From contig JAIPBH010000001.1 in the NCBI GenBank assembly GCA_021739635.1, positions 355,209 through 419,208 on the forward strand: DNA of 64,000 bases. The letters run 5' to 3'. The DNA comes from Flavobacteriaceae bacterium. Its GTDB lineage: Bacteria; Bacteroidota; Bacteroidia; Flavobacteriales; Flavobacteriaceae. Shown here one piece after another: positions 1-64,000 of this stretch (its first letter is position 1; each line of letters begins with the position of its first letter). The position numbers and the translations under genes are program-made. Below the pieces are notes generated by a model. That model saw nothing but the letters and a program-made list of their open reading frames with translations, did no database searches and was not told the origin of the DNA.

Positions 1-958
1 GAATGATGTATAATTTTTGGTCAAAAGCACCCAATCCTGCAATTAAATCATCGGGCGCATTTGGTATTAATTTTCCAGTAAACAAGGTTTCAGAGCCTGG
101 AATTTTATAATTGCTTTTTCCATTCAACCAATACAAATAGCCGTACGATTTATTTAAATCTTGCGATGTGGTAGTCATATCATTAAAATAATCTCTATCA
201 GCCAAGATAGTTGTGTCATCCCAAACACCTTCATTTAAACTTAATAATCCAAATCGTGCCATACTTTTGGCATTACTAAAATAAAGATTTAAATCACCAG
301 TTTTCACCCAACTTCCTGTCATGCCAATCTTATCACGTATTTTGGCATTAAAATAAGTTTTAAAATCTTGTCCAACTGCACCAGTAATAATGTTGTCTAA
401 TACTGTGTAAGCACCTTGGTGGTAATACCAATACGTGTTTGGTTCATTTTTATACAGAAAACATTCTGGGTCGGTGCAAAAGTTTTGTGGTACGGTATAA
501 TCTAGTCCTGTAGTCATAGTCAAGTGGTTACGCACCGTAATTTTAGACTCTTGTTCGGGTGATAAAGACGACCAACCAATTCCCATGTAATTTGAAGACG
601 GATTATCAATTGATAAAAAACCTTCTTCTTGTGCTATACCAACAGTAAATGCGGTTAAGGTTTTTGCAGCCGAGTTCCAAGAATGAATACTCGATGAACC
701 AAAATTGCCAAAATATTTTTCAACAATTATTTTGCCATTATGTAAAATAATAAAAGCATCGGTGGCATTTGCTTCCAAAAAATCATAAAGCGGTTGTTCA
801 GCACTGGCATTCCAACCTAAATCTTCAATAGATTTTGTTTCCCAATTATTAGAATTTAAAGGTGGAAAATAAAGTGTATCATTATCAGATGAATCATCTT
901 TTGAACAACTTAAAAACGATAATATAATAACTAAAACGGAAATATATTTTGGTTTCAT
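1..958 (-). CDS. Serine hydrolase lipoprotein (class C beta-lactamase / DD-peptidase family), 3' end cut by window
   Basis: The reading frame starts at an ATG at 958 on the minus strand and runs off the left edge, so about 319 residues of the N-terminal part are visible. The protein opens with a hydrophobic stretch ending in a lipobox-like LSFLSC (Cys 18) followed by an acidic linker, which suggests an exported lipoprotein. The fold signature is that of the beta-lactamase (serine hydrolase) superfamily: an SxxK motif reads SAAK at residues 96-99, preceded by a segment on use of the hydroxyl-serine helix (HSWNSAAK), and a tyrosine-rich WYYHQGAY segment later takes the place of the YxN motif. 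These proteins cleave esters or amides in the periplasm, but the substrate cannot be told here. It is transcribed divergently from rimO. The family call is firm, the function open. Confidence 0.75.
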   Translation of the reverse strand, partial: MKPKYISVLVIILSFLSCSKDDSSDNDTLYFPPLNSNNWETKSIEDLGWNASAEQPLYDFLEANATDAFIILHNGKIIVEKYFGNFGSSSIHSWNSAAKTLTAFTVGIAQEEGFLSIDNPSSNYMGIGWSSLSPEQESKITVRNHLTMTTGLDYTVPQNFCTDPECFLYKNEPNTYWYYHQGAYTVLDNIITGAVGQDFKTYFNAKIRDKIGMTGSWVKTGDLNLYFSNAKSMARFGLLSLNEGVWDDTTILADRDYFNDMTTTSQDLNKSYGYLYWLNGKSNYKIPGSETLFTGKLIPNAPDDLIAGLGAFDQKLYII

Positions 959-1119
959 AACGTAGGTTTTAAAATTTAGGCTTTACAAATATATAAAAGG
1001 TTTAATAATAATTAGTTATGAGATTTAAAAGTTTAAAATGCACTTTATATAAGTATTTAACAGAATAGGTAAACTTCATCAAATTGTTAATCATTATTCT
1101 TAAATCGTTAATCATTGCT

Positions 1120-1127
1120 TATCTTTG
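1120..1127 (+). promoter_or_regulatory. Bacteroidota -7 promoter box for rimO
   Basis: TATCTTTG matches the Bacteroidota consensus TAnnTTTG and lies 17 bases upstream of the chosen rimO start. A longer frame beginning at 1115 would start inside this box, which argues against that start. No clean -33 TTG is seen at the usual spacing. Confidence 0.55.
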
Positions 1128-1144
1128 CACACTTAAATTTTGGT

Positions 1145-2449
1145 ATGAGAACGAAATCGCTTAAAAAGAATAAAATTAACGTAGTAACACTTGGTTGTAG
1201 TAAAAATGTTTATGACAGCGAAGTGCTTATGGGGCAATTAAAAGCTAGTGGTAAAGAGGTTGTTCATGAAGAAGAAGGTAATATTGTTGTTATTAATACC
1301 TGCGGATTTATAAATAATGCCAAAGAAGAGAGCATCAATACTATTTTAGAATTTATGCAGAAAAAGGAAGATGGTGAAGTTGATAAAGTGTTTGTAACAG
1401 GCTGTTTAAGTGAGCGTTATAAGCCAGATTTACAAAAAGAGATTCCTAATGTTGATGCTTATTTCGGTACTACCGAATTGCCAAGTTTATTAAAAGCTTT
1501 AGGTGCAGATTACAAACACGAATTAATTGGAGAACGATTAACAACTACGCCAAAAAACTATGCCTATTTAAAAATTGCCGAAGGCTGTGATAGGCCATGT
1601 AGTTTTTGTGCTATTCCACTAATGCGTGGAAAACATAAAAGTACACCTATTGAAGAATTGGTCATCGAAGCAGAAAAATTAGCTGCCAAAGGAGTTAAAG
1701 AATTAATTTTAATAGCCCAAGATTTAACATATTATGGGCTAGATTTATATAAAAAGCGAAACCTAGCAGAATTACTTGAAACATTAGTAAAAGTTGATGG
1801 TATTGAGTGGATACGTTTACATTATGCATTTCCAACTGGTTTTCCAATGGATGTATTGGATGTTATGAATAAAGAATCAAAAATTTGTAATTATTTAGAT
1901 ATTCCACTACAACATATTTCTGATAGTATTCTAAAAAGCATGCGTCGTGGAACAACTAAAGAGAAAACCACTCAACTTATAAAGCAATTTAGAACCGCTG
2001 TTCAAGATATGACTATAAGAACCACTTTAATTGTTGGATATCCTGGCGAAACTGAGGAAGATTATCAAGAACTTAAAAAATGGGTTCAAGAAATGAGATT
2101 TGAAAGATTAGGATGTTTTACATATTCACATGAAGAAAATACACACGCCTATAATTTAGAAGATGATGTTCCAGAAGAAGTAAAGCAAGAAAGAGCTAAT
2201 GAAATTATGGAAATTCAAGCTCAAATTTCTTGGGAGCTTAATCAAGAAAAAATTGGCAAAATTTATAAAGTAGTTATAGATAGGAAAGAAGGTAACTATT
2301 TTGTAGGTCGTACAGAATTTGATTCACCCGATGTTGATAATGAAGTACTTATTGATGCCACTAAAACCTATTTAAAAACTGGTGAATTTACAACCGTAAA
2401 AATTACAGAAGCAGCAGATTTTGATTTGTATGCTCAGGTAATAATTTAG
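1145..2449 (+). CDS. rimO: Ribosomal protein S12 methylthiotransferase RimO
   Basis: RimO is a radical-SAM enzyme that adds a methylthio group to an aspartate of ribosomal protein S12. The 434-residue protein has the usual three parts: an N-terminal UPF0004 domain opening with NVVTLGCSKN, a radical-SAM core whose CDRPCSFC motif (three cysteines, CxxxCxxC) binds the cluster at about residues 148-155, and a C-terminal TRAM-like domain with a segment on VDRKEG. The start at 1145 gives MRTKSLKKNK, the normal N-terminus of flavobacterial RimO; ten extra upstream residues are possible only from a codon inside the promoter box. It stands alone, divergent from the serine hydrolase gene. Length and motifs are complete. 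Confidence 0.95.
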   Translation: MRTKSLKKNKINVVTLGCSKNVYDSEVLMGQLKASGKEVVHEEEGNIVVINTCGFINNAKEESINTILEFMQKKEDGEVDKVFVTGCLSERYKPDLQKEIPNVDAYFGTTELPSLLKALGADYKHELIGERLTTTPKNYAYLKIAEGCDRPCSFCAIPLMRGKHKSTPIEELVIEAEKLAAKGVKELILIAQDLTYYGLDLYKKRNLAELLETLVKVDGIEWIRLHYAFPTGFPMDVLDVMNKESKICNYLDIPLQHISDSILKSMRRGTTKEKTTQLIKQFRTAVQDMTIRTTLIVGYPGETEEDYQELKKWVQEMRFERLGCFTYSHEENTHAYNLEDDVPEEVKQERANEIMEIQAQISWELNQEKIGKIYKVVIDRKEGNYFVGRTEFDSPDVDNEVLIDATKTYLKTGEFTTVKITEAADFDLYAQVII

Positions 2450-2817
2450 ATGTTTTATACTTTAATAATTTTGAAATTGTATTTTTAATTAAAAGAAAAG
2501 CATCATTAAAATTAATATTATATACAATATATTTCTTTCCAAATCCAGTGGCTATCTAACTCTATCTTCAAAAAAGGATTTTATATTGTTGCTTTTTTTT
2601 GCATTTATTAATGTCTTCTTATTAGCAAAATTTTTAACATGTAACATTATTGTAAGCTAATAATTTTAGCAAAATATTTTTGTAGTGTACAATAAATAGT
2701 ATTACAATTTAAAACTTTGGCTATACAACAATCATTATTTTTATTAAAAAGTCTTGTTTTTCAAAGATTTAAATTATTTTAGTGCCTTAACATGTCTTAA
2801 AAATCAGTTATAAAAAT
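2450..2817. other. AT-rich intergenic region before the regulator gene
   Basis: This 368-base stretch has no convincing reading frame on either strand. It contains a likely promoter at 2650-2682 and an octamer CTATACAA at 2721-2728 that matches part of the repeated element found upstream of two other genes of the glucan locus. I see no clear hairpin terminator for rimO. Confidence 0.5.
2650..2682 (+). promoter_or_regulatory. Candidate promoter for the SusR/HTCS-like regulator
   Basis: A TTG at 2650-2652 is followed after 22 bases by TATTTTTG at 2675-2682, fitting the Bacteroidota TTG / TAnnTTTG pattern. It lies about 135 bases upstream of the regulator start. Confidence 0.45.
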
Positions 2818-5622
2818 ATGAATAGATTTTTGTGTTTTGTTGTTAGCATCTTTTTTATATCACTCAAACTTGTTGCGCAAGAAAGACCTCCAATTGAAAT
2901 ATTTTCTCCAAAAACTAATGGTGCAGAAAATCAAAATTGGAGTATTTCACAATCAAAAGACGAAAATATTTATGTAGCAAATAATAAAGGCTTACTTGAG
3001 TTTAATGGTGCTTTTTGGAAACTATATCCGTCTCCAAATGAAACAATCATGAGATCTGTAAAAGTAATTGATAACTTAATTTATACGGGTTGCTATAGAG
3101 AATTTGGTTATTGGGAAAGAAATGAGTTAGGGTCTTTAAACTATACATCGTTATCTCAAAAATTAAACATCAAATTTTTAGATGATGAAGAGGTTTGGAA
3201 TATTATTGAAATAGATGAGTGGATTCTTTTTCAAACATTAAAACGCATCTATATATATAACAAAAACAATGAATCTTTTGAATTTATAAGTTCAGATACC
3301 TCTATTTATAAAATATTTAAAGTAGATGGAAGTATTTATTTTCAAAAAACAAAGGATGGAATTTATAAAATTGTTAATGGAATACCTGTATTATTAACTA
3401 ATGATAAAGTAATTAAAGATAATTTACTAGTTAATATATTTGCCTTAAATGATAGCTTATTAATTGAGACTGAAGATGATGGTTTTTATCTTTTTGATAA
3501 AAAAACTTTAAAAAAATGGGACATTCCTGCAAAAGACATCATTTCAAATGTAAGTGTTTATAGAAGCATTCAATTAAAAGATGGAAGCTTTATTCTTGGA
3601 ACTATTTCAAACGGGATTCTTCATATATTACCAAACGGAGAATTGGATTATCAAATAAATAATTATACAGGTTTAAGTAATAATACAGTTCAGTCAATTT
3701 TTGAAGATGCAGAGAGCAATATATGGTTAGGTTTAAATAATGGAATTAATTGCATTAACACAAATTCTCCTTTTAAAATCTATAATGAAGAAAACGGAAA
3801 ACTAGGCACTGTTTATACCTCATATATTTTTAATAACAATCTTTATTTGGGAACAAACCAAGGCTTGTTTTATAAGTCATTGACGTCAGATTCTGATTTT
3901 AAGTTTATTAATGGAACACAAGGGCAAGTGTGGTCTTTGGTCGAATATGACAATACATTATTTTGCGGTCACAATACAGGTACATTTATAGTAAAAAACA
4001 ATAACGCTGAACTTATTTCGGATATTCAAGGTACATGGAACATTATTCCAGTTAAAAGCCATGAAAACTTATTATTACAAGGTAATTATGATGGTCTTTA
4101 TGTTCTTGAAAAGAAAAATAACATTTGGAAACTAAGAAACAAAATTGAAGGCTTTGATATATCAAGTAAATTTTTTGAAATGCTTGATTTAAATACAGTA
4201 TTGTTAAGTCATGAATATAAAGGTGTTTTTAAAATTAAAATTGATGGTGATATAACTAAAGTAACCAATGTTGTTAAAGATACCTCTGTTGATAAAGGTT
4301 TAACATCAAGTCTCATTAGTTATAATAATGATATAGTTTACGCATATAAGAAAGGCATATTTAAGTATAATATTAGCTCACAATCGTTTGTAAAAGATTC
4401 TTTATTAAGCAAACTTTTTACGCCAGAAAATTACACATCAGGAAAACTTGTATATGAAAAGCATACAAAAAATCTTTGGGTATTTTCATCTAATAACTTA
4501 AGCTACATTTCTCCAGGTAAACTTAGCAATAAACCAAGAATAAATACAATTCCTTTGTCAGAATTTTTGCCAAGAGGTTTAACGGGTTATGAAAACATTT
4601 CATATTTAAACAATCAAAAATTTTTGATAGGTACAGCTTCGGGTTATATTGTTTTAGATTTAGATAAAATTCACGAAAAAGCATATCAGGTTAAAATTAA
4701 CTCAATTACAGTAAGTGATTTAGATTCAAATTTAAAACCAGTAAACCTATTTGAAGATGGTGAATTTATTAATAAGGATAATAATATTGATTTTTCTTTT
4801 AATGTATCAAAGTATGATAAATATTTAGATACAGAATATCAATATCAATTAATAGGTATTGATGAACATTGGAGTCATTGGTCAAAAGCACCTACAATAA
4901 GCTTTAAATATCTACCTTTTGGAAAATACGTGTTTAATGTTAAAGCAAGAGTGGGCAATACTATTTCTAAAAATATTGCTACCTATACTTTTGAAATTAA
5001 AAGACCTTGGTTTATTTCAAATGTTATGATTACGGTTTATATAATCTTATTATGGCTATTTTCATTAATTATTCATAATATCTATAAACGCTATTATAAA
5101 AAGCAAAGAGAAAAATTATTGTATAAAACTCAACAAGAGTTAGAGTTAAAAGAATTAGAAAACCAAAAACAACTTATGCAGTTTAATAATGATAAATTGC
5201 GTCAAGATATTGAAAGCAAAAACAGAGAGTTAGGAATTTCAACAATGAGTCTTATAAAAAAGAATGAATTTTTAAATTATATCAAAAACGAGCTTAAAAC
5301 GGCTCATGATTTTAAAAATGTTAATCATGTTGTTAAAATAATAGACAAAAACTTAAACAATACAGATGATTGGAATTTGTTTGCAGAAGCTTTCAACAAC
5401 GCAGACAAAGACTTTTTGAAAAAAATAAAAAATGATCATCCAACACTCACTTCAAATGACTTAAGATTATGCGCTTATCTTAGGTTAAATCTGTCCTCAA
5501 AAGAAATAGCACCATTGCTAAATATTTCCCCTAGAAGTGTTGAGGTTAAACGATATCGTTTGCGTAAAAAGATGGGTTTATCACATGAATCAAGTTTAAT
5601 AGACTACATCTTAGAAATCTAA
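2818..5622 (+). CDS. Membrane-spanning SusR/HTCS-like transcriptional regulator (beta-propeller, Y_Y_Y, LuxR-type HTH)
   Basis: This 934-residue protein looks like a one-component glycan sensor. It has an N-terminal signal segment (about 1-20), a long periplasmic region of beta-propeller (Reg_prop-type) repeats to about residue 640, a Y_Y_Y sensor segment near 670-725, one membrane helix at about 731-756, a cytoplasmic coiled coil to about 805, and a C-terminal helix-turn-helix of LuxR/GerE type at about 877-921 (segment SSKEIAPLLNISPRSVEVKR). Unlike true hybrid two-component systems it has no histidine kinase or receiver domain between membrane and DNA-binding parts, so it resembles SusR in plan. 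It sits directly upstream of the glucan operon, in the same direction, 268 bases before it. Inference: it senses a beta-glucan oligosaccharide in the periplasm and activates the locus. Confidence 0.82.
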   Translation: MNRFLCFVVSIFFISLKLVAQERPPIEIFSPKTNGAENQNWSISQSKDENIYVANNKGLLEFNGAFWKLYPSPNETIMRSVKVIDNLIYTGCYREFGYWERNELGSLNYTSLSQKLNIKFLDDEEVWNIIEIDEWILFQTLKRIYIYNKNNESFEFISSDTSIYKIFKVDGSIYFQKTKDGIYKIVNGIPVLLTNDKVIKDNLLVNIFALNDSLLIETEDDGFYLFDKKTLKKWDIPAKDIISNVSVYRSIQLKDGSFILGTISNGILHILPNGELDYQINNYTGLSNNTVQSIFEDAESNIWLGLNNGINCINTNSPFKIYNEENGKLGTVYTSYIFNNNLYLGTNQGLFYKSLTSDSDFKFINGTQGQVWSLVEYDNTLFCGHNTGTFIVKNNNAELISDIQGTWNIIPVKSHENLLLQGNYDGLYVLEKKNNIWKLRNKIEGFDISSKFFEMLDLNTVLLSHEYKGVFKIKIDGDITKVTNVVKDTSVDKGLTSSLISYNNDIVYAYKKGIFKYNISSQSFVKDSLLSKLFTPENYTSGKLVYEKHTKNLWVFSSNNLSYISPGKLSNKPRINTIPLSEFLPRGLTGYENISYLNNQKFLIGTASGYIVLDLDKIHEKAYQVKINSITVSDLDSNLKPVNLFEDGEFINKDNNIDFSFNVSKYDKYLDTEYQYQLIGIDEHWSHWSKAPTISFKYLPFGKYVFNVKARVGNTISKNIATYTFEIKRPWFISNVMITVYIILLWLFSLIIHNIYKRYYKKQREKLLYKTQQELELKELENQKQLMQFNNDKLRQDIESKNRELGISTMSLIKKNEFLNYIKNELKTAHDFKNVNHVVKIIDKNLNNTDDWNLFAEAFNNADKDFLKKIKNDHPTLTSNDLRLCAYLRLNLSSKEIAPLLNISPRSVEVKRYRLRKKMGLSHESSLIDYILEI

Positions 5623-5644
5623 TCACACAACAACTCTATTTTAT

Positions 5645-5665
5645 ACCTATACAATACCACAACAT
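5645..5665 (+). promoter_or_regulatory. Repeated upstream element A, copy 1 (candidate operator)
   Basis: A 21-base element with core CCTATACANTACCACAACA occurs here and again at 25942-25962 with a single mismatch. Both copies start about 240-246 bases before a start codon of a glucan-locus gene (5891 and 26183). The match and the common placement make it a candidate binding site for the regulator encoded just upstream; this is inference. Confidence 0.6.
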
Positions 5666-5753
5666 CAATAGTTTTTATTTTTTTTATTTTCAAATTAAAA
5701 GATTAAAAAAAGCACAGTTTTATTATCATTTCAATATTATTTTTAATCTTTTC

Positions 5754-5780
5754 TTGTTATGTATGTTTTTTGTTGAGGTG
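5754..5780 (+). promoter_or_regulatory. Repeated upstream element B, copy 1
   Basis: The element contains GTTATGTATGTTTTTTGT followed by a GAGG segment and a T-run. Nearly the same sequence occurs at 26076-26102 upstream of the secreted protein gene. It lies 109 bases after element A here and 134 bases after it in the other copy, and 107-137 bases before the start codon. It may be a promoter-proximal activator site. Confidence 0.55.
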
Positions 5781-5836
5781 TTTTTTATAAAATTGATATT
5801 TAAACTAGCTAAATTTAAATTCTTGTAAACATCATA

Positions 5837-5859
5837 ATTATACAGTATTCCTGTATAAT
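5837..5859 (+). promoter_or_regulatory. Perfect inverted repeat in the leader of the glucan operon
   Basis: ATTATACAG and CTGTATAAT form a perfect 9-base-pair stem with a 5-base loop, ending 31 bases before the start codon at 5891. There is no T-run after it, so it is unlikely to be a simple terminator. It could be a leader hairpin or a protein-binding palindrome. The counterpart region before 26183 lacks it. Confidence 0.5.
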
Positions 5860-5890
5860 ATATCAAGACTAACTTAAATTATATAAAACT

Positions 5891-8800
5891 ATGAAAAACA
5901 TTTTTCTAAGATTAGTCCTTTTCTTATTGACTTTTGGAGCATTTGCACAATCAGACAATGTTACTGTTGTTAATAATGAAAAAGGAATGAAATTAGTCGT
6001 CAATGGTAAAGATTTCATGATTAATGGGATGAATTGGGATTATTTTCCAATTGGGACTAATTTTAATTACAGCTTATGGAATCAACCAGATGATCTTATT
6101 AAGTCTGCACTTGATTCCGAAATGGGCTTGCTAAAGAATATGGGAGTAAATACCATTAGACTTTATACAGGCATTCAACCAAAATGGATTCAATACATTT
6201 ACGAAAATTATGGTATTTACACCATGCTTAATCACCCTTTTGGAAGATATGGACTTACAATAAATGGAACTTGGACACCTGTTACAGATTATAGAGATCC
6301 AGCAACTCAAGAGTTGTTAATGTCTGAAGTTACTAAAATAGCTGAAGAGTATAAAAATACACCAGGCGTATTGTTATTCTTATTAGGAAATGAAAACAAT
6401 TACGGTCTGTTTTGGGCAGGAGCAGAAACAGAAGATTTTCCTGATGATGAGGAAGAAAAAAAGTTTATAGGAGAACATCGTGGAAGACCCATGTATAAAC
6501 TTATGAATGACGCTGCTATTAAAATGAAATCAATCAATTCTAAGCATCCTGTAGCAATTTGTAACGGAGATGTATTATTCATAGATATAATTGCTGAAGA
6601 ATGTAAAGATGTTGATATATATGGAACTAACATGTATAGAGGTGTTTCTTTTGGAGATGCGTTTCAGGTAGTAAAAGACAAACTTAATATGCCAATCATG
6701 TTAACTGAGTTTGGTTCTGATGCTTTTAATGCTCTTGAAAATCAAGAAGATCAAAAATCACAAGCTTATTATAATTTAGGTAATTGGAAAGAAATTTATC
6801 AAAATGCCGCTGGTTTAGGTAAAGCAGAAAATTCTATTGGTGGTTTTACTTTTCAGTTTAGTGATGGTTGGTGGAAGTTTGGTCAAACCAAAAACCTTGA
6901 TGTTCATGATAACAACGCATCTTGGTCAAACGGTGGCTACCAAAGTGATTACCAAGTTGGCGAGAATAATATGAATGAAGAATGGTTTGGTATATGCGCT
7001 AAAGGTCCAACAAATGAAAGAGGTTTATATGACCTTTATCCACGTGCCGCCTATTATGCCTTAAAAGAAGCTCATAACATAGATCCTTATGAAACAGGAG
7101 CTACTCTACAATATGTTGATGATTCATTTAAAAACATTCAAATAATGGATGCTGTTTTAAGAGCAAGAGGCGATAAAGCAGCATTAAGTAGTAATAGTAG
7201 TGATAAAATTCGTGTTAGCAATTTAAGAGCCGAGTTTACAACTTACAATACAGGAGGAAGTTTATTAACAACTCCAGATGTTGCAGATCCTACAAGTCAA
7301 ACCTATCCTAATAAATTAGGTTTTGATCGTATGGAATCATATTTTATTGGTGTTGAAGGTAACCCTTCAGCTAATATGAGAGCTAATGTAAATGTTAGTA
7401 TTCTTGGACATGTAGCTGAAAACCCTATAGATGAAATTTTTTATGAGAACAGAGGTCGTTCAGTAGTAGTTAATACAGATAATGGAAATGTTACGCTAAC
7501 AGATCCAAATCGTGTACAAATATATAACGCTAGTTATGAGTGGAACGCTAAAGACTTTGATTTAAGAGGTTTTTACAGAACTGGTCATTACCATTGGGGT
7601 TACGAAGGCGATTTCTTTGGCTTATATCCAGAATCAAATTATGGTCCTAACTTAGATTTGTATAATGGTGAAATTTCAGGTTTTGAATTTGATGGTAAAA
7701 AATCGCTTAATGGATTTAAAGCTGCTTTTGGACCACAACTTTGGTGGGGAGCAAACCCAGCAGTTTTATTAAAATATAGTACTAAAGTAGGTAAATCAGA
7801 TGTGACTGGTGTTTACCACGAAGATATAGATGATGCTTCTGCTATAGTTTCTTCAATAGCTATTCCATTGCCAAAAACACGTAGAGCTACAATCCATATA
7901 GCTAGAGATTTTGGTGCATTAGGAATAGAATTTGGAGGAATTTGGGGAGGACAGCCTTTAAATGGTAGAACTTTTCAAATTGCTGAAAATAATCCGAATT
8001 ATGATCCAGAATTACCTGGTTTTGAATCAAAATATACTATTTATACAGATAAAATTAATAACAAAGATAATTGGGGAGCAAAAGCTAAAATAACCTTTTC
8101 TAAAGGAGCATTTAACTGGTATGCACAAGGCGCTATGCAAGGATTAGTAGCAAACGGTGGTGCAGACCAAACAAAAACATTTACAGGTTGGAAGCTTAAA
8201 GATACTGGCAGCGGAAACCAAACGAATGTTTTATCGGGTTTCACTTTTTTAACAGGAAATCTTCAAATTGCTCCTAACTTTTTATGGCAAAAACCTATTG
8301 TTGCTGCCATGCCAAATGATGTTCAAGGACCTGGAAGATTAAGAAATATTCAGGATGATCCGTTTGCAGTAAGAGCTAACAGAGAAACTGTAGCAGGAGA
8401 AATATTACTTAGTTATGATCCAACACCAGCAACCTGGATGTATGAATGGGATAATGATAGAGCTGAAGATGCTAAACTTGCTTTTAATGTTGGTTTTGTG
8501 TATCGTCATCAGCCAACAGCGCAAGATGCAGCCATAGGATTTTTAAGTGATCGTACTTCTTTTGCGTTTCCAACTTCAGCACCTGCTCAAGATTTATGGG
8601 AAGCTAGTACAAGGGTTGTTTCTAAAGTAAGTCCAGAAATAGGATTGATTGCCAACCTTTATTTTGGTAATGCTCAGGCTAATGGTAGCGATGAAAGATT
8701 AATTGAACGTGTAGGAGGTGATTTTAGAGTTATTTATAAAAAATTGAAACTGGTTCATTCCTTTAAAATTAATGATTGGGGTCCATTTGATTATCATAGA

Positions 8801-9055
8801 GATTTTAACTTAACATACCCTGTTCAATTAATGTTAGATTTATCAACTACTGTTGGTAAACCAGATTGGTTTATTTTACCTGATACAAAAATTGGGATTC
8901 GTGGTACTTGGAGATCTTTAGATCAATATTCACCACGATATAGTCCAAATGAATCTCTTCCATTTGCTACAGCACCTATCATAAGTCCAGTAGGATTTGA
9001 TAATGGAAACGAATGGGAAATTAGAACTTACATACATATCAATATTGGTAAATAA
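5891..9055 (+). CDS. Clan GH-A (GH2/GH72-like) glycosidase fused to a predicted outer-membrane beta-barrel
   Basis: This 1054-residue protein begins with a clear Sec signal peptide (about 1-19, ending AFAQ). Residues about 20-400 form a TIM-barrel glycosidase of clan GH-A: the segment LLGNENN carries the likely acid/base Glu 168 and LTEFGSDA the likely nucleophile Glu 273. The pattern is closest to GH2 catalytic domains and to GH72 glucanosyltransferases. From about residue 440 to the end the sequence changes to long alternating amphipathic strands rich in aromatic residues and glycine, as in outer-membrane porins. I infer a barrel that carries an enzyme domain. It is the first gene of the glucan operon, and the locus has no SusC/SusD, so this protein may be the outer-membrane entry route. 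Transglycosylation instead of hydrolysis is possible. Enzyme clan is firm; the barrel is predicted by eye. Confidence 0.65.
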   Translation: MKNIFLRLVLFLLTFGAFAQSDNVTVVNNEKGMKLVVNGKDFMINGMNWDYFPIGTNFNYSLWNQPDDLIKSALDSEMGLLKNMGVNTIRLYTGIQPKWIQYIYENYGIYTMLNHPFGRYGLTINGTWTPVTDYRDPATQELLMSEVTKIAEEYKNTPGVLLFLLGNENNYGLFWAGAETEDFPDDEEEKKFIGEHRGRPMYKLMNDAAIKMKSINSKHPVAICNGDVLFIDIIAEECKDVDIYGTNMYRGVSFGDAFQVVKDKLNMPIMLTEFGSDAFNALENQEDQKSQAYYNLGNWKEIYQNAAGLGKAENSIGGFTFQFSDGWWKFGQTKNLDVHDNNASWSNGGYQSDYQVGENNMNEEWFGICAKGPTNERGLYDLYPRAAYYALKEAHNIDPYETGATLQYVDDSFKNIQIMDAVLRARGDKAALSSNSSDKIRVSNLRAEFTTYNTGGSLLTTPDVADPTSQTYPNKLGFDRMESYFIGVEGNPSANMRANVNVSILGHVAENPIDEIFYENRGRSVVVNTDNGNVTLTDPNRVQIYNASYEWNAKDFDLRGFYRTGHYHWGYEGDFFGLYPESNYGPNLDLYNGEISGFEFDGKKSLNGFKAAFGPQLWWGANPAVLLKYSTKVGKSDVTGVYHEDIDDASAIVSSIAIPLPKTRRATIHIARDFGALGIEFGGIWGGQPLNGRTFQIAENNPNYDPELPGFESKYTIYTDKINNKDNWGAKAKITFSKGAFNWYAQGAMQGLVANGGADQTKTFTGWKLKDTGSGNQTNVLSGFTFLTGNLQIAPNFLWQKPIVAAMPNDVQGPGRLRNIQDDPFAVRANRETVAGEILLSYDPTPATWMYEWDNDRAEDAKLAFNVGFVYRHQPTAQDAAIGFLSDRTSFAFPTSAPAQDLWEASTRVVSKVSPEIGLIANLYFGNAQANGSDERLIERVGGDFRVIYKKLKLVHSFKINDWGPFDYHRDFNLTYPVQLMLDLSTTVGKPDWFILPDTKIGIRGTWRSLDQYSPRYSPNESLPFATAPIISPVGFDNGNEWEIRTYIHINIGK

Positions 9056-9068
9056 AAAATATAGAGAA

Positions 9069-10466
9069 ATGAAAAATATAAAATTTATGCATTCAAAAAC
9101 AGCACTGCTTTTAGGGTTGCTTTTTTTTACAATTGTTAGTTGTGAAAGAGACGCTTCTAATCAGTTAGAGTTTGCTACATACTCAAGCAATGGAGAAGTC
9201 TTTATAGATGGTTTTTCTGGAGGATTAGATTACTATCCTTTTTTAGGTTCTTATTTAGAAGCTTTTAGTGTAGATACTGAAACAAAATATAAAGGAAGTT
9301 CAGCTATGCGTTTTGACGTGCCTAATGTTGGTGATCCAAACGGAGCTTATGCTGGCGCTATTTTCCGAGTAGATTCACCGCGTGATTTAACGGGTTATGA
9401 TGCCTTAACTTTTTGGGCAAAAGGAACTAGAGGAGGACTAATTAATGAAATTGGTTTTGGTCAAGATTTCTTTGAAAATAAATTTCAAGTTAGTATGAGT
9501 CTTCAATTAACTACTAATTGGAGAAAATATGTGATTCCAATTCCAGATCCAGCAAAATTAGTACAAGAAAGAGGTATGTTCTGGTTTGCTGAAGGGCCTG
9601 AAAATAATGAAGGTTATACGTTTTGGATAGATGAACTTCAATTTGAAAAATTAGGCACCATAGCTCAGCCACAACCAGCTATTTCAAATGGCGTAGATAA
9701 ATCTGATTCTGGTTTTACCGGTGTTGATATGCCGGTAACTGGTTTAACACAAACATTTAATCTAGAATCAGGAAACAATATAACGGTTAATGCGGCTCCT
9801 TCATATTTTAATTTTAACTCTTCAAATGAAGATGTTGCTTTTGTTAATGAATTAGGAATTGTTTCGGTCTTGTCTGAAGGTACAGCTAAAATAACAGCAA
9901 CCTTAGGTGGTGTTTCTGCAAAGGGGTCATTAGAATTAACTTCAGTTGGAGCCTTTGATTTTGCTCCAATTCCAACCAGACCAGCTAGTAATGTTACTTC
10001 TATCTTTAGTGATTCATATACCAATTCACCAGTTGATTTTTTTAATGGATATTGGGAACCTTATCAAACAACACAATCAACAGAGTTTGCAATTGATGGA
10101 AATAACATGATAAGCTATACCGATTTTAATTTTGTTGGTAATCAATTTGCAAACCCAACTGTTAATGCAACTGTAAAATCAAATTTACACATTAACATGT
10201 ACATTCCTAATAGTGTACCTGCAGACATGGACTTTTTAATTACGGTTGTTGATTTTGGTGCTGACCAAGCTGATGGTGGAGGTGATGATACAAGACAGCA
10301 AGTGTTTTTTGATAAATCTCTTTGGGTTCCTAATACATGGATTACATTAGAATTCCCTATAACAATGGATAACAAAAACAATATTGGACTTATTATTTAT
10401 GAGAATATTAATTTCTCATCACTAAGTAATTGGTATTTAGATAATGTTTATTTCTATAGTGAGTAA
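9069..10466 (+). CDS. Surface glycan-binding-like lipoprotein with Big_2-type domain
   Basis: The start at 9069, 13 bases after the previous stop, gives a lipoprotein signal ending in FTIVSC (Cys 25); a longer frame from 8997 overlaps the previous gene and is rejected. The 465-residue protein has a jelly-roll carbohydrate-binding-like region at about 40-200 with the segment LTFWAKG, an Ig-like Big_2 domain at about 220-292, and a C-terminal module from about 308 beginning SIFSDSYTN and ending in YLDNVYFYSE. A similar module occurs twice in the secreted protein at 26183. No catalytic motif is seen. By position between the barrel fusion and GH16 it probably binds beta-glucan at the cell surface, doing the job of SusE/SGBP proteins; this is inference. 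Confidence 0.7.
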   Translation: MKNIKFMHSKTALLLGLLFFTIVSCERDASNQLEFATYSSNGEVFIDGFSGGLDYYPFLGSYLEAFSVDTETKYKGSSAMRFDVPNVGDPNGAYAGAIFRVDSPRDLTGYDALTFWAKGTRGGLINEIGFGQDFFENKFQVSMSLQLTTNWRKYVIPIPDPAKLVQERGMFWFAEGPENNEGYTFWIDELQFEKLGTIAQPQPAISNGVDKSDSGFTGVDMPVTGLTQTFNLESGNNITVNAAPSYFNFNSSNEDVAFVNELGIVSVLSEGTAKITATLGGVSAKGSLELTSVGAFDFAPIPTRPASNVTSIFSDSYTNSPVDFFNGYWEPYQTTQSTEFAIDGNNMISYTDFNFVGNQFANPTVNATVKSNLHINMYIPNSVPADMDFLITVVDFGADQADGGGDDTRQQVFFDKSLWVPNTWITLEFPITMDNKNNIGLIIYENINFSSLSNWYLDNVYFYSE

Positions 10467-10494
10467 TACTGGATTTAGATTAAAAAATAATACT

Positions 10495-11376
10495 ATGAAT
10501 TCAAAAAATATAATAAGAATGAAAACAAAAATCTTTAAGCAAAATCCATTATATAGAGTAGCTAATGAATCATTAGTTATTCTCTGTCTTGCATTTTTAT
10601 TTACACTATTCATTAGTTGTTCAACTAGTGAGACGCAAACTGTTGCAAAGTTTAAAACTATAACTATGCAAGATGAATTTGATATTGATGGTCAACCAAA
10701 TAGTTTAATTTGGACCTATGACATTGGAGGTAATGGTTGGGGAAACAATGAATTGCAATTCTATACAAATAGATCAAATAATGTAACTGTTCAAAATGGA
10801 TATTTACTTATAACTGCAGAAAAAGAAAATTTTGAAGGAGCGTCTTATACGTCTTCAAGAATCTTGACTAAAGGCTTATTTGAGCAAAAGTATGGTCGTT
10901 TTGAAGCACGTATAAAATTGCCATGGGGTCAAGGTTTATGGCCTGCCTTTTGGTTGTTAGGAAGTGATATTGATGATGTTCAATGGCCAAATTGTGGAGA
11001 AATTGATATTATGGAAAATCGTGGGCAAGAGCCAACTTTAATTAGTGGTACTGTACATGGACCAGGGTATTCTGGAGGGGAATCAATAACAAAAAGTTAT
11101 AGTTTGACAAATGACAGATTTGATACAGATTTTCACATTTTTGGTATAGAATGGGCACCAGATTATATAAACTACTATGTTGATGATGTTTTATATAATC
11201 AAATAACTCCAGCCGATGTTACTGGTGAATGGGTTTTTAATAAACCATTTTTTATCATAATAAATCTTGCAGTTGGAGGAAATTATGTAGGCTCACCAAA
11301 TACTGAAACTGTGTTCCCTCAAACTATGCTTGTAGACTACGTTCGTGTGTATAAAGCAGATATAATTAATAACTAA
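10495..11376 (+). CDS. GH16 endo-beta-1,3-glucanase (laminarinase), lipoprotein
   Basis: GH16 enzymes cut internal bonds of beta-1,3 or mixed-linkage glucans with retention. The protein is a single catalytic domain after a lipoprotein signal (hydrophobic run ending LFISC). The family motif EIDIME is present at about residues 169-174, with Glu 169 the expected nucleophile and Glu 174 the acid/base; the extra Met in the motif is the beta-bulge form typical of laminarinases. Other hallmarks are SSRILTKGLF, ARIKLPWGQGLWPAFW and a C-terminal VDYVRVY. The start at 10495 is preferred because it follows the previous stop by 28 bases; ATG at 10519 is also possible, while the frame from 10444 overlaps the previous gene. 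Probably surface-exposed, producing oligosaccharides for uptake. Confidence 0.92.
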   Translation: MNSKNIIRMKTKIFKQNPLYRVANESLVILCLAFLFTLFISCSTSETQTVAKFKTITMQDEFDIDGQPNSLIWTYDIGGNGWGNNELQFYTNRSNNVTVQNGYLLITAEKENFEGASYTSSRILTKGLFEQKYGRFEARIKLPWGQGLWPAFWLLGSDIDDVQWPNCGEIDIMENRGQEPTLISGTVHGPGYSGGESITKSYSLTNDRFDTDFHIFGIEWAPDYINYYVDDVLYNQITPADVTGEWVFNKPFFIIINLAVGGNYVGSPNTETVFPQTMLVDYVRVYKADIINN

Positions 11377-11392
11377 ACTAAAAAAAAATATT

Positions 11393-13366
11393 ATGAAACT
11401 AATACAAAAAACAATACAGATAATCTCAATTATTGTTCTCTCTATGGGCTTCTTAGGTTGTCAAGAGGATGAAAAAGAATTTCCTACTGCATTTGCTGAA
11501 TTTACATATACAGTAAATCAGGAAACGGGTGTAGTAAAATTTATAAATACATCAAGAAATGCAACTATTTTTACTTGGTCTTTTGGGGACCAAACAAGTT
11601 CAACTGAGGTAAATCCATCACATATTTATCAACCTGGAACTTATTTAGTCTCTTTAGTTGCAAAAAATATTGCAGGATCTTTTAGAACATACCAAGATAC
11701 CATAATAATTGGAGGAGATAATAATAATGGCGGCGGCGGTTCAGCTGATTGTACAGCTGAAGCTTCAGAAAATATTGATCCAGCTAATGGTGATTTAAAT
11801 TGGACTTTTAAAACAAATGATAGTGCTCATACCTTTGAGGCTTTTGGTAATACTGCAGGATCAATTGTAGATAACCCAGTAGTTGATGATGTAAATTCTA
11901 GTTGTTATGTGGAACAATTTGTAAAAGCATCTGGATGTGAAACTTGGTCAGGTTTAGGAAATGAATTAGCTACTGCTATAGATTTCACTTCTTCTTCTAC
12001 TAATAAAGTGTTTAAAATGAAAGTTTTAGCTGAAAATCAATCTGCAGATGTTACTTTAAGGCTAGAGCGTTTACCTTATCCAGATACAGATCCAGCTGTT
12101 GAGAGAGTTGCTAGTGTAACAACAGTTGGTGCATGGCAAGAATTAACTTTTGATTTTTCTGATGTTACAACAGGAACTTATAAAAGTATGATATTGTACT
12201 TTGAAAGAAATGCTTCATGTGATGGTGATATTTATTATTTTGATGATATTATGCAAGTTGAATCAACTGGCGGAGGAGGCGGTATAACTGATTGTACAGC
12301 TGAAGCTTCAGAAAATATTGATCCAGCTAATGGAGATTTAAATTGGACTTTTAAAACTAATGATGTAAATCATACTTTTGAAGCTTTTGGTAATACAGCA
12401 GGTTCAATTGTAGATAATCCAGTTTTAGATGCTGTAAACTCTAGTTGTAATGTTGAACAATTTGTAAAAGCATCTGGTTGTGAAACTTGGTCTGGTTTAG
12501 GATTTGCGTTGGCTACTGCTATAGATTTTACTTCTGCAACTACAAATAAAGCATTTACAATGAAGGTCTTAGCTGAAAATCAAATTGCTGATGTTACTTT
12601 AAGGTTAGAACGCTTACCTTATCCAGATACAGACCCAGCTATAGAAAGAGTTGCTAGTATAACTCAGGTTGGTGCATGGCAAGAATTAACATTTGATTTT
12701 TCAGATATATCAACAGGAACTTATAAAAGTATGATATTATACTTTGAGAGAAATGCATCATGTGATGGAGATATTTATTATTTTGATGATATTATTCAAG
12801 TTGCTGGTACCGGAGGATCTGGTGGTGGTGGAACTGGAGGTACTGGTGGTGGATGTACTGGAACAGCTGTTGCAGCAACTGCATTTCCAGTAAACTTTGA
12901 AACTTGTGAATCTTTTATTAGCACTTTTACGGATGGAGGTAGTATTACAACTACTTTAGATGATAATCCTTCAAAAGCAGGCATAAACACTTCAGATTTT
13001 GTATTAAGAGTAGATAAAGCTTCAGGAACAAATAGATGGGCAGGATTTCAAAATCCATTCCCAAGCAATTTTGATGCAACAAAAACATTTAAAGTTAAGA
13101 TTTACTCAACTAGAGCAAATGTAGTTATGAGATTTGAAGTAAATAGCGATCCACAACCAAATAGTTCCGGAAATCCTGGGCCACAGTTTGCAACCATAGT
13201 GAATGCTAATACTTGGACAGAAGTTCAAATTGTATTTACTGGAATTCCTGCAAATAATACGGGTCTTAACCAATTTGTTATTAAACCTGACAACCCAGAT
13301 GGTACTGATGGTACAACAACTAGCGGTGATGCTACATATTATTTTGATGATATTAGATTGGAATAA
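11393..13366 (+). CDS. PKD-domain lipoprotein with tandem carbohydrate-binding-like modules
   Basis: The 657-residue protein starts with a lipoprotein signal (SMGFLGC) and a PKD domain at about 33-105 (segment FTWSFGDQ). Three beta-sandwich modules follow: two nearly identical ones at about 119-289 and 300-470, and a more distant third at about 485-657. Each ends in YYFDDI, and glycine-rich linkers separate them. No catalytic residues are recognised. The architecture, with flexible linkers and repeated modules, suits a surface glycan-binding protein displayed away from the membrane. It is the last gene before a terminator, 16 bases after GH16. Binding to beta-1,3-glucan is inferred only from context. 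Confidence 0.72.
   Translation: MKLIQKTIQIISIIVLSMGFLGCQEDEKEFPTAFAEFTYTVNQETGVVKFINTSRNATIFTWSFGDQTSSTEVNPSHIYQPGTYLVSLVAKNIAGSFRTYQDTIIIGGDNNNGGGGSADCTAEASENIDPANGDLNWTFKTNDSAHTFEAFGNTAGSIVDNPVVDDVNSSCYVEQFVKASGCETWSGLGNELATAIDFTSSSTNKVFKMKVLAENQSADVTLRLERLPYPDTDPAVERVASVTTVGAWQELTFDFSDVTTGTYKSMILYFERNASCDGDIYYFDDIMQVESTGGGGGITDCTAEASENIDPANGDLNWTFKTNDVNHTFEAFGNTAGSIVDNPVLDAVNSSCNVEQFVKASGCETWSGLGFALATAIDFTSATTNKAFTMKVLAENQIADVTLRLERLPYPDTDPAIERVASITQVGAWQELTFDFSDISTGTYKSMILYFERNASCDGDIYYFDDIIQVAGTGGSGGGGTGGTGGGCTGTAVAATAFPVNFETCESFISTFTDGGSITTTLDDNPSKAGINTSDFVLRVDKASGTNRWAGFQNPFPSNFDATKTFKVKIYSTRANVVMRFEVNSDPQPNSSGNPGPQFATIVNANTWTEVQIVFTGIPANNTGLNQFVIKPDNPDGTDGTTTSGDATYYFDDIRLE
11747..12803 (+). 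repeat. Two tandem copies of a module-coding sequence, period 543 bases
   Basis: The segments 11747-12260 and 12290-12803 are offset by exactly 543 bases and encode nearly the same 171-residue module, each opening DCTAEASENIDPANG. Differences are spread mainly over silent and conservative positions, which points to a duplication that is not very recent but is kept under selection or homogenised. Confidence 0.85.
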
Positions 13367-13385
13367 TTTTAAATAATAATATATA

Positions 13386-13428
13386 AAAGGCTAGCAAGCT
13401 AAGTTTAAATAGTTGGCTAGTCTTTTTT
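13386..13428 (+). terminator. Intrinsic terminator after the PKD lipoprotein gene
   Basis: AAAGGCTAGC at 13386-13395 pairs with GCTAGTCTTT at 13416-13425 (one G-U pair), followed by a T-run to 13428. It splits the locus into a surface-protein operon and a downstream GH30-transporter-enzyme operon, at least in part. Confidence 0.7.
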
Positions 13429-13565
13429 ATAAAGAGTTATGTTTTAATAATCTAATATTTTTAGACTTATTCTTTTTTTAGAAAATAAAAACTAAGAATT
13501 TATGCAATAATATTTAAATTTAGAAGCTATTTATAAATTATAAACATTATTTAAACCTTCAAGCT

Positions 13566-15068
13566 ATGTTGTTTTTAAAACGAATTTTATTTCAATCACA
13601 ATTAATTATTTGCATTTTGTGTATCAGTTGTAATTCAGAAAAAAAAATAGATATTGTGGATAATGTTCAGCAAGTTAATAACTTAGATATCTCTAGTATG
13701 AAAACTGAGGTTTATAAATCAGCTCATGATACCATTTTAAAACTTTCTTTTGTGGGATCAATTACTTTTGAATCCTTAAAACAACCAAAAGAAACTGATG
13801 CCTCTATTGTTGTTGATCCAAGCAAACAATTTCAAACGTTTTTAGGAATTGGAGCGGCTTTGACCGATGCTTCAGCTGAAACGTTTTTTAAACTATCTAA
13901 AGACAATCAGGATAAGTTTATTGAAGCTTATTTTGACAAGGAAAAAGGTATTGGTTATTCTTTAGCTAGAACCCATATTCATAGTTGTGATTTTTCAAGT
14001 CACAGTTACACTTATATTGAAGAAGGTGATTCAGAATTAAATACATTCAGTATTGACCATGACAAAACCTTTAGAATTCCGTTTACTAAAAAGGCTATTG
14101 AAGCAGCTGGAGGAACATTAACCATGTACGCAAGCCCGTGGAGTCCACCAGCCTTCATGAAAACCAATAACAACATACTTCAAGGTGGAAAATTGAAACC
14201 TGAGTTTTACCAATCATGGGCAAACTATTATGCTAAATTTATAAAAGCATATGAGCAAGAAGGCATTCCAATTTGGGGGCTAACCGTTCAAAACGAACCT
14301 ATGGCAGTACAACGATGGGAATCGTGTATTTACACAGCAGAAGATGAGCGTGACTTTGTTAAGAATTATTTAGGCCCAACACTAGAAAAAGAAGGCTTAG
14401 GCGATAAAAACCTTATTGTTTGGGACCACAATAGAGATTTGATGTTTCAAAGAGCTAATGTCATATTAAATGATCCAGAAGCTGCAAAATATGTTTGGGG
14501 AACAGGATTTCATTGGTATGAAGACTGGAAAGATGGTATGCCTATGTTTAACGCTGTAAAGCAAGTGCAAGAAGCCTATCCTGATAAAAATTTAATTTTC
14601 ACAGAAGGCTGTAATGAAAAATATGATGTTACAAGAATAGAAACTGAAGACCCAAAATTAGCAGAACGTTACGGAAAATCAATGATAAATGATTTTAATA
14701 ATGGCACAGTTGCTTGGACAGATTGGAATATTCTTCTGGATGAAACAGGTGGTCCTAATCACGTTGGTAATTTCTGTTTTTCACCCGTTCATGGCAATAC
14801 ACAAACTGATGAATTAACCTTTACTAATTCTTATTATTACATAGGTCATTTCTCTAAATTCATTCGTCCTGGAGCAAAAAGAATATCAAGTGCATCAAGT
14901 TCAAATAATTTATTAAGTACAGCATTTACCAATACTGATGGTAGTTTAGTTATTGTTGTTTTAAATCAAGGAGAAAGAGAATTGGATTTTACACTTTCTA
15001 TTGCATCTAAATCAGCTCATTTAAACGCATTACCACACTCCATTCAAACCGTAGTTTTAAAACAATAA
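13566..15068 (+). CDS. GH30 glycosidase lipoprotein (likely beta-1,6-glucanase or beta-glucosidase)
   Basis: GH30 enzymes are retaining clan GH-A glycosidases; members in laminarin loci remove beta-1,6 branches. This 500-residue protein has a lipoprotein signal ending CILCISC, a segment FLGIGAALTDASAETF typical of the start of the GH30 catalytic domain, the acid/base in TVQNEPM (Glu 244) and the nucleophile in FTEGCNE (Glu 347). A short beta-domain forms the C-terminus, with the first strand of the GH30 side domain near the N-terminus. It begins the second transcription block, 199 bases after the previous gene, and is followed after 13 bases by a sugar transporter. The family is certain; the exact linkage is inferred from the surrounding beta-1,3-glucan enzymes. 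Confidence 0.88.
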   Translation: MLFLKRILFQSQLIICILCISCNSEKKIDIVDNVQQVNNLDISSMKTEVYKSAHDTILKLSFVGSITFESLKQPKETDASIVVDPSKQFQTFLGIGAALTDASAETFFKLSKDNQDKFIEAYFDKEKGIGYSLARTHIHSCDFSSHSYTYIEEGDSELNTFSIDHDKTFRIPFTKKAIEAAGGTLTMYASPWSPPAFMKTNNNILQGGKLKPEFYQSWANYYAKFIKAYEQEGIPIWGLTVQNEPMAVQRWESCIYTAEDERDFVKNYLGPTLEKEGLGDKNLIVWDHNRDLMFQRANVILNDPEAAKYVWGTGFHWYEDWKDGMPMFNAVKQVQEAYPDKNLIFTEGCNEKYDVTRIETEDPKLAERYGKSMINDFNNGTVAWTDWNILLDETGGPNHVGNFCFSPVHGNTQTDELTFTNSYYYIGHFSKFIRPGAKRISSASSSNNLLSTAFTNTDGSLVIVVLNQGERELDFTLSIASKSAHLNALPHSIQTVVLKQ

Positions 15069-15081
15069 AAATTAACTTATT

Positions 15082-16620
15082 ATGTCCAGAAAACTACTAC
15101 TTATAGCTTTTGTTGTTTCATTAGGAGGTTTTTTATTTGGCTTTGATGCTGGAATTATTTCAGGTGTTATGTCTTATGCTGGACCTGAATTTGATTTAAA
15201 TGAAACACAAGTTGGTTGGGTAGTAAGTTCTCCATCTTTTGCTGCTATGATTGCTATGTTGTTTTCTGGCAGACTAAGTGATATAATAGGAAGAAAAAAA
15301 ATATTATTAGTGGTTGCTTTTTTATATGCCGTTTCAGCATTGTTTTCGGCCTATGCAACGTCATATGAAATGCTTTATATAGCACGAATGATCGGTGGTT
15401 TAGCCTTTGGGGCAGCACTTATTTTAGCACCCATGTATATAGCCGAAGTATCTACAGCCAAAAACAGAGGCAAGTTGGTAGCAATTCAGCAATTAAATAT
15501 TGTTCTTGGATTTTTTGCTGCTTTTTTGAGTAATTATTTTTTTAATAAATACAATACACCAAACAGCAGTTTTTTAAATGATAATAATGTTTGGCGCTGG
15601 ATGCTAGGTGTTGAACTACTTCCTGCTATATTATATTTTATAGCTTTATTTTTTGTTCCCAGAAGTCCACGTTGGCTTTACTTAAAAAGTAAATTTGATG
15701 AAGCTAAAAAAGTACTAAATTCTATCCATGGAGACTTAACAGGTCACCAAGAAATTGAATCTATAGAAAAAAACATACATGCAGAAAAAAACACATCAAA
15801 AGTGGTTTTTAAAGATTTATTTAAAAAGTCTTTACGTTTCATTCTTATAGTAGGACTTGTAGTTGGTGTACTTCAGCAAATTACAGGTATTAATGCTGTA
15901 TATTTTTACGCCACTTCAATTTTTAAACAAACAGGAATTGGTACAGACGCTTCGTTTTCATCAGGCGTTTTATTAAGCACCATAACAGTTATTTTTACGT
16001 TTGTTGCGATGTACTTAATTGACAGAATGGGAAGAAGACCATTGTTGTTGGTGGGAACTGCAGGAATTGCACTAAGTTTATTGTTGTGTGCATATGGTTT
16101 TAAACAGGCCAAATATGAGTTGACTTCAGAAGATATTTCAAATTTTCAATTTTCACAAGCTAGTATGTTGTCCCCTTTGGCTAATCAGGTTTTTGAGAAT
16201 GATGTTGATTTTAAAAATGCTATGAAATTAGCTTTAGGAAATCAGGTTTATAGTAAAAACGATGGTGTCATTTTAGAAGCTGCCACCACTATGAATGCTA
16301 ATTTGGTTTTAATAGGTATTTTAGGCTTTATCGCTTGTTTTGCATTTTCATTAGGTCCAGTTATGTGGGTTTTACTCTCTGAGCTATATCCTATTAAATA
16401 TAGAGGTCTAGCCATTGGAGTTATTGCCTTTATAAACTCATTTATCAGTTCTGTTATCCAATTAATTTTCCCATGGGAATTATCAAATCTAGGAAATGCT
16501 ATGAGTTTTTTCCTTTTTGGAGCTACTGCTCTTGTTGGGTTTTTTATATTATTAAGAATATTACCAGAAACTAAGGGGAAATCATTAGAACAAATTGAAA
16601 ATGAATTTGTTAAAAATTAA
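15082..16620 (+). CDS. Sugar porter family MFS transporter
   Basis: This 512-residue inner-membrane protein has the twelve-helix plan of the sugar porter (SP) family. Seen motifs are GFLFGFDAGIISG at the first helix, GRLSDIIGRKK between helices 2 and 3, SPRWLYLK in the central loop, LQQITGINAVYFYA at helix 7, DRMGRRPLL between helices 8 and 9, and PETKGKSLEQIE at the end. Such proteins import hexoses or pentoses with protons. An unusual stretch of about 55 hydrophilic residues (about 347-402) is inserted before helix 10. It lies 13 bases after GH30 and 13 before the phosphorylase gene, so it most likely imports glucose or a short gluco-oligosaccharide released by the locus. Confidence 0.88.
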   Translation: MSRKLLLIAFVVSLGGFLFGFDAGIISGVMSYAGPEFDLNETQVGWVVSSPSFAAMIAMLFSGRLSDIIGRKKILLVVAFLYAVSALFSAYATSYEMLYIARMIGGLAFGAALILAPMYIAEVSTAKNRGKLVAIQQLNIVLGFFAAFLSNYFFNKYNTPNSSFLNDNNVWRWMLGVELLPAILYFIALFFVPRSPRWLYLKSKFDEAKKVLNSIHGDLTGHQEIESIEKNIHAEKNTSKVVFKDLFKKSLRFILIVGLVVGVLQQITGINAVYFYATSIFKQTGIGTDASFSSGVLLSTITVIFTFVAMYLIDRMGRRPLLLVGTAGIALSLLLCAYGFKQAKYELTSEDISNFQFSQASMLSPLANQVFENDVDFKNAMKLALGNQVYSKNDGVILEAATTMNANLVLIGILGFIACFAFSLGPVMWVLLSELYPIKYRGLAIGVIAFINSFISSVIQLIFPWELSNLGNAMSFFLFGATALVGFFILLRILPETKGKSLEQIENEFVKN

Positions 16621-16633
16621 AATTATATAATTA

Positions 16634-19600
16634 ATGAGTGTTAAAGATATGTATATCGGTAATATAAAACTACAAACAACCGATAAAGAGATAACTGGAG
16701 AAATGGTTCAGTTTGAAAATGAAAATTATTATAAAATTTCTAATTCAGGTGAAATGCGTCCTTTTTTTATGAGCATTGTTAGTGACTCTAATCACTGGAT
16801 GTTTATATCAAGTAATGGAGGCTTATCTGCTGGAAGAAAAAACTCTGAATCTTCCTTGTTCCCTTATTATACAGACGATAAAATTACGGAATCTGCTGAA
16901 ATTACAGGAAGTAAGACCATCATGCATATTTTTAAAGATGGAAAAACTTACTTATGGGAACCCTTTTCAAACAGAAATCAAGGTGTTTACAGTATTACCA
17001 GAAATCTTTATAAAAATATCTATGGAAATAAAGTAGTATTTGAAGAAATTAATCATGATTTAAAAGTATCATTTAGATATCAGTGGAACTCAAGTGATGA
17101 TTATGGATTTGTAAAAAAATCTACTCTCGTGAATCTGGATTCGTCTCAAACTAGCATCACAGTTTTAGATGGTTTGCAGAATATATTGCCATCAGGTGTT
17201 AATTCTGCTTTGCAAAATGCTAGCAGTAATTTGGTAGATGCATATAAGAAATGTGAATTAGAAAGTGATTCAGGCATTGGAGTTTTTGCATTGAGCGCAT
17301 TTATTGTAGATAAAGCAGAACCAAGCGAAGCTTTAAAGGCTAACATTGTATGGTCTTTAGGGAATGATAATCCAACCTACTTACTGTCATCATTACAACT
17401 TAATAATTTCAGACAAGGAAAAACACTTACCAATGAAGTTGATATTAAAGCTGAAAAGGGAGCTTATTTTACTTGTTGCAATATTGAGTTGAATGCCCAG
17501 TCTGAAAAACAATGGATGACTATTGCCAATGTAAATCAATCTATAAGTGGAGTCAGTTATATTTCAAACTTAATTAAAACCGAATCTAATTTAGAAAAAC
17601 TGGTTCAAGATGATATTGACAAAGGAACTTCTAATTTAATTAAGTTGGTCGGATCTTCAGATGGATTACAAAAAACAGAAGATTCTTTAACAAACACTAG
17701 ACATTTTGCAAACACGCTTTTTAACATTATGCGTGGTGGTATTTTTGATGATGATTATAATATAGAAAAGCAAGATTTCATCAAATACATTGCAAATGCA
17801 AATAAAAAAGTTTTAAAGAAAAAAGAAGAAATACTTCAAGATCTACCAGAAAATTTTGATTTAAAATTTTTGAAAGACCTTGCTGAAAATGATGACGATA
17901 AAAATTTTAAACGTCTTTGCTTTGAATATTTACCATTAAAATTTAGCAGACGTCATGGTGATCCAAGCAGACCTTGGAATAGGTTTTCAATTAATACCAG
18001 AAGCGAAATTGACGGTTCTAAAATTTTAGATTATGAAGGTAACTGGCGTGATATTTTCCAAAATTGGGAAGCACTAGTACATTCATATCCTGAGTTTATT
18101 GAAAGTATGATTCATAAGTTTTTAAATGCAACTACATTTGAAGGCTATAATCCGTACAGAGTTACAAAAGGAGGTTTTGATTGGGAAGTAATTGAAGAAG
18201 ATGATCCATGGTCTTACATTGGGTATTGGGGAGACCACCAAATTATCTACTTATTAAAGTTTTTGGAATTTATTGAAAATTATTATCCAAATCGTTTAGA
18301 AAGCCAATTTAATAAAGACCTTTTTGTTTATGCCAATGTGCCATACAAAATTAAGAGCTATCAAGATATTGTTATTAATCCAAAAGACACTATTGATTTT
18401 GACTATCATTTAAATGAAGAGATTTTTAAAAAGAAAGCAGAACTTGGTGCTGATGGTTCATTGTTAAGAGATAAAAATTTCTTTATTTATAAAGTTAATT
18501 TAATTGAAAAATTATTGGCTACAGTTTTAGCAAAAGTGTCAAACTTTATTCCAGAAGGTGGTATATGGTTAAATACACAACGCCCAGAATGGAATGATGC
18601 CAATAATGCTTTAGTAGGAAATGGCGTATCCATGGTTACATTGTACTACTTACGCAGATTTTTGAATTTCTTTGAAGGCATCGTTTCCAAGGCAGATACT
18701 AATCAAATTGAATTGTCTGAAGAACTCGTTGTATTTTTCAATAGAGTAGTAAAAGCCCTAAATAAAAATCAATCTATTCTTTCAGGAAAGGTTTCTAATA
18801 AAGATAGAAAAACGGTCTTAGATGAATTAGGAATTGCAGGAAGTGACTATAGATTAAAAATTTATAAAGAAGGATTTGTAGGGAATAAAGAGTCTATCAG
18901 CAAATCTGATATTTTAAGTTTTATAACAATTACCTTAAAATATCTTGACCATAGTATAGAAGCCAATAAAAGAGCAGATAAATTGTATCACGCTTACAAC
19001 ATCATGACCATTGATAAAGATGAGGTTTCAATTTCATATTTACCTGTCATGTTAGAAGGACAAGTTTCAGCCTTGAGTTCTGGTTATTTGTCACCAAAAG
19101 AAGCTTTAGACTTGCTGGATGGTTTAAAAAGCAGTGCATTGTTCAGACCAGATCAATACAGTTATATTTTATATCCAAACAAAGAATTGCCAAGATTTGA
19201 TAAAAAGAACAATATTTCTGCAGCAAAGTTTGAAAAATCAGAATTACTAAAGCAACTGGTAAAAGAAGGCAATGCACAAATTGTAGAAAAAGATGTGTTA
19301 GGTAATTATCATTTTAGCGGAAGTTTTCATAACGCAAATAGTTTAAAGGATGCTTTAGCAGGTTTGCCAGAGGAAACGTATCAGTCACTAATTAAAAAAG
19401 ACAGTAAATATTTACTAGATCTTTTTGAAGAAACATTTGATCATAAATCATTCACTGGTCGATCCGGAACCTTTTTCGGTTATGAAGGTTTGGGGTCAAT
19501 TTACTGGCATATGGTTTCCAAACTATTATTAGCTGTTCAAGAGAACTGTTTATTAGCTGTAAATACAAATGAAAGCGATGTTATTATTGGTAAGTTATTA

Positions 19601-20092
19601 GACCATTACTATGAAATTGAAGCCGGTATTGGCGTTCATAAATCACCAGAATTATATGGTGCATTTCCAACAGATCCATATTCACACACACCAGGAAATA
19701 AAGGTGCTCAACAACCAGGAATGACTGGTCAGGTTAAGGAAGATATTTTAAGCAGAATTGGTGAATTAGGTGTTTTTGTAGAGAAGGGATCAATATATTT
19801 CAAACCGAGATTGTTAAGAAAAAGTGAGTATTTAAAAGGTTTCAGCAACTTTGAATATACAGATGTTAACAAACAAAAACGAGTCATAGAATTAGAAAAA
19901 AACTCACTCTGTTTTGCATATTGCCAAATACCTGTTATATATAAATTAAGTCATCAAGATGGACTTAAAGTTTTATATAATGATGGTCAAGAAGTTGATT
20001 TTGAAAGTTTAAAGCTTGACAAAGCAACAAGCAAAAAGATGTTTGAAAGAACAGGAGAGATTCAACAAATAATCGCTTTTATAAAGTCATAA
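16634..20092 (+). CDS. GH149-like beta-1,3-oligoglucan phosphorylase
   Basis: The 1152-residue protein has no signal peptide and so is cytoplasmic. Its size and its (alpha/alpha)6-type catalytic segment match family GH149, a relative of GH94 that phosphorolyses beta-1,3-glucan chains to glucose 1-phosphate. The segment RPEWNDANNALVGNG holds the likely catalytic Asp 655, and DPWSYIGYWGDHQIIYLLKF before it is another conserved helical stretch of the family; the N-terminal third is the usual beta-sandwich domain. Bacterial GH149 enzymes have been reported in loci with GH16, GH17 and GH30, as here. The product would enter glycolysis through phosphoglucomutase with saving of one ATP. GH94 or GH161 are the alternatives; length and motif favour GH149. 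Confidence 0.78.
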   Translation: MSVKDMYIGNIKLQTTDKEITGEMVQFENENYYKISNSGEMRPFFMSIVSDSNHWMFISSNGGLSAGRKNSESSLFPYYTDDKITESAEITGSKTIMHIFKDGKTYLWEPFSNRNQGVYSITRNLYKNIYGNKVVFEEINHDLKVSFRYQWNSSDDYGFVKKSTLVNLDSSQTSITVLDGLQNILPSGVNSALQNASSNLVDAYKKCELESDSGIGVFALSAFIVDKAEPSEALKANIVWSLGNDNPTYLLSSLQLNNFRQGKTLTNEVDIKAEKGAYFTCCNIELNAQSEKQWMTIANVNQSISGVSYISNLIKTESNLEKLVQDDIDKGTSNLIKLVGSSDGLQKTEDSLTNTRHFANTLFNIMRGGIFDDDYNIEKQDFIKYIANANKKVLKKKEEILQDLPENFDLKFLKDLAENDDDKNFKRLCFEYLPLKFSRRHGDPSRPWNRFSINTRSEIDGSKILDYEGNWRDIFQNWEALVHSYPEFIESMIHKFLNATTFEGYNPYRVTKGGFDWEVIEEDDPWSYIGYWGDHQIIYLLKFLEFIENYYPNRLESQFNKDLFVYANVPYKIKSYQDIVINPKDTIDFDYHLNEEIFKKKAELGADGSLLRDKNFFIYKVNLIEKLLATVLAKVSNFIPEGGIWLNTQRPEWNDANNALVGNGVSMVTLYYLRRFLNFFEGIVSKADTNQIELSEELVVFFNRVVKALNKNQSILSGKVSNKDRKTVLDELGIAGSDYRLKIYKEGFVGNKESISKSDILSFITITLKYLDHSIEANKRADKLYHAYNIMTIDKDEVSISYLPVMLEGQVSALSSGYLSPKEALDLLDGLKSSALFRPDQYSYILYPNKELPRFDKKNNISAAKFEKSELLKQLVKEGNAQIVEKDVLGNYHFSGSFHNANSLKDALAGLPEETYQSLIKKDSKYLLDLFEETFDHKSFTGRSGTFFGYEGLGSIYWHMVSKLLLAVQENCLLAVNTNESDVIIGKLLDHYYEIEAGIGVHKSPELYGAFPTDPYSHTPGNKGAQQPGMTGQVKEDILSRIGELGVFVEKGSIYFKPRLLRKSEYLKGFSNFEYTDVNKQKRVIELEKNSLCFAYCQIPVIYKLSHQDGLKVLYNDGQEVDFESLKLDKATSKKMFERTGEIQQIIAFIKS

Positions 20093-20118
20093 AGTAGTAG
20101 CATAACAAAATAAGAACA

Positions 20119-21366
20119 ATGATTTCGATAAGACCTGTAATATTATGTTTTTTCTTCATGATTATCTTGTTTTCGTGTGCAGTTAAACCAAAAGAAAAAA
20201 TGCCGAAAACTGCATCTGAAATTTTAGGAAATCCCAATTATTTAGCTATTTCTTATGGCGGTTACCGGTATCAGGATCATAGCATTGAACCTACATTGCA
20301 AGAGCTAAAAGATGATATGAAACTCCTCCATGCTTTAGGGATTAGAATCGTTAGAACCTATAAAGTACATAAACCACAAGCTGAAAATCTTTTAAAAGCC
20401 ATAAGCGAATTAAAAAAGCAGGACCCAAGCTTTGAAATGTATGTCATGCTAGGAGCTTGGATTGATTGTAAAAATGCTTGGACAGACCAAGAGCCTATTC
20501 ATGATATAGAAAGTGAGGCCAACAAACCTCAAATGGAAAAAGTTGTGGCATTGGCCAATCAATATCCAGATATCGTAAAGGTAATTGCTGTGGGTAATGA
20601 AGCTATGGTAAAATGGGCAGCGAGTTACTATGTAGAGCCATATATTATTCTAAAATGGGTTAATTATCTTCAAGATTTAAAGGAAAAAGGAGAATTATCG
20701 AAAGATTTGTGGGTAACAAGTTCAGATAATTTTGCATCTTGGGGCGGTGGCGGACCAGAATACCACGTAAACGATTTAAACAAATTAATTAAAGCGGTAG
20801 ATTTTCTTTCCGTTCATACCTATCCTATGCACGACACGCATTATCAGCCAGATTTTTGGTTAAATCCAGAAGGGTTGGAGGGCAAAACCGATATGGAAAA
20901 GATTGAAATTTTAATGTTGAGAGCAAAGAAATATGCTATGATGCAGTACGAAAATGTAAAGAAATACATGGAAAGTCTTGGTGTTAGTAAACCAATTCAT
21001 ATTGGAGAGACAGGATGGGCTAGTATGTCTTCAGGATTTTATGGAGCTGACGGATCAAAAGCCTGCGATGAGTATAAAGAAGCTCTTTATTACAAACACA
21101 TGAGAGATTGGACTAACGAAGCGGGAATGTCTTGTTTTTATTTTGAAGGATTTGACGAACCCTGGAAAGGTGGCGATAATACTGGGAATTCTGAAAAGCA
21201 TTTTGGATTATTCACCGTAGAAGGAAAAGCAAAATATGTACTTTGGAATATGGTTGATAAAGGTGTCTTTAAAGGTTTAACCAGAAACGGAAACCCAATA
21301 ATTAAAACATATAATGGAGATAAAAACACCTTAATGAAGGATGTTTTATTACTACCAATAAAATAA
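20119..21366 (+). CDS. GH17 beta-1,3-glucanase-like lipoprotein
   Basis: GH17 enzymes are retaining clan GH-A beta-1,3-glucan hydrolases or transglycosylases. The 415-residue protein carries a lipoprotein signal (MIILFSC), so it acts outside the cytoplasm, unlike the later GH17 proteins of this locus. The catalytic pair is visible as AVGNEAM (acid/base Glu 161) and IGETGWAS (nucleophile Glu 297). A long segment between, with VHTYPMHD, matches the family. It follows the phosphorylase after 26 bases and precedes the transporter fusion after 75. Likely role: cutting imported laminari-oligosaccharides in the periplasm to a size that the inner-membrane transporters accept. Confidence 0.85.
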   Translation: MISIRPVILCFFFMIILFSCAVKPKEKMPKTASEILGNPNYLAISYGGYRYQDHSIEPTLQELKDDMKLLHALGIRIVRTYKVHKPQAENLLKAISELKKQDPSFEMYVMLGAWIDCKNAWTDQEPIHDIESEANKPQMEKVVALANQYPDIVKVIAVGNEAMVKWAASYYVEPYIILKWVNYLQDLKEKGELSKDLWVTSSDNFASWGGGGPEYHVNDLNKLIKAVDFLSVHTYPMHDTHYQPDFWLNPEGLEGKTDMEKIEILMLRAKKYAMMQYENVKKYMESLGVSKPIHIGETGWASMSSGFYGADGSKACDEYKEALYYKHMRDWTNEAGMSCFYFEGFDEPWKGGDNTGNSEKHFGLFTVEGKAKYVLWNMVDKGVFKGLTRNGNPIIKTYNGDKNTLMKDVLLLPIK

Positions 21367-21441
21367 AAAACATCATTAAAAAATGTATAAATAAGCATTA
21401 AATAATAACAAGCAACTAATTAACAAACTAAAACTAAACAA

Positions 21442-23811
21442 ATGTCAAACAACAAAACAATTTCTAAACATAAGGTGCCAATGGGTCAGAAAATAGCCTT
21501 TGGTTTAGGTATGTTAGCCAATCAAATGTTTCCTGCTGCCCTAGGGATTTTTATGGTTGTTCTTGTACAAAATTTAGGTTTTCCAACCTGGATGTGGGGA
21601 ATTTTATTTTTCTTACCTCGTGTATTCGACTCCATTACTGATCCTATTATGGGGTTTATTTCAGACAATACAAAATCTGTTTGGGGAAGACGAAGACATT
21701 ATGTGTTTATAGGGGCTATTATCATGGGTATTTCATTTTCATTAATGTGGCAATTGTATAAAGTAGATGGGATATCTTATAATTTCACATATTTCCTATT
21801 ATGGTCACTAGTATTTTATTTAGGTCTTACCATTTTTAGCGTGCCTTATGTAGCTATGGGATATGAAATGAGTGACGATTTTCATGAGCGTACAAGTATT
21901 ATGGCTATTGCACAATGGATAGGACAATGGGCTTGGGTAATTGCACCTTGGTTTTGGGTGGTTATGTATGATCCTTCTTGGTTTGAAAGTGCAGATGTTG
22001 CTACAAGAACGCTGGCTATATGGGTAGGAGTTATTTGTGCAATTTTAGCCATGATTCCATCTATATTTATTACAAGTAAATCTACTAAAAATGATAGCAG
22101 TCTAACTCCTTTAACCCTTAAAACTATAGGAAGCAGTATGAAGGGAATTATTATTGGCTTTAAAGAAGCTTTTGGGTATGAAGAGTTTAGAAAATTATGT
22201 TTTTCTACATTTTTAATTTTTAATGCTTTTAATACGGTTGCAGGTTTTTCTTTCTTTATTGTTGTTTATTATTTATTTAATGGTGATACGGCTAGTGCAG
22301 GAATTTGGCCTACGCTTTTAGGAAGTGTTGGGGCATTAGCAACTACATTTATAGTAATACCAATTGTTGCATGGATGTCTAAAAAAATGGGTAAAAAGAA
22401 TGCTTTTTTACTGTCTCAAGGGATATCTGTGATTGGTTATTTAATGCTTTGGTTTTTATTTATTCCAGGAAAACCATATATGTTTTTGTTTGCCTTACCT
22501 TTTTTCTCTTTCGGTATTGGAAGTTTATTTACTCTTATGATGTCTATGACTGCAGATGTTTGTGATATTGATGAATTGGCAACAGGTAAAAGACGAGAAG
22601 GTATTTTTGGAGCTATTTACTGGTGGATGGTAAAGTTTGGCTTTGCTGTTGCAGGATTGCTAACTGGTGCTATCATGACTTTAGTAGGGTTTGTTCCTGA
22701 TGCCGTAAATTCAGAGGCTTCAATTACTGGTTTAAGATTATTTTATTCAGGTTTACCTATAGTTGGAACTCTTGCAGCTATGTTTATTATGCGTAATTAT
22801 GATTTAACAGAAGAAAGAGCCAATCAAATTACTAAAGAATTACAAAAAAGAAAAGCATTTAAACCTTCTGGTTATGCTAATATGAAGTTGCTTTCTGAAA
22901 TTGATATTGATACTGTTTCTGAAAAAGAACTAAAAGAAAAATTCCCACAACTTTTCTCTACTAAATTAGATTTTTCTTCCTTATCAAATCAAGATATTCA
23001 AACAGAGTTTACCAATGTGTTTCAAAAAGGCATGTCTGGTATTTGTTTTAGTGCTTATAAAAGTGGGCAAGAACCTGGCGACTTGATTACTGAAGAGCAA
23101 ATACGAAAAAGATTAGAAGTTCTTAAACCACATACACAATGGATAAGGGTTTTTTCATGTACAAGCGGACATGAAAAAATCCCAAAAATCGCTAAAGAAA
23201 TGGGATTAAAAACCATGGTAGGTGCATGGTTGGATAACGACATTGAGAAGAATCATTTGGAAATTCAAGCCCTGATAAAATTAATTAAAGAAGATCTTGT
23301 GGATGTTGCCGCAGTTGGAAATGAAGTGCTTTACAGAGGTGAATTAAATGAAGATACTATTATAAATTATATTAACCAGATTAAAAAAGCATCAAAAAGT
23401 ATACCAGTTGGCTATGTAGATGCTTATTATGAATTTACCAACAGACCTAAATTAGTAGCGGCATGTGATGTTGTTCTTGTAAACTGTTATCCGTTTTGGG
23501 AAGGTGCTGATATAAAAATTTCAGGATTCTATCTTCAGAAAATGTATCGTAAAACAGTAGAAGCTGCTCAAGGTAAAAAGGTTATTATTGCAGAAACAGG
23601 TTGGCCTAGTAAGGGTGAAATAACTGGTGCAGCTGAGCCTTCAAAAGTTAATGTAATGACTTATTATATTAAAGCGCAATTATGGGCTGAAAATGAAAAC
23701 GTGGACGTATTTTATTTCTCCTCATTTGATGAGTCATGGAAAATACATTCAGAAGGATGGGCAGGAACCTCTTGGGGTTTATGGGATACCAATGAAAATT
23801 TTAAATATTAA
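21442..23811 (+). CDS. GPH-family sugar:cation symporter fused to a cytoplasmic GH17 domain
   Basis: The first 450 residues are a complete twelve-helix GPH (glycoside-pentoside-hexuronide) transporter with the family signature FDSITDPIMGFISD followed by GRRRHYV, and CDIDELATGKRREG late in the domain. After a charged linker (about 456-525) comes a GH17 domain from about 528 to 789 with AVGNEVLYRG (acid/base Glu 628) and IAETGWPSKG (nucleophile Glu 718). The single frame is open throughout with no stop or repeat at the junction, so this is a real fusion. Both ends of GPH proteins are cytoplasmic, which places the GH17 domain on the inner face of the membrane. Its GH17 part closely resembles the next gene's product. 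I infer import coupled to immediate hydrolysis or transfer. Confidence 0.88.
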   Translation: MSNNKTISKHKVPMGQKIAFGLGMLANQMFPAALGIFMVVLVQNLGFPTWMWGILFFLPRVFDSITDPIMGFISDNTKSVWGRRRHYVFIGAIIMGISFSLMWQLYKVDGISYNFTYFLLWSLVFYLGLTIFSVPYVAMGYEMSDDFHERTSIMAIAQWIGQWAWVIAPWFWVVMYDPSWFESADVATRTLAIWVGVICAILAMIPSIFITSKSTKNDSSLTPLTLKTIGSSMKGIIIGFKEAFGYEEFRKLCFSTFLIFNAFNTVAGFSFFIVVYYLFNGDTASAGIWPTLLGSVGALATTFIVIPIVAWMSKKMGKKNAFLLSQGISVIGYLMLWFLFIPGKPYMFLFALPFFSFGIGSLFTLMMSMTADVCDIDELATGKRREGIFGAIYWWMVKFGFAVAGLLTGAIMTLVGFVPDAVNSEASITGLRLFYSGLPIVGTLAAMFIMRNYDLTEERANQITKELQKRKAFKPSGYANMKLLSEIDIDTVSEKELKEKFPQLFSTKLDFSSLSNQDIQTEFTNVFQKGMSGICFSAYKSGQEPGDLITEEQIRKRLEVLKPHTQWIRVFSCTSGHEKIPKIAKEMGLKTMVGAWLDNDIEKNHLEIQALIKLIKEDLVDVAAVGNEVLYRGELNEDTIINYINQIKKASKSIPVGYVDAYYEFTNRPKLVAACDVVLVNCYPFWEGADIKISGFYLQKMYRKTVEAAQGKKVIIAETGWPSKGEITGAAEPSKVNVMTYYIKAQLWAENENVDVFYFSSFDESWKIHSEGWAGTSWGLWDTNENFKY

Positions 23812-23835
23812 ACTAAACACTTAAAATATATAACA

Positions 23836-24744
23836 ATGTCATATAGAAGAGAATATCATTCTACCATAGAAGGCACAGATTACAAAGAAAATGTTGGAGT
23901 TAACTTTAGTAAACTTTCAACAAAAAAATTAGAAAATCTTTGGAGAGAAACTCTAGAAAAAGGCATGCATGGCTTATGTTTTAGCATGTATGAAGATGGT
24001 CAAAAACCTGGCGATATTATTACAGAAGCGCAGGTAGTAAGAAGAATGAAAATTATAAAACCCTATACAAAATGGGTGCGCTCTTTTTCTTGTGTTGAGG
24101 GCAACGAACATATTCCCAGAGTTGCACATAAACATGGTCTTAAAACATTAGTAGGTGCGTGGTTGGGAGATGATCTTGAAATGAATGAAGCAGAAATTGA
24201 AGGTCTTATCGTATTAGCAAAAGAAGGTTGTGTAGATATTGCCGCTGTAGGTAATGAAGTGATGTATAGAAAAGATTTAACAGAAGACCAATTATTAGAA
24301 TACATCAATCGTGTTAAAGAAGCCTTGCCAGGTATTCCTGTTGGGTATGTTGATGCTTATTATGAGTTTTCACACAGACCAAGAATAACAGAAGCTTGTG
24401 ATGTTATTTTAGCCAATTGTTATCCATATTGGGAAGGATGTAGTATAGAATATTCTTTAAACCATATGCAACAAATGTATTATCAGGCTTTAGATGCAGG
24501 ACGTGGTAAAAAAGTGATTATTACTGAAACTGGTTGGCCAAGTGAAGGTGGAAGTTTAAGAGGTGCCGTATCATCTGCAGAAAATGCCATAAAATATTTT
24601 ATTAATTCTCAAGTTTGGTCATCTAAAAGTAATATTGACATGTTTTATTTTTCATCATTTGATGAGTCATGGAAAGTTGGTGCCGAAGGTGATGTAGGAG
24701 CATATTGGGGACTTTGGGATAAACATGAAAAACTAAAATTTTAA
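23836..24744 (+). CDS. Cytoplasmic GH17 enzyme, paralogue of the fused domain
   Basis: This 302-residue protein has no signal peptide or membrane segment. It aligns over its length with the C-terminal part of the preceding transporter fusion, sharing segments such as GYVDAYYEF, RVFSC/RSFSC, and FYFSSFDESWK. The catalytic residues are seen as AVGNEVMYR (Glu 141) and ITETGWPSEG (Glu 231). It lies 25 bases after the fusion gene. The pair probably arose by tandem duplication with one copy joined to the transporter. Role: hydrolysis or transglycosylation of imported beta-1,3-gluco-oligosaccharides in the cytoplasm, alongside the phosphorylase. Confidence 0.85.
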   Translation: MSYRREYHSTIEGTDYKENVGVNFSKLSTKKLENLWRETLEKGMHGLCFSMYEDGQKPGDIITEAQVVRRMKIIKPYTKWVRSFSCVEGNEHIPRVAHKHGLKTLVGAWLGDDLEMNEAEIEGLIVLAKEGCVDIAAVGNEVMYRKDLTEDQLLEYINRVKEALPGIPVGYVDAYYEFSHRPRITEACDVILANCYPYWEGCSIEYSLNHMQQMYYQALDAGRGKKVIITETGWPSEGGSLRGAVSSAENAIKYFINSQVWSSKSNIDMFYFSSFDESWKVGAEGDVGAYWGLWDKHEKLKF

Positions 24745-24769
24745 AAATTATTAAGAGAAGTATTTGTAG

Positions 24770-25702
24770 ATGAACTTAACCAAGAAATTAAACCTTCCTT
24801 TTGCCAATGCTATTTGCTATTCAGGCTTTAGAGAAGGTCAACAACCTGGAGGAATTGTTCCAAATTATGAAGAGATTAAAGAAGATCTTTTAATACTTCA
24901 AGGACAATGGAAGTATTTACGTCTTTATGATTGCGATAAACACGCAGAAATTGTTTTAGATGTTATAGAAAAAGAAGGTTTTGATTTTAAAATCATGCTT
25001 GGTGCTTACATCGTAGCTGAAATGAATAACTTTGGTTGTCCATGGGGCGGAACTCATAGTAAAGAACAACTCGAAAAAAATGTAGAAATAAACATTAAAC
25101 AGATTGATAAACTTATAGTGTTAGCTAATAGATATCCTGATATTATAATTGCTTTATCAGCAGGAAACGAAGCTTGTGTAGATTGGACAGACCATTATGT
25201 GCCGGTTAAAAGCGTTATTTCATATGTAAAACGCATTAAAAAAGGGGCTAAACAACCTGTAACTTTTTGTGAAAATTATGTGCCTTGGTTAGACAAGTTA
25301 AAAGATTTAGTTAAAGAAATAGATTTTATTTCCATTCATACCTATCCAGTTTGGGAATATAAACACATACACGATGCATTAGAATACACTAAAGATAATT
25401 ATTATGCAGTGGCAAATAAATATCCAAATGTACCTGTAGTTATTACTGAAGCTGGTTGGGCAACTAATTCAAACGGTAGAGGTATTGATCCACAAAATGT
25501 GAGCGAAGAAAATCAAGAGATATATTATCATGATTTGGTAAATTGGAGTCAAAAAGAAGACATACTCACGTTTGTTTTTGAAGCTTTTGATGAACCTTGG
25601 AAAGGCTCACCAGAACCCTTAGAACCAGAAAAACATTGGGGATTATTTAAAGTTGATAGAACACCTAAATTGGTTATGAGAGAACTATACGCTAACAAAT
25701 AA
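24770..25702 (+). CDS. Cytoplasmic GH17-like enzyme, divergent paralogue
   Basis: This 310-residue protein starts at an ATG 25 bases after the previous stop and has no export signal. GH17-type catalytic segments are SAGNEACVDW (Glu 134) and ITEAGWATNS (Glu 227); the usual ETGW is EAGW here. Its pattern is nearer to the lipoprotein GH17 at 20119 (shared ISIHTYPVWE/SVHTYPMHD, FEAFDEPWKG) than to the gene just before, so two GH17 subgroups coexist in the locus. It is the last gene before a strong terminator. Likely substrate: short beta-1,3-gluco-oligosaccharides. Differences in the two groups may reflect different chain length or hydrolysis versus transfer. Confidence 0.82.
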   Translation: MNLTKKLNLPFANAICYSGFREGQQPGGIVPNYEEIKEDLLILQGQWKYLRLYDCDKHAEIVLDVIEKEGFDFKIMLGAYIVAEMNNFGCPWGGTHSKEQLEKNVEINIKQIDKLIVLANRYPDIIIALSAGNEACVDWTDHYVPVKSVISYVKRIKKGAKQPVTFCENYVPWLDKLKDLVKEIDFISIHTYPVWEYKHIHDALEYTKDNYYAVANKYPNVPVVITEAGWATNSNGRGIDPQNVSEENQEIYYHDLVNWSQKEDILTFVFEAFDEPWKGSPEPLEPEKHWGLFKVDRTPKLVMRELYANK

Positions 25703-25761
25703 TTTTTTATAGTTATCTCCTAACTAGATTTTTTAACTAGTGGTTAATAGCATTAAACTTT

Positions 25762-25804
25762 AAAAACAGCAATTACAAAATTTTGTAATTGCTGTTTTTT
25801 GTTT
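25762..25804. terminator. Strong palindromic terminator at the end of the GH30-GH17 operon
   Basis: A perfect 38-base palindrome (25762-25799) has a core stem of CAGCAATTAC pairing with GTAATTGCTG, A-run before and T-run after. It can end transcription in either direction. Confidence 0.88.
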
Positions 25805-25941
25805 TTAAGAAGTTAGTTTTAAATCAATTTAAAACTAACCAACAAAATTATATATAAAAAGCTGTTAGCCTTTTTAGTGTGGTTACTTTGCTCATAATTA
25901 GTTGTTTATTACATAATTATAACCACTACAAGCTTTAAAAG

Positions 25942-25962
25942 ACCTATACATTACCACAACAT
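25942..25962 (+). promoter_or_regulatory. Repeated upstream element A, copy 2 (candidate operator)
   Basis: This copy of the core CCTATACANTACCACAACA differs from 5645-5665 at one base and lies 241 bases before the start codon at 26183, against 246 for copy 1. The surrounding sequence is otherwise unlike copy 1, so the match is not simply a large duplication. The 480-base gap 25703-26182 holds this, the terminator and element B; no reading frame is seen in it. Confidence 0.6.
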
Positions 25963-26075
25963 TTTATTAAAATTTATTTTAAACAATTACATTATTTTAG
26001 TATTAACTTATTTTTCGTCGATAAAATACAATTCAAATCGCTGAACCGTCAAATTCATTATAATTACAACTTTTT

Positions 26076-26102
26076 TTGTTATGTATGTTTTTTGTGCAGG
26101 TT
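26076..26102 (+). promoter_or_regulatory. Repeated upstream element B, copy 2
   Basis: GTTATGTATGTTTTTTGT followed by GCAGG and a T-rich run repeats the sequence at 5754-5780. It lies 107 bases before the start codon at 26183. Confidence 0.55.
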
Positions 26103-26182
26103 GTTTTTGAGTATTCTATAATAATGTTATTGTATTTTTATGAATATCGAAACAATCAATTTAACTAATTAAACAATTTATT

Positions 26183-27799
26183 ATGATGAAAAAAATTACT
26201 TTACTATTTATTATGCTAACTGCATATTTTGGATATGCACAACCAACAAATAATGCTCCCGTACCTGTAAAAGATGCAGTTGATGTTATATCTATCTACA
26301 GTGGGGCATACACAGACATAGCTACCAATTATAATCCATTTTGGGGTCAATCAGGTGCAGTTAACACAACCTATGATCCTGGTACTGGAGATTTGGTAAT
26401 GGCATATACTAATTTTAATTACCAAGGGACAGATTTAACAACAATTAATGCTGCTGGAATGGAATTTTTACATGTTGATCTTTGGACAGCAGCAGACCCA
26501 GGAGTAAGTGTAATAAAGGTAAGTCCAATTAATAATGGAACAGGTGCAGGAGAAGTACTTGTAACTATTAATCATACTGCTGGAACTTGGACAAGTGTTG
26601 ATATTCCTAAATCAAGTTTTACAGGAATGACATGGGATAGTGTTTTTCAGCTTAAAATCGCTGCAAATGGTGCTGGAAGTGCTACACCTATTGATATATA
26701 TTTAGATAATATTTATTTTTGGAAATCAGCTTTAGATCCTGCTGCGGATGCTACTTTAAGCGACTTGCAGGTAGAAGGAGCAACTATTAACGGTTTTGCA
26801 TCAGCATCAACGACTTATACTTATTATGTGCCAACAGGAACAGTTACTGTGCCACAAATTACATCTGCTACTACAACTCAAGCTGGGGCTTCTGCTATAA
26901 TTACGCAAGCATCAGGTATTCCTGGGTCTGCTGCGGTAGAAGTTACTTCTAGTGATTTATCAACTACTAAAACTTATACTGTAAATATAGTTGCGGTTGG
27001 GCCAGCAACTGCAGGACCAATACAACCAGCAAGAGCTGTTGCTGATGTAGTATCTGTATTTAGCGATGAATATACTAATGTAACTCCATCTGGATTAGAG
27101 ACATTTGGTAGTGCAACTTATACAAACTTTACGATAGCAAATACTGATGACACTAGACGTCTTACTGCAACTGCTAATGGTGAAGGTATGCAATATTTAT
27201 TTTTAGGTGGCGCACCTTTAGATTTAACAAGCTTTACCAATATGCATATTGATTTTTATGTAGAAGGAGCTGTTCAAGTTAGTCAAGAATTACAGGTTTT
27301 TCTTCATAACTTTTCTGCTTGGCCTAGTGGTGCTGGTAGTACTAAATTATTTAAGAATTTTGATGTAAATACCATTGGGTCTGGTGCATGGTACACTGTT
27401 GATCTTGCATTAGATACTTTTAATGATACACCTTTAACAAGAGATAAAATTTCGTTAATTCAGATTGTTGTTAATGGTGGTGCAGGTGTTCCAGCATTTG
27501 GTCCTGTATATATTGATAATATCTATTTCCATAAAGGAACTACTTTAGCTACTAAAAATTTCGAAATAGCTGGTCTTAATGTTTACCCTAACCCAGCTCA
27601 AGATAGCTGGACGGTTAAAACACAAAATATTAAAATGTCTTCTATTGAAGTATTTGATATTTTAGGTAAAAACGTAATCTCTTTAAAACCTGAAACTACT
27701 GAAGCTACTATTAATGCTTCTCAACTTAAATCAGGATTATATTTTGCTAAAATCAATACTGCTAATGGTTCTACTAGCTTAAAACTAGTTAAAGAATAA
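26183..27799 (+). CDS. T9SS-secreted protein with two carbohydrate-binding-like modules
   Basis: The 538-residue protein has a Sec signal peptide (about 1-20, ending YAQ) and a C-terminal type A T9SS sorting domain (about 460-538) with VYPNPAQD and GLYFAKI, so it is exported to the surface or medium. Two related beta-sandwich modules begin ISIYSGAYTD and VSVFSDEYTN; they resemble the C-terminal module of the lipoprotein at 9069. Between them at about 195-275 is a cadherin-like or Ig-like domain. No catalytic motif is recognised. It shares both upstream elements with the first gene of the locus and is closed by its own terminator. Likely role: binding beta-glucan outside the cell. ATG at 26186 is an equal alternative start. 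Confidence 0.75.
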   Translation: MMKKITLLFIMLTAYFGYAQPTNNAPVPVKDAVDVISIYSGAYTDIATNYNPFWGQSGAVNTTYDPGTGDLVMAYTNFNYQGTDLTTINAAGMEFLHVDLWTAADPGVSVIKVSPINNGTGAGEVLVTINHTAGTWTSVDIPKSSFTGMTWDSVFQLKIAANGAGSATPIDIYLDNIYFWKSALDPAADATLSDLQVEGATINGFASASTTYTYYVPTGTVTVPQITSATTTQAGASAIITQASGIPGSAAVEVTSSDLSTTKTYTVNIVAVGPATAGPIQPARAVADVVSVFSDEYTNVTPSGLETFGSATYTNFTIANTDDTRRLTATANGEGMQYLFLGGAPLDLTSFTNMHIDFYVEGAVQVSQELQVFLHNFSAWPSGAGSTKLFKNFDVNTIGSGAWYTVDLALDTFNDTPLTRDKISLIQIVVNGGAGVPAFGPVYIDNIYFHKGTTLATKNFEIAGLNVYPNPAQDSWTVKTQNIKMSSIEVFDILGKNVISLKPETTEATINASQLKSGLYFAKINTANGSTSLKLVKE

Positions 27800-27825
27800 G
27801 CAGAAGGTATTGTTTAAATTATTAT

Positions 27826-27856
27826 AAAAAAGAGCGATTTATTCGCTCTTTTTTTT
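27826..27856. terminator. Intrinsic terminator between convergent genes
   Basis: GAGCGA (27832-27837) pairs with TCGCTC (27843-27848), flanked by an A-run and a T-run that extend the stem. It serves the secreted-protein gene and, read in reverse, may serve the minus-strand gene that ends at 27908. Confidence 0.85.
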
Positions 27857-27907
27857 ATTGTATTAAAAACAATTTTAGAATAATATAAGCTTAAAAAGTA
27901 TTCTATT

Positions 27908-29212
27908 CTAAGCTTCTGGTTTTTCTAGTTGTTTGTTAATCTTTTTAATTGCGTTTTCTATAGATTTTTCAGGTTCAATTATATTGTATTCACCCCAGAA
28001 TTCTGGATCAGAAAACCCAGACGCTTTTTCATTTAAAATCACTCTAGGACTTAACTTTTCACCTAAATAATTTGTTTCATCAGTTTTTTTCCAATCAGTT
28101 ATAGCCATTTCACTACTTAAGGTGTACTCACTATTAAATAATTTATGTTTCCAATTTACCTTAAAAGTTAACTGAATTTTACCATAACCATAATGCCATT
28201 TTCCGTTTTTAGTTCTGTAATCAACTCTGTAAGAAGCTACGGTAGGATACACTTTAACTTTGTTTGGTTTTTTTCTAACAAACATCTCACTGGCCAAATC
28301 TTTATCTTCAATATTTAAATTATAAACGGCGCTTGTTAAAGCAAGTGTTTGAGAGTCTATGTATAGTTTCCCGTAATATAAGGGCTCGTTGTTATTAATT
28401 TTTTGTTTAAAATTCACAACATAAACAAGGCGGTTATTCAATTCAGTAGATGCATCAAAAGTAAATTGATAATTTGATAAATTACCTCTATCAAAAATGT
28501 ATTCAGGATATTTAATCATATCGGTATATAATGTACTAAATGGCCCGCCTTGAAGTTTTAAAGCCAAAGTGTCAAGTCTGGAATAATCTGTACTTTTTCT
28601 TGACTTTAATAAACTAACGTCATCATGCTTGGTATTGGAATATGGTTGTTTGTAAATGTTTAAAACGGCTTCAGAAAGTGACGCATTCTTATTTCTTTTT
28701 TTAATGGTTTCTCTGTAAAAGGCAGTCATTTTGGTGTTGTCATTATCATAAAATTCACTTTTTCTATCTAAAGTAGCTCTAACCAGGGCTTCAGCATCTT
28801 TAATACCATATATATTTACATTATCAAGTTCAGTTATTGAAACCTCCATAAGTATTTTTGTGTCCTCATTATTTAGTGTTGCTATAGGAATTTCTTTTTT
28901 TGTATACCCTAAAATAGAAACCAGTATTGTTTTGTCTAAATACTCACTAGGCACTTTTAATAAAAATTCACCTTCATTATTGGTAATAGTGCCAATATTG
29001 GTTCCGCTAATGTTTATGTCTACATAGGCAAGAGGTTCTTTAGATTTACCATCTAAAACGTGTCCTTTAAACTCTTTGTTTTTTTGAATTTCTTGAATAG
29101 GTTCTTGAAATAAATTAGTTGCTTGAGAATTGAAACTAAAAACTAAGAGAAATAAAACTGTTGATGTGTATACCAGTGAGGAAATACTTTGGAAGGTATG
29201 TGTCTTTTTCAT
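27908..29212 (-). CDS. Exported protein with carboxypeptidase-like regulatory (CarboxypepD_reg-like) domain
   Basis: The 434-residue protein has an N-terminal hydrophobic signal segment (about 12-31). A beta-sandwich of the CarboxypepD_reg-like type follows at about 48-125, with KGHVLDGKSKEPLAYVDINISG, a segment commonly found at the start of TonB-dependent receptors and of several flavobacterial cell-envelope proteins. The rest (about 140-434) is a beta-rich domain of unknown function resembling DUF5686-type regions, with no plug or barrel. It is convergent with the last glucan-locus gene and divergent from bshC. No enzyme motif is seen. A periplasmic or outer-membrane-associated role is inferred. 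Confidence 0.65.
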   Translation of the reverse strand: MKKTHTFQSISSLVYTSTVLFLLVFSFNSQATNLFQEPIQEIQKNKEFKGHVLDGKSKEPLAYVDINISGTNIGTITNNEGEFLLKVPSEYLDKTILVSILGYTKKEIPIATLNNEDTKILMEVSITELDNVNIYGIKDAEALVRATLDRKSEFYDNDNTKMTAFYRETIKKRNKNASLSEAVLNIYKQPYSNTKHDDVSLLKSRKSTDYSRLDTLALKLQGGPFSTLYTDMIKYPEYIFDRGNLSNYQFTFDASTELNNRLVYVVNFKQKINNNEPLYYGKLYIDSQTLALTSAVYNLNIEDKDLASEMFVRKKPNKVKVYPTVASYRVDYRTKNGKWHYGYGKIQLTFKVNWKHKLFNSEYTLSSEMAITDWKKTDETNYLGEKLSPRVILNEKASGFSDPEFWGEYNIIEPEKSIENAIKKINKQLEKPEA

Positions 29213-29421
29213 AGCAATAAGTCTTAAGGGGTTAATTATTAACCATATAAGATAATGAAATACATTTAAAATGTCAAGTTTTTATATAATATTTAACAAT
29301 CTGGGTTCCTAAATTATAAATAGAATTTTTGTTTTAATATGCAGGTCTCAAAAGGAGCAAATTTTTTTATTTCAAAAGTAAGTCTTAACTAATTTTTTAG
29401 AAAATCAAATGGTAATAGCCG

Positions 29422-29429
29422 TATCTTTA
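29422..29429 (+). promoter_or_regulatory. Candidate -7 promoter box for bshC
   Basis: TATCTTTA differs from TAnnTTTG only in the last base and lies 25 bases before the bshC start. Confidence 0.4.
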
Positions 29430-29454
29430 CCTTTTAATAAGAGTAGCTGTAAAT

Positions 29455-31059
29455 ATGCCAACAGAAAGTATTTCATTTAAAAAAACGGGTTATTTTTCAT
29501 CACTAATTTGTGATTATATTGAAGAGTCTTCTACATTACAACCGTTTTATAATAACTTTCCTAAAATTGAAAATTTTAAAAAGCAGATTAAAGAAAAGCA
29601 TGTGTCTTGTAATTTGGGCACAAGAACAGTTCTAGTTGAAAGTTTAAAAAAGCAATATGCAACTATTGAGACTTCAGAAGCTACAATGCAAAATATAGAG
29701 TCTTTAATACAAGAAAATTCTTTTACAATAATAACGGGTCATCAATTAAATATTTTCACAGGACCACTTTATTTTTTATATAAAATTATTTCTACAATAA
29801 ATCTTACAACAGAATTAAAAGAAGCATATCCTGATTATAATTTTGTGCCGGTTTATTGGATGGCTACTGAAGACCATGACTTTGAAGAAATTAATTATTT
29901 CAATTTTAAAGGAAAAAAAGTACGTTGGAATAAGGTTGCAAGTGGTGCAGTTGGGGAATTATCAACTGAAGAGCTTGGTAATGTTTTTGAATTATTTTCA
30001 AAAGATTTAGGCATAGGTAAAAAAGCCGATTTTTTAAGAAATTTATTCACAGAAGCTTATTTAAAACATGATAACCTAACAGATGCTACACGGTATTTAA
30101 CAAATGCACTTTTTTCTGAATATGGGTTGGTAATTATTGATGCTAATGATGCAGAATTAAAACAGTTGTTCATCCCTTATATCAAAGATGAATTACTAAA
30201 TAATACATCTTTTAAATTGGTTTCTGAAACCATTAAAAAAATAAGTGATTTACCAAATCAACCATATAATATTCAAGTCAATCCTCGAGAGATAAATTTG
30301 TTTTATTTAAAGCAGAATTTACGTGAGCGTATCGTTTTTGAAGACGGTCTATATTCTGTTGTTGATTCGGATATATCATGGACTAAAGATGAGATTTTAA
30401 AAGAAGTTGAAAATAATCCTGAGCGTTTTAGTCCAAATGTGATTATGCGTCCGTTGTATCAAGAAGTTATTTTACCAAACTTATGCTATATTGGCGGCGG
30501 TGGCGAATTGGCCTATTGGTTTGAGTTGAAACAATTTTTTAATGAAGTTAAAGTTCCTTTTCCTATACTTTTACTCCGTAACTCGGTATTGATTCAAACC
30601 GTTCAGCAACAAAAAAAGCTTAATAATTTAAACATTTCCAGTGAAGATATCTTTTTAAAACGAGATGCCTTCATTAATAAAAAAGTACGTAAAATATCGA
30701 ATATTGATATTGATTTTTCTTCTCAAAAAGAACAGTTAATTCAGCAATTTAAGCACTTATATAAGTTGGCTGAAAAAACTGATAAATCGTTTATTGGTGC
30801 TGTAAAATCACAAGAAGTAAAACAGTTAAAAGGTTTAGAAAAACTAGAAAAGCGTTTGCTTAAAGCTCAGAAAAAAGTACTTTCAGACCAAGTATCAAGG
30901 ATGACAGAACTTCAAAATGAATTATTTCCAAATCAAAGTTTACAAGAAAGAAACACTAATTTTTCAGAATTTTATTTGGAATACGGCGAAGAATTAATTC
31001 CTCAATTAATAGAAAACTTAAAACCTCTAAATACTGAGTTTTTAATATTAACACTATAA
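29455..31059 (+). CDS. bshC: Bacillithiol biosynthesis cysteine-adding enzyme BshC
   Basis: BshC adds cysteine to glucosaminyl-malate in the last step of bacillithiol synthesis. The 534-residue length is normal for the family. The family hallmark is the N-terminal GHQLNIFTGPLYFLYKI segment (about 98-114), followed by PVYWMATEDHDFEEIN, a nucleotide-like-fold signature, and a C-terminal coiled region rich in lysine (about 400-500). The next gene starts 4 bases after its stop. The other bacillithiol genes are not in this window. The presence of this enzyme supports a low-molecular-weight thiol of the bacillithiol type in this organism. Confidence 0.93.
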   Translation: MPTESISFKKTGYFSSLICDYIEESSTLQPFYNNFPKIENFKKQIKEKHVSCNLGTRTVLVESLKKQYATIETSEATMQNIESLIQENSFTIITGHQLNIFTGPLYFLYKIISTINLTTELKEAYPDYNFVPVYWMATEDHDFEEINYFNFKGKKVRWNKVASGAVGELSTEELGNVFELFSKDLGIGKKADFLRNLFTEAYLKHDNLTDATRYLTNALFSEYGLVIIDANDAELKQLFIPYIKDELLNNTSFKLVSETIKKISDLPNQPYNIQVNPREINLFYLKQNLRERIVFEDGLYSVVDSDISWTKDEILKEVENNPERFSPNVIMRPLYQEVILPNLCYIGGGGELAYWFELKQFFNEVKVPFPILLLRNSVLIQTVQQQKKLNNLNISSEDIFLKRDAFINKKVRKISNIDIDFSSQKEQLIQQFKHLYKLAEKTDKSFIGAVKSQEVKQLKGLEKLEKRLLKAQKKVLSDQVSRMTELQNELFPNQSLQERNTNFSEFYLEYGEELIPQLIENLKPLNTEFLILTL

Positions 31060-31063
31060 CAAA

Positions 31064-32437
31064 ATGCATAAAATAGATATTGATTTGGTTAACATGACAT
31101 TGGATGTTATGAAATATGCCATTGATAGAATTTCAGAAACAGAGCCTAAAATTGGTGTTCCTCAAAAAGCTGAAGATTTAAAAGCATTGGTAGGTGAAAC
31201 GGTTACAGCTAAAGGCATTGGTGGAGAAGTGGCTTTTAATTTATGGAAAGAGCATTTAATGAAAGCAAATGTTTCTATAGATCACCCAAGGCATTTGGCA
31301 TTTGTACCAGCATCGCCAACAAGGGCAGCAATTATGTTTGATTTGGTAACATCTGCTTCCAGTATTCATGGAGCCTATTGGATGGAAGGTGCAGGAGGAA
31401 TTTTTTGTGAAAATGAAGCCATGAAATGGATTGTATCACTTACAGGATTGCCAGAAGGAGCTTTTGGTGTTTTTACAAGTGGTGGAACTGCAGCAAATCT
31501 TTCAGCAATAGTAACGGCCAGAGAATATTGGAGAAGTTTAAATGATAAAAATAAAAATGAAAAAGGCATTATAATCACTTCTATCGGGGCACATTCTTCT
31601 GTAAAAGCGATGGCTAAGGTGGTCGATGTGGATGTATTATTAGTAGATACCGAAGATAAATTGGAAGCAAAAGCTTTACAAGAAACCATTAATGGATTAC
31701 CAGAAAATCAAAGAAAACGATTATTTGCTGTTGTAGGAACGGGTGGAACAACCAATGCAGGCATTATTGATGATTTATCTGGTATAGCTGCTATTTGTGA
31801 AACAGAAAATTTATGGTTTCATGTGGATGCAGCTTATGGCGGTGGCGCTTTAGCAGCAGATTCTGTAAGACATTTATTTAACGGTATTGAAAAAGCAGAT
31901 AGTATCACCATTGACCCACACAAATGGATGTTTTCTCCTTATGATTGTGGTGCAGTTATTTATAAACAACCTGAATTAGCTAAAAAAGCACACTCACAAG
32001 AAGGGTCTTATTTAGATATTTTTAAAGATGAAGGTGCTCATGGTTTTAATCCTACTGATTATCAAATACAGTTAACAAGGCGCGTTAGAGGTTTGCCATT
32101 ATGGTTTTCATTAGCAATGCATGGTACAGACAGATATAAAGAAGCTGTTGAACGTGGTCTTGAATTGGCACAAATTGCTGGTAAATTGATAACTGAAAAA
32201 CCTCATGTTGAACTGGTAAGAGACCCAAGTTTGTCTTGCGTTTTGTATAGACGAATTGGTTGGAAACCTGAAGATTATACACATTGGACTTATGAAAATC
32301 ACAGCAAAGGATTTGCATTAGTCACTCCAACAAAGTGGAAAAAAGGAGGTGCTTTTGAAACGGTTTCCCGTTTTTGTTTTATCAATCCAGATACTACAGA
32401 AAAAGATATAGAAATGATTTTAGATTCTATGCTTTAA
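31064..32437 (+). CDS. PLP-dependent group II amino-acid decarboxylase family protein
   Basis: This 457-residue cytoplasmic enzyme belongs to the group II decarboxylases (glutamate, aromatic amino acid, diaminobutyrate). The PLP-binding lysine lies in DPHKWMFSPYDCG (Lys 287); HVDAAYGGG carries the aspartate that binds the pyridine nitrogen, and TSGGTAANLSA the phosphate-binding turn. The start is 4 bases after bshC, so the two genes are probably cotranscribed. The substrate cannot be chosen from the sequence: aspartate, glutamate and aromatic amino acids are all possible. The link with bshC may be only one of position. Confidence 0.85.
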   Translation: MHKIDIDLVNMTLDVMKYAIDRISETEPKIGVPQKAEDLKALVGETVTAKGIGGEVAFNLWKEHLMKANVSIDHPRHLAFVPASPTRAAIMFDLVTSASSIHGAYWMEGAGGIFCENEAMKWIVSLTGLPEGAFGVFTSGGTAANLSAIVTAREYWRSLNDKNKNEKGIIITSIGAHSSVKAMAKVVDVDVLLVDTEDKLEAKALQETINGLPENQRKRLFAVVGTGGTTNAGIIDDLSGIAAICETENLWFHVDAAYGGGALAADSVRHLFNGIEKADSITIDPHKWMFSPYDCGAVIYKQPELAKKAHSQEGSYLDIFKDEGAHGFNPTDYQIQLTRRVRGLPLWFSLAMHGTDRYKEAVERGLELAQIAGKLITEKPHVELVRDPSLSCVLYRRIGWKPEDYTHWTYENHSKGFALVTPTKWKKGGAFETVSRFCFINPDTTEKDIEMILDSML

Positions 32438-32488
32438 AAATTTATTAAAAAAGTATGTGTGCTAATTTCGCATTCTAAAATCAATTAT

Positions 32489-32496
32489 TACTTTTG
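32489..32496 (+). promoter_or_regulatory. Promoter box abutting the guaA start
   Basis: TACTTTTG is a full TAnnTTTG match ending 3 bases before the guaA ATG at 32500. A TTCG at 32467-32470 lies 18 bases before it at the -33 position. The predicted transcript start would fall on or next to the ATG. Confidence 0.55.
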
Positions 32497-32499
32497 CGC

Positions 32500-34035
32500 A
32501 TGCAACACAACAAGGTACTTATTTTAGATTTCGGGTCACAATACACACAACTTATTGCCCGTAGAGTTAGAGAACTCAATATTTATTGCGAAATCCATCC
32601 TTACAACAAAATTCCAGTTAATGTATCAGAGTACAATGCGGTAGTTTTATCTGGAAGTCCATTTTCTGTAAGAGGTGAAGATGCACCACATCCAGATTTA
32701 TCACAAATACGTGGAAAAAAACCAATGCTTGCGGTTTGTTATGGTGCTCAGTATTTAGCACATTTCTCTGGAGGCGAAGTTGCTCCATCAAATACGAGAG
32801 AATATGGTAGGGCAAATTTATCATTTATAAAAAATGATGAAGCTTTCTTAGCCGGTATTCAAAAAGGAAGTCAGGTTTGGATGAGTCATAGTGATACTAT
32901 TAAGCATTTACCAACCAATGGGGTTTTATTAGCCAGCACCAATGATGTGCAAAATGCAGCATTTAGAATTGAAGGAGAAGAAACCTATGCTATTCAATTT
33001 CACCCAGAAGTGTATCATTCTACAGATGGTAAAAAATTATTAGAAAACTTTTTAGTTCGCATAGCAGTTGTACACCAAGATTGGACACCACAATCTTTTG
33101 TTGAAGAAACTGTTGAATCACTACAAAATCAATTAGGAAATGATAAAGTGGTATTAGGACTTTCTGGAGGCGTTGATTCTTCGGTAGCTGCCGTTTTACT
33201 TCATAAAGCTATTGGAAAAAATCTGTATTGTATTTTTGTGAATAATGGGTTACTTCGTAAAAATGAGTTTGAAAGCGTTTTAAAGCAATATGAAGGCATG
33301 GGACTTAACGTTAAAGGTGTTGATGCATCTAAACGTTTTTTAGATGCTTTAGCTGGAATTGATGATCCTGAGAAAAAACGTAAAGCCATTGGTAATGCGT
33401 TTATTGAAGTGTTTGATGATGAAGCTCACCAAATTGAAAATGTGACTTGGTTGGCACAAGGCACCATATATCCTGATGTTATAGAAAGTGTGTCTGCTAC
33501 TGGCGGACCATCAGCTACTATTAAAAGTCATCATAACGTAGGCGGATTACCAGATTTTATGAAACTTAAAATTGTTGAGCCGCTAAAAGCATTGTTTAAA
33601 GATGAGGTGAGAAGAGTAGGTGCAACTTTAGGAATTGATCCGTTATTGCTTGGTCGTCATCCGTTTCCAGGACCTGGGTTAGCCATTCGTATTTTAGGTG
33701 ATATTACTGCTGAAAAAGTGCGTATTCTTCAAGAAGTTGATGCTATTTTTATAAACGGACTTCGTGAATGGGGCTTGTATGACAAAGTTTGGCAAGCCGG
33801 TGCTATTTTATTACCAGTAAATAGTGTAGGTGTTATGGGTGATGAACGTACTTATGAAAAATGTGTGGCACTTAGAGCTGTTGAAAGTACAGATGGTATG
33901 ACGGCAGACTGGGTAAATTTACCCTATGAGTTTTTGCAAAAAACATCAAATGACATAATAAATAAAGTTAAAGGCGTTAATAGAGTAGTTTATGATATCA
34001 GCTCAAAACCGCCAGCAACTATTGAATGGGAATAG
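32500..34035 (+). CDS. guaA: GMP synthase (glutamine-hydrolysing)
   Basis: GuaA converts XMP to GMP with ATP and glutamine. The N-terminal class I glutamine amidotransferase domain (to about 190) has the catalytic cysteine in AVCYGAQ (Cys 80) and the HPEVYHS segment. The ATP-pyrophosphatase domain has the P-loop-like [11 protein letters not shown], and the C-terminal dimerisation domain ends in PPATIEWE, as in all GuaA. The start at 32500 gives [12 protein letters not shown], normal for flavobacteria; a TTG two codons earlier is less likely because it overlaps the promoter box. Its length of 511 residues is complete. A secreted LysM protein follows. Confidence 0.96.
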
Positions 34036-34216
34036 TGACTTTTAGTACGTTTACGTCATAATTGAAGAAGCTCTAAAACAAGTAAAATTGTATTTTTGGT
34101 TTGGGTGTTCCAATATTTATAAACTATATTTATTATTTTTAAAGTATCTCACGTGTATATAATTACCGTATATAATAAAGTGAGTTAAACAAATATTGTC
34201 AGGCTGTACACTATAT

Positions 34217-34275
34217 CTTTTCTTTTTGGCATGTTATGTGTATAAACAAAAGAAAAGGATGTCGTTTCCATCCTT
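34217..34275 (+). promoter_or_regulatory. Two overlapping, mutually exclusive hairpins before the LysM gene
   Basis: CTTTTCTTTT at 34217-34226 can pair with AAAAGAAAAG at 34248-34257. AAGGATG at 34255-34261 can pair with CATCCTT at 34269-34275. The two stems share bases 34255-34257 and would compete. They lie in the 264-base gap before 34300. No terminator-like T-run follows. Confidence 0.35.
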
Positions 34276-34299
34276 AACACAATTTTAAAATTAGATTAC

Positions 34300-36234
34300 A
34301 TGATTAAATTCTTTTCCATTGTATGTTTAGCTTTTTTTTTAAGCAATAATACAGCTAAAGCCCAAAACTATAAGACACATAAGGTTAAACAAGGAGAGAC
34401 TATTGAAAGTATTTCTAAACAATATTACGTAACTCCTTTTGATATTTATACATTAAATCCTGATGCAAAAAAGGGTTTAAAGCCAAATACGCTTTTAATC
34501 ATTCCAAAACCAAAAGTAGATTCTGAACCTAAAGTTACTGTTACTAAAGAATTGCAAGGTTTTAAAACGCATAGAATAGGTAAAAAGGAAACCTTATACA
34601 GTTTAGCCAAAGAATATAATGTGTCAGAAGATGATATTAAAAAATACAACACATTTTTATATTCTAGCACTTTACGTAAAGGGGATAAATTAGAGATTCC
34701 TGTTTTTAAAATTACTGAAGTTACTCAAACAAAAGAGTTAACAAAACCTTATACAGTTTTACCAAAAGAAGGGAAATGGCGCGTTGCTTATAAATTTGGT
34801 ATCACGCTTGCTGAATTGGAATCCCTTAACCCAAATATGGGAGACGTATTGCAAGAAGGTGAAATTATTAATGTGCCAAACATTACTAAAACTGATGAAA
34901 AGGTAGTTGATGAGCAATACAGTTATTATAAAGTACTACCTAAAGAAGGATTTTATAGATTAAAACTAAAATTAGGATTAGAACAAGATCAGCTTGAAGC
35001 CTTAAATCCTTCATTGAAGGAAAGCGGATTAAAAGATGGCATGATTTTAAAAGTGCCTTTCAATCATAATATAGAATCTTTTGAGTCTAATGAAGTTGCT
35101 AATAATTTAATTGAAAAAATAAAAGATTATAAAACCAAGCATATTGCTATAATGTTACCATTTCGTTTGGATCGTGTTGAATTTGACTCTATATCAAACA
35201 TGAAACAAAGCATATCAAATGATAGATATTTAGATGCATCTTTAGATTTTCATTCAGGGATATTAATGGCTGTTGATTCACTTAAAACTTTAGGTATTTC
35301 TCTTAAAGTAGATGTTTATGACACGAAATACCAAGTTGGTGAAGTGTCTAAAATTATTGAGTCTAACAATTTTGAAAATTTAGATGCTGTAATTGGGCCA
35401 TTAACACCAAACAATTTTGAAAGAGCAGCTTCTGAATTAAAAAAATATAATGTTCCCGTAGTCTCGCCAATTGGGGAGAATCTAAATCTTTATGATAATG
35501 TTTTTCAAACAAGACCTTCTGCAGACTTGTTAAAAAGCAAAATGATTAATTATGTTAAAACACTTTCAGGTTCAAAAAACATTGTTATTATTTCTGATAG
35601 TAAAAATTCACCAGTTGCTGCAGAATTAAAACAAGAATTTACTTTTGCAACCCAAGTGCGTTCTAGAAAGAATAAAGATGGTAAAGATGCCAATTATATA
35701 TTAGTTGATGATATTGCTAGTGTTTTAAAATCTGGTATTAACATAGTTTTTTTAGAAACTCAAAATCAAGGATTCGCATCAAATGTGACTAGTATAGTAA
35801 ATTCTTTAATTAGAGCTGAAAATAAAGAAGAAAATATAGCTAAAACAGATATTATATTAGTTACTACAAATATGAATGCTGCTTTTGAAGGTGATGAAAT
35901 ATCAAATGAACACTTGTCCAATTTGAGTTTTACTTTTGCCACCATGTCAAAAACAAAAAGCATAGAAGATAATAATTACTTCATTAAAAAATATGAAGAA
36001 ATTTATCATGTTACACCAAATAAAAGAGCTATTAGAGGTTTTGATGTTACTATGGATGTTGTGTTACGTTTAGTAACTTCAGATGATTTATATACTTCTG
36101 TAACTGAAACGCCTTTAACAGAATACGTTGAAAGCAAGTTTGAATACAAAAAGAAACTTTTTGGAGGATTTTATAATGATTCAGCTTATTTAGTAAAGTA
36201 TAAAGATTTAAGAATTGTTGAAGTTCAGCAATAA
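34300..36234 (+). CDS. Secreted LysM-repeat protein with periplasmic-binding-like domain
   Basis: The 644-residue protein has a signal peptide (about 1-22, ending KAQ) and then four LysM-type repeats at about 25-70, 88-135, 148-192 and 206-250; the first reads HKVKQGETIESISKQYY. LysM modules bind peptidoglycan. The rest (about 275-640) has the alternating fold of type I periplasmic-binding proteins (segment HIAIMLPFRLD, then IGPLTPNNFERAA), often annotated as an amino-acid ABC transporter substrate-binding domain, though no transporter genes lie nearby. It follows guaA and precedes a DUF922 gene, an order seen widely in this family. A structural or sensing role at the cell wall is inferred. 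Confidence 0.82.
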   Translation: MIKFFSIVCLAFFLSNNTAKAQNYKTHKVKQGETIESISKQYYVTPFDIYTLNPDAKKGLKPNTLLIIPKPKVDSEPKVTVTKELQGFKTHRIGKKETLYSLAKEYNVSEDDIKKYNTFLYSSTLRKGDKLEIPVFKITEVTQTKELTKPYTVLPKEGKWRVAYKFGITLAELESLNPNMGDVLQEGEIINVPNITKTDEKVVDEQYSYYKVLPKEGFYRLKLKLGLEQDQLEALNPSLKESGLKDGMILKVPFNHNIESFESNEVANNLIEKIKDYKTKHIAIMLPFRLDRVEFDSISNMKQSISNDRYLDASLDFHSGILMAVDSLKTLGISLKVDVYDTKYQVGEVSKIIESNNFENLDAVIGPLTPNNFERAASELKKYNVPVVSPIGENLNLYDNVFQTRPSADLLKSKMINYVKTLSGSKNIVIISDSKNSPVAAELKQEFTFATQVRSRKNKDGKDANYILVDDIASVLKSGINIVFLETQNQGFASNVTSIVNSLIRAENKEENIAKTDIILVTTNMNAAFEGDEISNEHLSNLSFTFATMSKTKSIEDNNYFIKKYEEIYHVTPNKRAIRGFDVTMDVVLRLVTSDDLYTSVTETPLTEYVESKFEYKKKLFGGFYNDSAYLVKYKDLRIVEVQQ

Positions 36235-36280
36235 GACAAATTAAAATTCGTTTTTTAATTCAAACCTAGTTTTCTATCGC

Positions 36281-36817
36281 TTGTCTAGATTTATTATTTT
36301 AATATGTTGCTTCCTTTTTGTTGAAAAAGATGAACCAGTAATTACTTGGAGAGAATCTTATAAATTATCATGGAATGATTTTAAAGGCGAGGCACATAAA
36401 AATGAAAAAGCAGTAGCAATTACAGCATCAGGTTTTAGTTTTGAGTATTCTATCAAACAAAATGTTTTTAGAGCAGTAAGTTTTGAAGCAAAAGTAGAAG
36501 CTTGTTTTTTTTCTGAACAATCATGGTATAAACCAGAATTAGTAAATGATTATATTTTGTCTCATGAACAATTGCATTATGATATTACAGAGCTTTACAC
36601 ACGTAAATTCAGACAGCAATTAAGCCAACTAAAAGTTTCAAAAACTATTAAAAGTGATTTAGAATCACTACACAAGTTGATGAATAAGCAATTAGAAAGC
36701 AGACAAAATGACTATGATGCTGAAACTAATAATTCAATAAATAAAGAAGCTCAACTACTTTGGCAACAAAAAATTGAAACAGAGTTGCAAACATTAGTCT
36801 CATATAAATCAGAATAG
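36281..36817 (+). CDS. DUF922-like exported protein with HEQLH motif, TTG start
   Basis: The 178-residue protein has a short hydrophobic N-terminus (RFIILICCFLFV) and resembles the DUF922 family. The segment SHEQLHYDITELY contains an HExxH motif of the kind found in zinc peptidases, and this region is the best conserved part of DUF922. No in-frame ATG exists upstream back to the stop at 36242, and the first internal one would remove most of the protein, so TTG at 36281 is the likely start. The next gene begins a few bases downstream. Zinc binding and proteolysis are not proven. Confidence 0.65.
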   Translation: MSRFIILICCFLFVEKDEPVITWRESYKLSWNDFKGEAHKNEKAVAITASGFSFEYSIKQNVFRAVSFEAKVEACFFSEQSWYKPELVNDYILSHEQLHYDITELYTRKFRQQLSQLKVSKTIKSDLESLHKLMNKQLESRQNDYDAETNNSINKEAQLLWQQKIETELQTLVSYKSE

Positions 36818-36825
36818 TTGTGTTC

Positions 36826-37053
36826 ATGCAACCCGATAAAAACTTCTTAATAACCTTGGCGCATACCAAAATGCCTTTTGGGAAGTATAAAGACCTCTAT
36901 TTAATTGACCTGCCAGAATATTATGTGGTTTGGTATCATAATAAAGGATTTCCAAAAGGGAAATTAGGAGATATGCTACAAACCGTTTATGAACTTAAAT
37001 TAAACGGTTTGGAAGAGCTAATTAGAAATATTAAAAAGCAGTATCCTAAATAG
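36826..37053 (+). CDS. DUF3820 family small protein
   Basis: The 75-residue protein (start ATG 36826; an alternative GTG lies at 36820) matches the DUF3820 pattern: MPFGKYKDLYLIDLPEYYVVWYHNKGFPKGKLG. The family resembles the small quorum-sensing-associated or exonuclease-linked domains known in gammaproteobacteria, but its function is unknown. It follows the DUF922 gene after 8 bases and precedes pyrG, so it is likely in one transcript with DUF922. No signal peptide or metal motif is seen. Confidence 0.78.
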   Translation: MQPDKNFLITLAHTKMPFGKYKDLYLIDLPEYYVVWYHNKGFPKGKLGDMLQTVYELKLNGLEELIRNIKKQYPK

Positions 37054-37144
37054 AGATTTAGTTTTTAAGTCTATTATATATAAAAAATAGTTGTTTATAA
37101 ATACCTTTTAAATAACTAAAACAATGCTTTAATAACTGTTTTAA

Positions 37145-38818
<1,674 letters not shown>

Positions 38819-38881
38819 AATTGGTTAGTTTTTTGATAAATACCTAAAACCTCAATTTAAAAGAGGAGAAATTTATAGCAA

Positions 38882-40780
38882 ATGGAAGAAAAAAAATTAG
38901 ATATTAATTCGATTATAGGATTTGCCCTTATTTTCGGAATATTAATGTACATGCTTTGGCAAAATCAACCAACTCCAGAGCAGGTTGCAGATCAAGAAAA
39001 AGCAAAACAAGAACAGGTTGCAAAAGATGAAAAAGCTAAAATGCAAAATAACGCTGTTGTTACTACTTCCGAAGATTTTTCAGTTATAACAGCTACAGAT
39101 TCTACAAAGCTAGAAGCATTAAAATCAAAACTTGGAGCCTTTGCTTATTCTTCAACATTACCATCAGCAACAGACACTGAAACACTTGTTGAAAACGATG
39201 TTTTATCATTAAAATTTAGCAATAAAGGTGGTTATCTTTCAGAAATTAGATTAAAAAACTTTGTAAATTTTGATTCTATTCCTGTTTATTTAATAAAAGA
39301 TAATAATTCAGCGTTCAATATCAATTTTGGAACAACAGATAGTCGTATTTTAAACACACAAGACTTATATTTTCAGCCAACCATTACCAAAAACGGTGAC
39401 AATACCGTCGTTTCAATGAAACTTAAAGTATCAGAAACCAAGTTTTTAGAATATAGATACGACATAAAGAATGACGATTATATGATGGATTTTACCATTC
39501 GTTCTCAAGGCTTAAGCGATGTTATTAATAGCTCTCAAGCCATTGATTTAGATTGGAAAGTAAAAACCTATCGGCATGCAAAAAGTGTTTCTTATGAGAA
39601 TCGTTATACTGAACTTGTTTTTGAATATGAAAATGGAAAAGATGATTATTTAGGTCAAAGCGAACTATCAGACGATACAGCCAATGAAGTTACTTATGTA
39701 GCTTTTAAACAACACTTTTTTACCTCTATTTTATTATCAGATTCTCCTTTTAAAAAGGCAAATTTAAAATCTGAAAATTTAATTAAAGACGAAGAAATTG
39801 ATACGGTTTTTACTAAATCTTTTGAAGCTAAATTACCATTAGAACTTATTTCTGGTGAGATTAATAAAAAAATGAATTGGTATTTTGGCCCATCAGATTA
39901 TAAAATATTAAATGCTTACGATAGAAATTTAGATGAAGTGTTGCCTTTAGGTTGGGGAATTTTTGGTTGGATTAACCGATATGTATTCATTCCAACATTC
40001 GGGTTTTTAAGTGGATTTTTACCGTATGGTTTTGCAATTATAGTCATGACTATTTTAGTAAGAATCGTCATGTCTCCAGTAACCTATAAATCTTACGTGT
40101 CTCAAGCAAAAATGAAGGTTTTAAAGCCTGAGATTGCTGAAATTAATGAAAAGTATAAAGACAATGCCATGAAAAGGCAACAGGAAACAATGGCATTGTA
40201 TAGTAAAGCAGGAGCAAGCCCAATGGCAGGATGTTTACCGGCTTTGGTGCAATTACCCGTGTTTTATGCCTTGTTTCAATTCTTTCCTTCAGCGTTTGAT
40301 TTGCGTCAGAAAAGCTTCCTTTGGGCAGAAGATTTATCATCATATGATACCATTGCAAAATTACCATTTAACATACCTTTTTATGGAGACCATGTAAGTT
40401 TGTTTCCAATATTGGCATCGGTTGCCATATTCTTTTATATGCAAATGACTACTGGGCAACAAATGGCAGCACAACCAACCCAAGAAGGTATGCCAGATAT
40501 GAGTAAAATGATGAAATACATGATGTATTTTTCACCATTAATGATGTTGTTTTTCTTTAATAATTATGCTTCAGGATTAAGTTTGTATTATTTTGTTTCA
40601 AACTTAATTACCATTGGTATTATGTTAGTGATTAAGCATTTTATTATTGATGAAGATAAAATTCATGCAAAAATTCAAGAAAATAAAAAGAAGCCAAAAA
40701 AGGAAAATCGTTTCCAGAAGAAAATGAAAGAAATGATGGAACAGGCAGAAAAGCAAAAACAAGCACAAAACCGAAAATAG
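38882..40780 (+). CDS. yidC: Membrane protein insertase YidC
   Basis: YidC inserts proteins into the inner membrane, with or without SecYEG. The 632-residue protein has the Gram-negative plan: an N-terminal membrane anchor (FALIFGILMYMLW), a large periplasmic beta domain (about 80-350), and a conserved C-terminal five-helix core from about 365 with MAGCLPALVQLPVFYALFQFFPSA-type sequence and LSLYYFVSNL. The tail is rich in lysine, as expected for ribosome contact. It is closed by a strong terminator. Confidence 0.96.
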   Translation: MEEKKLDINSIIGFALIFGILMYMLWQNQPTPEQVADQEKAKQEQVAKDEKAKMQNNAVVTTSEDFSVITATDSTKLEALKSKLGAFAYSSTLPSATDTETLVENDVLSLKFSNKGGYLSEIRLKNFVNFDSIPVYLIKDNNSAFNINFGTTDSRILNTQDLYFQPTITKNGDNTVVSMKLKVSETKFLEYRYDIKNDDYMMDFTIRSQGLSDVINSSQAIDLDWKVKTYRHAKSVSYENRYTELVFEYENGKDDYLGQSELSDDTANEVTYVAFKQHFFTSILLSDSPFKKANLKSENLIKDEEIDTVFTKSFEAKLPLELISGEINKKMNWYFGPSDYKILNAYDRNLDEVLPLGWGIFGWINRYVFIPTFGFLSGFLPYGFAIIVMTILVRIVMSPVTYKSYVSQAKMKVLKPEIAEINEKYKDNAMKRQQETMALYSKAGASPMAGCLPALVQLPVFYALFQFFPSAFDLRQKSFLWAEDLSSYDTIAKLPFNIPFYGDHVSLFPILASVAIFFYMQMTTGQQMAAQPTQEGMPDMSKMMKYMMYFSPLMMLFFFNNYASGLSLYYFVSNLITIGIMLVIKHFIIDEDKIHAKIQENKKKPKKENRFQKKMKEMMEQAEKQKQAQNRK

Positions 40781-40785
40781 ATTTT

Positions 40786-40810
40786 AAGCTGCCTTTTGGC
40801 AGCTTTTTTT
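40786..40810 (+). terminator. Intrinsic terminator after yidC
   Basis: AAGCTGCC (40786-40793) and GGCAGCTT (40798-40805) form an 8-base-pair stem with a TTTT loop, followed by a T-run to 40810. Confidence 0.92.
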
Positions 40811-40848
40811 ATATACAATTTCAATAATAAATCATCGTTATTTACATT

Positions 40849-41547
40849 ATGAAAAAAGTATTTGTTTTATTATTTCTAGTTGAAGTTACTTTAACTTCAG
40901 CACAGACAATCAATCAATTTGATTCAGAAGGCTTACGTCATGGTATTTGGAAAAAATATTATGATAACACGACAGTTTTAAGATATGAAGGAGAATTTAA
41001 CCACGGAAATGAGATAGGCTTATTTAAATATTACAAAAATGTTGATAAATCAGCATCACTCGCGGCAACAAAGCAGTTTAATGAAGCAAATAATAAAGCT
41101 TATGTTACTTTTTATACATCTAAAGGAAAAGTAGTTAGTGAAGGCGAAATGGATGGTAAACTTTATATTGGTGAGTGGAAATATTATCAGAAAAATTCCA
41201 AAAAAATAATGACTTTAGAAAACTATGATAATCAAGGTCTTCTTGACGGTGATAGGTTTGTGTATTATGAAAATGGACAAATAGCTGAAAAACAATTTTA
41301 TGTTCATAGTCAATTAGAAGGTGCTTCAATTTGGTATTCTGAAAAAAACGTTGTTTTAAAAGAATTTCAATATGTAAATGGAGAGTTGCATGGTCTTTCA
41401 AAGTTTTATAACCCAAAAGGAGAATTAATCTTGGAAGGAAGTTACAAACAAGGAAAAAAACACGGTATTTGGAAAACTTATGAAAAAGGAAAACTAATTG
41501 AAGAAAAAGATTTTACCTATAAACCTAAGTTTATTAAAAAGAATTAA
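40849..41547 (+). CDS. Exported MORN-type (YwqK-like) repeat protein
   Basis: The 232-residue protein has a signal peptide (about 1-19, ending TSAQ) and a series of MORN_2-like repeats. Units such as GLRHGIWKKYYDN, YIGEWKYYQK, DGDRFVYYENGQ, LHGLSKFYNPKG and KHGIWKTYEKGK run through the whole chain. Such proteins are often labelled YwqK antitoxin-like, but no toxin gene is next to it, and the signal peptide argues against a cytoplasmic antitoxin. It has terminators on both sides and so forms its own transcription unit. Function unknown. Confidence 0.75.
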   Translation: MKKVFVLLFLVEVTLTSAQTINQFDSEGLRHGIWKKYYDNTTVLRYEGEFNHGNEIGLFKYYKNVDKSASLAATKQFNEANNKAYVTFYTSKGKVVSEGEMDGKLYIGEWKYYQKNSKKIMTLENYDNQGLLDGDRFVYYENGQIAEKQFYVHSQLEGASIWYSEKNVVLKEFQYVNGELHGLSKFYNPKGELILEGSYKQGKKHGIWKTYEKGKLIEEKDFTYKPKFIKKN

Positions 41548-41551
41548 AAAT

Positions 41552-41583
41552 AAAAAAGGCTCTTAATTTTTAAGAGCCTTTAC
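41552..41583. terminator. Bidirectional terminator between convergent genes
   Basis: GGCTCTTAA (41558-41566) pairs with TTAAGAGCC (41570-41578), with an A-run before and T's after. It lies between the plus-strand MORN gene and the minus-strand FAS1 gene. Confidence 0.88.
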
Positions 41584-41628
41584 ATTTAGACAATTTCGTC
41601 TAAACCAAACAAACCAAACAAAACTATT

Positions 41629-43011
41629 TTATAAAGTTGGGATAGCAACTTTGTTTATAACATGTATTACACCATTTCCTGCTTGAACATCTACTTTAAT
41701 AATTCCTATATCAGAATTATCTGAGCCATCTGTTAAATCGGCTATATTATCACCAGTTCCAGGTAATGTAATTGTTAAATTATCACCTTCTAAACTTGGC
41801 GCAACAGTATTTCCATTTGGTGTTAAGTCACCTGATGTTACATTAGCATCACCAATAACATGGTGCAATAATACTTGCGTTAATACAGTTTCTTCAGGTA
41901 TTGAAGCTAAAGCACTAAAAGCATCATTTGTTGGTGCAAACACAGTAAATAATGCTTCGGTATCTGATAAAATTGTAGCAAAATCTGTTGCTGGAGTTAA
42001 TGTTGTTAATGCAGTAACTAGAGTTGAAAAATTAGGGTCTGCAACTGCAAATGTTACAACTGTTGGAATAGGCATTACGGCATCAATAGCATGTATAATG
42101 CCATTTGTTGTAACAACATCTGCTGCCGATACTGATGCAACTCCATTAAATGTAACACCATTTGAAGTATTAAAATATAAACTTAAATTATTCATTCCAG
42201 GACCAGTCGCTAACGTATTGGTGTAACCAGCTTCAAGACTAACTAAATCAGTAGACTTTACAACACTTCCTAAAACATGGTTTAAAAGAATATTTGCTAA
42301 AGCATCTGTAGGCACATCTCCTAAAGCTGTTCCATCTAAAAATGCAGTAAAGGCATCATTATCAGGTGCTAACACAGTAAAAGTACCTTCGCCACTTAAA
42401 ACGTTTACCAAATCACCATCTGCAGCACTCAAAGCAGCAACTAAACTTGAAAATGCTGGATTAGCTAAAGCTTGATCAACTATTGTAGGTAATCCAATTA
42501 CAGCATCAACAATGTGAATGATACCATTGGTAGCTTCAATATTGGGTAGAGTTACATTTGAAACACCATTTAGTTTAACACCTGCTGATGTATCTATAAA
42601 CATACTTAAATTTAAATTTGAACCAGTTTGAGTAGCCAATGTATTTACATATCCTGTTGATAAACTTGTTGAAGGAAACTTTTCAGCAATAACATGATTA
42701 AGTAAAACTTGCGTAAGAACATCAGTAGGAATGTCTGTTAATGATGCAAAATTATTTGCTGCTAAAAAAGCTGTAAAAGCATCATTAGTTGGTGCAAAAA
42801 CAGTAAATGTTCCTGGCTGATTTAAAGTTGTTGCTAGGTTTGCACGATTTAAAGCATCTACTAAAATACTTAATTGAGGTGTAGCTACCGCCAATTCAGT
42901 TATTGTTTCTGGTTGCATAACATTATCATTATCATCATTATCACAAGAAAGTGTGATGAAAGATAAAATTGCAATAAATGCAAATTTTGTAAGAATAGAT
43001 TGTGATTTCAT
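41629..43011 (-). CDS. Lipoprotein with three fasciclin (FAS1) domains
   Basis: The 460-residue protein has a lipoprotein signal ending SFITLSC and an acidic spacer, then three FAS1 domains at about 38-172, 176-315 and 318-460. Each shows the paired family motifs TVFAPTNDAF (or TVLAPDNDAF) and a later NGIIHxID/NGVIHVIN. FAS1 domains mediate adhesion or glycan contact at cell surfaces. Bacterial copies usually occur singly, so a tandem of three in one lipoprotein suggests an adhesive surface protein. It is convergent with the MORN gene and divergent from mnmA. Ligand unknown. Confidence 0.88.
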   Translation of the reverse strand: MKSQSILTKFAFIAILSFITLSCDNDDNDNVMQPETITELAVATPQLSILVDALNRANLATTLNQPGTFTVFAPTNDAFTAFLAANNFASLTDIPTDVLTQVLLNHVIAEKFPSTSLSTGYVNTLATQTGSNLNLSMFIDTSAGVKLNGVSNVTLPNIEATNGIIHIVDAVIGLPTIVDQALANPAFSSLVAALSAADGDLVNVLSGEGTFTVLAPDNDAFTAFLDGTALGDVPTDALANILLNHVLGSVVKSTDLVSLEAGYTNTLATGPGMNNLSLYFNTSNGVTFNGVASVSAADVVTTNGIIHAIDAVMPIPTVVTFAVADPNFSTLVTALTTLTPATDFATILSDTEALFTVFAPTNDAFSALASIPEETVLTQVLLHHVIGDANVTSGDLTPNGNTVAPSLEGDNLTITLPGTGDNIADLTDGSDNSDIGIIKVDVQAGNGVIHVINKVAIPTL

Positions 43012-43167
43012 AGTAATTTAGTTTTTTATTATTTGTTTAACAAAAATAAAAATATATTAAACAATATTTTATTTTGTTCAATAGATTTAACTAATGATTA
43101 AACAGAAATAATTTATAATCTATCATTTTTGTATAAATCCTATTTTAAGTTTTCTTGTTATAAATTG

Positions 43168-43175
43168 TATCTTTG
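43168..43175 (+). promoter_or_regulatory. -7 promoter box for mnmA
   Basis: TATCTTTG is a full TAnnTTTG match 17 bases before the mnmA start codon. Confidence 0.5.
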
Positions 43176-43192
43176 TACATTATTTTAAAGCT

Positions 43193-44380
43193 ATGAAACG
43201 CGTTATTGTTGGACTTTCTGGAGGAGTAGATTCTAGTGTTGCAGCCTATTTATTAAAGCAACAAGGTTATGAAGTAATAGGCTTGTTTATGAAAAATTGG
43301 CATGATGATTCTGTAACAATATCTAATGAATGTCCTTGGTTAGATGATAGTAATGATGCGATGTTAGTAGCCGATAAATTAGGTATTCCTTTTCAAACCA
43401 TAGATTTAAGTGAGCAGTATAAAGAACGTATTGTTGACTATATGTTTAAGGAATATGAAAAAGGAAGAACACCAAATCCAGATGTGCTTTGTAATAGAGA
43501 AATTAAGTTTGATGTCTTTATGAAAATAGCCATAGATCTTGGCGCAGATTACGTAGCTACGGGTCATTACTGCAGAAAAGGCATCATTACTAAAGAAGGA
43601 AAAGAGATATATCAATTATTAGCAGGAGAAGATTCAAACAAAGATCAATCTTATTTTTTATGTCAGTTATCTCAACAACAGTTGGCAAAAGCGTTATTTC
43701 CAATAGGAGAATTAACAAAACCAGAAGTTAGAAAAATAGCCTTAGAATTAGATTTGGTCACAGCTGAAAAAAAAGATTCTCAAGGATTATGTTTTATAGG
43801 AAAAGTAAAATTACCAGATTTTTTGCAACAACAATTAAAGCCAAAAGAAGGAGAAATTGTTGAAATTCCTAAAGAAAATGACCTATATAATTTACAAAAT
43901 CCAAGCTTTAATAATGAAATTGAACGCTTGGAATTTTTATCACATAAAATAAAATATCATAAACAAGACGGCAAAGTTGTGGGCAAACATCAAGGTGCTC
44001 ATTATTTTACAAAAGGGCAACGCAAAGGATTAGCTGTTGGTGGAAATGTCGAGCCTTTATTTGTTATTGAAACAGATGTTGAAACAAATGTTATTTTTAC
44101 TGGACAAGGCAAACAACATCCTGGTTTGTATAAAAAAGCCTTATTTGTAAAAAATGATGAATTACATTGGATTCGTGAGGATTTAGTTTTAGATACAGAT
44201 GCTAAAATGCAAGTTTTAGCAAGAATTCGTTATCGTCAACCATTACAAAAAGCAACACTTTATAAAGTAGATTCAGGATTATATGTAGAGTTTGAAAACC
44301 CACAATCGGCCATAACAGAAGGTCAATTTGTGGCTTGGTATATTAATGATGAATTAGTTGGTTCGGGAGTAATTTCTTAA
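43193..44380 (+). CDS. mnmA: tRNA-specific 2-thiouridylase MnmA
   Basis: MnmA puts sulfur on U34 of certain tRNAs. The 395-residue protein begins with the PP-loop [19 protein letters not shown]. The two catalytic cysteines are in [12 protein letters not shown] (about residue 101) and DSQGLCFIG (about residue 201), and the ATGHY segment lies between. The C-terminal beta-barrel domain ends with the usual LVGSGVI. Length and motifs are complete. It is followed by a subtilase gene, which is probably in the same transcript. Confidence 0.96.
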
Positions 44381-44431
44381 TTAGTTGGTTTGATGCTAAT
44401 TTCATAAATTGCAATGTAAATTTCAATTACT

Positions 44432-46045
44432 ATGAAAAGAAACCTACTTGTTTTAATTGGATATATAATTTCTATTGTCAGTTTTGCACAACAAGAAGAT
44501 GCTTGGGTTTATTTAACAGATAAGCAAAATGTAACGGCTTCTTTGAACAATCCTATTACTATTCTCACCCAAAAAGCCATTGATAGAAAAAATGCCCACG
44601 GCGTTTTAATTGATGAACGTGATGTGCCTGTCAATGAAAATTACATTTCACAATTAAAATTACAGCCAGGTATTTCGGTTTTAGCAAAATCAAAATGGTT
44701 TAATGCCGTTCATGTTAGAGGAACTCAAACAGATATTAATGCACTATCAGTATTAAGTTTTGTTGCTTCAATTGATTTTGCTAATAAAAACTTAAATTCT
44801 TTAAAAAGAAATTTTGTAAAAAAAGAATCCAAATTAGAAGGAGTTACGGTTAGCTTTAATTACGGAAATGCGTTGAATCAAATTCAAATGATAAAAGGAG
44901 ACCAATTACACCTTTCTGATTATACAGGCAATGGCATTACTGTGGCTGTACTTGATGCTGGTTTTCCAAATGTTAATACCATGTCTTCTTTTCAAAGATT
45001 AAGAGATGCAGGTAATTTATTGGACGATTTTGATTTTGTAAACAGAGATGATGATGTTTACAGCAATACCGTTAGCAATCACGGCACGTTGGTTTTAAGT
45101 GCTATGGCAGGATACATAGAAAACCAATATGTTGGAACAGCGCCGGACGCCTCTTACTATTTATTTATTACAGAAGATGGTCCAAATGAAAACCCTGTTG
45201 AGGAAAGCTATTGGGTTGAAGCGGCTGAACGCGCCGATAGTTTAGGTGTCGATGTTATTAACTCTTCATTAGGATATGGCAGTTTTTATGATGATGCTGA
45301 TTATAATTATGCGGTTTCAGACTTTAACGGAAATACCGCATACATTACAAAAGGTGCCAACATTGCTTTTGAAAAAGGAATGCTCATAGTAAATTCTGCT
45401 GGTAATGAAGGGCTTGCCGGCATTAATGCACCAGCCGATGCATCAGGCGTATTATCAATTGGTGCTGTAACTTCAAGTGGTGCTTATGCCACATTTAGTT
45501 CTGTTGGTAGTGCTTTTCAACCTACGCAAAAACCAGATGTTGTTGCTCAAGGGCAAGCCAGTTATCTTATTAATGAAAATGATGTTGTTGTAACTTCCAG
45601 TGGAACTTCATTTAGTTCGCCTATTATGGCTGGTGGCATCGCTAGTTTGTGGCAAGCACTTCCTAATAAAACCAATGCAGAAATCATGCAATTGGTTAGG
45701 GAATCGGCTTCGCAATACAATACACCCGATAATTTTTTAGGATTTGGCATACCTAATTTACAATTGGCATTAAATAATGCATTGTCATTAGAGATTTCTG
45801 ATAATTATACTACAGAACTCAAGATTTTTCCTAATCCTACCAATGAAAAATTATACTTTAATTTACCTTCAGGTGAAACAGATTGTTCAGTTAAAATTTA
45901 TGATATTTTAGGTAAACAAGTCCTTTTTCTTAAATTTAATGTTAGTATAAGTGAGTTGGATATGTCTTTCATATCTAAAGGCGTTTACATTGCAAAAGTT
46001 CAACTAAAAAATCGTTCGGAATCATTTAAAATCATAAAAAACTAA
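44432..46045 (+). CDS. T9SS-secreted subtilisin-like serine protease (S8 family)
   Basis: The 537-residue protease has a signal peptide (about 1-19, ending SFAQ), a propeptide-like region to about 150, and a subtilase catalytic domain. The triad is visible as VAVLDAGF (Asp 175), NHGTLV (His 217) and GTSFSSP (Ser 393). The last 80 residues form a type A T9SS sorting domain (IFPNPTNEKLYF, GVYIAKV), so it is exported across the outer membrane. The next gene starts immediately after its stop codon. Substrates unknown. Confidence 0.92.
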   Translation: MKRNLLVLIGYIISIVSFAQQEDAWVYLTDKQNVTASLNNPITILTQKAIDRKNAHGVLIDERDVPVNENYISQLKLQPGISVLAKSKWFNAVHVRGTQTDINALSVLSFVASIDFANKNLNSLKRNFVKKESKLEGVTVSFNYGNALNQIQMIKGDQLHLSDYTGNGITVAVLDAGFPNVNTMSSFQRLRDAGNLLDDFDFVNRDDDVYSNTVSNHGTLVLSAMAGYIENQYVGTAPDASYYLFITEDGPNENPVEESYWVEAAERADSLGVDVINSSLGYGSFYDDADYNYAVSDFNGNTAYITKGANIAFEKGMLIVNSAGNEGLAGINAPADASGVLSIGAVTSSGAYATFSSVGSAFQPTQKPDVVAQGQASYLINENDVVVTSSGTSFSSPIMAGGIASLWQALPNKTNAEIMQLVRESASQYNTPDNFLGFGIPNLQLALNNALSLEISDNYTTELKIFPNPTNEKLYFNLPSGETDCSVKIYDILGKQVLFLKFNVSISELDMSFISKGVYIAKVQLKNRSESFKIIKN

Positions 46046-46987
46046 ATGCACAATAGCGTTTGCCAATTATTCAACATTAAATACCCCATCATTCAAGCTG
46101 GTATGGTTTGGAATAGTGGTTGGAAGTTGGCTTCAGCTGCTAGTAATTCTGGTATTTTAGGTTTAATAGGAGCAGGGTCTATGTATCCAGATGTATTACG
46201 CGAGCATATTCAAAAATGCAAAAAAGCAACTAGTAAACCTTTTGGTGTTAATGTTCCAATGTTATATCCAAATATTCAGGAAATTATGGATATCATATTG
46301 GAAGAAGACGTTAAAATTGTTTTCACTTCAGCCGGAAATCCAAAAACATGGACTCCTTGGTTAAAGGAAAAAGGCATTACTGTTGTTCATGTAGTGAGCA
46401 GTGTCAAGTTTGCATTAAAAGCTCAAGAGGCAGGTGTAGATGCTGTGGTAGCTGAAGGCTTTGAAGCTGGTGGCCATAATGGAAGAGATGAAACCACCAC
46501 ATTTACGTTAATACCTATGGTTAAAGAACACATTCAAATTCCATTAATTGCTGCAGGTGGCATTGCTACAGGTCAAGCTATGTTAGCAGCCATGGTTTTA
46601 GGCGCCGATGCTGTTCAAGTTGGAAGCCGATTTGTTGCCAGTGATGAGTCTTCAGCACATGACTCTTTTAAGAAAGTTGTCGTTAATGCTAAAGAAGGCG
46701 ATACGCAACTAACTTTAAAAGAATTAGCCCCAGTACGTTTGATAAAAAACAAGTTTTACAATGATGTTCAGGAATTATATAAAACATCTCCAACAGTACA
46801 AGAACTGCAAACTTTATTAGGTAGAGCCAGAGCCAAAAAAGGTATGTTTGAAGGTGATTTGGAAGAAGGCGAATTAGAAATTGGTCAAATTGCAGGATTA
46901 ATACATGATATTAAACCAGTATCTCAAATTGTTTTAGATATGATTAACGAGTTTGAAGATGCCAAAAAAAATATTAAAAATCTGTAG
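46046..46987 (+). CDS. Nitronate monooxygenase / FabK-like FMN enzyme
   Basis: The 313-residue protein belongs to the FMN-dependent 2-nitropropane dioxygenase family, which includes nitronate monooxygenases and enoyl-ACP reductase FabK. Typical segments are YPIIQAGM, GLIGAGS, a phosphate-binding AAGGIATGQAM and GADAVQVGSRFVA. The EGFEAGGHNG segment holds the likely catalytic histidine of the nitronate branch. The start ATG directly abuts the stop of the protease gene, which suggests coupling. Nitronate oxidation is more likely than fatty-acid synthesis, but the sequence does not decide. Confidence 0.82.
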   Translation: MHNSVCQLFNIKYPIIQAGMVWNSGWKLASAASNSGILGLIGAGSMYPDVLREHIQKCKKATSKPFGVNVPMLYPNIQEIMDIILEEDVKIVFTSAGNPKTWTPWLKEKGITVVHVVSSVKFALKAQEAGVDAVVAEGFEAGGHNGRDETTTFTLIPMVKEHIQIPLIAAGGIATGQAMLAAMVLGADAVQVGSRFVASDESSAHDSFKKVVVNAKEGDTQLTLKELAPVRLIKNKFYNDVQELYKTSPTVQELQTLLGRARAKKGMFEGDLEEGELEIGQIAGLIHDIKPVSQIVLDMINEFEDAKKNIKNL

Positions 46988-47014
46988 TAAACAATTAATT
47001 AAATAATAAATAAA

Positions 47015-47046
47015 AAAAGGAGAAAATTATATTTTCTCCTTTTTAA
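47015..47046. terminator. Intrinsic terminator after the nitronate monooxygenase-like gene
   Basis: AAAAGGAGAAAAT (47015-47027) pairs perfectly with ATTTTCTCCTTTT (47031-47043) around a 3-base loop, followed by further T and A bases. Confidence 0.85.
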
Positions 47047-47262
47047 TATTGAAACGTATGCTTGTAATTATCTTTAATCCCTTTAAAATAAAAGCTAAAT
47101 GTTTCTTAAAATTTGCTATTAGGATAATTTATGGAATGAACCAAAAATAATAAAAACGATTTGTAAAAAACTTTAGAAGTTATTTAAACTTATTAATATT
47201 TAAAACTTAAAGTTTTTTGTATTTCTACACTATAAAAATTCGTAAATCCTGAGTCTAAAGTT

Positions 47263-47270
47263 TACTTTTG
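47263..47270 (+). promoter_or_regulatory. Promoter box abutting the MATE transporter start
   Basis: TACTTTTG is a full TAnnTTTG match ending 4 bases before the ATG at 47275. A TTCG at 47239-47242 lies 20 bases upstream. As with guaA, the predicted transcript start falls at or near the ATG. Confidence 0.5.
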
Positions 47271-47274
47271 CCCC

Positions 47275-48651
47275 ATGCATTTAAAAAACTACACTAAAGA
47301 ATTTAAATATAATTGGCAATTGGCTGCGCCTGTCATGCTAGGCATGCTTGGTCATTCGTTTGTAAGTTTTGTTGATAATATCATGGTTGGGCAATTGGGA
47401 ACCGCTGAACTAGCAGCCGTTTCTTTAGGGAATAGTTTTATGTTTATAGCCATGTCTTTAGGAATTGGTTTTTCAACAGCCATTACACCTTTAACAGCAG
47501 AAGCTGATGCTGAACAAAATTTTGAAAAAGGAAAATCAGCTTTTAAACACGGCTTGTTTTTATGTACAGTTCTTGGCGTTTCATTATTTCTATTAGTTTT
47601 TTTCGCAAAACCACTGATGTATTTAATGAAACAGCCTGAAGAGGTAGTCGCTTTTGCCATACCATATCTAGATTTAGTGGCATTTTCTTTAATTCCATTA
47701 ATTATTTTTCAAGCATTTAAACAGTTTAGTGATGGGTTATCTATGACAAGGTATCCTATGTACGCTACGCTTTTAGGAAATATAGCCAATGTAATTTTGA
47801 ATTATATGTTAATTTTCGGAAAGTTCGGTTTTCCTGAACTTGGCATTGTTGGAGCGGCTTACGGAACTTTGCTTTCTCGATTCATTATGGTTTGGCATAT
47901 TTGGTATTTGCTTAAAGGGAAAGAAAAATCTAAAGCTTTTGTTACTAACATAAAACTATTTGTATTAGATTCATTAATGATAAAAAAAATCATTAATCTA
48001 GGAGCACCGAGTGCCATGCAAATGTTTTTTGAAGTAGCCATTTTTACAGCTGCCATTTGGTTAAGTGGTACCTTAGGTAAGAATCCTCAAGCGGCAAATC
48101 AAATAGCACTAAATCTTTCATCTATGACCTTTATGGTTGCTATGGGATTAAGTGTTACTGCCATGATAAGAGTAGGTAATCAAAAAGGATTACAAAACTA
48201 TTTTGAATTGCGTAGAATAGCATTTTCAATTTTCCTGTTTGGAATTATTCTAGCTTTTAGCTTTGCAATCTTGTTTTTTAGTTTTAATAACTATCTACCA
48301 AAAATATATGTAGATTATAATGATACTAAAAATTTAATAGACAATACTGAAGTTGTTAAAATAGCCTCTAAATTACTTATTGCTGCTGCTATCTTCCAAA
48401 TAAGTGATAGCTTGCAAGTGATTGTTTTAGGAGCTTTAAGAGGGCTTCAAGATGTAAAAATGCCTACACTTATTACATTTTTTTCGTATTGGATTATTGG
48501 ATTTCCAATTTGTTGGTTTTTAGGAAAAGAAGATACCTATGGTAGTTTTGGAATTTGGTTGGGCTTACTAGCAGGATTAACAACAGCCGCAATTTTATTG
48601 TATATTCGGTTTAATTATCTAACCAAAAAGTTAATTTTGTCTAACAACTAA
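47275..48651 (+). CDS. MATE family multidrug/sodium exporter
   Basis: The 458-residue inner-membrane protein has the twelve-helix MATE plan with two similar halves. Opening segments APVMLGMLGHSFVSFVDNIMVGQLG and LAAVSLGNS are typical of the NorM-type N-terminal half, and MQMFFEVAIFTAAIWLSGTLG begins the second half. MATE proteins export cationic compounds in exchange for protons or sodium. The product exported here is unknown. It is followed after 13 bases by a small gene and a PAP2 phosphatase, likely one operon. Confidence 0.92.
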   Translation: MHLKNYTKEFKYNWQLAAPVMLGMLGHSFVSFVDNIMVGQLGTAELAAVSLGNSFMFIAMSLGIGFSTAITPLTAEADAEQNFEKGKSAFKHGLFLCTVLGVSLFLLVFFAKPLMYLMKQPEEVVAFAIPYLDLVAFSLIPLIIFQAFKQFSDGLSMTRYPMYATLLGNIANVILNYMLIFGKFGFPELGIVGAAYGTLLSRFIMVWHIWYLLKGKEKSKAFVTNIKLFVLDSLMIKKIINLGAPSAMQMFFEVAIFTAAIWLSGTLGKNPQAANQIALNLSSMTFMVAMGLSVTAMIRVGNQKGLQNYFELRRIAFSIFLFGIILAFSFAILFFSFNNYLPKIYVDYNDTKNLIDNTEVVKIASKLLIAAAIFQISDSLQVIVLGALRGLQDVKMPTLITFFSYWIIGFPICWFLGKEDTYGSFGIWLGLLAGLTTAAILLYIRFNYLTKKLILSNN

Positions 48652-48664
48652 AATTTTCAAAAAC

Positions 48665-48892
48665 ATGCAACTTCCTAAATTTATATTGGGTGATAACACA
48701 GATTTTCCTAATGCTATTTATGTGATTCATACTGAATTTCCTAGATTTATTATCAATCTTGAAAATGATGAGGTAGAATGGTTTGAAGATTTTGATGAAG
48801 AGGATGAAAAAGAACTAGCAGCAGAAGCAGAAAACATGATAAAACTTGCTACCGAATTTTATGATAGAGAAATTTCTATTTACGAAGAATAA
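48665..48892 (+). CDS. Small acidic conserved protein
   Basis: This 75-residue protein has no recognised domain. It starts MQLPKFILGDNTDFPNA and has an acidic centre (EWFEDFDEEDEKEL) with a helical C-terminus; there is no signal peptide or cysteine. The gene is bounded tightly by the MATE gene (13 bases) and the PAP2 gene, whose start codon overlaps its stop by one base. Its frame, codon use and position support a real gene. No function is proposed. Confidence 0.7.
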   Translation: MQLPKFILGDNTDFPNAIYVIHTEFPRFIINLENDEVEWFEDFDEEDEKELAAEAENMIKLATEFYDREISIYEE

Positions 48893-49455
48893 TGATGAAT
48901 CAGCTTATAGAGTACGATAAAAGTTTATTTGTTTTTTTAAATAATCTAGGTTCTCCAACTTGGGATAATTTTTGGTTAACTGTTACTAATACCTATACTT
49001 TTATTCCTCTTTATGCCATCTTGTTGTTTTTAATTTATAAAAAATTTGGATTAAAATCACTTTTAATTTTTGTGGTTATTATTGCATTAATGATAACATT
49101 TACAGACCAAGTAACGAATCTTTTTAAGCGAACTTTTGAAAGACCAAGACCTTGTGGAGAAGAAAGTTTAATGGGCCAAATACGGTTTATTGCTGTACGT
49201 TGTGGAAAATATGGGTTTTTCTCAGGGCACTCTTCAAACTCAATGGCTGCAGCTGTTTTTGCAGGTTTAACATTAAAACCGTATTATAAAAATCTTATTT
49301 TTATATTACTTTTTTGGAGTGCTATTGTTGCCTACAGCAGAATATATGTTGGAGTTCATTATCCTTTAGATATTATTTGCGGATTGACTTTTGGCGCATT
49401 ATCTGGTTATGGGTTTTATAAACTAGGTAAGTTTATGATGACTAAGTATGTTTAG
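48892..49455 (+). CDS. PAP2-family membrane phosphatase
   Basis: The 187-residue membrane protein has the three PAP2 motifs: KRTFERPRP (KxxxxxxRP-like), FSGHSSNS (PSGH-type) with the catalytic histidine, and SRIYVGVHYPLDIICG (SRxxxxxHxxxD). Several membrane helices surround them. Such enzymes dephosphorylate undecaprenyl pyrophosphate, phosphatidate or phosphatidylglycerol phosphate at the inner membrane. Its start overlaps the stop of the small gene before it (TAATG). It ends 20 bases from a convergent lipid-kinase gene, which makes a lipid substrate attractive, though only by context. Confidence 0.92.
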   Translation: MMNQLIEYDKSLFVFLNNLGSPTWDNFWLTVTNTYTFIPLYAILLFLIYKKFGLKSLLIFVVIIALMITFTDQVTNLFKRTFERPRPCGEESLMGQIRFIAVRCGKYGFFSGHSSNSMAAAVFAGLTLKPYYKNLIFILLFWSAIVAYSRIYVGVHYPLDIICGLTFGALSGYGFYKLGKFMMTKYV

Positions 49456-49475
49456 TTTAATATTGTTTTAAAACC

Positions 49476-50357
49476 TTAACAAATAATATTCAAAGTTTTT
49501 TCTAGTATTGATAAATTGATTTCATTAGATTCAATTAAACGATATTCACCGTCAATTTGCATTTTAAAAAGATTAAAATCTTTGCGCGAAAGTATCATGC
49601 TTTTGGTTTGAAAACTTTTTACTTCTTTGAGGAGTTGGTGTCTTTTGAAAATCATTAAAATACTAAATAAAATAATTTTAAAAGCATTAAGTTGTGATAC
49701 AATCATGACGTCAAGCAAACCATCTTCTAATGAAGCTTTTGGTGTTAAACTAACTTTATAGCCTAATTCATTTGAATTTGAAATAAAAATCATAAATGGT
49801 TTAACTTTGAAAGCCTCACCATTAATTTGAACATCAACCTTACGAGTATCATTTATATTTTTAAAAGATTTAATGACAGCTTTTACATAACTAAATAGTT
49901 TTCTGTTATTGGATTCTTCATAATGTTTAATAACATACGCATCAAAACCAACACCAGTATTACTAAAAAAATACCTATCATTTAAACAGCCAACATCAAT
50001 TTTTTTAACCTCTTGGGTTTTTATAATTTCAATAGCTTTTTTTATGTTTTTTGGTATTTTAAGGTTGGATGCTAAACCGTTTCCTGAACCTAAAGGGATA
50101 ATTCCTAACATAATAGATGTTCCTATAATACAGGAGGCTACTTCATTTACAGTACCATCGCCACCACATGCAACTATGATATGTGCGTTTTCTTTTATGG
50201 ATTCCTGTGTTAATTCTGTAGTGTGGTTTTTGTAAACCGAAAACTTAACGGCTATGACGTAGCTATCTTTATCAAAAAAACCTTGAAGGAACTTTTGGTT
50301 GATTTTATGGTTTCCTGAACCAGCTATTGGGTTTATTATAAAATGTATATGTGTCAA
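49476..50357 (-). CDS. Diacylglycerol kinase catalytic-domain (YegS/DgkB-type) lipid kinase
   Basis: The 293-residue protein has the DAGK catalytic fold: INPIAGSGN at the N-terminus, the nucleotide-binding CGGDGTVNEVA, and PLGSGNGLASNL. The C-terminal beta-rich domain contains EDGLLDVMIV and KMQIDGEYR, also usual. Such enzymes phosphorylate diacylglycerol, ceramide or related lipids. It lies 5 bases after an LtaS-like gene on the same strand. In Gram-positive bacteria DgkB recycles the diacylglycerol released by LtaS; the pairing here suggests a similar recycling, which is inference. Confidence 0.9.
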   Translation of the reverse strand: MTHIHFIINPIAGSGNHKINQKFLQGFFDKDSYVIAVKFSVYKNHTTELTQESIKENAHIIVACGGDGTVNEVASCIIGTSIMLGIIPLGSGNGLASNLKIPKNIKKAIEIIKTQEVKKIDVGCLNDRYFFSNTGVGFDAYVIKHYEESNNRKLFSYVKAVIKSFKNINDTRKVDVQINGEAFKVKPFMIFISNSNELGYKVSLTPKASLEDGLLDVMIVSQLNAFKIILFSILMIFKRHQLLKEVKSFQTKSMILSRKDFNLFKMQIDGEYRLIESNEINLSILEKTLNIIC

Positions 50358-50362
50358 TAGTC

Positions 50363-52336
50363 TTATTTTATTTTAAGGCCTTCATTTCTATATAAATAAT
50401 CTGCTACTTGATAATATGAAATTGTTTTATTTAAAAAATTACTTTCAAGCGGTATTTCTTTCAAACTGTTATCATTTTTATTCCATTTGTAAAAATCATA
50501 GTCATTTTGTTCATTTAAAACCATTAGTTTATTATCTTTTAATAGCCCAAGTTTTCTGTAATTTCCTATAAAAGCACGTTCATCTTCCGGATTCATTTTT
50601 AAAATATTTTTTCCAAATAGATTAGTTGTATAATCCCAGTTAAGCAAGCTAAAAATTGTTGGAAATAAATCAATTTGAGAACATAATTTATCAATTTTTT
50701 GAGGTGCTATATTTTTTGCGTTAAAAATAATAGCTGGTATATGATAATTTTGAACATCTAATTCCCATTTCCCAGCACTGCTTGCACAATGATCAGACAT
50801 GATAACAAAAATAGTATTTTCAAACCATGGTTTTGACTTAGCCTTTTTTATAAAATCACCAATAGCATAATCAGTATATTTCACAGCACCATTTCTTCCT
50901 GATCCAGATGGAATGTCTATTCTTTCTTCAGGATATGTATATGGTCTATGGTTTGAAGTTGTCATGATAAAATCAAAAAAAGGAGTGTCTTCATTAAAAG
51001 TTTTATCAGCTTCTTTAATTACTTTATTATAAATATCTTCATCACAAACTCCCCAGGCATTTTCTAAAGTAACTTCATCATCTTCTATATTTGTTCGTTT
51101 TGTTTTGATGCCGCTATCCAATAAAAAACCACGTCCTCTGTCAACAATATTAAAACCATTACCTCCAAAATAATTATTCATATTGTCAAAATAGCCGTCA
51201 CCACCATAAAAAAAGTTTCTTTCGTAGCCTTTTTGTTTAAATATTTCACCAATAGTAAATAAATCCTGATTATTTTTTCGCTTAACAATACTTCTTCCAG
51301 GTGTTGGTGGGATAGATAAAGTAATAGCTTCCATTCCTCTTACAGTTCTTGTTCCTGTTGCAAAAAGGTTATTAAAAAATAAGCTATTGTTAGCTAAAGA
51401 GTCTAAATTTGGTGTGATATTTAAGTCGCTCCCTAAAGAGTTTAAAAATTTACCGCTTAAACTTTCAATACAGATAAATATGATGTTTGGTGTTTTAGGT
51501 TGGTTTAATGAATCTGAATTTATTTCAGTTCTTAAGATTTCATTTTTATCTGGATTTACAAAATGCTCGTTATTTTTACTATAATCATTTTTTACTATTG
51601 CAAAAGCTTTTTGCTCATCAATAGTTTTATAAAATTTAACATAAGGTAATTCATTATTTCTAAAAGCAGCAAAAAATGAGTAAATACCAGTTTTAGAAAG
51701 TTCGTTGTTGTATCTGTTATTAAATTGTTCAGAATCTTGGTTTTGGATAAATAAAGAAAAAATTGAAACTATTACCGCTATAATAAAAGTTGAAACTAAC
51801 TTATCTTTAAATGGTGTATTGGCTTTAAATGTTTTTTTGAATGCGCCTCTTTTTTTAGTTATAAAAAAGAGCACTAAAAAAGCAACCAATATGATACCAA
51901 GAAGTAATGGAATAGGGTAAGATTCATTAATGTTTTTTACAACTTCATTGGTATATATTAAGTAATCTACAGCAATAAAGTTGAATCTGCGTTTAAATTC
52001 TTCCCAAAAAGTTATTTCAGCAAAAAACGAAAAAACAAAAATGATAATACCTAAAGAGTATGCAAAATAGGTTATTATTTTGTCTAGAAGACTTCCACTA
52101 AACTTACTTGGAAAAAATAGCAGGTAAATGGAGTATGGCAACGCAAAGAATGATATGGTACCTAAATCAAATATAAAACCAATTAGAAAAGTAAAGATTA
52201 AATTAAATACTGAAGTATCAGTTTCTGAAAAATTCCAAATTAAAAATACCAATCTAATACAAAAAGAAAGAACAAGAAAAATTATAGTAAATGTTTTGAG
52301 TAATGAAAATCTACTTGGAAATAATTTGTTCCACAT
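50363..52336 (-). CDS. LtaS-like membrane sulfatase/phosphoglycerol transferase
   Basis: The 657-residue protein has about five N-terminal membrane helices (to about residue 195) and a large periplasmic alkaline-phosphatase-superfamily domain. Visible motifs are NIIFICIESLSGKF with the first metal-binding Glu, the likely nucleophile threonine in ATGTRTVRGMEA (about residue 328), and a later VIMSDHCA metal-binding segment. This is the plan of lipoteichoic acid synthase and of phosphoglycerol/phosphoethanolamine transferases. Flavobacteria have no lipoteichoic acid, so the acceptor is unknown; membrane-derived glycans or lipid A-like lipids are possible. It forms a two-gene operon with the lipid kinase. 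Confidence 0.87.
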   Translation of the reverse strand: MWNKLFPSRFSLLKTFTIIFLVLSFCIRLVFLIWNFSETDTSVFNLIFTFLIGFIFDLGTISFFALPYSIYLLFFPSKFSGSLLDKIITYFAYSLGIIIFVFSFFAEITFWEEFKRRFNFIAVDYLIYTNEVVKNINESYPIPLLLGIILVAFLVLFFITKKRGAFKKTFKANTPFKDKLVSTFIIAVIVSIFSLFIQNQDSEQFNNRYNNELSKTGIYSFFAAFRNNELPYVKFYKTIDEQKAFAIVKNDYSKNNEHFVNPDKNEILRTEINSDSLNQPKTPNIIFICIESLSGKFLNSLGSDLNITPNLDSLANNSLFFNNLFATGTRTVRGMEAITLSIPPTPGRSIVKRKNNQDLFTIGEIFKQKGYERNFFYGGDGYFDNMNNYFGGNGFNIVDRGRGFLLDSGIKTKRTNIEDDEVTLENAWGVCDEDIYNKVIKEADKTFNEDTPFFDFIMTTSNHRPYTYPEERIDIPSGSGRNGAVKYTDYAIGDFIKKAKSKPWFENTIFVIMSDHCASSAGKWELDVQNYHIPAIIFNAKNIAPQKIDKLCSQIDLFPTIFSLLNWDYTTNLFGKNILKMNPEDERAFIGNYRKLGLLKDNKLMVLNEQNDYDFYKWNKNDNSLKEIPLESNFLNKTISYYQVADYLYRNEGLKIK

Positions 52337-52424
52337 GGTTTAATTAGTTTATGATGCTTTTTGATTGCAAATGTAAGTTGAAAACTTAAATTAAAATAAG
52401 GAGACTTCTTAATATTGTCTTAAT

Positions 52425-52690
52425 TACTCTTTTTTGTTTGATTTATTTGCATAAGATAAGCAAGATTTAATCAAAGAATTGTTGTTTTAAATGGTCACTA
52501 TTTTAACTTTCAACTAAAGTGATGCTTCTACTTAAAGCTGTAATATTACCATTTAAAATATCTGTAACTAAATCGTTAATTTTAACTTGAGTTTTACGTT
52601 TTTTAATGGCTTAAATAGATTTTTCTTTGGTTATTTTTGATGAAGAAACTCCTTTTTTTTCTTGTAAGGCAGAAAATTTAGCGTTTTTTG
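52425..52690 (-). pseudogene. meaB: Decayed N-terminal remnant of meaB (methylmalonyl-CoA mutase-associated GTPase)
   Basis: On the minus strand downstream of the DUF2911 gene, translation gives pieces that match the N-terminal helical part of MeaB/ArgK: NAKFSALQEKKGV, then after a stop KRKTQVKINDLV, GNITALSRSITLVES, a second stop, NSDHLKQQ, and in a shifted frame LIKSCLSYAN. In intact MeaB these segments come in this order directly before the P-loop. Here there are two in-frame stops, one frameshift, and the GTPase domain is absent. The 379-base gap 52337-52715 thus holds a gene relic, with AT-rich leader sequence at its left end. Confidence 0.68.
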
Positions 52691-52715
52691 TCAAATTCTA
52701 TGTGTTTTACAATGA

Positions 52716-53288
52716 TTAATCAGGTTTATTAGTGGTATCTAAAGGCACTGCAATTTTAGTTTGATCCCAAGCCATAGTTAATTCTATATCACCAGTAGTA
52801 TTATCAAAACCTATTGTAAACTGCTCAACTACAGTTTTTAGCTTTTCAACGGGTACATCAATTTCAAGCAAATCATAGTTTGGATCCCACATAGGATTCA
52901 TTTCAGCATCAACACCCCAAGGATATTTTTTGGTATTAAACATGACTTGCCAAATACTGTCTTTAGGCACTGTCCAAATGGTGTATTCTCCAACAGGTAT
53001 GGTAAACCCTTTTATATATAAAGGCTGGTTAGTAGAGAAAGTAGTAGCTTCATTAGCTCCAGTTCTCCAAACTTTATTAAAAGGAACTAAGGCTCCAAAA
53101 ACGTCTCGACCTTTTTTATAGGGTCTGTTATAAGTAACTTTAAGTTTTAAATCATTGAATTTAAATTCAACAGTATCCTTGGGGCTCAATCGAGTTGCAA
53201 AAATGTTTTCAACAAAATAGGAATATAAAAAGAGACCTAAAGCAACAATTGATAAGATAATTAATAATCGTTTCAAAAACGTGTTCAT
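52716..53288 (-). CDS. DUF2911 family exported/anchored protein
   Basis: The 190-residue protein starts at ATG 53288 (a TTG two codons earlier is rejected) with a membrane segment LLIILSIVALGLFLYSYFV that could be a signal anchor. The rest is the DUF2911 domain, with LKVTYNRPYKKGRDVFGALVPFNKVWRTGANEATTF-type sequence and IPVGEYTIWTVPKDS. The family is common in Bacteroidota and of unknown function; the fold looks beta-rich. It lies upstream of the meaB relic on the same strand. Confidence 0.85.
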   Translation of the reverse strand: MNTFLKRLLIILSIVALGLFLYSYFVENIFATRLSPKDTVEFKFNDLKLKVTYNRPYKKGRDVFGALVPFNKVWRTGANEATTFSTNQPLYIKGFTIPVGEYTIWTVPKDSIWQVMFNTKKYPWGVDAEMNPMWDPNYDLLEIDVPVEKLKTVVEQFTIGFDNTTGDIELTMAWDQTKIAVPLDTTNKPD

Positions 53289-53461
53289 AAGCAATTTGAT
53301 ATTTTATTTATAAAGGTAAATTAAAATGATATATATGAAAAATACTTAACGCAGATTTATTAAATTTTGTATTATTTTAAAAAAATAAATTAATTTTTGC
53401 AACACTCGTTTTTTTTCATCGTCTTTTAAACGAACTAACTAAAACCAAAAGTAGATCTAGT

Positions 53462-54013
53462 ATGTTTCAAGTTGACATTATTGAGCAATGTAAACAAAAC
53501 AACCGAAAAGCACAATTGCAGTTATACAACCAGTACTGCGACGGGATGTATATTGTTGCTAAAAGGTTTTTAAAAGACGCTCATGATGCTGAAGATGTGG
53601 TGCAAGAAGCTTTTATTAAGGCTTTTACTAAACTACATCAATATAAAGCAGAGGTTACTTTTGGGTCTTGGTTAAAACGTATTGTCATTAATAAAAGTAT
53701 TGATTTCTTGAAATCTAAAAAACAACACTTGGTTGATTTAGAAGAGGTGCACCTTAAAGTTATTGATGCTGATGATGAAGACAAATGGTTAGTTGATGAT
53801 GCTATAACAATACAAGATGTAAAAAAAACTATTGAAGATTTACCCGATAAATATCAATATGTATTGATTTTATATTTAATTGAAGGCTATGATCATCAAG
53901 AAATAGCCGAAATTTTAAACATTTCAGAAATAGCATCCAGAACACAATTATCAAGAGGAAAAATTAAATTACAAGAACTGTTAACCCTTAAAAAAGATGG
54001 CACAAGATATTAG
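53462..54013 (+). CDS. ECF-type RNA polymerase sigma factor
   Basis: The 183-residue protein has both ECF sigma regions: sigma-2 with DAEDVVQEAFIKAF and LKRIVINKSIDFLKSKK, and sigma-4 with LPDKYQYVLILYLIEGYDHQEIAEILNISEIASRTQLSRGK. It lacks sigma-3 as expected. Its stop overlaps the start of the next gene by 17 bases, which is typical of a sigma factor with its regulator. A downstream secreted protein completes a three-gene operon. It likely answers a cell-envelope signal. Confidence 0.92.
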   Translation: MFQVDIIEQCKQNNRKAQLQLYNQYCDGMYIVAKRFLKDAHDAEDVVQEAFIKAFTKLHQYKAEVTFGSWLKRIVINKSIDFLKSKKQHLVDLEEVHLKVIDADDEDKWLVDDAITIQDVKKTIEDLPDKYQYVLILYLIEGYDHQEIAEILNISEIASRTQLSRGKIKLQELLTLKKDGTRY

Positions 54014-54581
54014 AGAGCTGTTTAAAAATGAACTAAAAGTAACTCATGAGCAGATGCCTGATAATCATCAAAGAAGGTTTCTTGAAAAGTTAAACGAATC
54101 ATTGCCAGTCAAAAAGAAAACAAATTTTAGTTGGTTGCAAATAGCAGCGAGTTTAATTGTTTTATTAGGCTTAAGTTTTGGTGCGATTAAATATTTTCAA
54201 ACATCAACTACTGTTGTGCCTACAAATAATGTTGCAGAAACAAAAACGGTGGAAACTAAAACATTAGGTGATGTATCTCCTGGGCTTAAAAAGGTTGAGG
54301 ATTATTATTTGGCAAGCATCAATTTAGAATTATCTAAAGTTAAATATACTCCAGAAACAAAGGATGTATTTGATGAATATCTTGAGCAAATAAATGTTTT
54401 AAACAAGGAATATGAAAATCTATCTGTTGAGTTAACCGAAAACGGACCAAGTGAATTAACAGTTAATGCCTTAATTGATAATTTAAAATATCGATTAAAT
54501 CTTTTATATCGATTAAGAGAACAGTTAAATGAATTAAACGCTTCAAGCGAAAAATCTGAAGAAGCGTCACAATCAATCTAA
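53997..54581 (+). CDS. Putative membrane anti-sigma factor
   Basis: The 194-residue protein overlaps the sigma factor gene by 17 bases. It has a short cytoplasmic N-terminus (about 40 residues), one membrane helix at about 43-63 (LQIAASLIVLLGLSFGAI), and a periplasmic coiled region. No zinc-binding anti-sigma motif (HxxxCxxC) is present. By position and topology it is the likely anti-sigma factor of the preceding gene; no sequence motif proves it. Confidence 0.68.
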   Translation: MAQDIRELFKNELKVTHEQMPDNHQRRFLEKLNESLPVKKKTNFSWLQIAASLIVLLGLSFGAIKYFQTSTTVVPTNNVAETKTVETKTLGDVSPGLKKVEDYYLASINLELSKVKYTPETKDVFDEYLEQINVLNKEYENLSVELTENGPSELTVNALIDNLKYRLNLLYRLREQLNELNASSEKSEEASQSI

Positions 54582-54591
54582 AAATCAAAAA

Positions 54592-56073
54592 ATGAAACGG
54601 TTAAAAATATTAAAATTAAGATTATTTACACTTGCTGTATGTATTTCAGGAAGTATATTGGCACAACAAAAAGTAACTAAAGTATCACAAACCATTAAAG
54701 TTGATAAAGATGTGACTATTGATTTAAATACCAGTTATTGTAATATAGTATTTGACACTTGGAATAAAGATTCAGTCGAAATTGAAGCTTATATTGAAGG
54801 TGAAGAACTTTCAAAAGAAGAACTCCAAGAAGCTTTAAAAGATTGGCAGGTTACTGTGAATGGAACAAACAGTTTAGTTACAATCTCAACAAAAAGTAAT
54901 TCTCCATATGCATGGGAATATACAGTTGCAGATGGCGAGTATGATGCCGTTAATGCAGTTTTACAGGAATTAAAATTTGAATTGGCTGATTTACCTGAAA
55001 TGCCAGACATGCCAAGGATGCCTGAAATGCCAAATATACCTGAATTACCAGAGTTACCAGAAGGTATCAGTAAAATGAACTTTGACTATGATGCTTACAA
55101 AAAAAATGGAGATGCATACATGGAACAATGGTCTAAAAATTTTGACAAAAATTTTGGAGAAGATTATGCTAAAAAAATGGAAGAATGGGGCGAAAAGTTT
55201 GGTAAAGAATGGGAAGAAAAATACGGAAAAGAAATGGAAGCATGGGGAGAGAAATTTGGCAAGGAATGGGAAGCTAAGTATGGAAAACAAATGGAAGAAT
55301 GGAGCGAACGTTTTGCTAAACAAATGGAAGAAAAATCCAAGCGAATTGAAGCACAAAGCGCCAGAATAGAAGAACGTGTTGCAGAAAGAAAAAAAATGGT
55401 TGCTGAAAGAGGTAAACAAGCAGATGAGCGTGCTAAATTAGCTGATGAAAGACGTGCAATGATTGATAAAATGATGAATAATAATAGTTCTAAAGTTAAA
55501 AAAACTATTAAAATTAAAATGCCAAAAGACGCTAAATTAAAAGTGAATGTAAGATATGGTGAATTAAAATTTGCATCAAATATTGATAATTTAAGAGCAG
55601 ATTTATCACATACAAAATTTATGGCAAACAGCATTAATGGAAGTAAAACTTCCATTAATGCTTCCTATTCGCCAATTTTTGTAACCAATTGGAAATTAGG
55701 AACTCTTAAATTAAACTATGTTAACAATGCAGAAATTGATAATGTAAATAGTTTAACATTAACATCAAATGCCTCAAATATTACTATAAAAAATTTAATA
55801 AATAGTGCTATGATAAATGGCAGTATTGGTGATTTAAAAGTCTTCAAAATAGATGATACTTTCACCAATTTAAACGTAACTCTAGAAAATAGTGATGCAT
55901 TTATAGCGCTTCCTAAAGTGGAATATAACTTGCAGTATAAAGGGAATAAATCACGTTTGGCTCATCCTAAAAAGATTAATAAAGAAAGTGTTTCAAGTTT
56001 TTCTACAGGTAATTTAAGTAACCCAAAAACAATTGTAGTAAATGCAAAATATAGTAATGTAACTATGCAATAG
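54592..56073 (+). CDS. Exported DUF4097-like beta-repeat protein with long charged helical insertion
   Basis: The 493-residue protein has a signal peptide (about 1-24, ending LAQ). Two beta-rich halves (about 25-120 and 310-493) resemble DUF4097/adhesin-type repeats, with lines such as LTLTSNASNITIKNLI. Between them is a strange insert: a proline-methionine run (PEMPDMPRMPEMPNIPELP), then tryptophan-bearing repeats of 19 residues (MEEWGEKFGKEWEEKYGKE) and a long charged helix. It lies 10 bases after the anti-sigma gene. The insert looks like a rod or coiled coil. Function is unknown; a substrate or sensor of the sigma system is inferred. Confidence 0.7.
   Translation: MKRLKILKLRLFTLAVCISGSILAQQKVTKVSQTIKVDKDVTIDLNTSYCNIVFDTWNKDSVEIEAYIEGEELSKEELQEALKDWQVTVNGTNSLVTISTKSNSPYAWEYTVADGEYDAVNAVLQELKFELADLPEMPDMPRMPEMPNIPELPELPEGISKMNFDYDAYKKNGDAYMEQWSKNFDKNFGEDYAKKMEEWGEKFGKEWEEKYGKEMEAWGEKFGKEWEAKYGKQMEEWSERFAKQMEEKSKRIEAQSARIEERVAERKKMVAERGKQADERAKLADERRAMIDKMMNNNSSKVKKTIKIKMPKDAKLKVNVRYGELKFASNIDNLRADLSHTKFMANSINGSKTSINASYSPIFVTNWKLGTLKLNYVNNAEIDNVNSLTLTSNASNITIKNLINSAMINGSIGDLKVFKIDDTFTNLNVTLENSDAFIALPKVEYNLQYKGNKSRLAHPKKINKESVSSFSTGNLSNPKTIVVNAKYSNVTMQ
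55177..55347 (+). repeat. Three 57-base direct repeats coding for 19-residue helical units
   Basis: Units start at 55177, 55234 and 55291. The first two encode nearly the same 19 residues; the third is degenerate. Each has two tryptophans or aromatics in a run of Glu and Lys. Confidence 0.75.
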
Positions 56074-56108
56074 TAGTTTTATTTACTTAGTTTATACTTC
56101 CCTTTTTC

Positions 56109-56142
56109 AATAGTCTAACTTTCTTCAAAAGACTATTTTTAA
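56109..56142 (+). terminator. Intrinsic terminator after the sigma-factor operon
   Basis: AATAGTCT (56109-56116) pairs with AGACTATT (56130-56137), followed by a T-run. Confidence 0.75.
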
Positions 56143-56166
56143 TATTACTTACATGAAATTTCTATT

Positions 56167-56188
56167 AGAGTTTTTAAAACTCTTTTTT
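56167..56188. terminator. Possible second terminator
   Basis: AGAGTTTT at 56167-56174 and AAAACTCT at 56176-56183 form a small stem followed by T's to 56188. It may back up the terminator before it. Confidence 0.45.
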
Positions 56189-56278
56189 GCTTTTTTCAAT
56201 TTTTCAGTATTTATTTTGTCGTTTGTTTTCAAAATGTGGCGAGTATGTAAAATTTCATGAAAAAAAGTTAATGACATT

Positions 56279-56310
56279 TTGACATTTTTATAATAATGGC
56301 AGTACTTTTG
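56279..56310 (+). promoter_or_regulatory. Promoter of grpE-dnaJ
   Basis: TTG at 56279-56281, a 21-base spacer and TACTTTTG at 56303-56310 fit the Bacteroidota promoter pattern, 38 bases before the grpE start. Confidence 0.6.
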
Positions 56311-56348
56311 CCAATTAACTTTTGTATTTGTAAAAATTGAATGAGATA

Positions 56349-56897
56349 ATGAGTAAAAAGGATAACCAAAAAGATATAGAAACAGAACAAGTTGATAAAG
56401 TTCAAAATGAAACGGTTGAAGTTGAACAACAATTAGCCGAAGAACAAACAATAGAAGAAAAATTGCAAGAAGAAATAAAGCAAGAAAAAGATAAATTTCT
56501 TAGGTTATTTGCTGAATTTGAAAATTATAAAAGACGTACTTCTAAAGAACGAATAGACCTTTTTAAGACTGCTAATGAAGATGTTATGAAAGCTTTGTTG
56601 CCAGTTTTAGATGATTTTGATAGAGCATACATAGAAATTTCAAAAACTAAAGAAACAGATCTTTTAAAAGGAGTAGAATTAATTAGCAATAAGTTAAAAA
56701 CAACTTTAGAGCAAAAAGGACTAACTGCATTAAAGGTTTCAAATGGTGATGTTTTTAATGCTGATAATCACGAAGCAATCACACAAATTCCTGCACCTTC
56801 AGCTGATTTAAAAGGAAAAATTATTGATGTTATTGAAAAAGGATATGCTTTAGGTGATAAAGTAATTCGTTTTCCTAAAGTTATTATCGGACAATAA
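56349..56897 (+). CDS. grpE: Nucleotide exchange factor GrpE
   Basis: GrpE releases ADP from DnaK. The 182-residue protein has an acidic N-terminal coiled coil (to about 65), the family segment FLRLFAEFENYKRRTSKERIDLF, and a C-terminal beta domain with the usual KGYALGDKVIRFPKVIIG. The ATG at 56349 gives MSKKDNQ; a TTG four codons earlier is less likely, and the ATG at 56341 is out of frame and meets a stop at once. dnaJ follows after 9 bases; dnaK is not in the window. Confidence 0.95.
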   Translation: MSKKDNQKDIETEQVDKVQNETVEVEQQLAEEQTIEEKLQEEIKQEKDKFLRLFAEFENYKRRTSKERIDLFKTANEDVMKALLPVLDDFDRAYIEISKTKETDLLKGVELISNKLKTTLEQKGLTALKVSNGDVFNADNHEAITQIPAPSADLKGKIIDVIEKGYALGDKVIRFPKVIIGQ

Positions 56898-56906
56898 GAC
56901 ACTTAC

Positions 56907-58025
56907 ATGGCAAAAAGAGACTATTACGAAATTTTAGGGGTAAATAAATCAGCATCGGCTGACGAAATAAAAAAGGCATATAGAAAGATGGCTATTAAAT
57001 ACCATCCAGATAAAAACCCTGACAATAAAGAGGCCGAAGCAAAATTTAAAGAAGCCGCAGAAGCTTATGAAATTTTAAGTAATGCCGATAAAAAAGCACG
57101 ATATGATCAGTTTGGTCACCAAGCTTTTGATGGAAGTGGCGGTTTTAGTGGCGGTGGTATGAATATGGATGACATATTTAGTCAGTTTGGAGATATTTTT
57201 GGAGGTGCTTTTGGCGGCGGTGGCTTTTCAGGATTTGGTGGCGGAGGCGGCCAACGACGAGTTAAAGGAAGTAATTTGAGAATTAGAGTTAAATTGACTT
57301 TAGAGGAAATTGCTAATGGTGTTGAGAAAAAAATCAAGGTTAGACGAAAAGTTCAAGCAAAAGGAACTACCTATAAAACCTGTACTACATGCCATGGAAG
57401 TGGGCAAATTACAAGAATAACAAATACTATTTTAGGTAGAATGCAAACCGCAGCAGCATGTAATGTTTGTGGTGGTGCCGGACAAATTATTGATAAAAAA
57501 CCTGCTGATGCAGATGAACAAGGATTGAAAATTGCTGAAGAAACAGTTTCAATTAAAATTCCTGCTGGAGTAGTTGATGGCATGCAACTTAAAGTTGCAG
57601 GAAAAGGAAATGAAGCACCAGGAAATGGTATTTCTGGTGATTTATTAGTGGCTATTGAAGAAGAAGCTCATGAAAAATTGCAACGAGAAGGTGATAATTT
57701 ACATTATGATTTGTATGTGAGTTTACCTGATGCTATTTTAGGTGCATCACAAGAAATAGATACCGTAACAGGTAAAGTTCGTATTAAAATTGAGCCAGGA
57801 GTACAATCAGGAAAAATATTAAGATTACGTGGTAAAGGAATTCCAAGTATCAATGGTTATGGACGAGGAGATTTACTTGTTCATGTTAATGTTTGGACTC
57901 CAAAGACTTTAAGTAAACAGCAAAAAGAATTTTTTGAAAGCGTTAGGGAAGATGACCATTTTATACCTAAACCTGATAGCGGTGATAAATCGTTTTTTGA
58001 GAAAGTAAAAGATATGTTTTCTTAG
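56907..58025 (+). CDS. dnaJ: Chaperone DnaJ with reduced zinc-finger region
   Basis: The 372-residue co-chaperone has a J domain with the catalytic HPD (YHPDKNPDN), a glycine/phenylalanine-rich region with long GGG runs, a cysteine region, and the C-terminal substrate-binding domains (RLRGKGIPS). Only two CxxCxGxG motifs are present, CTTCHGSG and CNVCGGAG, instead of the four in E. coli DnaJ. As both zinc sites normally need two motifs each, only one zinc site can form. This reduced form is usual in flavobacterial DnaJ as far as I recall. Complete gene, in operon with grpE. Confidence 0.94.
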
Positions 58026-58105
58026 TTTTAAAGATTTAAAATTACACATTAAATAAAAGTTATCACATTATTTTATTAATTATATAATAAAAAATATTAT
58101 ATTTG

Positions 58106-58138
58106 AATATCACTATTTTTTAGTGATATTTTCTTTTT
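58106..58138. terminator. Intrinsic terminator after dnaJ
   Basis: AATATCACTA (58106-58115) pairs with TAGTGATATT (58121-58130) around TTTTT, followed by T-rich sequence. Confidence 0.8.
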
Positions 58139-58153
58139 CATAGCAATTTTTTT

Positions 58154-58193
58154 CCCATCCTTAATTCACATTAAGGGTGGGTTTTGTTTTTTA
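58154..58193 (+). terminator. Second terminator-like hairpin after dnaJ
   Basis: CCCATCCTTAA (58154-58164) pairs with TTAAGGGTGGG (58171-58181), one G-U pair, followed by TTTTGTTTTTT. It stands between dnaJ and the ABC transporter genes. Confidence 0.75.
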
Positions 58194-58279
58194 TACCTTT
58201 TACTAACTTTATCATTTTATTATAAAAGTTAATAGGTAACATTTAATATATTTACACAAATTGCAATTAAAAAATAAGA

Positions 58280-59206
58280 ATGAGTAATATATTAGAAGTC
58301 CAAGATGTTTCTAAAAATTTTGGATCATTTACTGCCCTAAATAAAGTTTCTATTACGGTTCCAAAAGGTACTATTTATGGTTTATTAGGTCCTAATGGCG
58401 CTGGAAAAACAACCTTAATTCGAATTATCAATCAAATTACTATGCCAGATTCAGGTAAGGTTTTTTTAGATGGAGAACTATTAAACGCTTCGCACATTAA
58501 AGATATTGGGTATTTACCCGAAGAAAGAGGATTGTATAAATCTATGAAAGTTGGTGAACAGGCCTTATACTTAGCTCAATTAAAAGGTTTAAGTCATAAA
58601 GAAGCTAAAGCCAGATTAAAGTATTGGTTTGATAGACTTGAAATAGGCGATTGGTGGAACAAAAAAATTCAAGAGTTATCAAAAGGAATGGCACAAAAAA
58701 TTCAGTTTGTTGTTACTGTGTTACATCAGCCAAAATTATTAATTTTTGATGAACCTTTTTCTGGTTTTGACCCCATTAATGCCAACTTAATTAAAGACGA
58801 GATTTTAAAGTTAAGAGAAGATGGCGCTACTATTATTTTTTCAACACATCGCATGGAATCTGTTGAAGAATTGTGTGATGACATAGCCTTAATTAATAAA
58901 TCAAATAAAATTCTTGATGGTAAGTTAATGGATATTAAAAGGCACTATAAAACCAATACTTTTGAAGTAGGAATTTTATCAAATAACAAAACGGTTTTAG
59001 AACAAGAATTAGCAAATAAATTTAACATTTACCCAGCTAGTTTTAAAACCTTAGGAGAAGAGTTAAAATTAAATATCAAGCTTTCTGAAGGAGAAAAACC
59101 TAATGAATTACTAAGTTATTTATGCAATCATGGAGAAGTCTCACATTTTGTTGAATTAATACCAAGTGTGAACGATATTTTTATTCAAACTGTTAAGAAT
59201 AATTAA
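58280..59206 (+). CDS. ABC transporter ATP-binding protein (ABC-2 exporter type)
   Basis: The 308-residue ATPase has Walker A GPNGAGKTT, a signature segment ELSKGMAQKIQF (variant of LSGGQ) and Walker B LLIFDEPFSGFDP, then the switch histidine in STHRMES. The C-terminal 80 residues form the extra domain seen in NatA-like and drug-export ATPases. It lies 2 bases before its permease gene. Together they form a type 2 exporter of unknown substrate, often annotated NatAB-like. Confidence 0.92.
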   Translation: MSNILEVQDVSKNFGSFTALNKVSITVPKGTIYGLLGPNGAGKTTLIRIINQITMPDSGKVFLDGELLNASHIKDIGYLPEERGLYKSMKVGEQALYLAQLKGLSHKEAKARLKYWFDRLEIGDWWNKKIQELSKGMAQKIQFVVTVLHQPKLLIFDEPFSGFDPINANLIKDEILKLREDGATIIFSTHRMESVEELCDDIALINKSNKILDGKLMDIKRHYKTNTFEVGILSNNKTVLEQELANKFNIYPASFKTLGEELKLNIKLSEGEKPNELLSYLCNHGEVSHFVELIPSVNDIFIQTVKNN

Positions 59207-59208
59207 TT

Positions 59209-60522
59209 ATGAACCATTTACCGCTCATTATAAAAAGAGAATATTTAACAAAGGTTAAAAATAAATCATTTATAGTAATGACTATTTTAAGTCCTATTTT
59301 ATTAATTGCCCTTATTACAGTTGTAGCATATTTGTCTCAATTAAATAACGATAAACAAAGAACCATATGTATTCTAGATGAAACTGGGCTAGTACAAGAT
59401 GTTTTTAAAAGTGAAGATAATACCATTTATAACATATTGGAAAACATGACTTTAGCCGATGCTAAAGAATTGGTAAAGCAAACAGAAGCATATGGATTGT
59501 TACATCTTGAAAATTCAAATCTTTTTGATTCAATATCTAATCAAATTAAATTCTACTCAGAAGATTCTCCATCATTAACTATAATTTCAAATTTAGAGTC
59601 TAAAATTGATAAAAAAATTGAGAATTTAAAACTTCAACATAGAGGCGTAGATATAGCTATGATTGAAGCATCAAAAACGAATGTTAATATTAATCAAGAA
59701 AGTTTTGATGGTCAAAAAACATCCAAAATTGATAGTATTGTTAAACTTTTTTTTGGAAGTGCAGCAGGTTATTTGTTATTCATGTTTATCATTATTTATG
59801 GAAATATGATTATGCGTAGCGTTATTGAAGAAAAAACAAGCAGAATTATTGAAGTTATTATTTCTTCTGTAAAACCAATGCAACTTATGTTGGGTAAAAT
59901 AATAGGAACCTCTTTAGCAGGAATTACCCAGTTTATTATTTGGCTCTTTATAGGAGGCGCATTATTATTTACAGTTTCTATTGTTTTTGGTATTGACACG
60001 TCACAAGCTAAAACTCCAAATCAGCAAATAATTGAAGGAGCCATGCAAAACTCAAATGTAAACATGCAGATTCAAGATGTTTATAATTCATTGCACCATC
60101 TACCAATGACTAATTTAATTATAGCATTTTTATTATTTTTTATCGGAGGTTATTTATTATATAGCTCATTATATGCCGCAATTGGTGCCGCTGTAGATAA
60201 TGAAACCGATACGCAACAGTTCATGTTGCCCATCTTAATGCCATTAATTTTAGCGGTTTATATAGGGTTTTTTACAGTAATTGAAGATCCACACGGTACA
60301 GTTTCAACAGTATTTTCATTTATACCTTTAACATCACCAGTAGTTATGCTCATGAGAATTCCGTTTGGTGTTCCCATTTGGCAGCAGTTGGTATCATTAT
60401 TGTTATTAGTTGGAACGTTTATATTTACTGTATGGTTTGCAGCAAAAATTTATAGAGTTGGCATTTTAATGTATGGAAAAAAACCAACCTATAAAGAATT
60501 GATAAAGTGGATAAAATATTAA
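59209..60522 (+). CDS. ABC-2 type permease (NatB-like)
   Basis: The 437-residue membrane protein has one N-terminal helix (SFIVMTILSPILLIALITVVAYL), a large external domain of about 130 residues, and six-odd helices in the C-terminal half. The segment MIMRSVIEEKTSRIIEVIISSVKPMQLMLGKIIG is a hallmark of this permease family. It starts 2 bases after the ATPase stop and ends 1 base before the MscS gene. Sodium or drug export is possible; the substrate is not shown by the sequence. Confidence 0.88.
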   Translation: MNHLPLIIKREYLTKVKNKSFIVMTILSPILLIALITVVAYLSQLNNDKQRTICILDETGLVQDVFKSEDNTIYNILENMTLADAKELVKQTEAYGLLHLENSNLFDSISNQIKFYSEDSPSLTIISNLESKIDKKIENLKLQHRGVDIAMIEASKTNVNINQESFDGQKTSKIDSIVKLFFGSAAGYLLFMFIIIYGNMIMRSVIEEKTSRIIEVIISSVKPMQLMLGKIIGTSLAGITQFIIWLFIGGALLFTVSIVFGIDTSQAKTPNQQIIEGAMQNSNVNMQIQDVYNSLHHLPMTNLIIAFLLFFIGGYLLYSSLYAAIGAAVDNETDTQQFMLPILMPLILAVYIGFFTVIEDPHGTVSTVFSFIPLTSPVVMLMRIPFGVPIWQQLVSLLLLVGTFIFTVWFAAKIYRVGILMYGKKPTYKELIKWIKY

Positions 60523-60523
60523 A

Positions 60524-61399
60524 ATGAATCAAAACTTAGAAAAAGCAGAAAAAATTGTAGAAAAAAGCTCTTTATGGAATGATTTAAAAATATTCCTTAA
60601 TCAGCATATAGATTTTAGTAGTGATATTAGTATCTCTGTAAAAGATGTTTTAATTGTAATTGCTGTTATTTTTATTACAACCTTAATTTTAAGAGTTGTA
60701 CTTAAGGTAATAACACATAAATTACCAAATGAAGATAAAAGTAAATTCAATGTCGTTTTTGGGTATTTTAGATGGCTCGTTTATTTATTAATTTTACTAA
60801 TCACTTTAAATGCCGTTGGAGTTGACGTCACTGCTGTTTTTGCTGCCTCTGCTGCCTTAATGATAGGTATTGGTTTAGCCCTTCAAACCTTGTTTCAAGA
60901 TATTATTTCAGGTATTTTTATTTTAGTAGATCAATCGGTTCATGTAGGCGACATTATTGAAATTGATGGTAAAGTTGGCCGCGTTGAAGAAATTAAATTA
61001 CGCACTACCAGAGCCGTTACTATTGGAAATAAAGTTTTAATTATACCCAATCACTTATATTTATCAAATAGTTTATATAATTGGACACAAAATGGAACCA
61101 CCACCAGAGAAAGTGTTGATGTTGGCGTTGCCTATGGAAGTAATGTGCAATTAGTTAAAAAGTTGTTGCTGCAAGCTGCAAATTCGCATTCAGAGGTTTT
61201 AGATCATGAAGAAACATCGGTTCAGTTTACTGATTTTGGTGACAGCTCCTTAAATTTTAAAGTAATTTTCACAATAGCTGATAGTTTTAATGCCAACGCA
61301 CCAAAAAGCGATATCCGTTTTGAAATAGATAAACTATTTAGAGAACATAATATTAGTATTCCATTCCCTCAAAGAGATATTCATATCATTCAAAAATAA
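60524..61399 (+). CDS. Small-conductance mechanosensitive channel (MscS family)
   Basis: The 291-residue channel has three membrane helices at about 41-63, 82-100 and 103-137. The pore helix segment AASAALMIGIGLALQTLFQDIISGIFIL is rich in Gly and Ala as in MscS. The cytoplasmic domain follows with VHVGDIIEIDGKVGRVEEIKLRTT, also a family hallmark. It protects the cell in sudden hypo-osmotic shock. The start lies one base after the permease stop, so it is in the same transcript. Confidence 0.93.
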   Translation: MNQNLEKAEKIVEKSSLWNDLKIFLNQHIDFSSDISISVKDVLIVIAVIFITTLILRVVLKVITHKLPNEDKSKFNVVFGYFRWLVYLLILLITLNAVGVDVTAVFAASAALMIGIGLALQTLFQDIISGIFILVDQSVHVGDIIEIDGKVGRVEEIKLRTTRAVTIGNKVLIIPNHLYLSNSLYNWTQNGTTTRESVDVGVAYGSNVQLVKKLLLQAANSHSEVLDHEETSVQFTDFGDSSLNFKVIFTIADSFNANAPKSDIRFEIDKLFREHNISIPFPQRDIHIIQK

Positions 61400-61411
61400 A
61401 AATTATAGAAT

Positions 61412-62575
61412 ATGCCAAAAATTTTAATCGTAGAAGATGAAGCTGCAATACGGCGAGTGCTTGTTAAAATTCTTTCAGAAGAAAATGACACCTATCAAGT
61501 TGAAGAAGCAGTTGATGGATTAGATGGAGTTGAAAAAATAAAAAAAGATGATTTTGATTTAGTGCTTTGTGATATTAAAATGCCAAAAATGGATGGTGTT
61601 GAGGTACTAGAAGCAGTAAAAAAAATAAAACCTGAAATTCCCATAGTTATGATTTCGGGTCATGGCGATTTAGATACGGCTGTTAATACCATGCGTTTAG
61701 GAGCGTTTGATTATATATCAAAACCACCAGATTTAAATAGGCTTCTTAATACGGTAAGAAATGCTTTAGACCGAAAAGAACTCGTTGTTGAAAATAAATT
61801 GCTAAAAAAGAAGGTTAGCAAAAATTTTGAAATGATAGGTGAAAGTAAAGCTATTTCACTTATTAAAAATATGATCGAAAAAGTAGCACAAACAGATGCT
61901 CGTGTGCTTATTACAGGTTCAAATGGTACAGGAAAAGAACTTGTAGCACATTGGTTGCATGAAAAAAGTGACCGCGCAAATGGACCCATGATAGAAGTAA
62001 ATTGTGCTGCTATTCCTAGCGAACTTATTGAAAGTGAATTGTTTGGCCATGTTAAAGGCGCCTTTACAAGTGCCGTAAAAGATAGAGCAGGTAAATTTGA
62101 GGCAGCAAACCAAGGCACTATTTTTTTAGATGAAATTGGTGATATGAGTTTGTCTGCACAAGCCAAAGTTCTGCGAGCACTTCAAGAAAGCAGAATTCAA
62201 CGTGTTGGTAGTGATAAAGACATCAAAGTTGATGTTCGAGTCATTGCAGCTACGAATAAAGATTTAAAAAAGGAAATTGAAAAAGGTAGGTTTAGAGAAG
62301 ACTTATATCACAGACTTGCAGTTATTTTAATTCAAGTGCCTTCATTAAATGAAAGACGAGAAGATATTCCCTTGCTTATTAATCATTTTACTGAAAAAAT
62401 AGCTAGCGAACATGGAACAGCAAAAAAAATCTTTTCTGATAAAGCTATTAAGCTATTACAAGATTATGACTGGACAGGAAATATTAGAGAACTTAGAAAT
62501 GTAGTTGAGCGATTAATTATTCTTGGTGATAAAGAAGTGACTGAGAATGACGTTAAATTGTTTGCTTCAAAATAA
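61412..62575 (+). CDS. NtrC-type response regulator (REC plus AAA+), no C-terminal DNA-binding domain
   Basis: The 387-residue protein has a receiver domain (about 1-120) with the phospho-acceptor Asp in LVLCDIKMPKMDG (about residue 53) and the AAA+ sigma-54 activator domain (about 143-385). Walker A reads GSNGTGKE, Walker B FLDEIGDM, and the arginine-finger region RFREDLYHRL is present. The GAFTGA loop, which contacts sigma-54, reads GAFTSA. The protein ends soon after the AAA+ lid (ELRNVVERLIIL), with no Fis-type helix-turn-helix. It may act from solution or through a partner. No histidine kinase is adjacent. Confidence 0.88.
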   Translation: MPKILIVEDEAAIRRVLVKILSEENDTYQVEEAVDGLDGVEKIKKDDFDLVLCDIKMPKMDGVEVLEAVKKIKPEIPIVMISGHGDLDTAVNTMRLGAFDYISKPPDLNRLLNTVRNALDRKELVVENKLLKKKVSKNFEMIGESKAISLIKNMIEKVAQTDARVLITGSNGTGKELVAHWLHEKSDRANGPMIEVNCAAIPSELIESELFGHVKGAFTSAVKDRAGKFEAANQGTIFLDEIGDMSLSAQAKVLRALQESRIQRVGSDKDIKVDVRVIAATNKDLKKEIEKGRFREDLYHRLAVILIQVPSLNERREDIPLLINHFTEKIASEHGTAKKIFSDKAIKLLQDYDWTGNIRELRNVVERLIILGDKEVTENDVKLFASK

Positions 62576-62583
62576 AAACCAAT

Positions 62584-63471
62584 ATGAAACAGATAGATAT
62601 CAACATAAATGACTTTAAAATAACAAACCAGATTTCTATAGCTAATTCAAAAACTAGTTATGACTTAAAGGCTTCAAAAAATAAAACCGATAAAGCTCTT
62701 GAAGTTGTTAGAAGAAAACTAGGCGAACTTCAAGACACCATGTATGCGCAAGGCAAATATGCCGTTTTGGTGTGCCTTCAAGGCATGGATACCTCAGGAA
62801 AAGATAGTCTGGTTCGTGAAGTTTTTAAAGATTTTAATGCACAAGGAGTTGTAGTGCATAGTTTTAAAGTTCCTACCGAATTAGAATTGGGTCACGATTA
62901 TCTATGGAGACATTATTTGGTGCTTCCTGTAAGAGGTAAATTTGGGGTTTTTAATAGAACTCACTATGAAAATGTATTAGTTACAAGAGTTCATCCAGGT
63001 TATATTTTATCTGAAAATATTCCAACAATAAAATCTATTGAAGATGTTAATGATGCCTTTTGGGATAAACGTTTTGAGCAAATAAATAATTTTGAAAAGT
63101 ATTTAGCAGAAAGTGGAACCATTATTTTTAAATTCTTTTTAAACATTTCTAAAGAAGAGCAAAAGCAGCGTTTACTTCGCAGATTAAATCTTCCCAATAA
63201 AAACTGGAAATTTTCTGCAGGCGATTTGAAAGAACGTAAACTTTGGGATAAGTATCAAGAATGTTATGAAGATGCTTTAAATAGAACTTCAAAACCTCAT
63301 GCACCATGGTATAATATTCCTGCCGATGACAAACCAACCGCACGTTATATTGTAGCAAAAATTATGTATGATACATTAAGTGCTTATACAGATATTAAAT
63401 CACCTGAAGTTGATGGTGATTTAAAAGTAAATTTAGAGTTATATAAGCAACAATTAGAAAATGAATCATAA
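62584..63471 (+). CDS. Polyphosphate kinase 2 family protein (PPK2)
   Basis: PPK2 enzymes transfer phosphate between polyphosphate and nucleotides. The 295-residue protein has the family Walker A GMDTSGKDSLVREVF, the lid module (RLLRRLNLPNKNWKFS) and the segment GVFNRTHYENVLVTRVHP. The size is that of a single-domain class I or III enzyme; this form commonly phosphorylates AMP or ADP from polyphosphate. It follows the response regulator after 8 bases. Direction and nucleotide preference are not shown by the sequence. Confidence 0.9.
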   Translation: MKQIDININDFKITNQISIANSKTSYDLKASKNKTDKALEVVRRKLGELQDTMYAQGKYAVLVCLQGMDTSGKDSLVREVFKDFNAQGVVVHSFKVPTELELGHDYLWRHYLVLPVRGKFGVFNRTHYENVLVTRVHPGYILSENIPTIKSIEDVNDAFWDKRFEQINNFEKYLAESGTIIFKFFLNISKEEQKQRLLRRLNLPNKNWKFSAGDLKERKLWDKYQECYEDALNRTSKPHAPWYNIPADDKPTARYIVAKIMYDTLSAYTDIKSPEVDGDLKVNLELYKQQLENES

Positions 63472-63561
63472 TTATAAAAAAAAAAATTTCTTTAATTTTT
63501 TGTGATTTTGTTAGCATCTTAAGATTTTGAATAATATTATCTTTAAAAATTAAAAAAACCT

Positions 63562-64000
63562 ATGAACAAGTTAAATACCACTCTTTTAATCTTCTTATTT
63601 TTAGTTTCGTTACCATTTTATTCTCAAACAGATGAAGAAATACTAAAAGAAATTTACAAGCAATCTTTAACAAATGGTAAAAGTTATGATTGGTTAAATT
63701 ATTTATCCAATCAAATTGGCAGCAGATTATCAGGTTCTTTAGGCGCAGAAAAAGCAGTGGCTTGGGGAAAAGAAGAACTTGAAAAATTAGGTCTAGATAA
63801 AGTTTGGTTACAACCAGTTATGGTGCCAAAATGGGTTCGTGGCGCCAAAGAATACGCTTTTATAGAAAGTGAACCTGGTAAAACAACAACAGTTAATATT
63901 TGTGCTCTTGGTGGCTCTGTAGCGACACCTGCATTAGGTATTAAAGCTAATATTATTGAAGTTCATAATTTTGAAGAGCTTGAAGCTTTAGGTAAAGAAC
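63562..64000 (+). CDS. Exported M28-family peptidase, 5' part only
   Basis: The frame starts at ATG 63562 and runs off the right edge; 146 residues are visible. It has a signal peptide (about 1-21, ending FYSQ) followed by SYDWLNYLSNQIGSRLSGSLGAEKAVAWGKEELEKLGL, the N-terminal pattern of M28 zinc carboxy- or aminopeptidases with their cap region. The catalytic zinc ligands would lie beyond the window. The call therefore rests on the N-terminal part alone. Confidence 0.72.
   Translation, partial: MNKLNTTLLIFLFLVSLPFYSQTDEEILKEIYKQSLTNGKSYDWLNYLSNQIGSRLSGSLGAEKAVAWGKEELEKLGLDKVWLQPVMVPKWVRGAKEYAFIESEPGKTTTVNICALGGSVATPALGIKANIIEVHNFEELEALGKE

Follow-up and report, generated by a model that had tools for sequence, protein, structure and literature searches.

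Laminarin constitutes one of the large carbon flows of the sea. Why would a sugar symporter that appears to serve its uptake carry a glycoside hydrolase on the same polypeptide? The question is raised by a gene at 21442..23811 of a 64,000-nucleotide stretch of a Flavobacteriaceae genome (contig JAIPBH010000001.1), hereafter the window, in which all nucleotide ranges given below refer to features on the + strand. The gene encodes a GPH-family (MFS_2) symporter fused to a predicted-cytoplasmic GH17 domain, 789 amino acids in total.

The preliminary description of this DNA regarded such coupling of import to cleavage as an unusual route. The architecture had, in fact, been in print since 2018, when Unfried et al. 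(PMC6246565) published the MFS-GH17 fusion FbGH17B (FORMB_24740) of Formosa sp. Hel1_33_131. They also proposed that import and cleavage are coupled, a proposal for which we found no test in the literature. In the sections of that paper dealing with the enzyme, FbGH17B was assayed as an exo-beta-1,3-glucosidase that acts on debranched laminarin and yields glucose. By 2023 such fusions were known to be widespread: passages of PMC10108472 describe 'variant 1' laminarin loci as expressed by 11 of the 15 bacteroidetal and 7 of the 18 gammaproteobacterial MAGs that were active, with one or more GH17-MFS fusions in most of these loci, and loci of the fusion kind as highly expressed in a diatom bloom. 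The same passages hold no mention that we found of tail types, the acceptor residue or tail exchange.

Here we report that the GH17 tails of these fusions fall into two types, F1 (the type in the window) and F2, and that similar importers have swapped tails on repeated occasions. Both observations are new as far as the literature goes, and excerpts from the main texts on laminarin loci, GH17 and GH149 yielded no mention of either. FbGH17B, an F2 fusion, is the only assayed fusion that we found, and no enzyme assay of an F1 tail was found in the literature.

A single intact gene with two complete parts

The fusion is a single ATG-started open reading frame of 789 codons with no internal stop. 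Its transporter part (21442..22854, residues 1-471) comprises 12 long helices and a short tail helix (457-471) and matches PF13347 (MFS_2) of Pfam over residues 20-457 with 212 bits; the NCBIfam model TIGR00792 is covered in full (positions 1-437 of 437) at 191.5 bits, under its curated cut-off of 231.35. An F1-type linker (22855..22971, residues ~472-510) leads to the GH17 catalytic domain of tail type F1 (22987..23808, residues 516-789). PF00332 (Glyco_hydro_17) scores 36 bits against a cut-off of 28.2 and matches residues 713-789 only. Despite this short Pfam match the domain is judged complete, because a phmmer comparison with solved structures aligns RmBgt17A (4wtp) with residues 528-771 and because Foldseek superposes the modelled tail on RmBgt17A (4wtr) with a TM-score of 0.87 by target length. 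The predicted acid/base Glu628 (VGNE, 23323..23325) and the predicted nucleophile Glu718 (AETGW, 23593..23595) are both present, and both positions are Glu in 101 of 101 fused sequences. A Pfam match to Orbi_NS3, under its cut-off, was taken as chance.

Split adjacent genes are common among relatives, which gives some ground to the idea that assembly or sequencing merged two neighbouring genes by mistake. We regard such an artefact as vanishingly improbable. The unbroken frame is shared by relatives at 91% identity (L035 and L157, probably one genome present in two collections) and 85% identity (Yeosuana marina, L006 and L036), and dN/dS between the window and these relatives is 0.04-0.14 in the transporter, the linker and the GH17 domain alike, and so is low across the junction. 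A hidden stop or frameshift is therefore judged very unlikely, and purifying selection acts on all three parts. Single-ORF fusions were found in 77 of 80 loci (the best 80 of 454 genome-contig stretches), and of 397 genomes drawn from the family, the window's own included, no fewer than 25 have a stop-free full-length match. Among the matches listed, 11 further full-length rows hold stops, and the 8 of these that were fetched all proved to be separate adjacent genes. Open frames of ~1020-1140 amino acids had suggested a longer fusion; in 4 of 4 translated loci they are separate genes.

The proposal of a GPH transporter joined without break to a full GH17 domain with both glutamates thus stands, with an unbroken frame, matches to both Pfam families above cut-off and both folds modelled. 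Of the two refuting cases that the preliminary description had named, the first, a sequencing error hiding a stop, is contradicted by the relatives and the low dN/dS; as for the second, an inactive GH17 domain in a fusion confined to this strain, the search of other genomes that it had suggested finds fusions in other Bacteroidota and in Betaproteobacteria.

Predicted topology of the fusion

An AlphaFold2 model, computed from an alignment of 74 locus-derived fusions out of 86 rows picked, has a mean pLDDT of 85.5 and a pTM of 0.61. Helices extend to residue 471 and the GH17 barrel follows the linker, whose residues 473-483 have pLDDT below 50. Foldseek superposes the transporter part of the model on MelB with a TM-score of 0.84 by target length, and beyond its 12 long helices the model has no additional transmembrane helix ahead of GH17. 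Homology to the MelB fold implies that the GH17 tail sits on the predicted cytoplasmic side, the side on which it had been placed beforehand; at a pTM of 0.61 the model itself does not fix how tail and transporter are arranged. A simple hydropathy scan at a threshold of 1.3 picked 10 helices, missing two of the transporter, and gave no window above 1.3 in the tail.

MelB (9old, 7l16, 4m64), a melibiose:cation symporter, aligns with window residues 12 to about 460-463 and shares the fold (TM-score up to 0.84), but is only 17-19% identical and has no enzyme tail. Asp63 and Asp67 of the window protein align with what we take to be the cation-site aspartate pair of MelB, and Lys398 aligns with Lys377. 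Asp19 and Asp124 of MelB, presumably part of its sugar site, are not kept, the window having Gln28 and Ser133 at these positions.

The laminarin locus

Upstream of the fusion lie a putative locus regulator with Y_Y_Y, propeller and LuxR-type domains (2818..5622), a gene at 5891 with a weak Pfam match to GH2_C, a gene at 8997 with a Big_2 match (Pfam), a GH16 family protein (10444..11376, PF00722), a PKD protein starting at 11393 and a GH30 protein (13566..15068). These are followed by a sugar-porter-family MFS protein, the second sugar transporter of the locus (15082..16620; PF00083, TIGR00879), a GH149 beta-1,3-glucan phosphorylase (16634..20092; NF058639, 1812.8 bits against a cut-off of 1150) and a GH17 protein (20119..21366) that is 66% identical to FbGH17A (6FCG). 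The GH30 and this GH17 both have, by eye, a lipoprotein-like N-terminus. Downstream come a free-standing GH17 gene (23836..24744) with no evident signal peptide by eye, a third GH17 of a type here called 'c' (24770..25702), also with no evident signal peptide and 28-29% identical to the tail, and a T9SS-sorted protein starting at 26183. For the GH30 protein the best NCBIfam match is endo-1,6-beta-glucanase, at 261 below the cut-off of 700; at 37% identity to FbGH30 it belongs to the same family but is no close counterpart.

Of 45 Bacteroidota loci in which the fused ORF starts at least 7 kb into the locus, 44 contain GH149, and this, together with the close relative of FbGH17A at 20119, identifies the window locus as a laminarin locus. 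With the same depth criterion, only 1 of 19 Burkholderiales fusion loci gives a GH149 match above 100 bits, so that phosphorolysis by the product of a neighbouring gene is not a constant companion of the fusion.

The genome of FbGH17B could be recognised among those sampled. Two genes upstream of its fusion, genome G123 encodes a protein that shares 430 of 430 residues with 6FCG, presumably FbGH17A, and the order GH17A-GH30-fusion agrees with the published locus tags; G123 is thus the Formosa genome in question. FbGH17A was crystallised in the original study (PMC6246565). The Formosa and window loci are alike in the order of the fusion's parts and in kind (G123 holds GH149, GH17A, GH30, the fusion and a free GH17), and the two fusions are 64% identical overall and 54% in the tail. 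FbGH17B differs in having an F2 tail, a Met at the position of Tyr631 and another linker, and in the window the GH17A-type gene and the fusion have no GH30 between them.

Two tail types and an old paralogue

We compared 366 GH17 domains from the fetched loci (101 fused, 127 free-standing, 53 'c' and 85 secreted), leaving out rows with fewer than 80 bits or 220 aligned residues and excluding L001-L005, which are copies of the window, before any count. Row counts contain duplicates from genomes present in two collections; distinct sequences number 20 of 24 F1, 74 of 77 F2 and 121 of 127 free rows. A careful tree was built from 85 of the 366 rows, namely all 24 F1, 31 of 77 F2, 26 of 127 free, 4 of 53 'c' and no secreted rows.

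In this tree the F1 clade has support of 95/91 and the free clade 99/99, while F2 is weak at 41/5, compared with 94 and 96 for the same group in two FastTrees. All 127 free rows form a clade of their own by FastTree. As regards the branching of F1, F2 and free domains, a grouping of F1 with F2 (p 0.37) and one of F2 with free (p 0.49) both withstand testing, so that one ancestral fusion and two are both compatible with the data. Neither the 127 free rows nor the 18 free genes of a phylum-wide sample include a free-standing F1 or F2 domain.

The types are set apart most clearly at residue 631. In the window this is Tyr631 (23332..23334), the equivalent of Tyr136 in MlGH17B and Tyr102 in RmBgt17A, part of the acceptor platform. 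F1 rows have Tyr (17) or Phe (7), F2 rows Leu (61), His (7), Met (5, as in FbGH17B) or Gln (4), and free rows Tyr (101) or Leu (26). Counted by distinct sequences, Tyr or Phe occurs in 20 of 20 F1 and 0 of 74 F2 tails, FbGH17B being among the latter. No other column of the catalytic domain separates F1 from F2 without overlap; the remaining such column lies in the F1 linker, and linkers are specific to tail type. Since F1 is one clade, the difference at 631 is a single clade-level change and not repeated convergence.

The free-standing gene next to the fusion had been taken as visible evidence of an origin by duplication and fusion. It shares 53% identity with the window tail and 75% with the free gene next to FbGH17B, and the free clade is separate from the F1 clade, which makes the split between neighbour and tail an old one. 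Recent duplication of the neighbour as the source of the tail is ruled out by the same identity and the separate clades. The neighbour is best described as an old paralogue and not as a visible parent of the tail, a distinction that is likewise new as far as the literature goes.

Repeated exchange of tails

Transporter and tail do not share one history. On a careful transporter tree (92 of 132 rows) no fewer than 9 changes are needed to account for the F1 tail, and branches with strong support force 6 of these; on the GH17 tree a single change suffices. AU tests on the transporter tree rule out that the fusion arose once and was then inherited vertically as a unit: a single clade of F1 transporters is rejected with p 0.00016 (all 24 rows) or 8.9e-67 (without L123), and so is a clade of the window pair with L006, L036 and L049 (p 0.00039). 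The junction itself acts as the breakpoint. In the pair G215 (F1) and G102 (F2) the transporters are 93% identical and the tails 51%, with the drop in identity at about residue 470; between the window and the F2 fusion L048 the values are 87% and 54%. The linker is thus the point where the histories of transporter and tail part, and the strong disagreement of the two trees together with this breakpoint establishes that tails were exchanged repeatedly. An F2 transporter is the single nearest by identity for only 4 of 24 F1 rows (8 of the 24 being identical duplicate pairs), so exchange is recurrent but not constant.

The variety extends to close relatives. In the 7 genomes of the window's genus, three hold an F1 fusion (the window's own, G322 and G679), G680 holds a fusion assigned to F2 because its best match is of that type (73%, compared with 54% for F1), G133 and G681 have an unfused transporter, 48% identical, adjoining a free GH17, and in G678 nothing matched at the threshold applied. 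Another lineage of transporters, with 41-52% identity to that of the window, comprises 16 rows, 14 of them unfused, one F1 and one F2; both tailed members sit on long branches. A free-type tail is fused in G435 (L148), which is an independent event.

Distribution

The 77 fusions from the best 80 of 454 stretches comprise 55 from Bacteroidota (16 F1, 39 F2) and 22 from Betaproteobacteria, all F2. Burkholderiales also carry F2 fusions, which is new as far as the literature goes; the betaproteobacterial genomes include AAP51 and AAP65, which are not labelled as MAGs. Being the best 80 of 454 stretches, the list shows breadth and not prevalence; fusions from Gammaproteobacteria, reported in the literature, do not occur in it. 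In a phylum-wide sample with the GH17 domain as query, 30 of 296 genomes matched. Twenty stretches from 19 of these 30 genomes held 8 fused genes, of which 7 have an F2 tail and 1 a tail of the free type; the 18 free-standing GH17 genes on these stretches all belong to the free clade.

What the tail may do

We consider it probable that the fusion is an inner-membrane, MelB-like symporter for laminari-oligosaccharides whose tethered GH17 domain processes imports at the exit. GH16, GH30 and the lipoprotein-like GH17 would cut laminarin outside the inner membrane, and the symporter would import the resulting short beta-1,3-gluco-oligosaccharides together with a cation. Held on a flexible linker of ~40 residues at the cytoplasmic exit, the tail would act on oligosaccharides as they emerge, keeping low the free internal substrate against which a reversible symporter works. 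The GH149 phosphorylase in the cytosol and the two free GH17 enzymes would then take over its products; according to sections of PMC5827456, laminaribiose and longer beta-1,3-oligosaccharides are substrates of a bacterial GH149. We infer substrate and cation, direction, the cytoplasmic side and the benefit of tethering as parts of the best explanation, and a search of the literature yielded no transport assay of any fusion member.

The products depend on the chemistry of the tail, and since FbGH17B is of the F2 type, the window tail may differ from it in the balance of transfer and hydrolysis. A reading of somewhat less than even probability is that the F1 tail works chiefly as a beta-1,3-glucanosyltransferase and less as a hydrolase, rejoining or elongating imports into trapped longer or kinked chains. 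The closest solved structure to the tail by sequence and by fold is indeed a glucanosyltransferase, RmBgt17A of Rhizomucor miehei (4wtp, 4wtr, 4wts), although this enzyme is fungal, free-standing and only 28-29% identical. In passages of PMC11005184, MlGH17B of Muricauda lutaonensis is a GH17 beta-1,3-glucanosyltransglycosylase with acceptor residues Tyr136, Trp191 and Glu192, FbGH17B has Met in place of Tyr136, and Ala at the equivalent positions of RmBgt17A abolished transfer. Tyr631, Trp686 and Glu687 of the window (the latter two at 23497..23502) match all three, and Tyr or Phe stands at 631 in 24 of 24 F1 but 0 of 77 F2 rows. Retention of the three residues makes a transferase role a live rival of, or addition to, processing for breakdown. 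On the other hand, Trp and Glu are also kept in 77 of 77 F2 rows, Phe replaces Tyr in 7 of 24 F1 rows, and one residue, a single clade-level marker, does not prove an activity. Tyr is found in 101 of 127 free rows as well, so that transfer may be the free copies' job. Moreover, MlGH17B needs donors of DP 4 or more, the top of the DP 2-4 range left by MlGH17A.

Why the enzyme is attached at all admits another answer, which we hold possible without favouring it: the tail may act independently, the fusion being a mere tether or expression device that fixes a 1:1 ratio or a membrane location. The flexible linker, the interchange of tails and the many unfused adjacent relatives fit an absence of specific contact between the domains. 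A free GH17 lies within -7 to 82 bp of 24 of 31 solo transporters, and with so many relatives keeping transporter and GH17 as adjacent genes, tethering is evidently not required. Against this reading stand the type-specific linkers and the rarity of free-type tails, found in 0 of 101 fusions of the main set and 1 of 8 in the phylum sample.

LacS is a GPH transporter with a C-terminal cytosolic EIIA domain, and the topology of the present fusion is the same. By this likeness the GH17 domain could be regulatory, sensing internal oligosaccharide and controlling transport. A narrow literature search for such a domain gave no hit. We judge the regulatory reading highly improbable, as all 101 of the 101 fused rows keep the catalytic residues unchanged and FbGH17B has enzymatic activity.

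A broader and rather unlikely variant would treat the symporter as a chassis with interchangeable tails, F2 hydrolysing and F1 elongating or branching, with imports trapped vectorially by chain growth and many switches of lineages between the two modes through recombination at the junction. FbGH17B has been read as one mechanism, import with exo-hydrolysis. If two catalytic types of tail do change places on similar transporters, the exchange experiment has in effect been carried out by nature, and pairs such as G215 and G102 could show both the benefit of a tethered enzyme and how selection weighs hydrolysis against transfer.

Passages of PMC11005184 and PMC13188888 compare FbGH17B with Muricauda enzymes. 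MlGH17B is unfused, unlike the window tail, and in Formosa a distinct gene of the free type adjoins the fusion; the comparison of MlGH17B with FbGH17B in the two papers possibly sets paralogues side by side. The C-terminal octapeptide of MlGH17B, as coded by its published primer, is present in 6 of 127 free rows, 3 of 77 F2 rows and 0 of 24 F1 rows, a distribution compatible with either the free or the F2 type. In MlGH17B and the window tail alike, Tyr, Trp, Glu and the nucleophile follow the acid/base at +3, +58, +59 and +90. Passages of PMC11005184 print the MlGH17B nucleophile both as Glu223 and as Glu233; the spacing of +90 fits Glu223.

An additional transporter-GH17 fusion and a possible enzyme-enzyme fusion

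A separate fusion of transporter and glycosidase is encoded in locus L148 (genome G435), where an 820-aa protein (2884-5343, minus strand) carries a GH17 tail that falls in the free-standing clade. This fusion is an event independent of the others and is apparently later in origin. The presence of both GH30 and secreted GH17 matches in a single 894-aa ORF of a Saprospiraceae MAG (L062, from 2815, plus strand) suggests a further fusion, in this case between two enzymes. Among unfused relatives, adjacency of transporter and GH17 is not universal, since in the L116 and L118 genomes a small gene (minus strand) lies 3′ of the unfused GPH gene and separates it from GH17.

Acceptor position and locus content

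In Formosa (G123), a free-standing GH17 gene (L155, 10581-11489) adjoins that of the assayed fusion FbGH17B. It encodes Tyr at the acceptor position (Tyr136 of the Muricauda transglycosylase MlGH17B) and may be the gene to which MlGH17B truly corresponds.

A SusC and SusD pair is the usual hallmark of such loci in Bacteroidota. A Pfam scan of the 14 ORFs above 300 aa between positions 1115 and 27799 of the window gave no SusC or SusD match in any of them. PMC10108472 describes one variant 1 laminarin locus without susCD, in the NS4 clade.

GH149 phosphorylase matches above 100 bits are rare in the Burkholderiales fusion loci, occurring in one of 19 (fused ORF starting at least 7 kb in, among the best 80 of 454 stretches). 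Fused and free GH17 alike have Leu at the acceptor position in Burkholderiales fusion loci L078, L080, L081, L084, L085 and L112.
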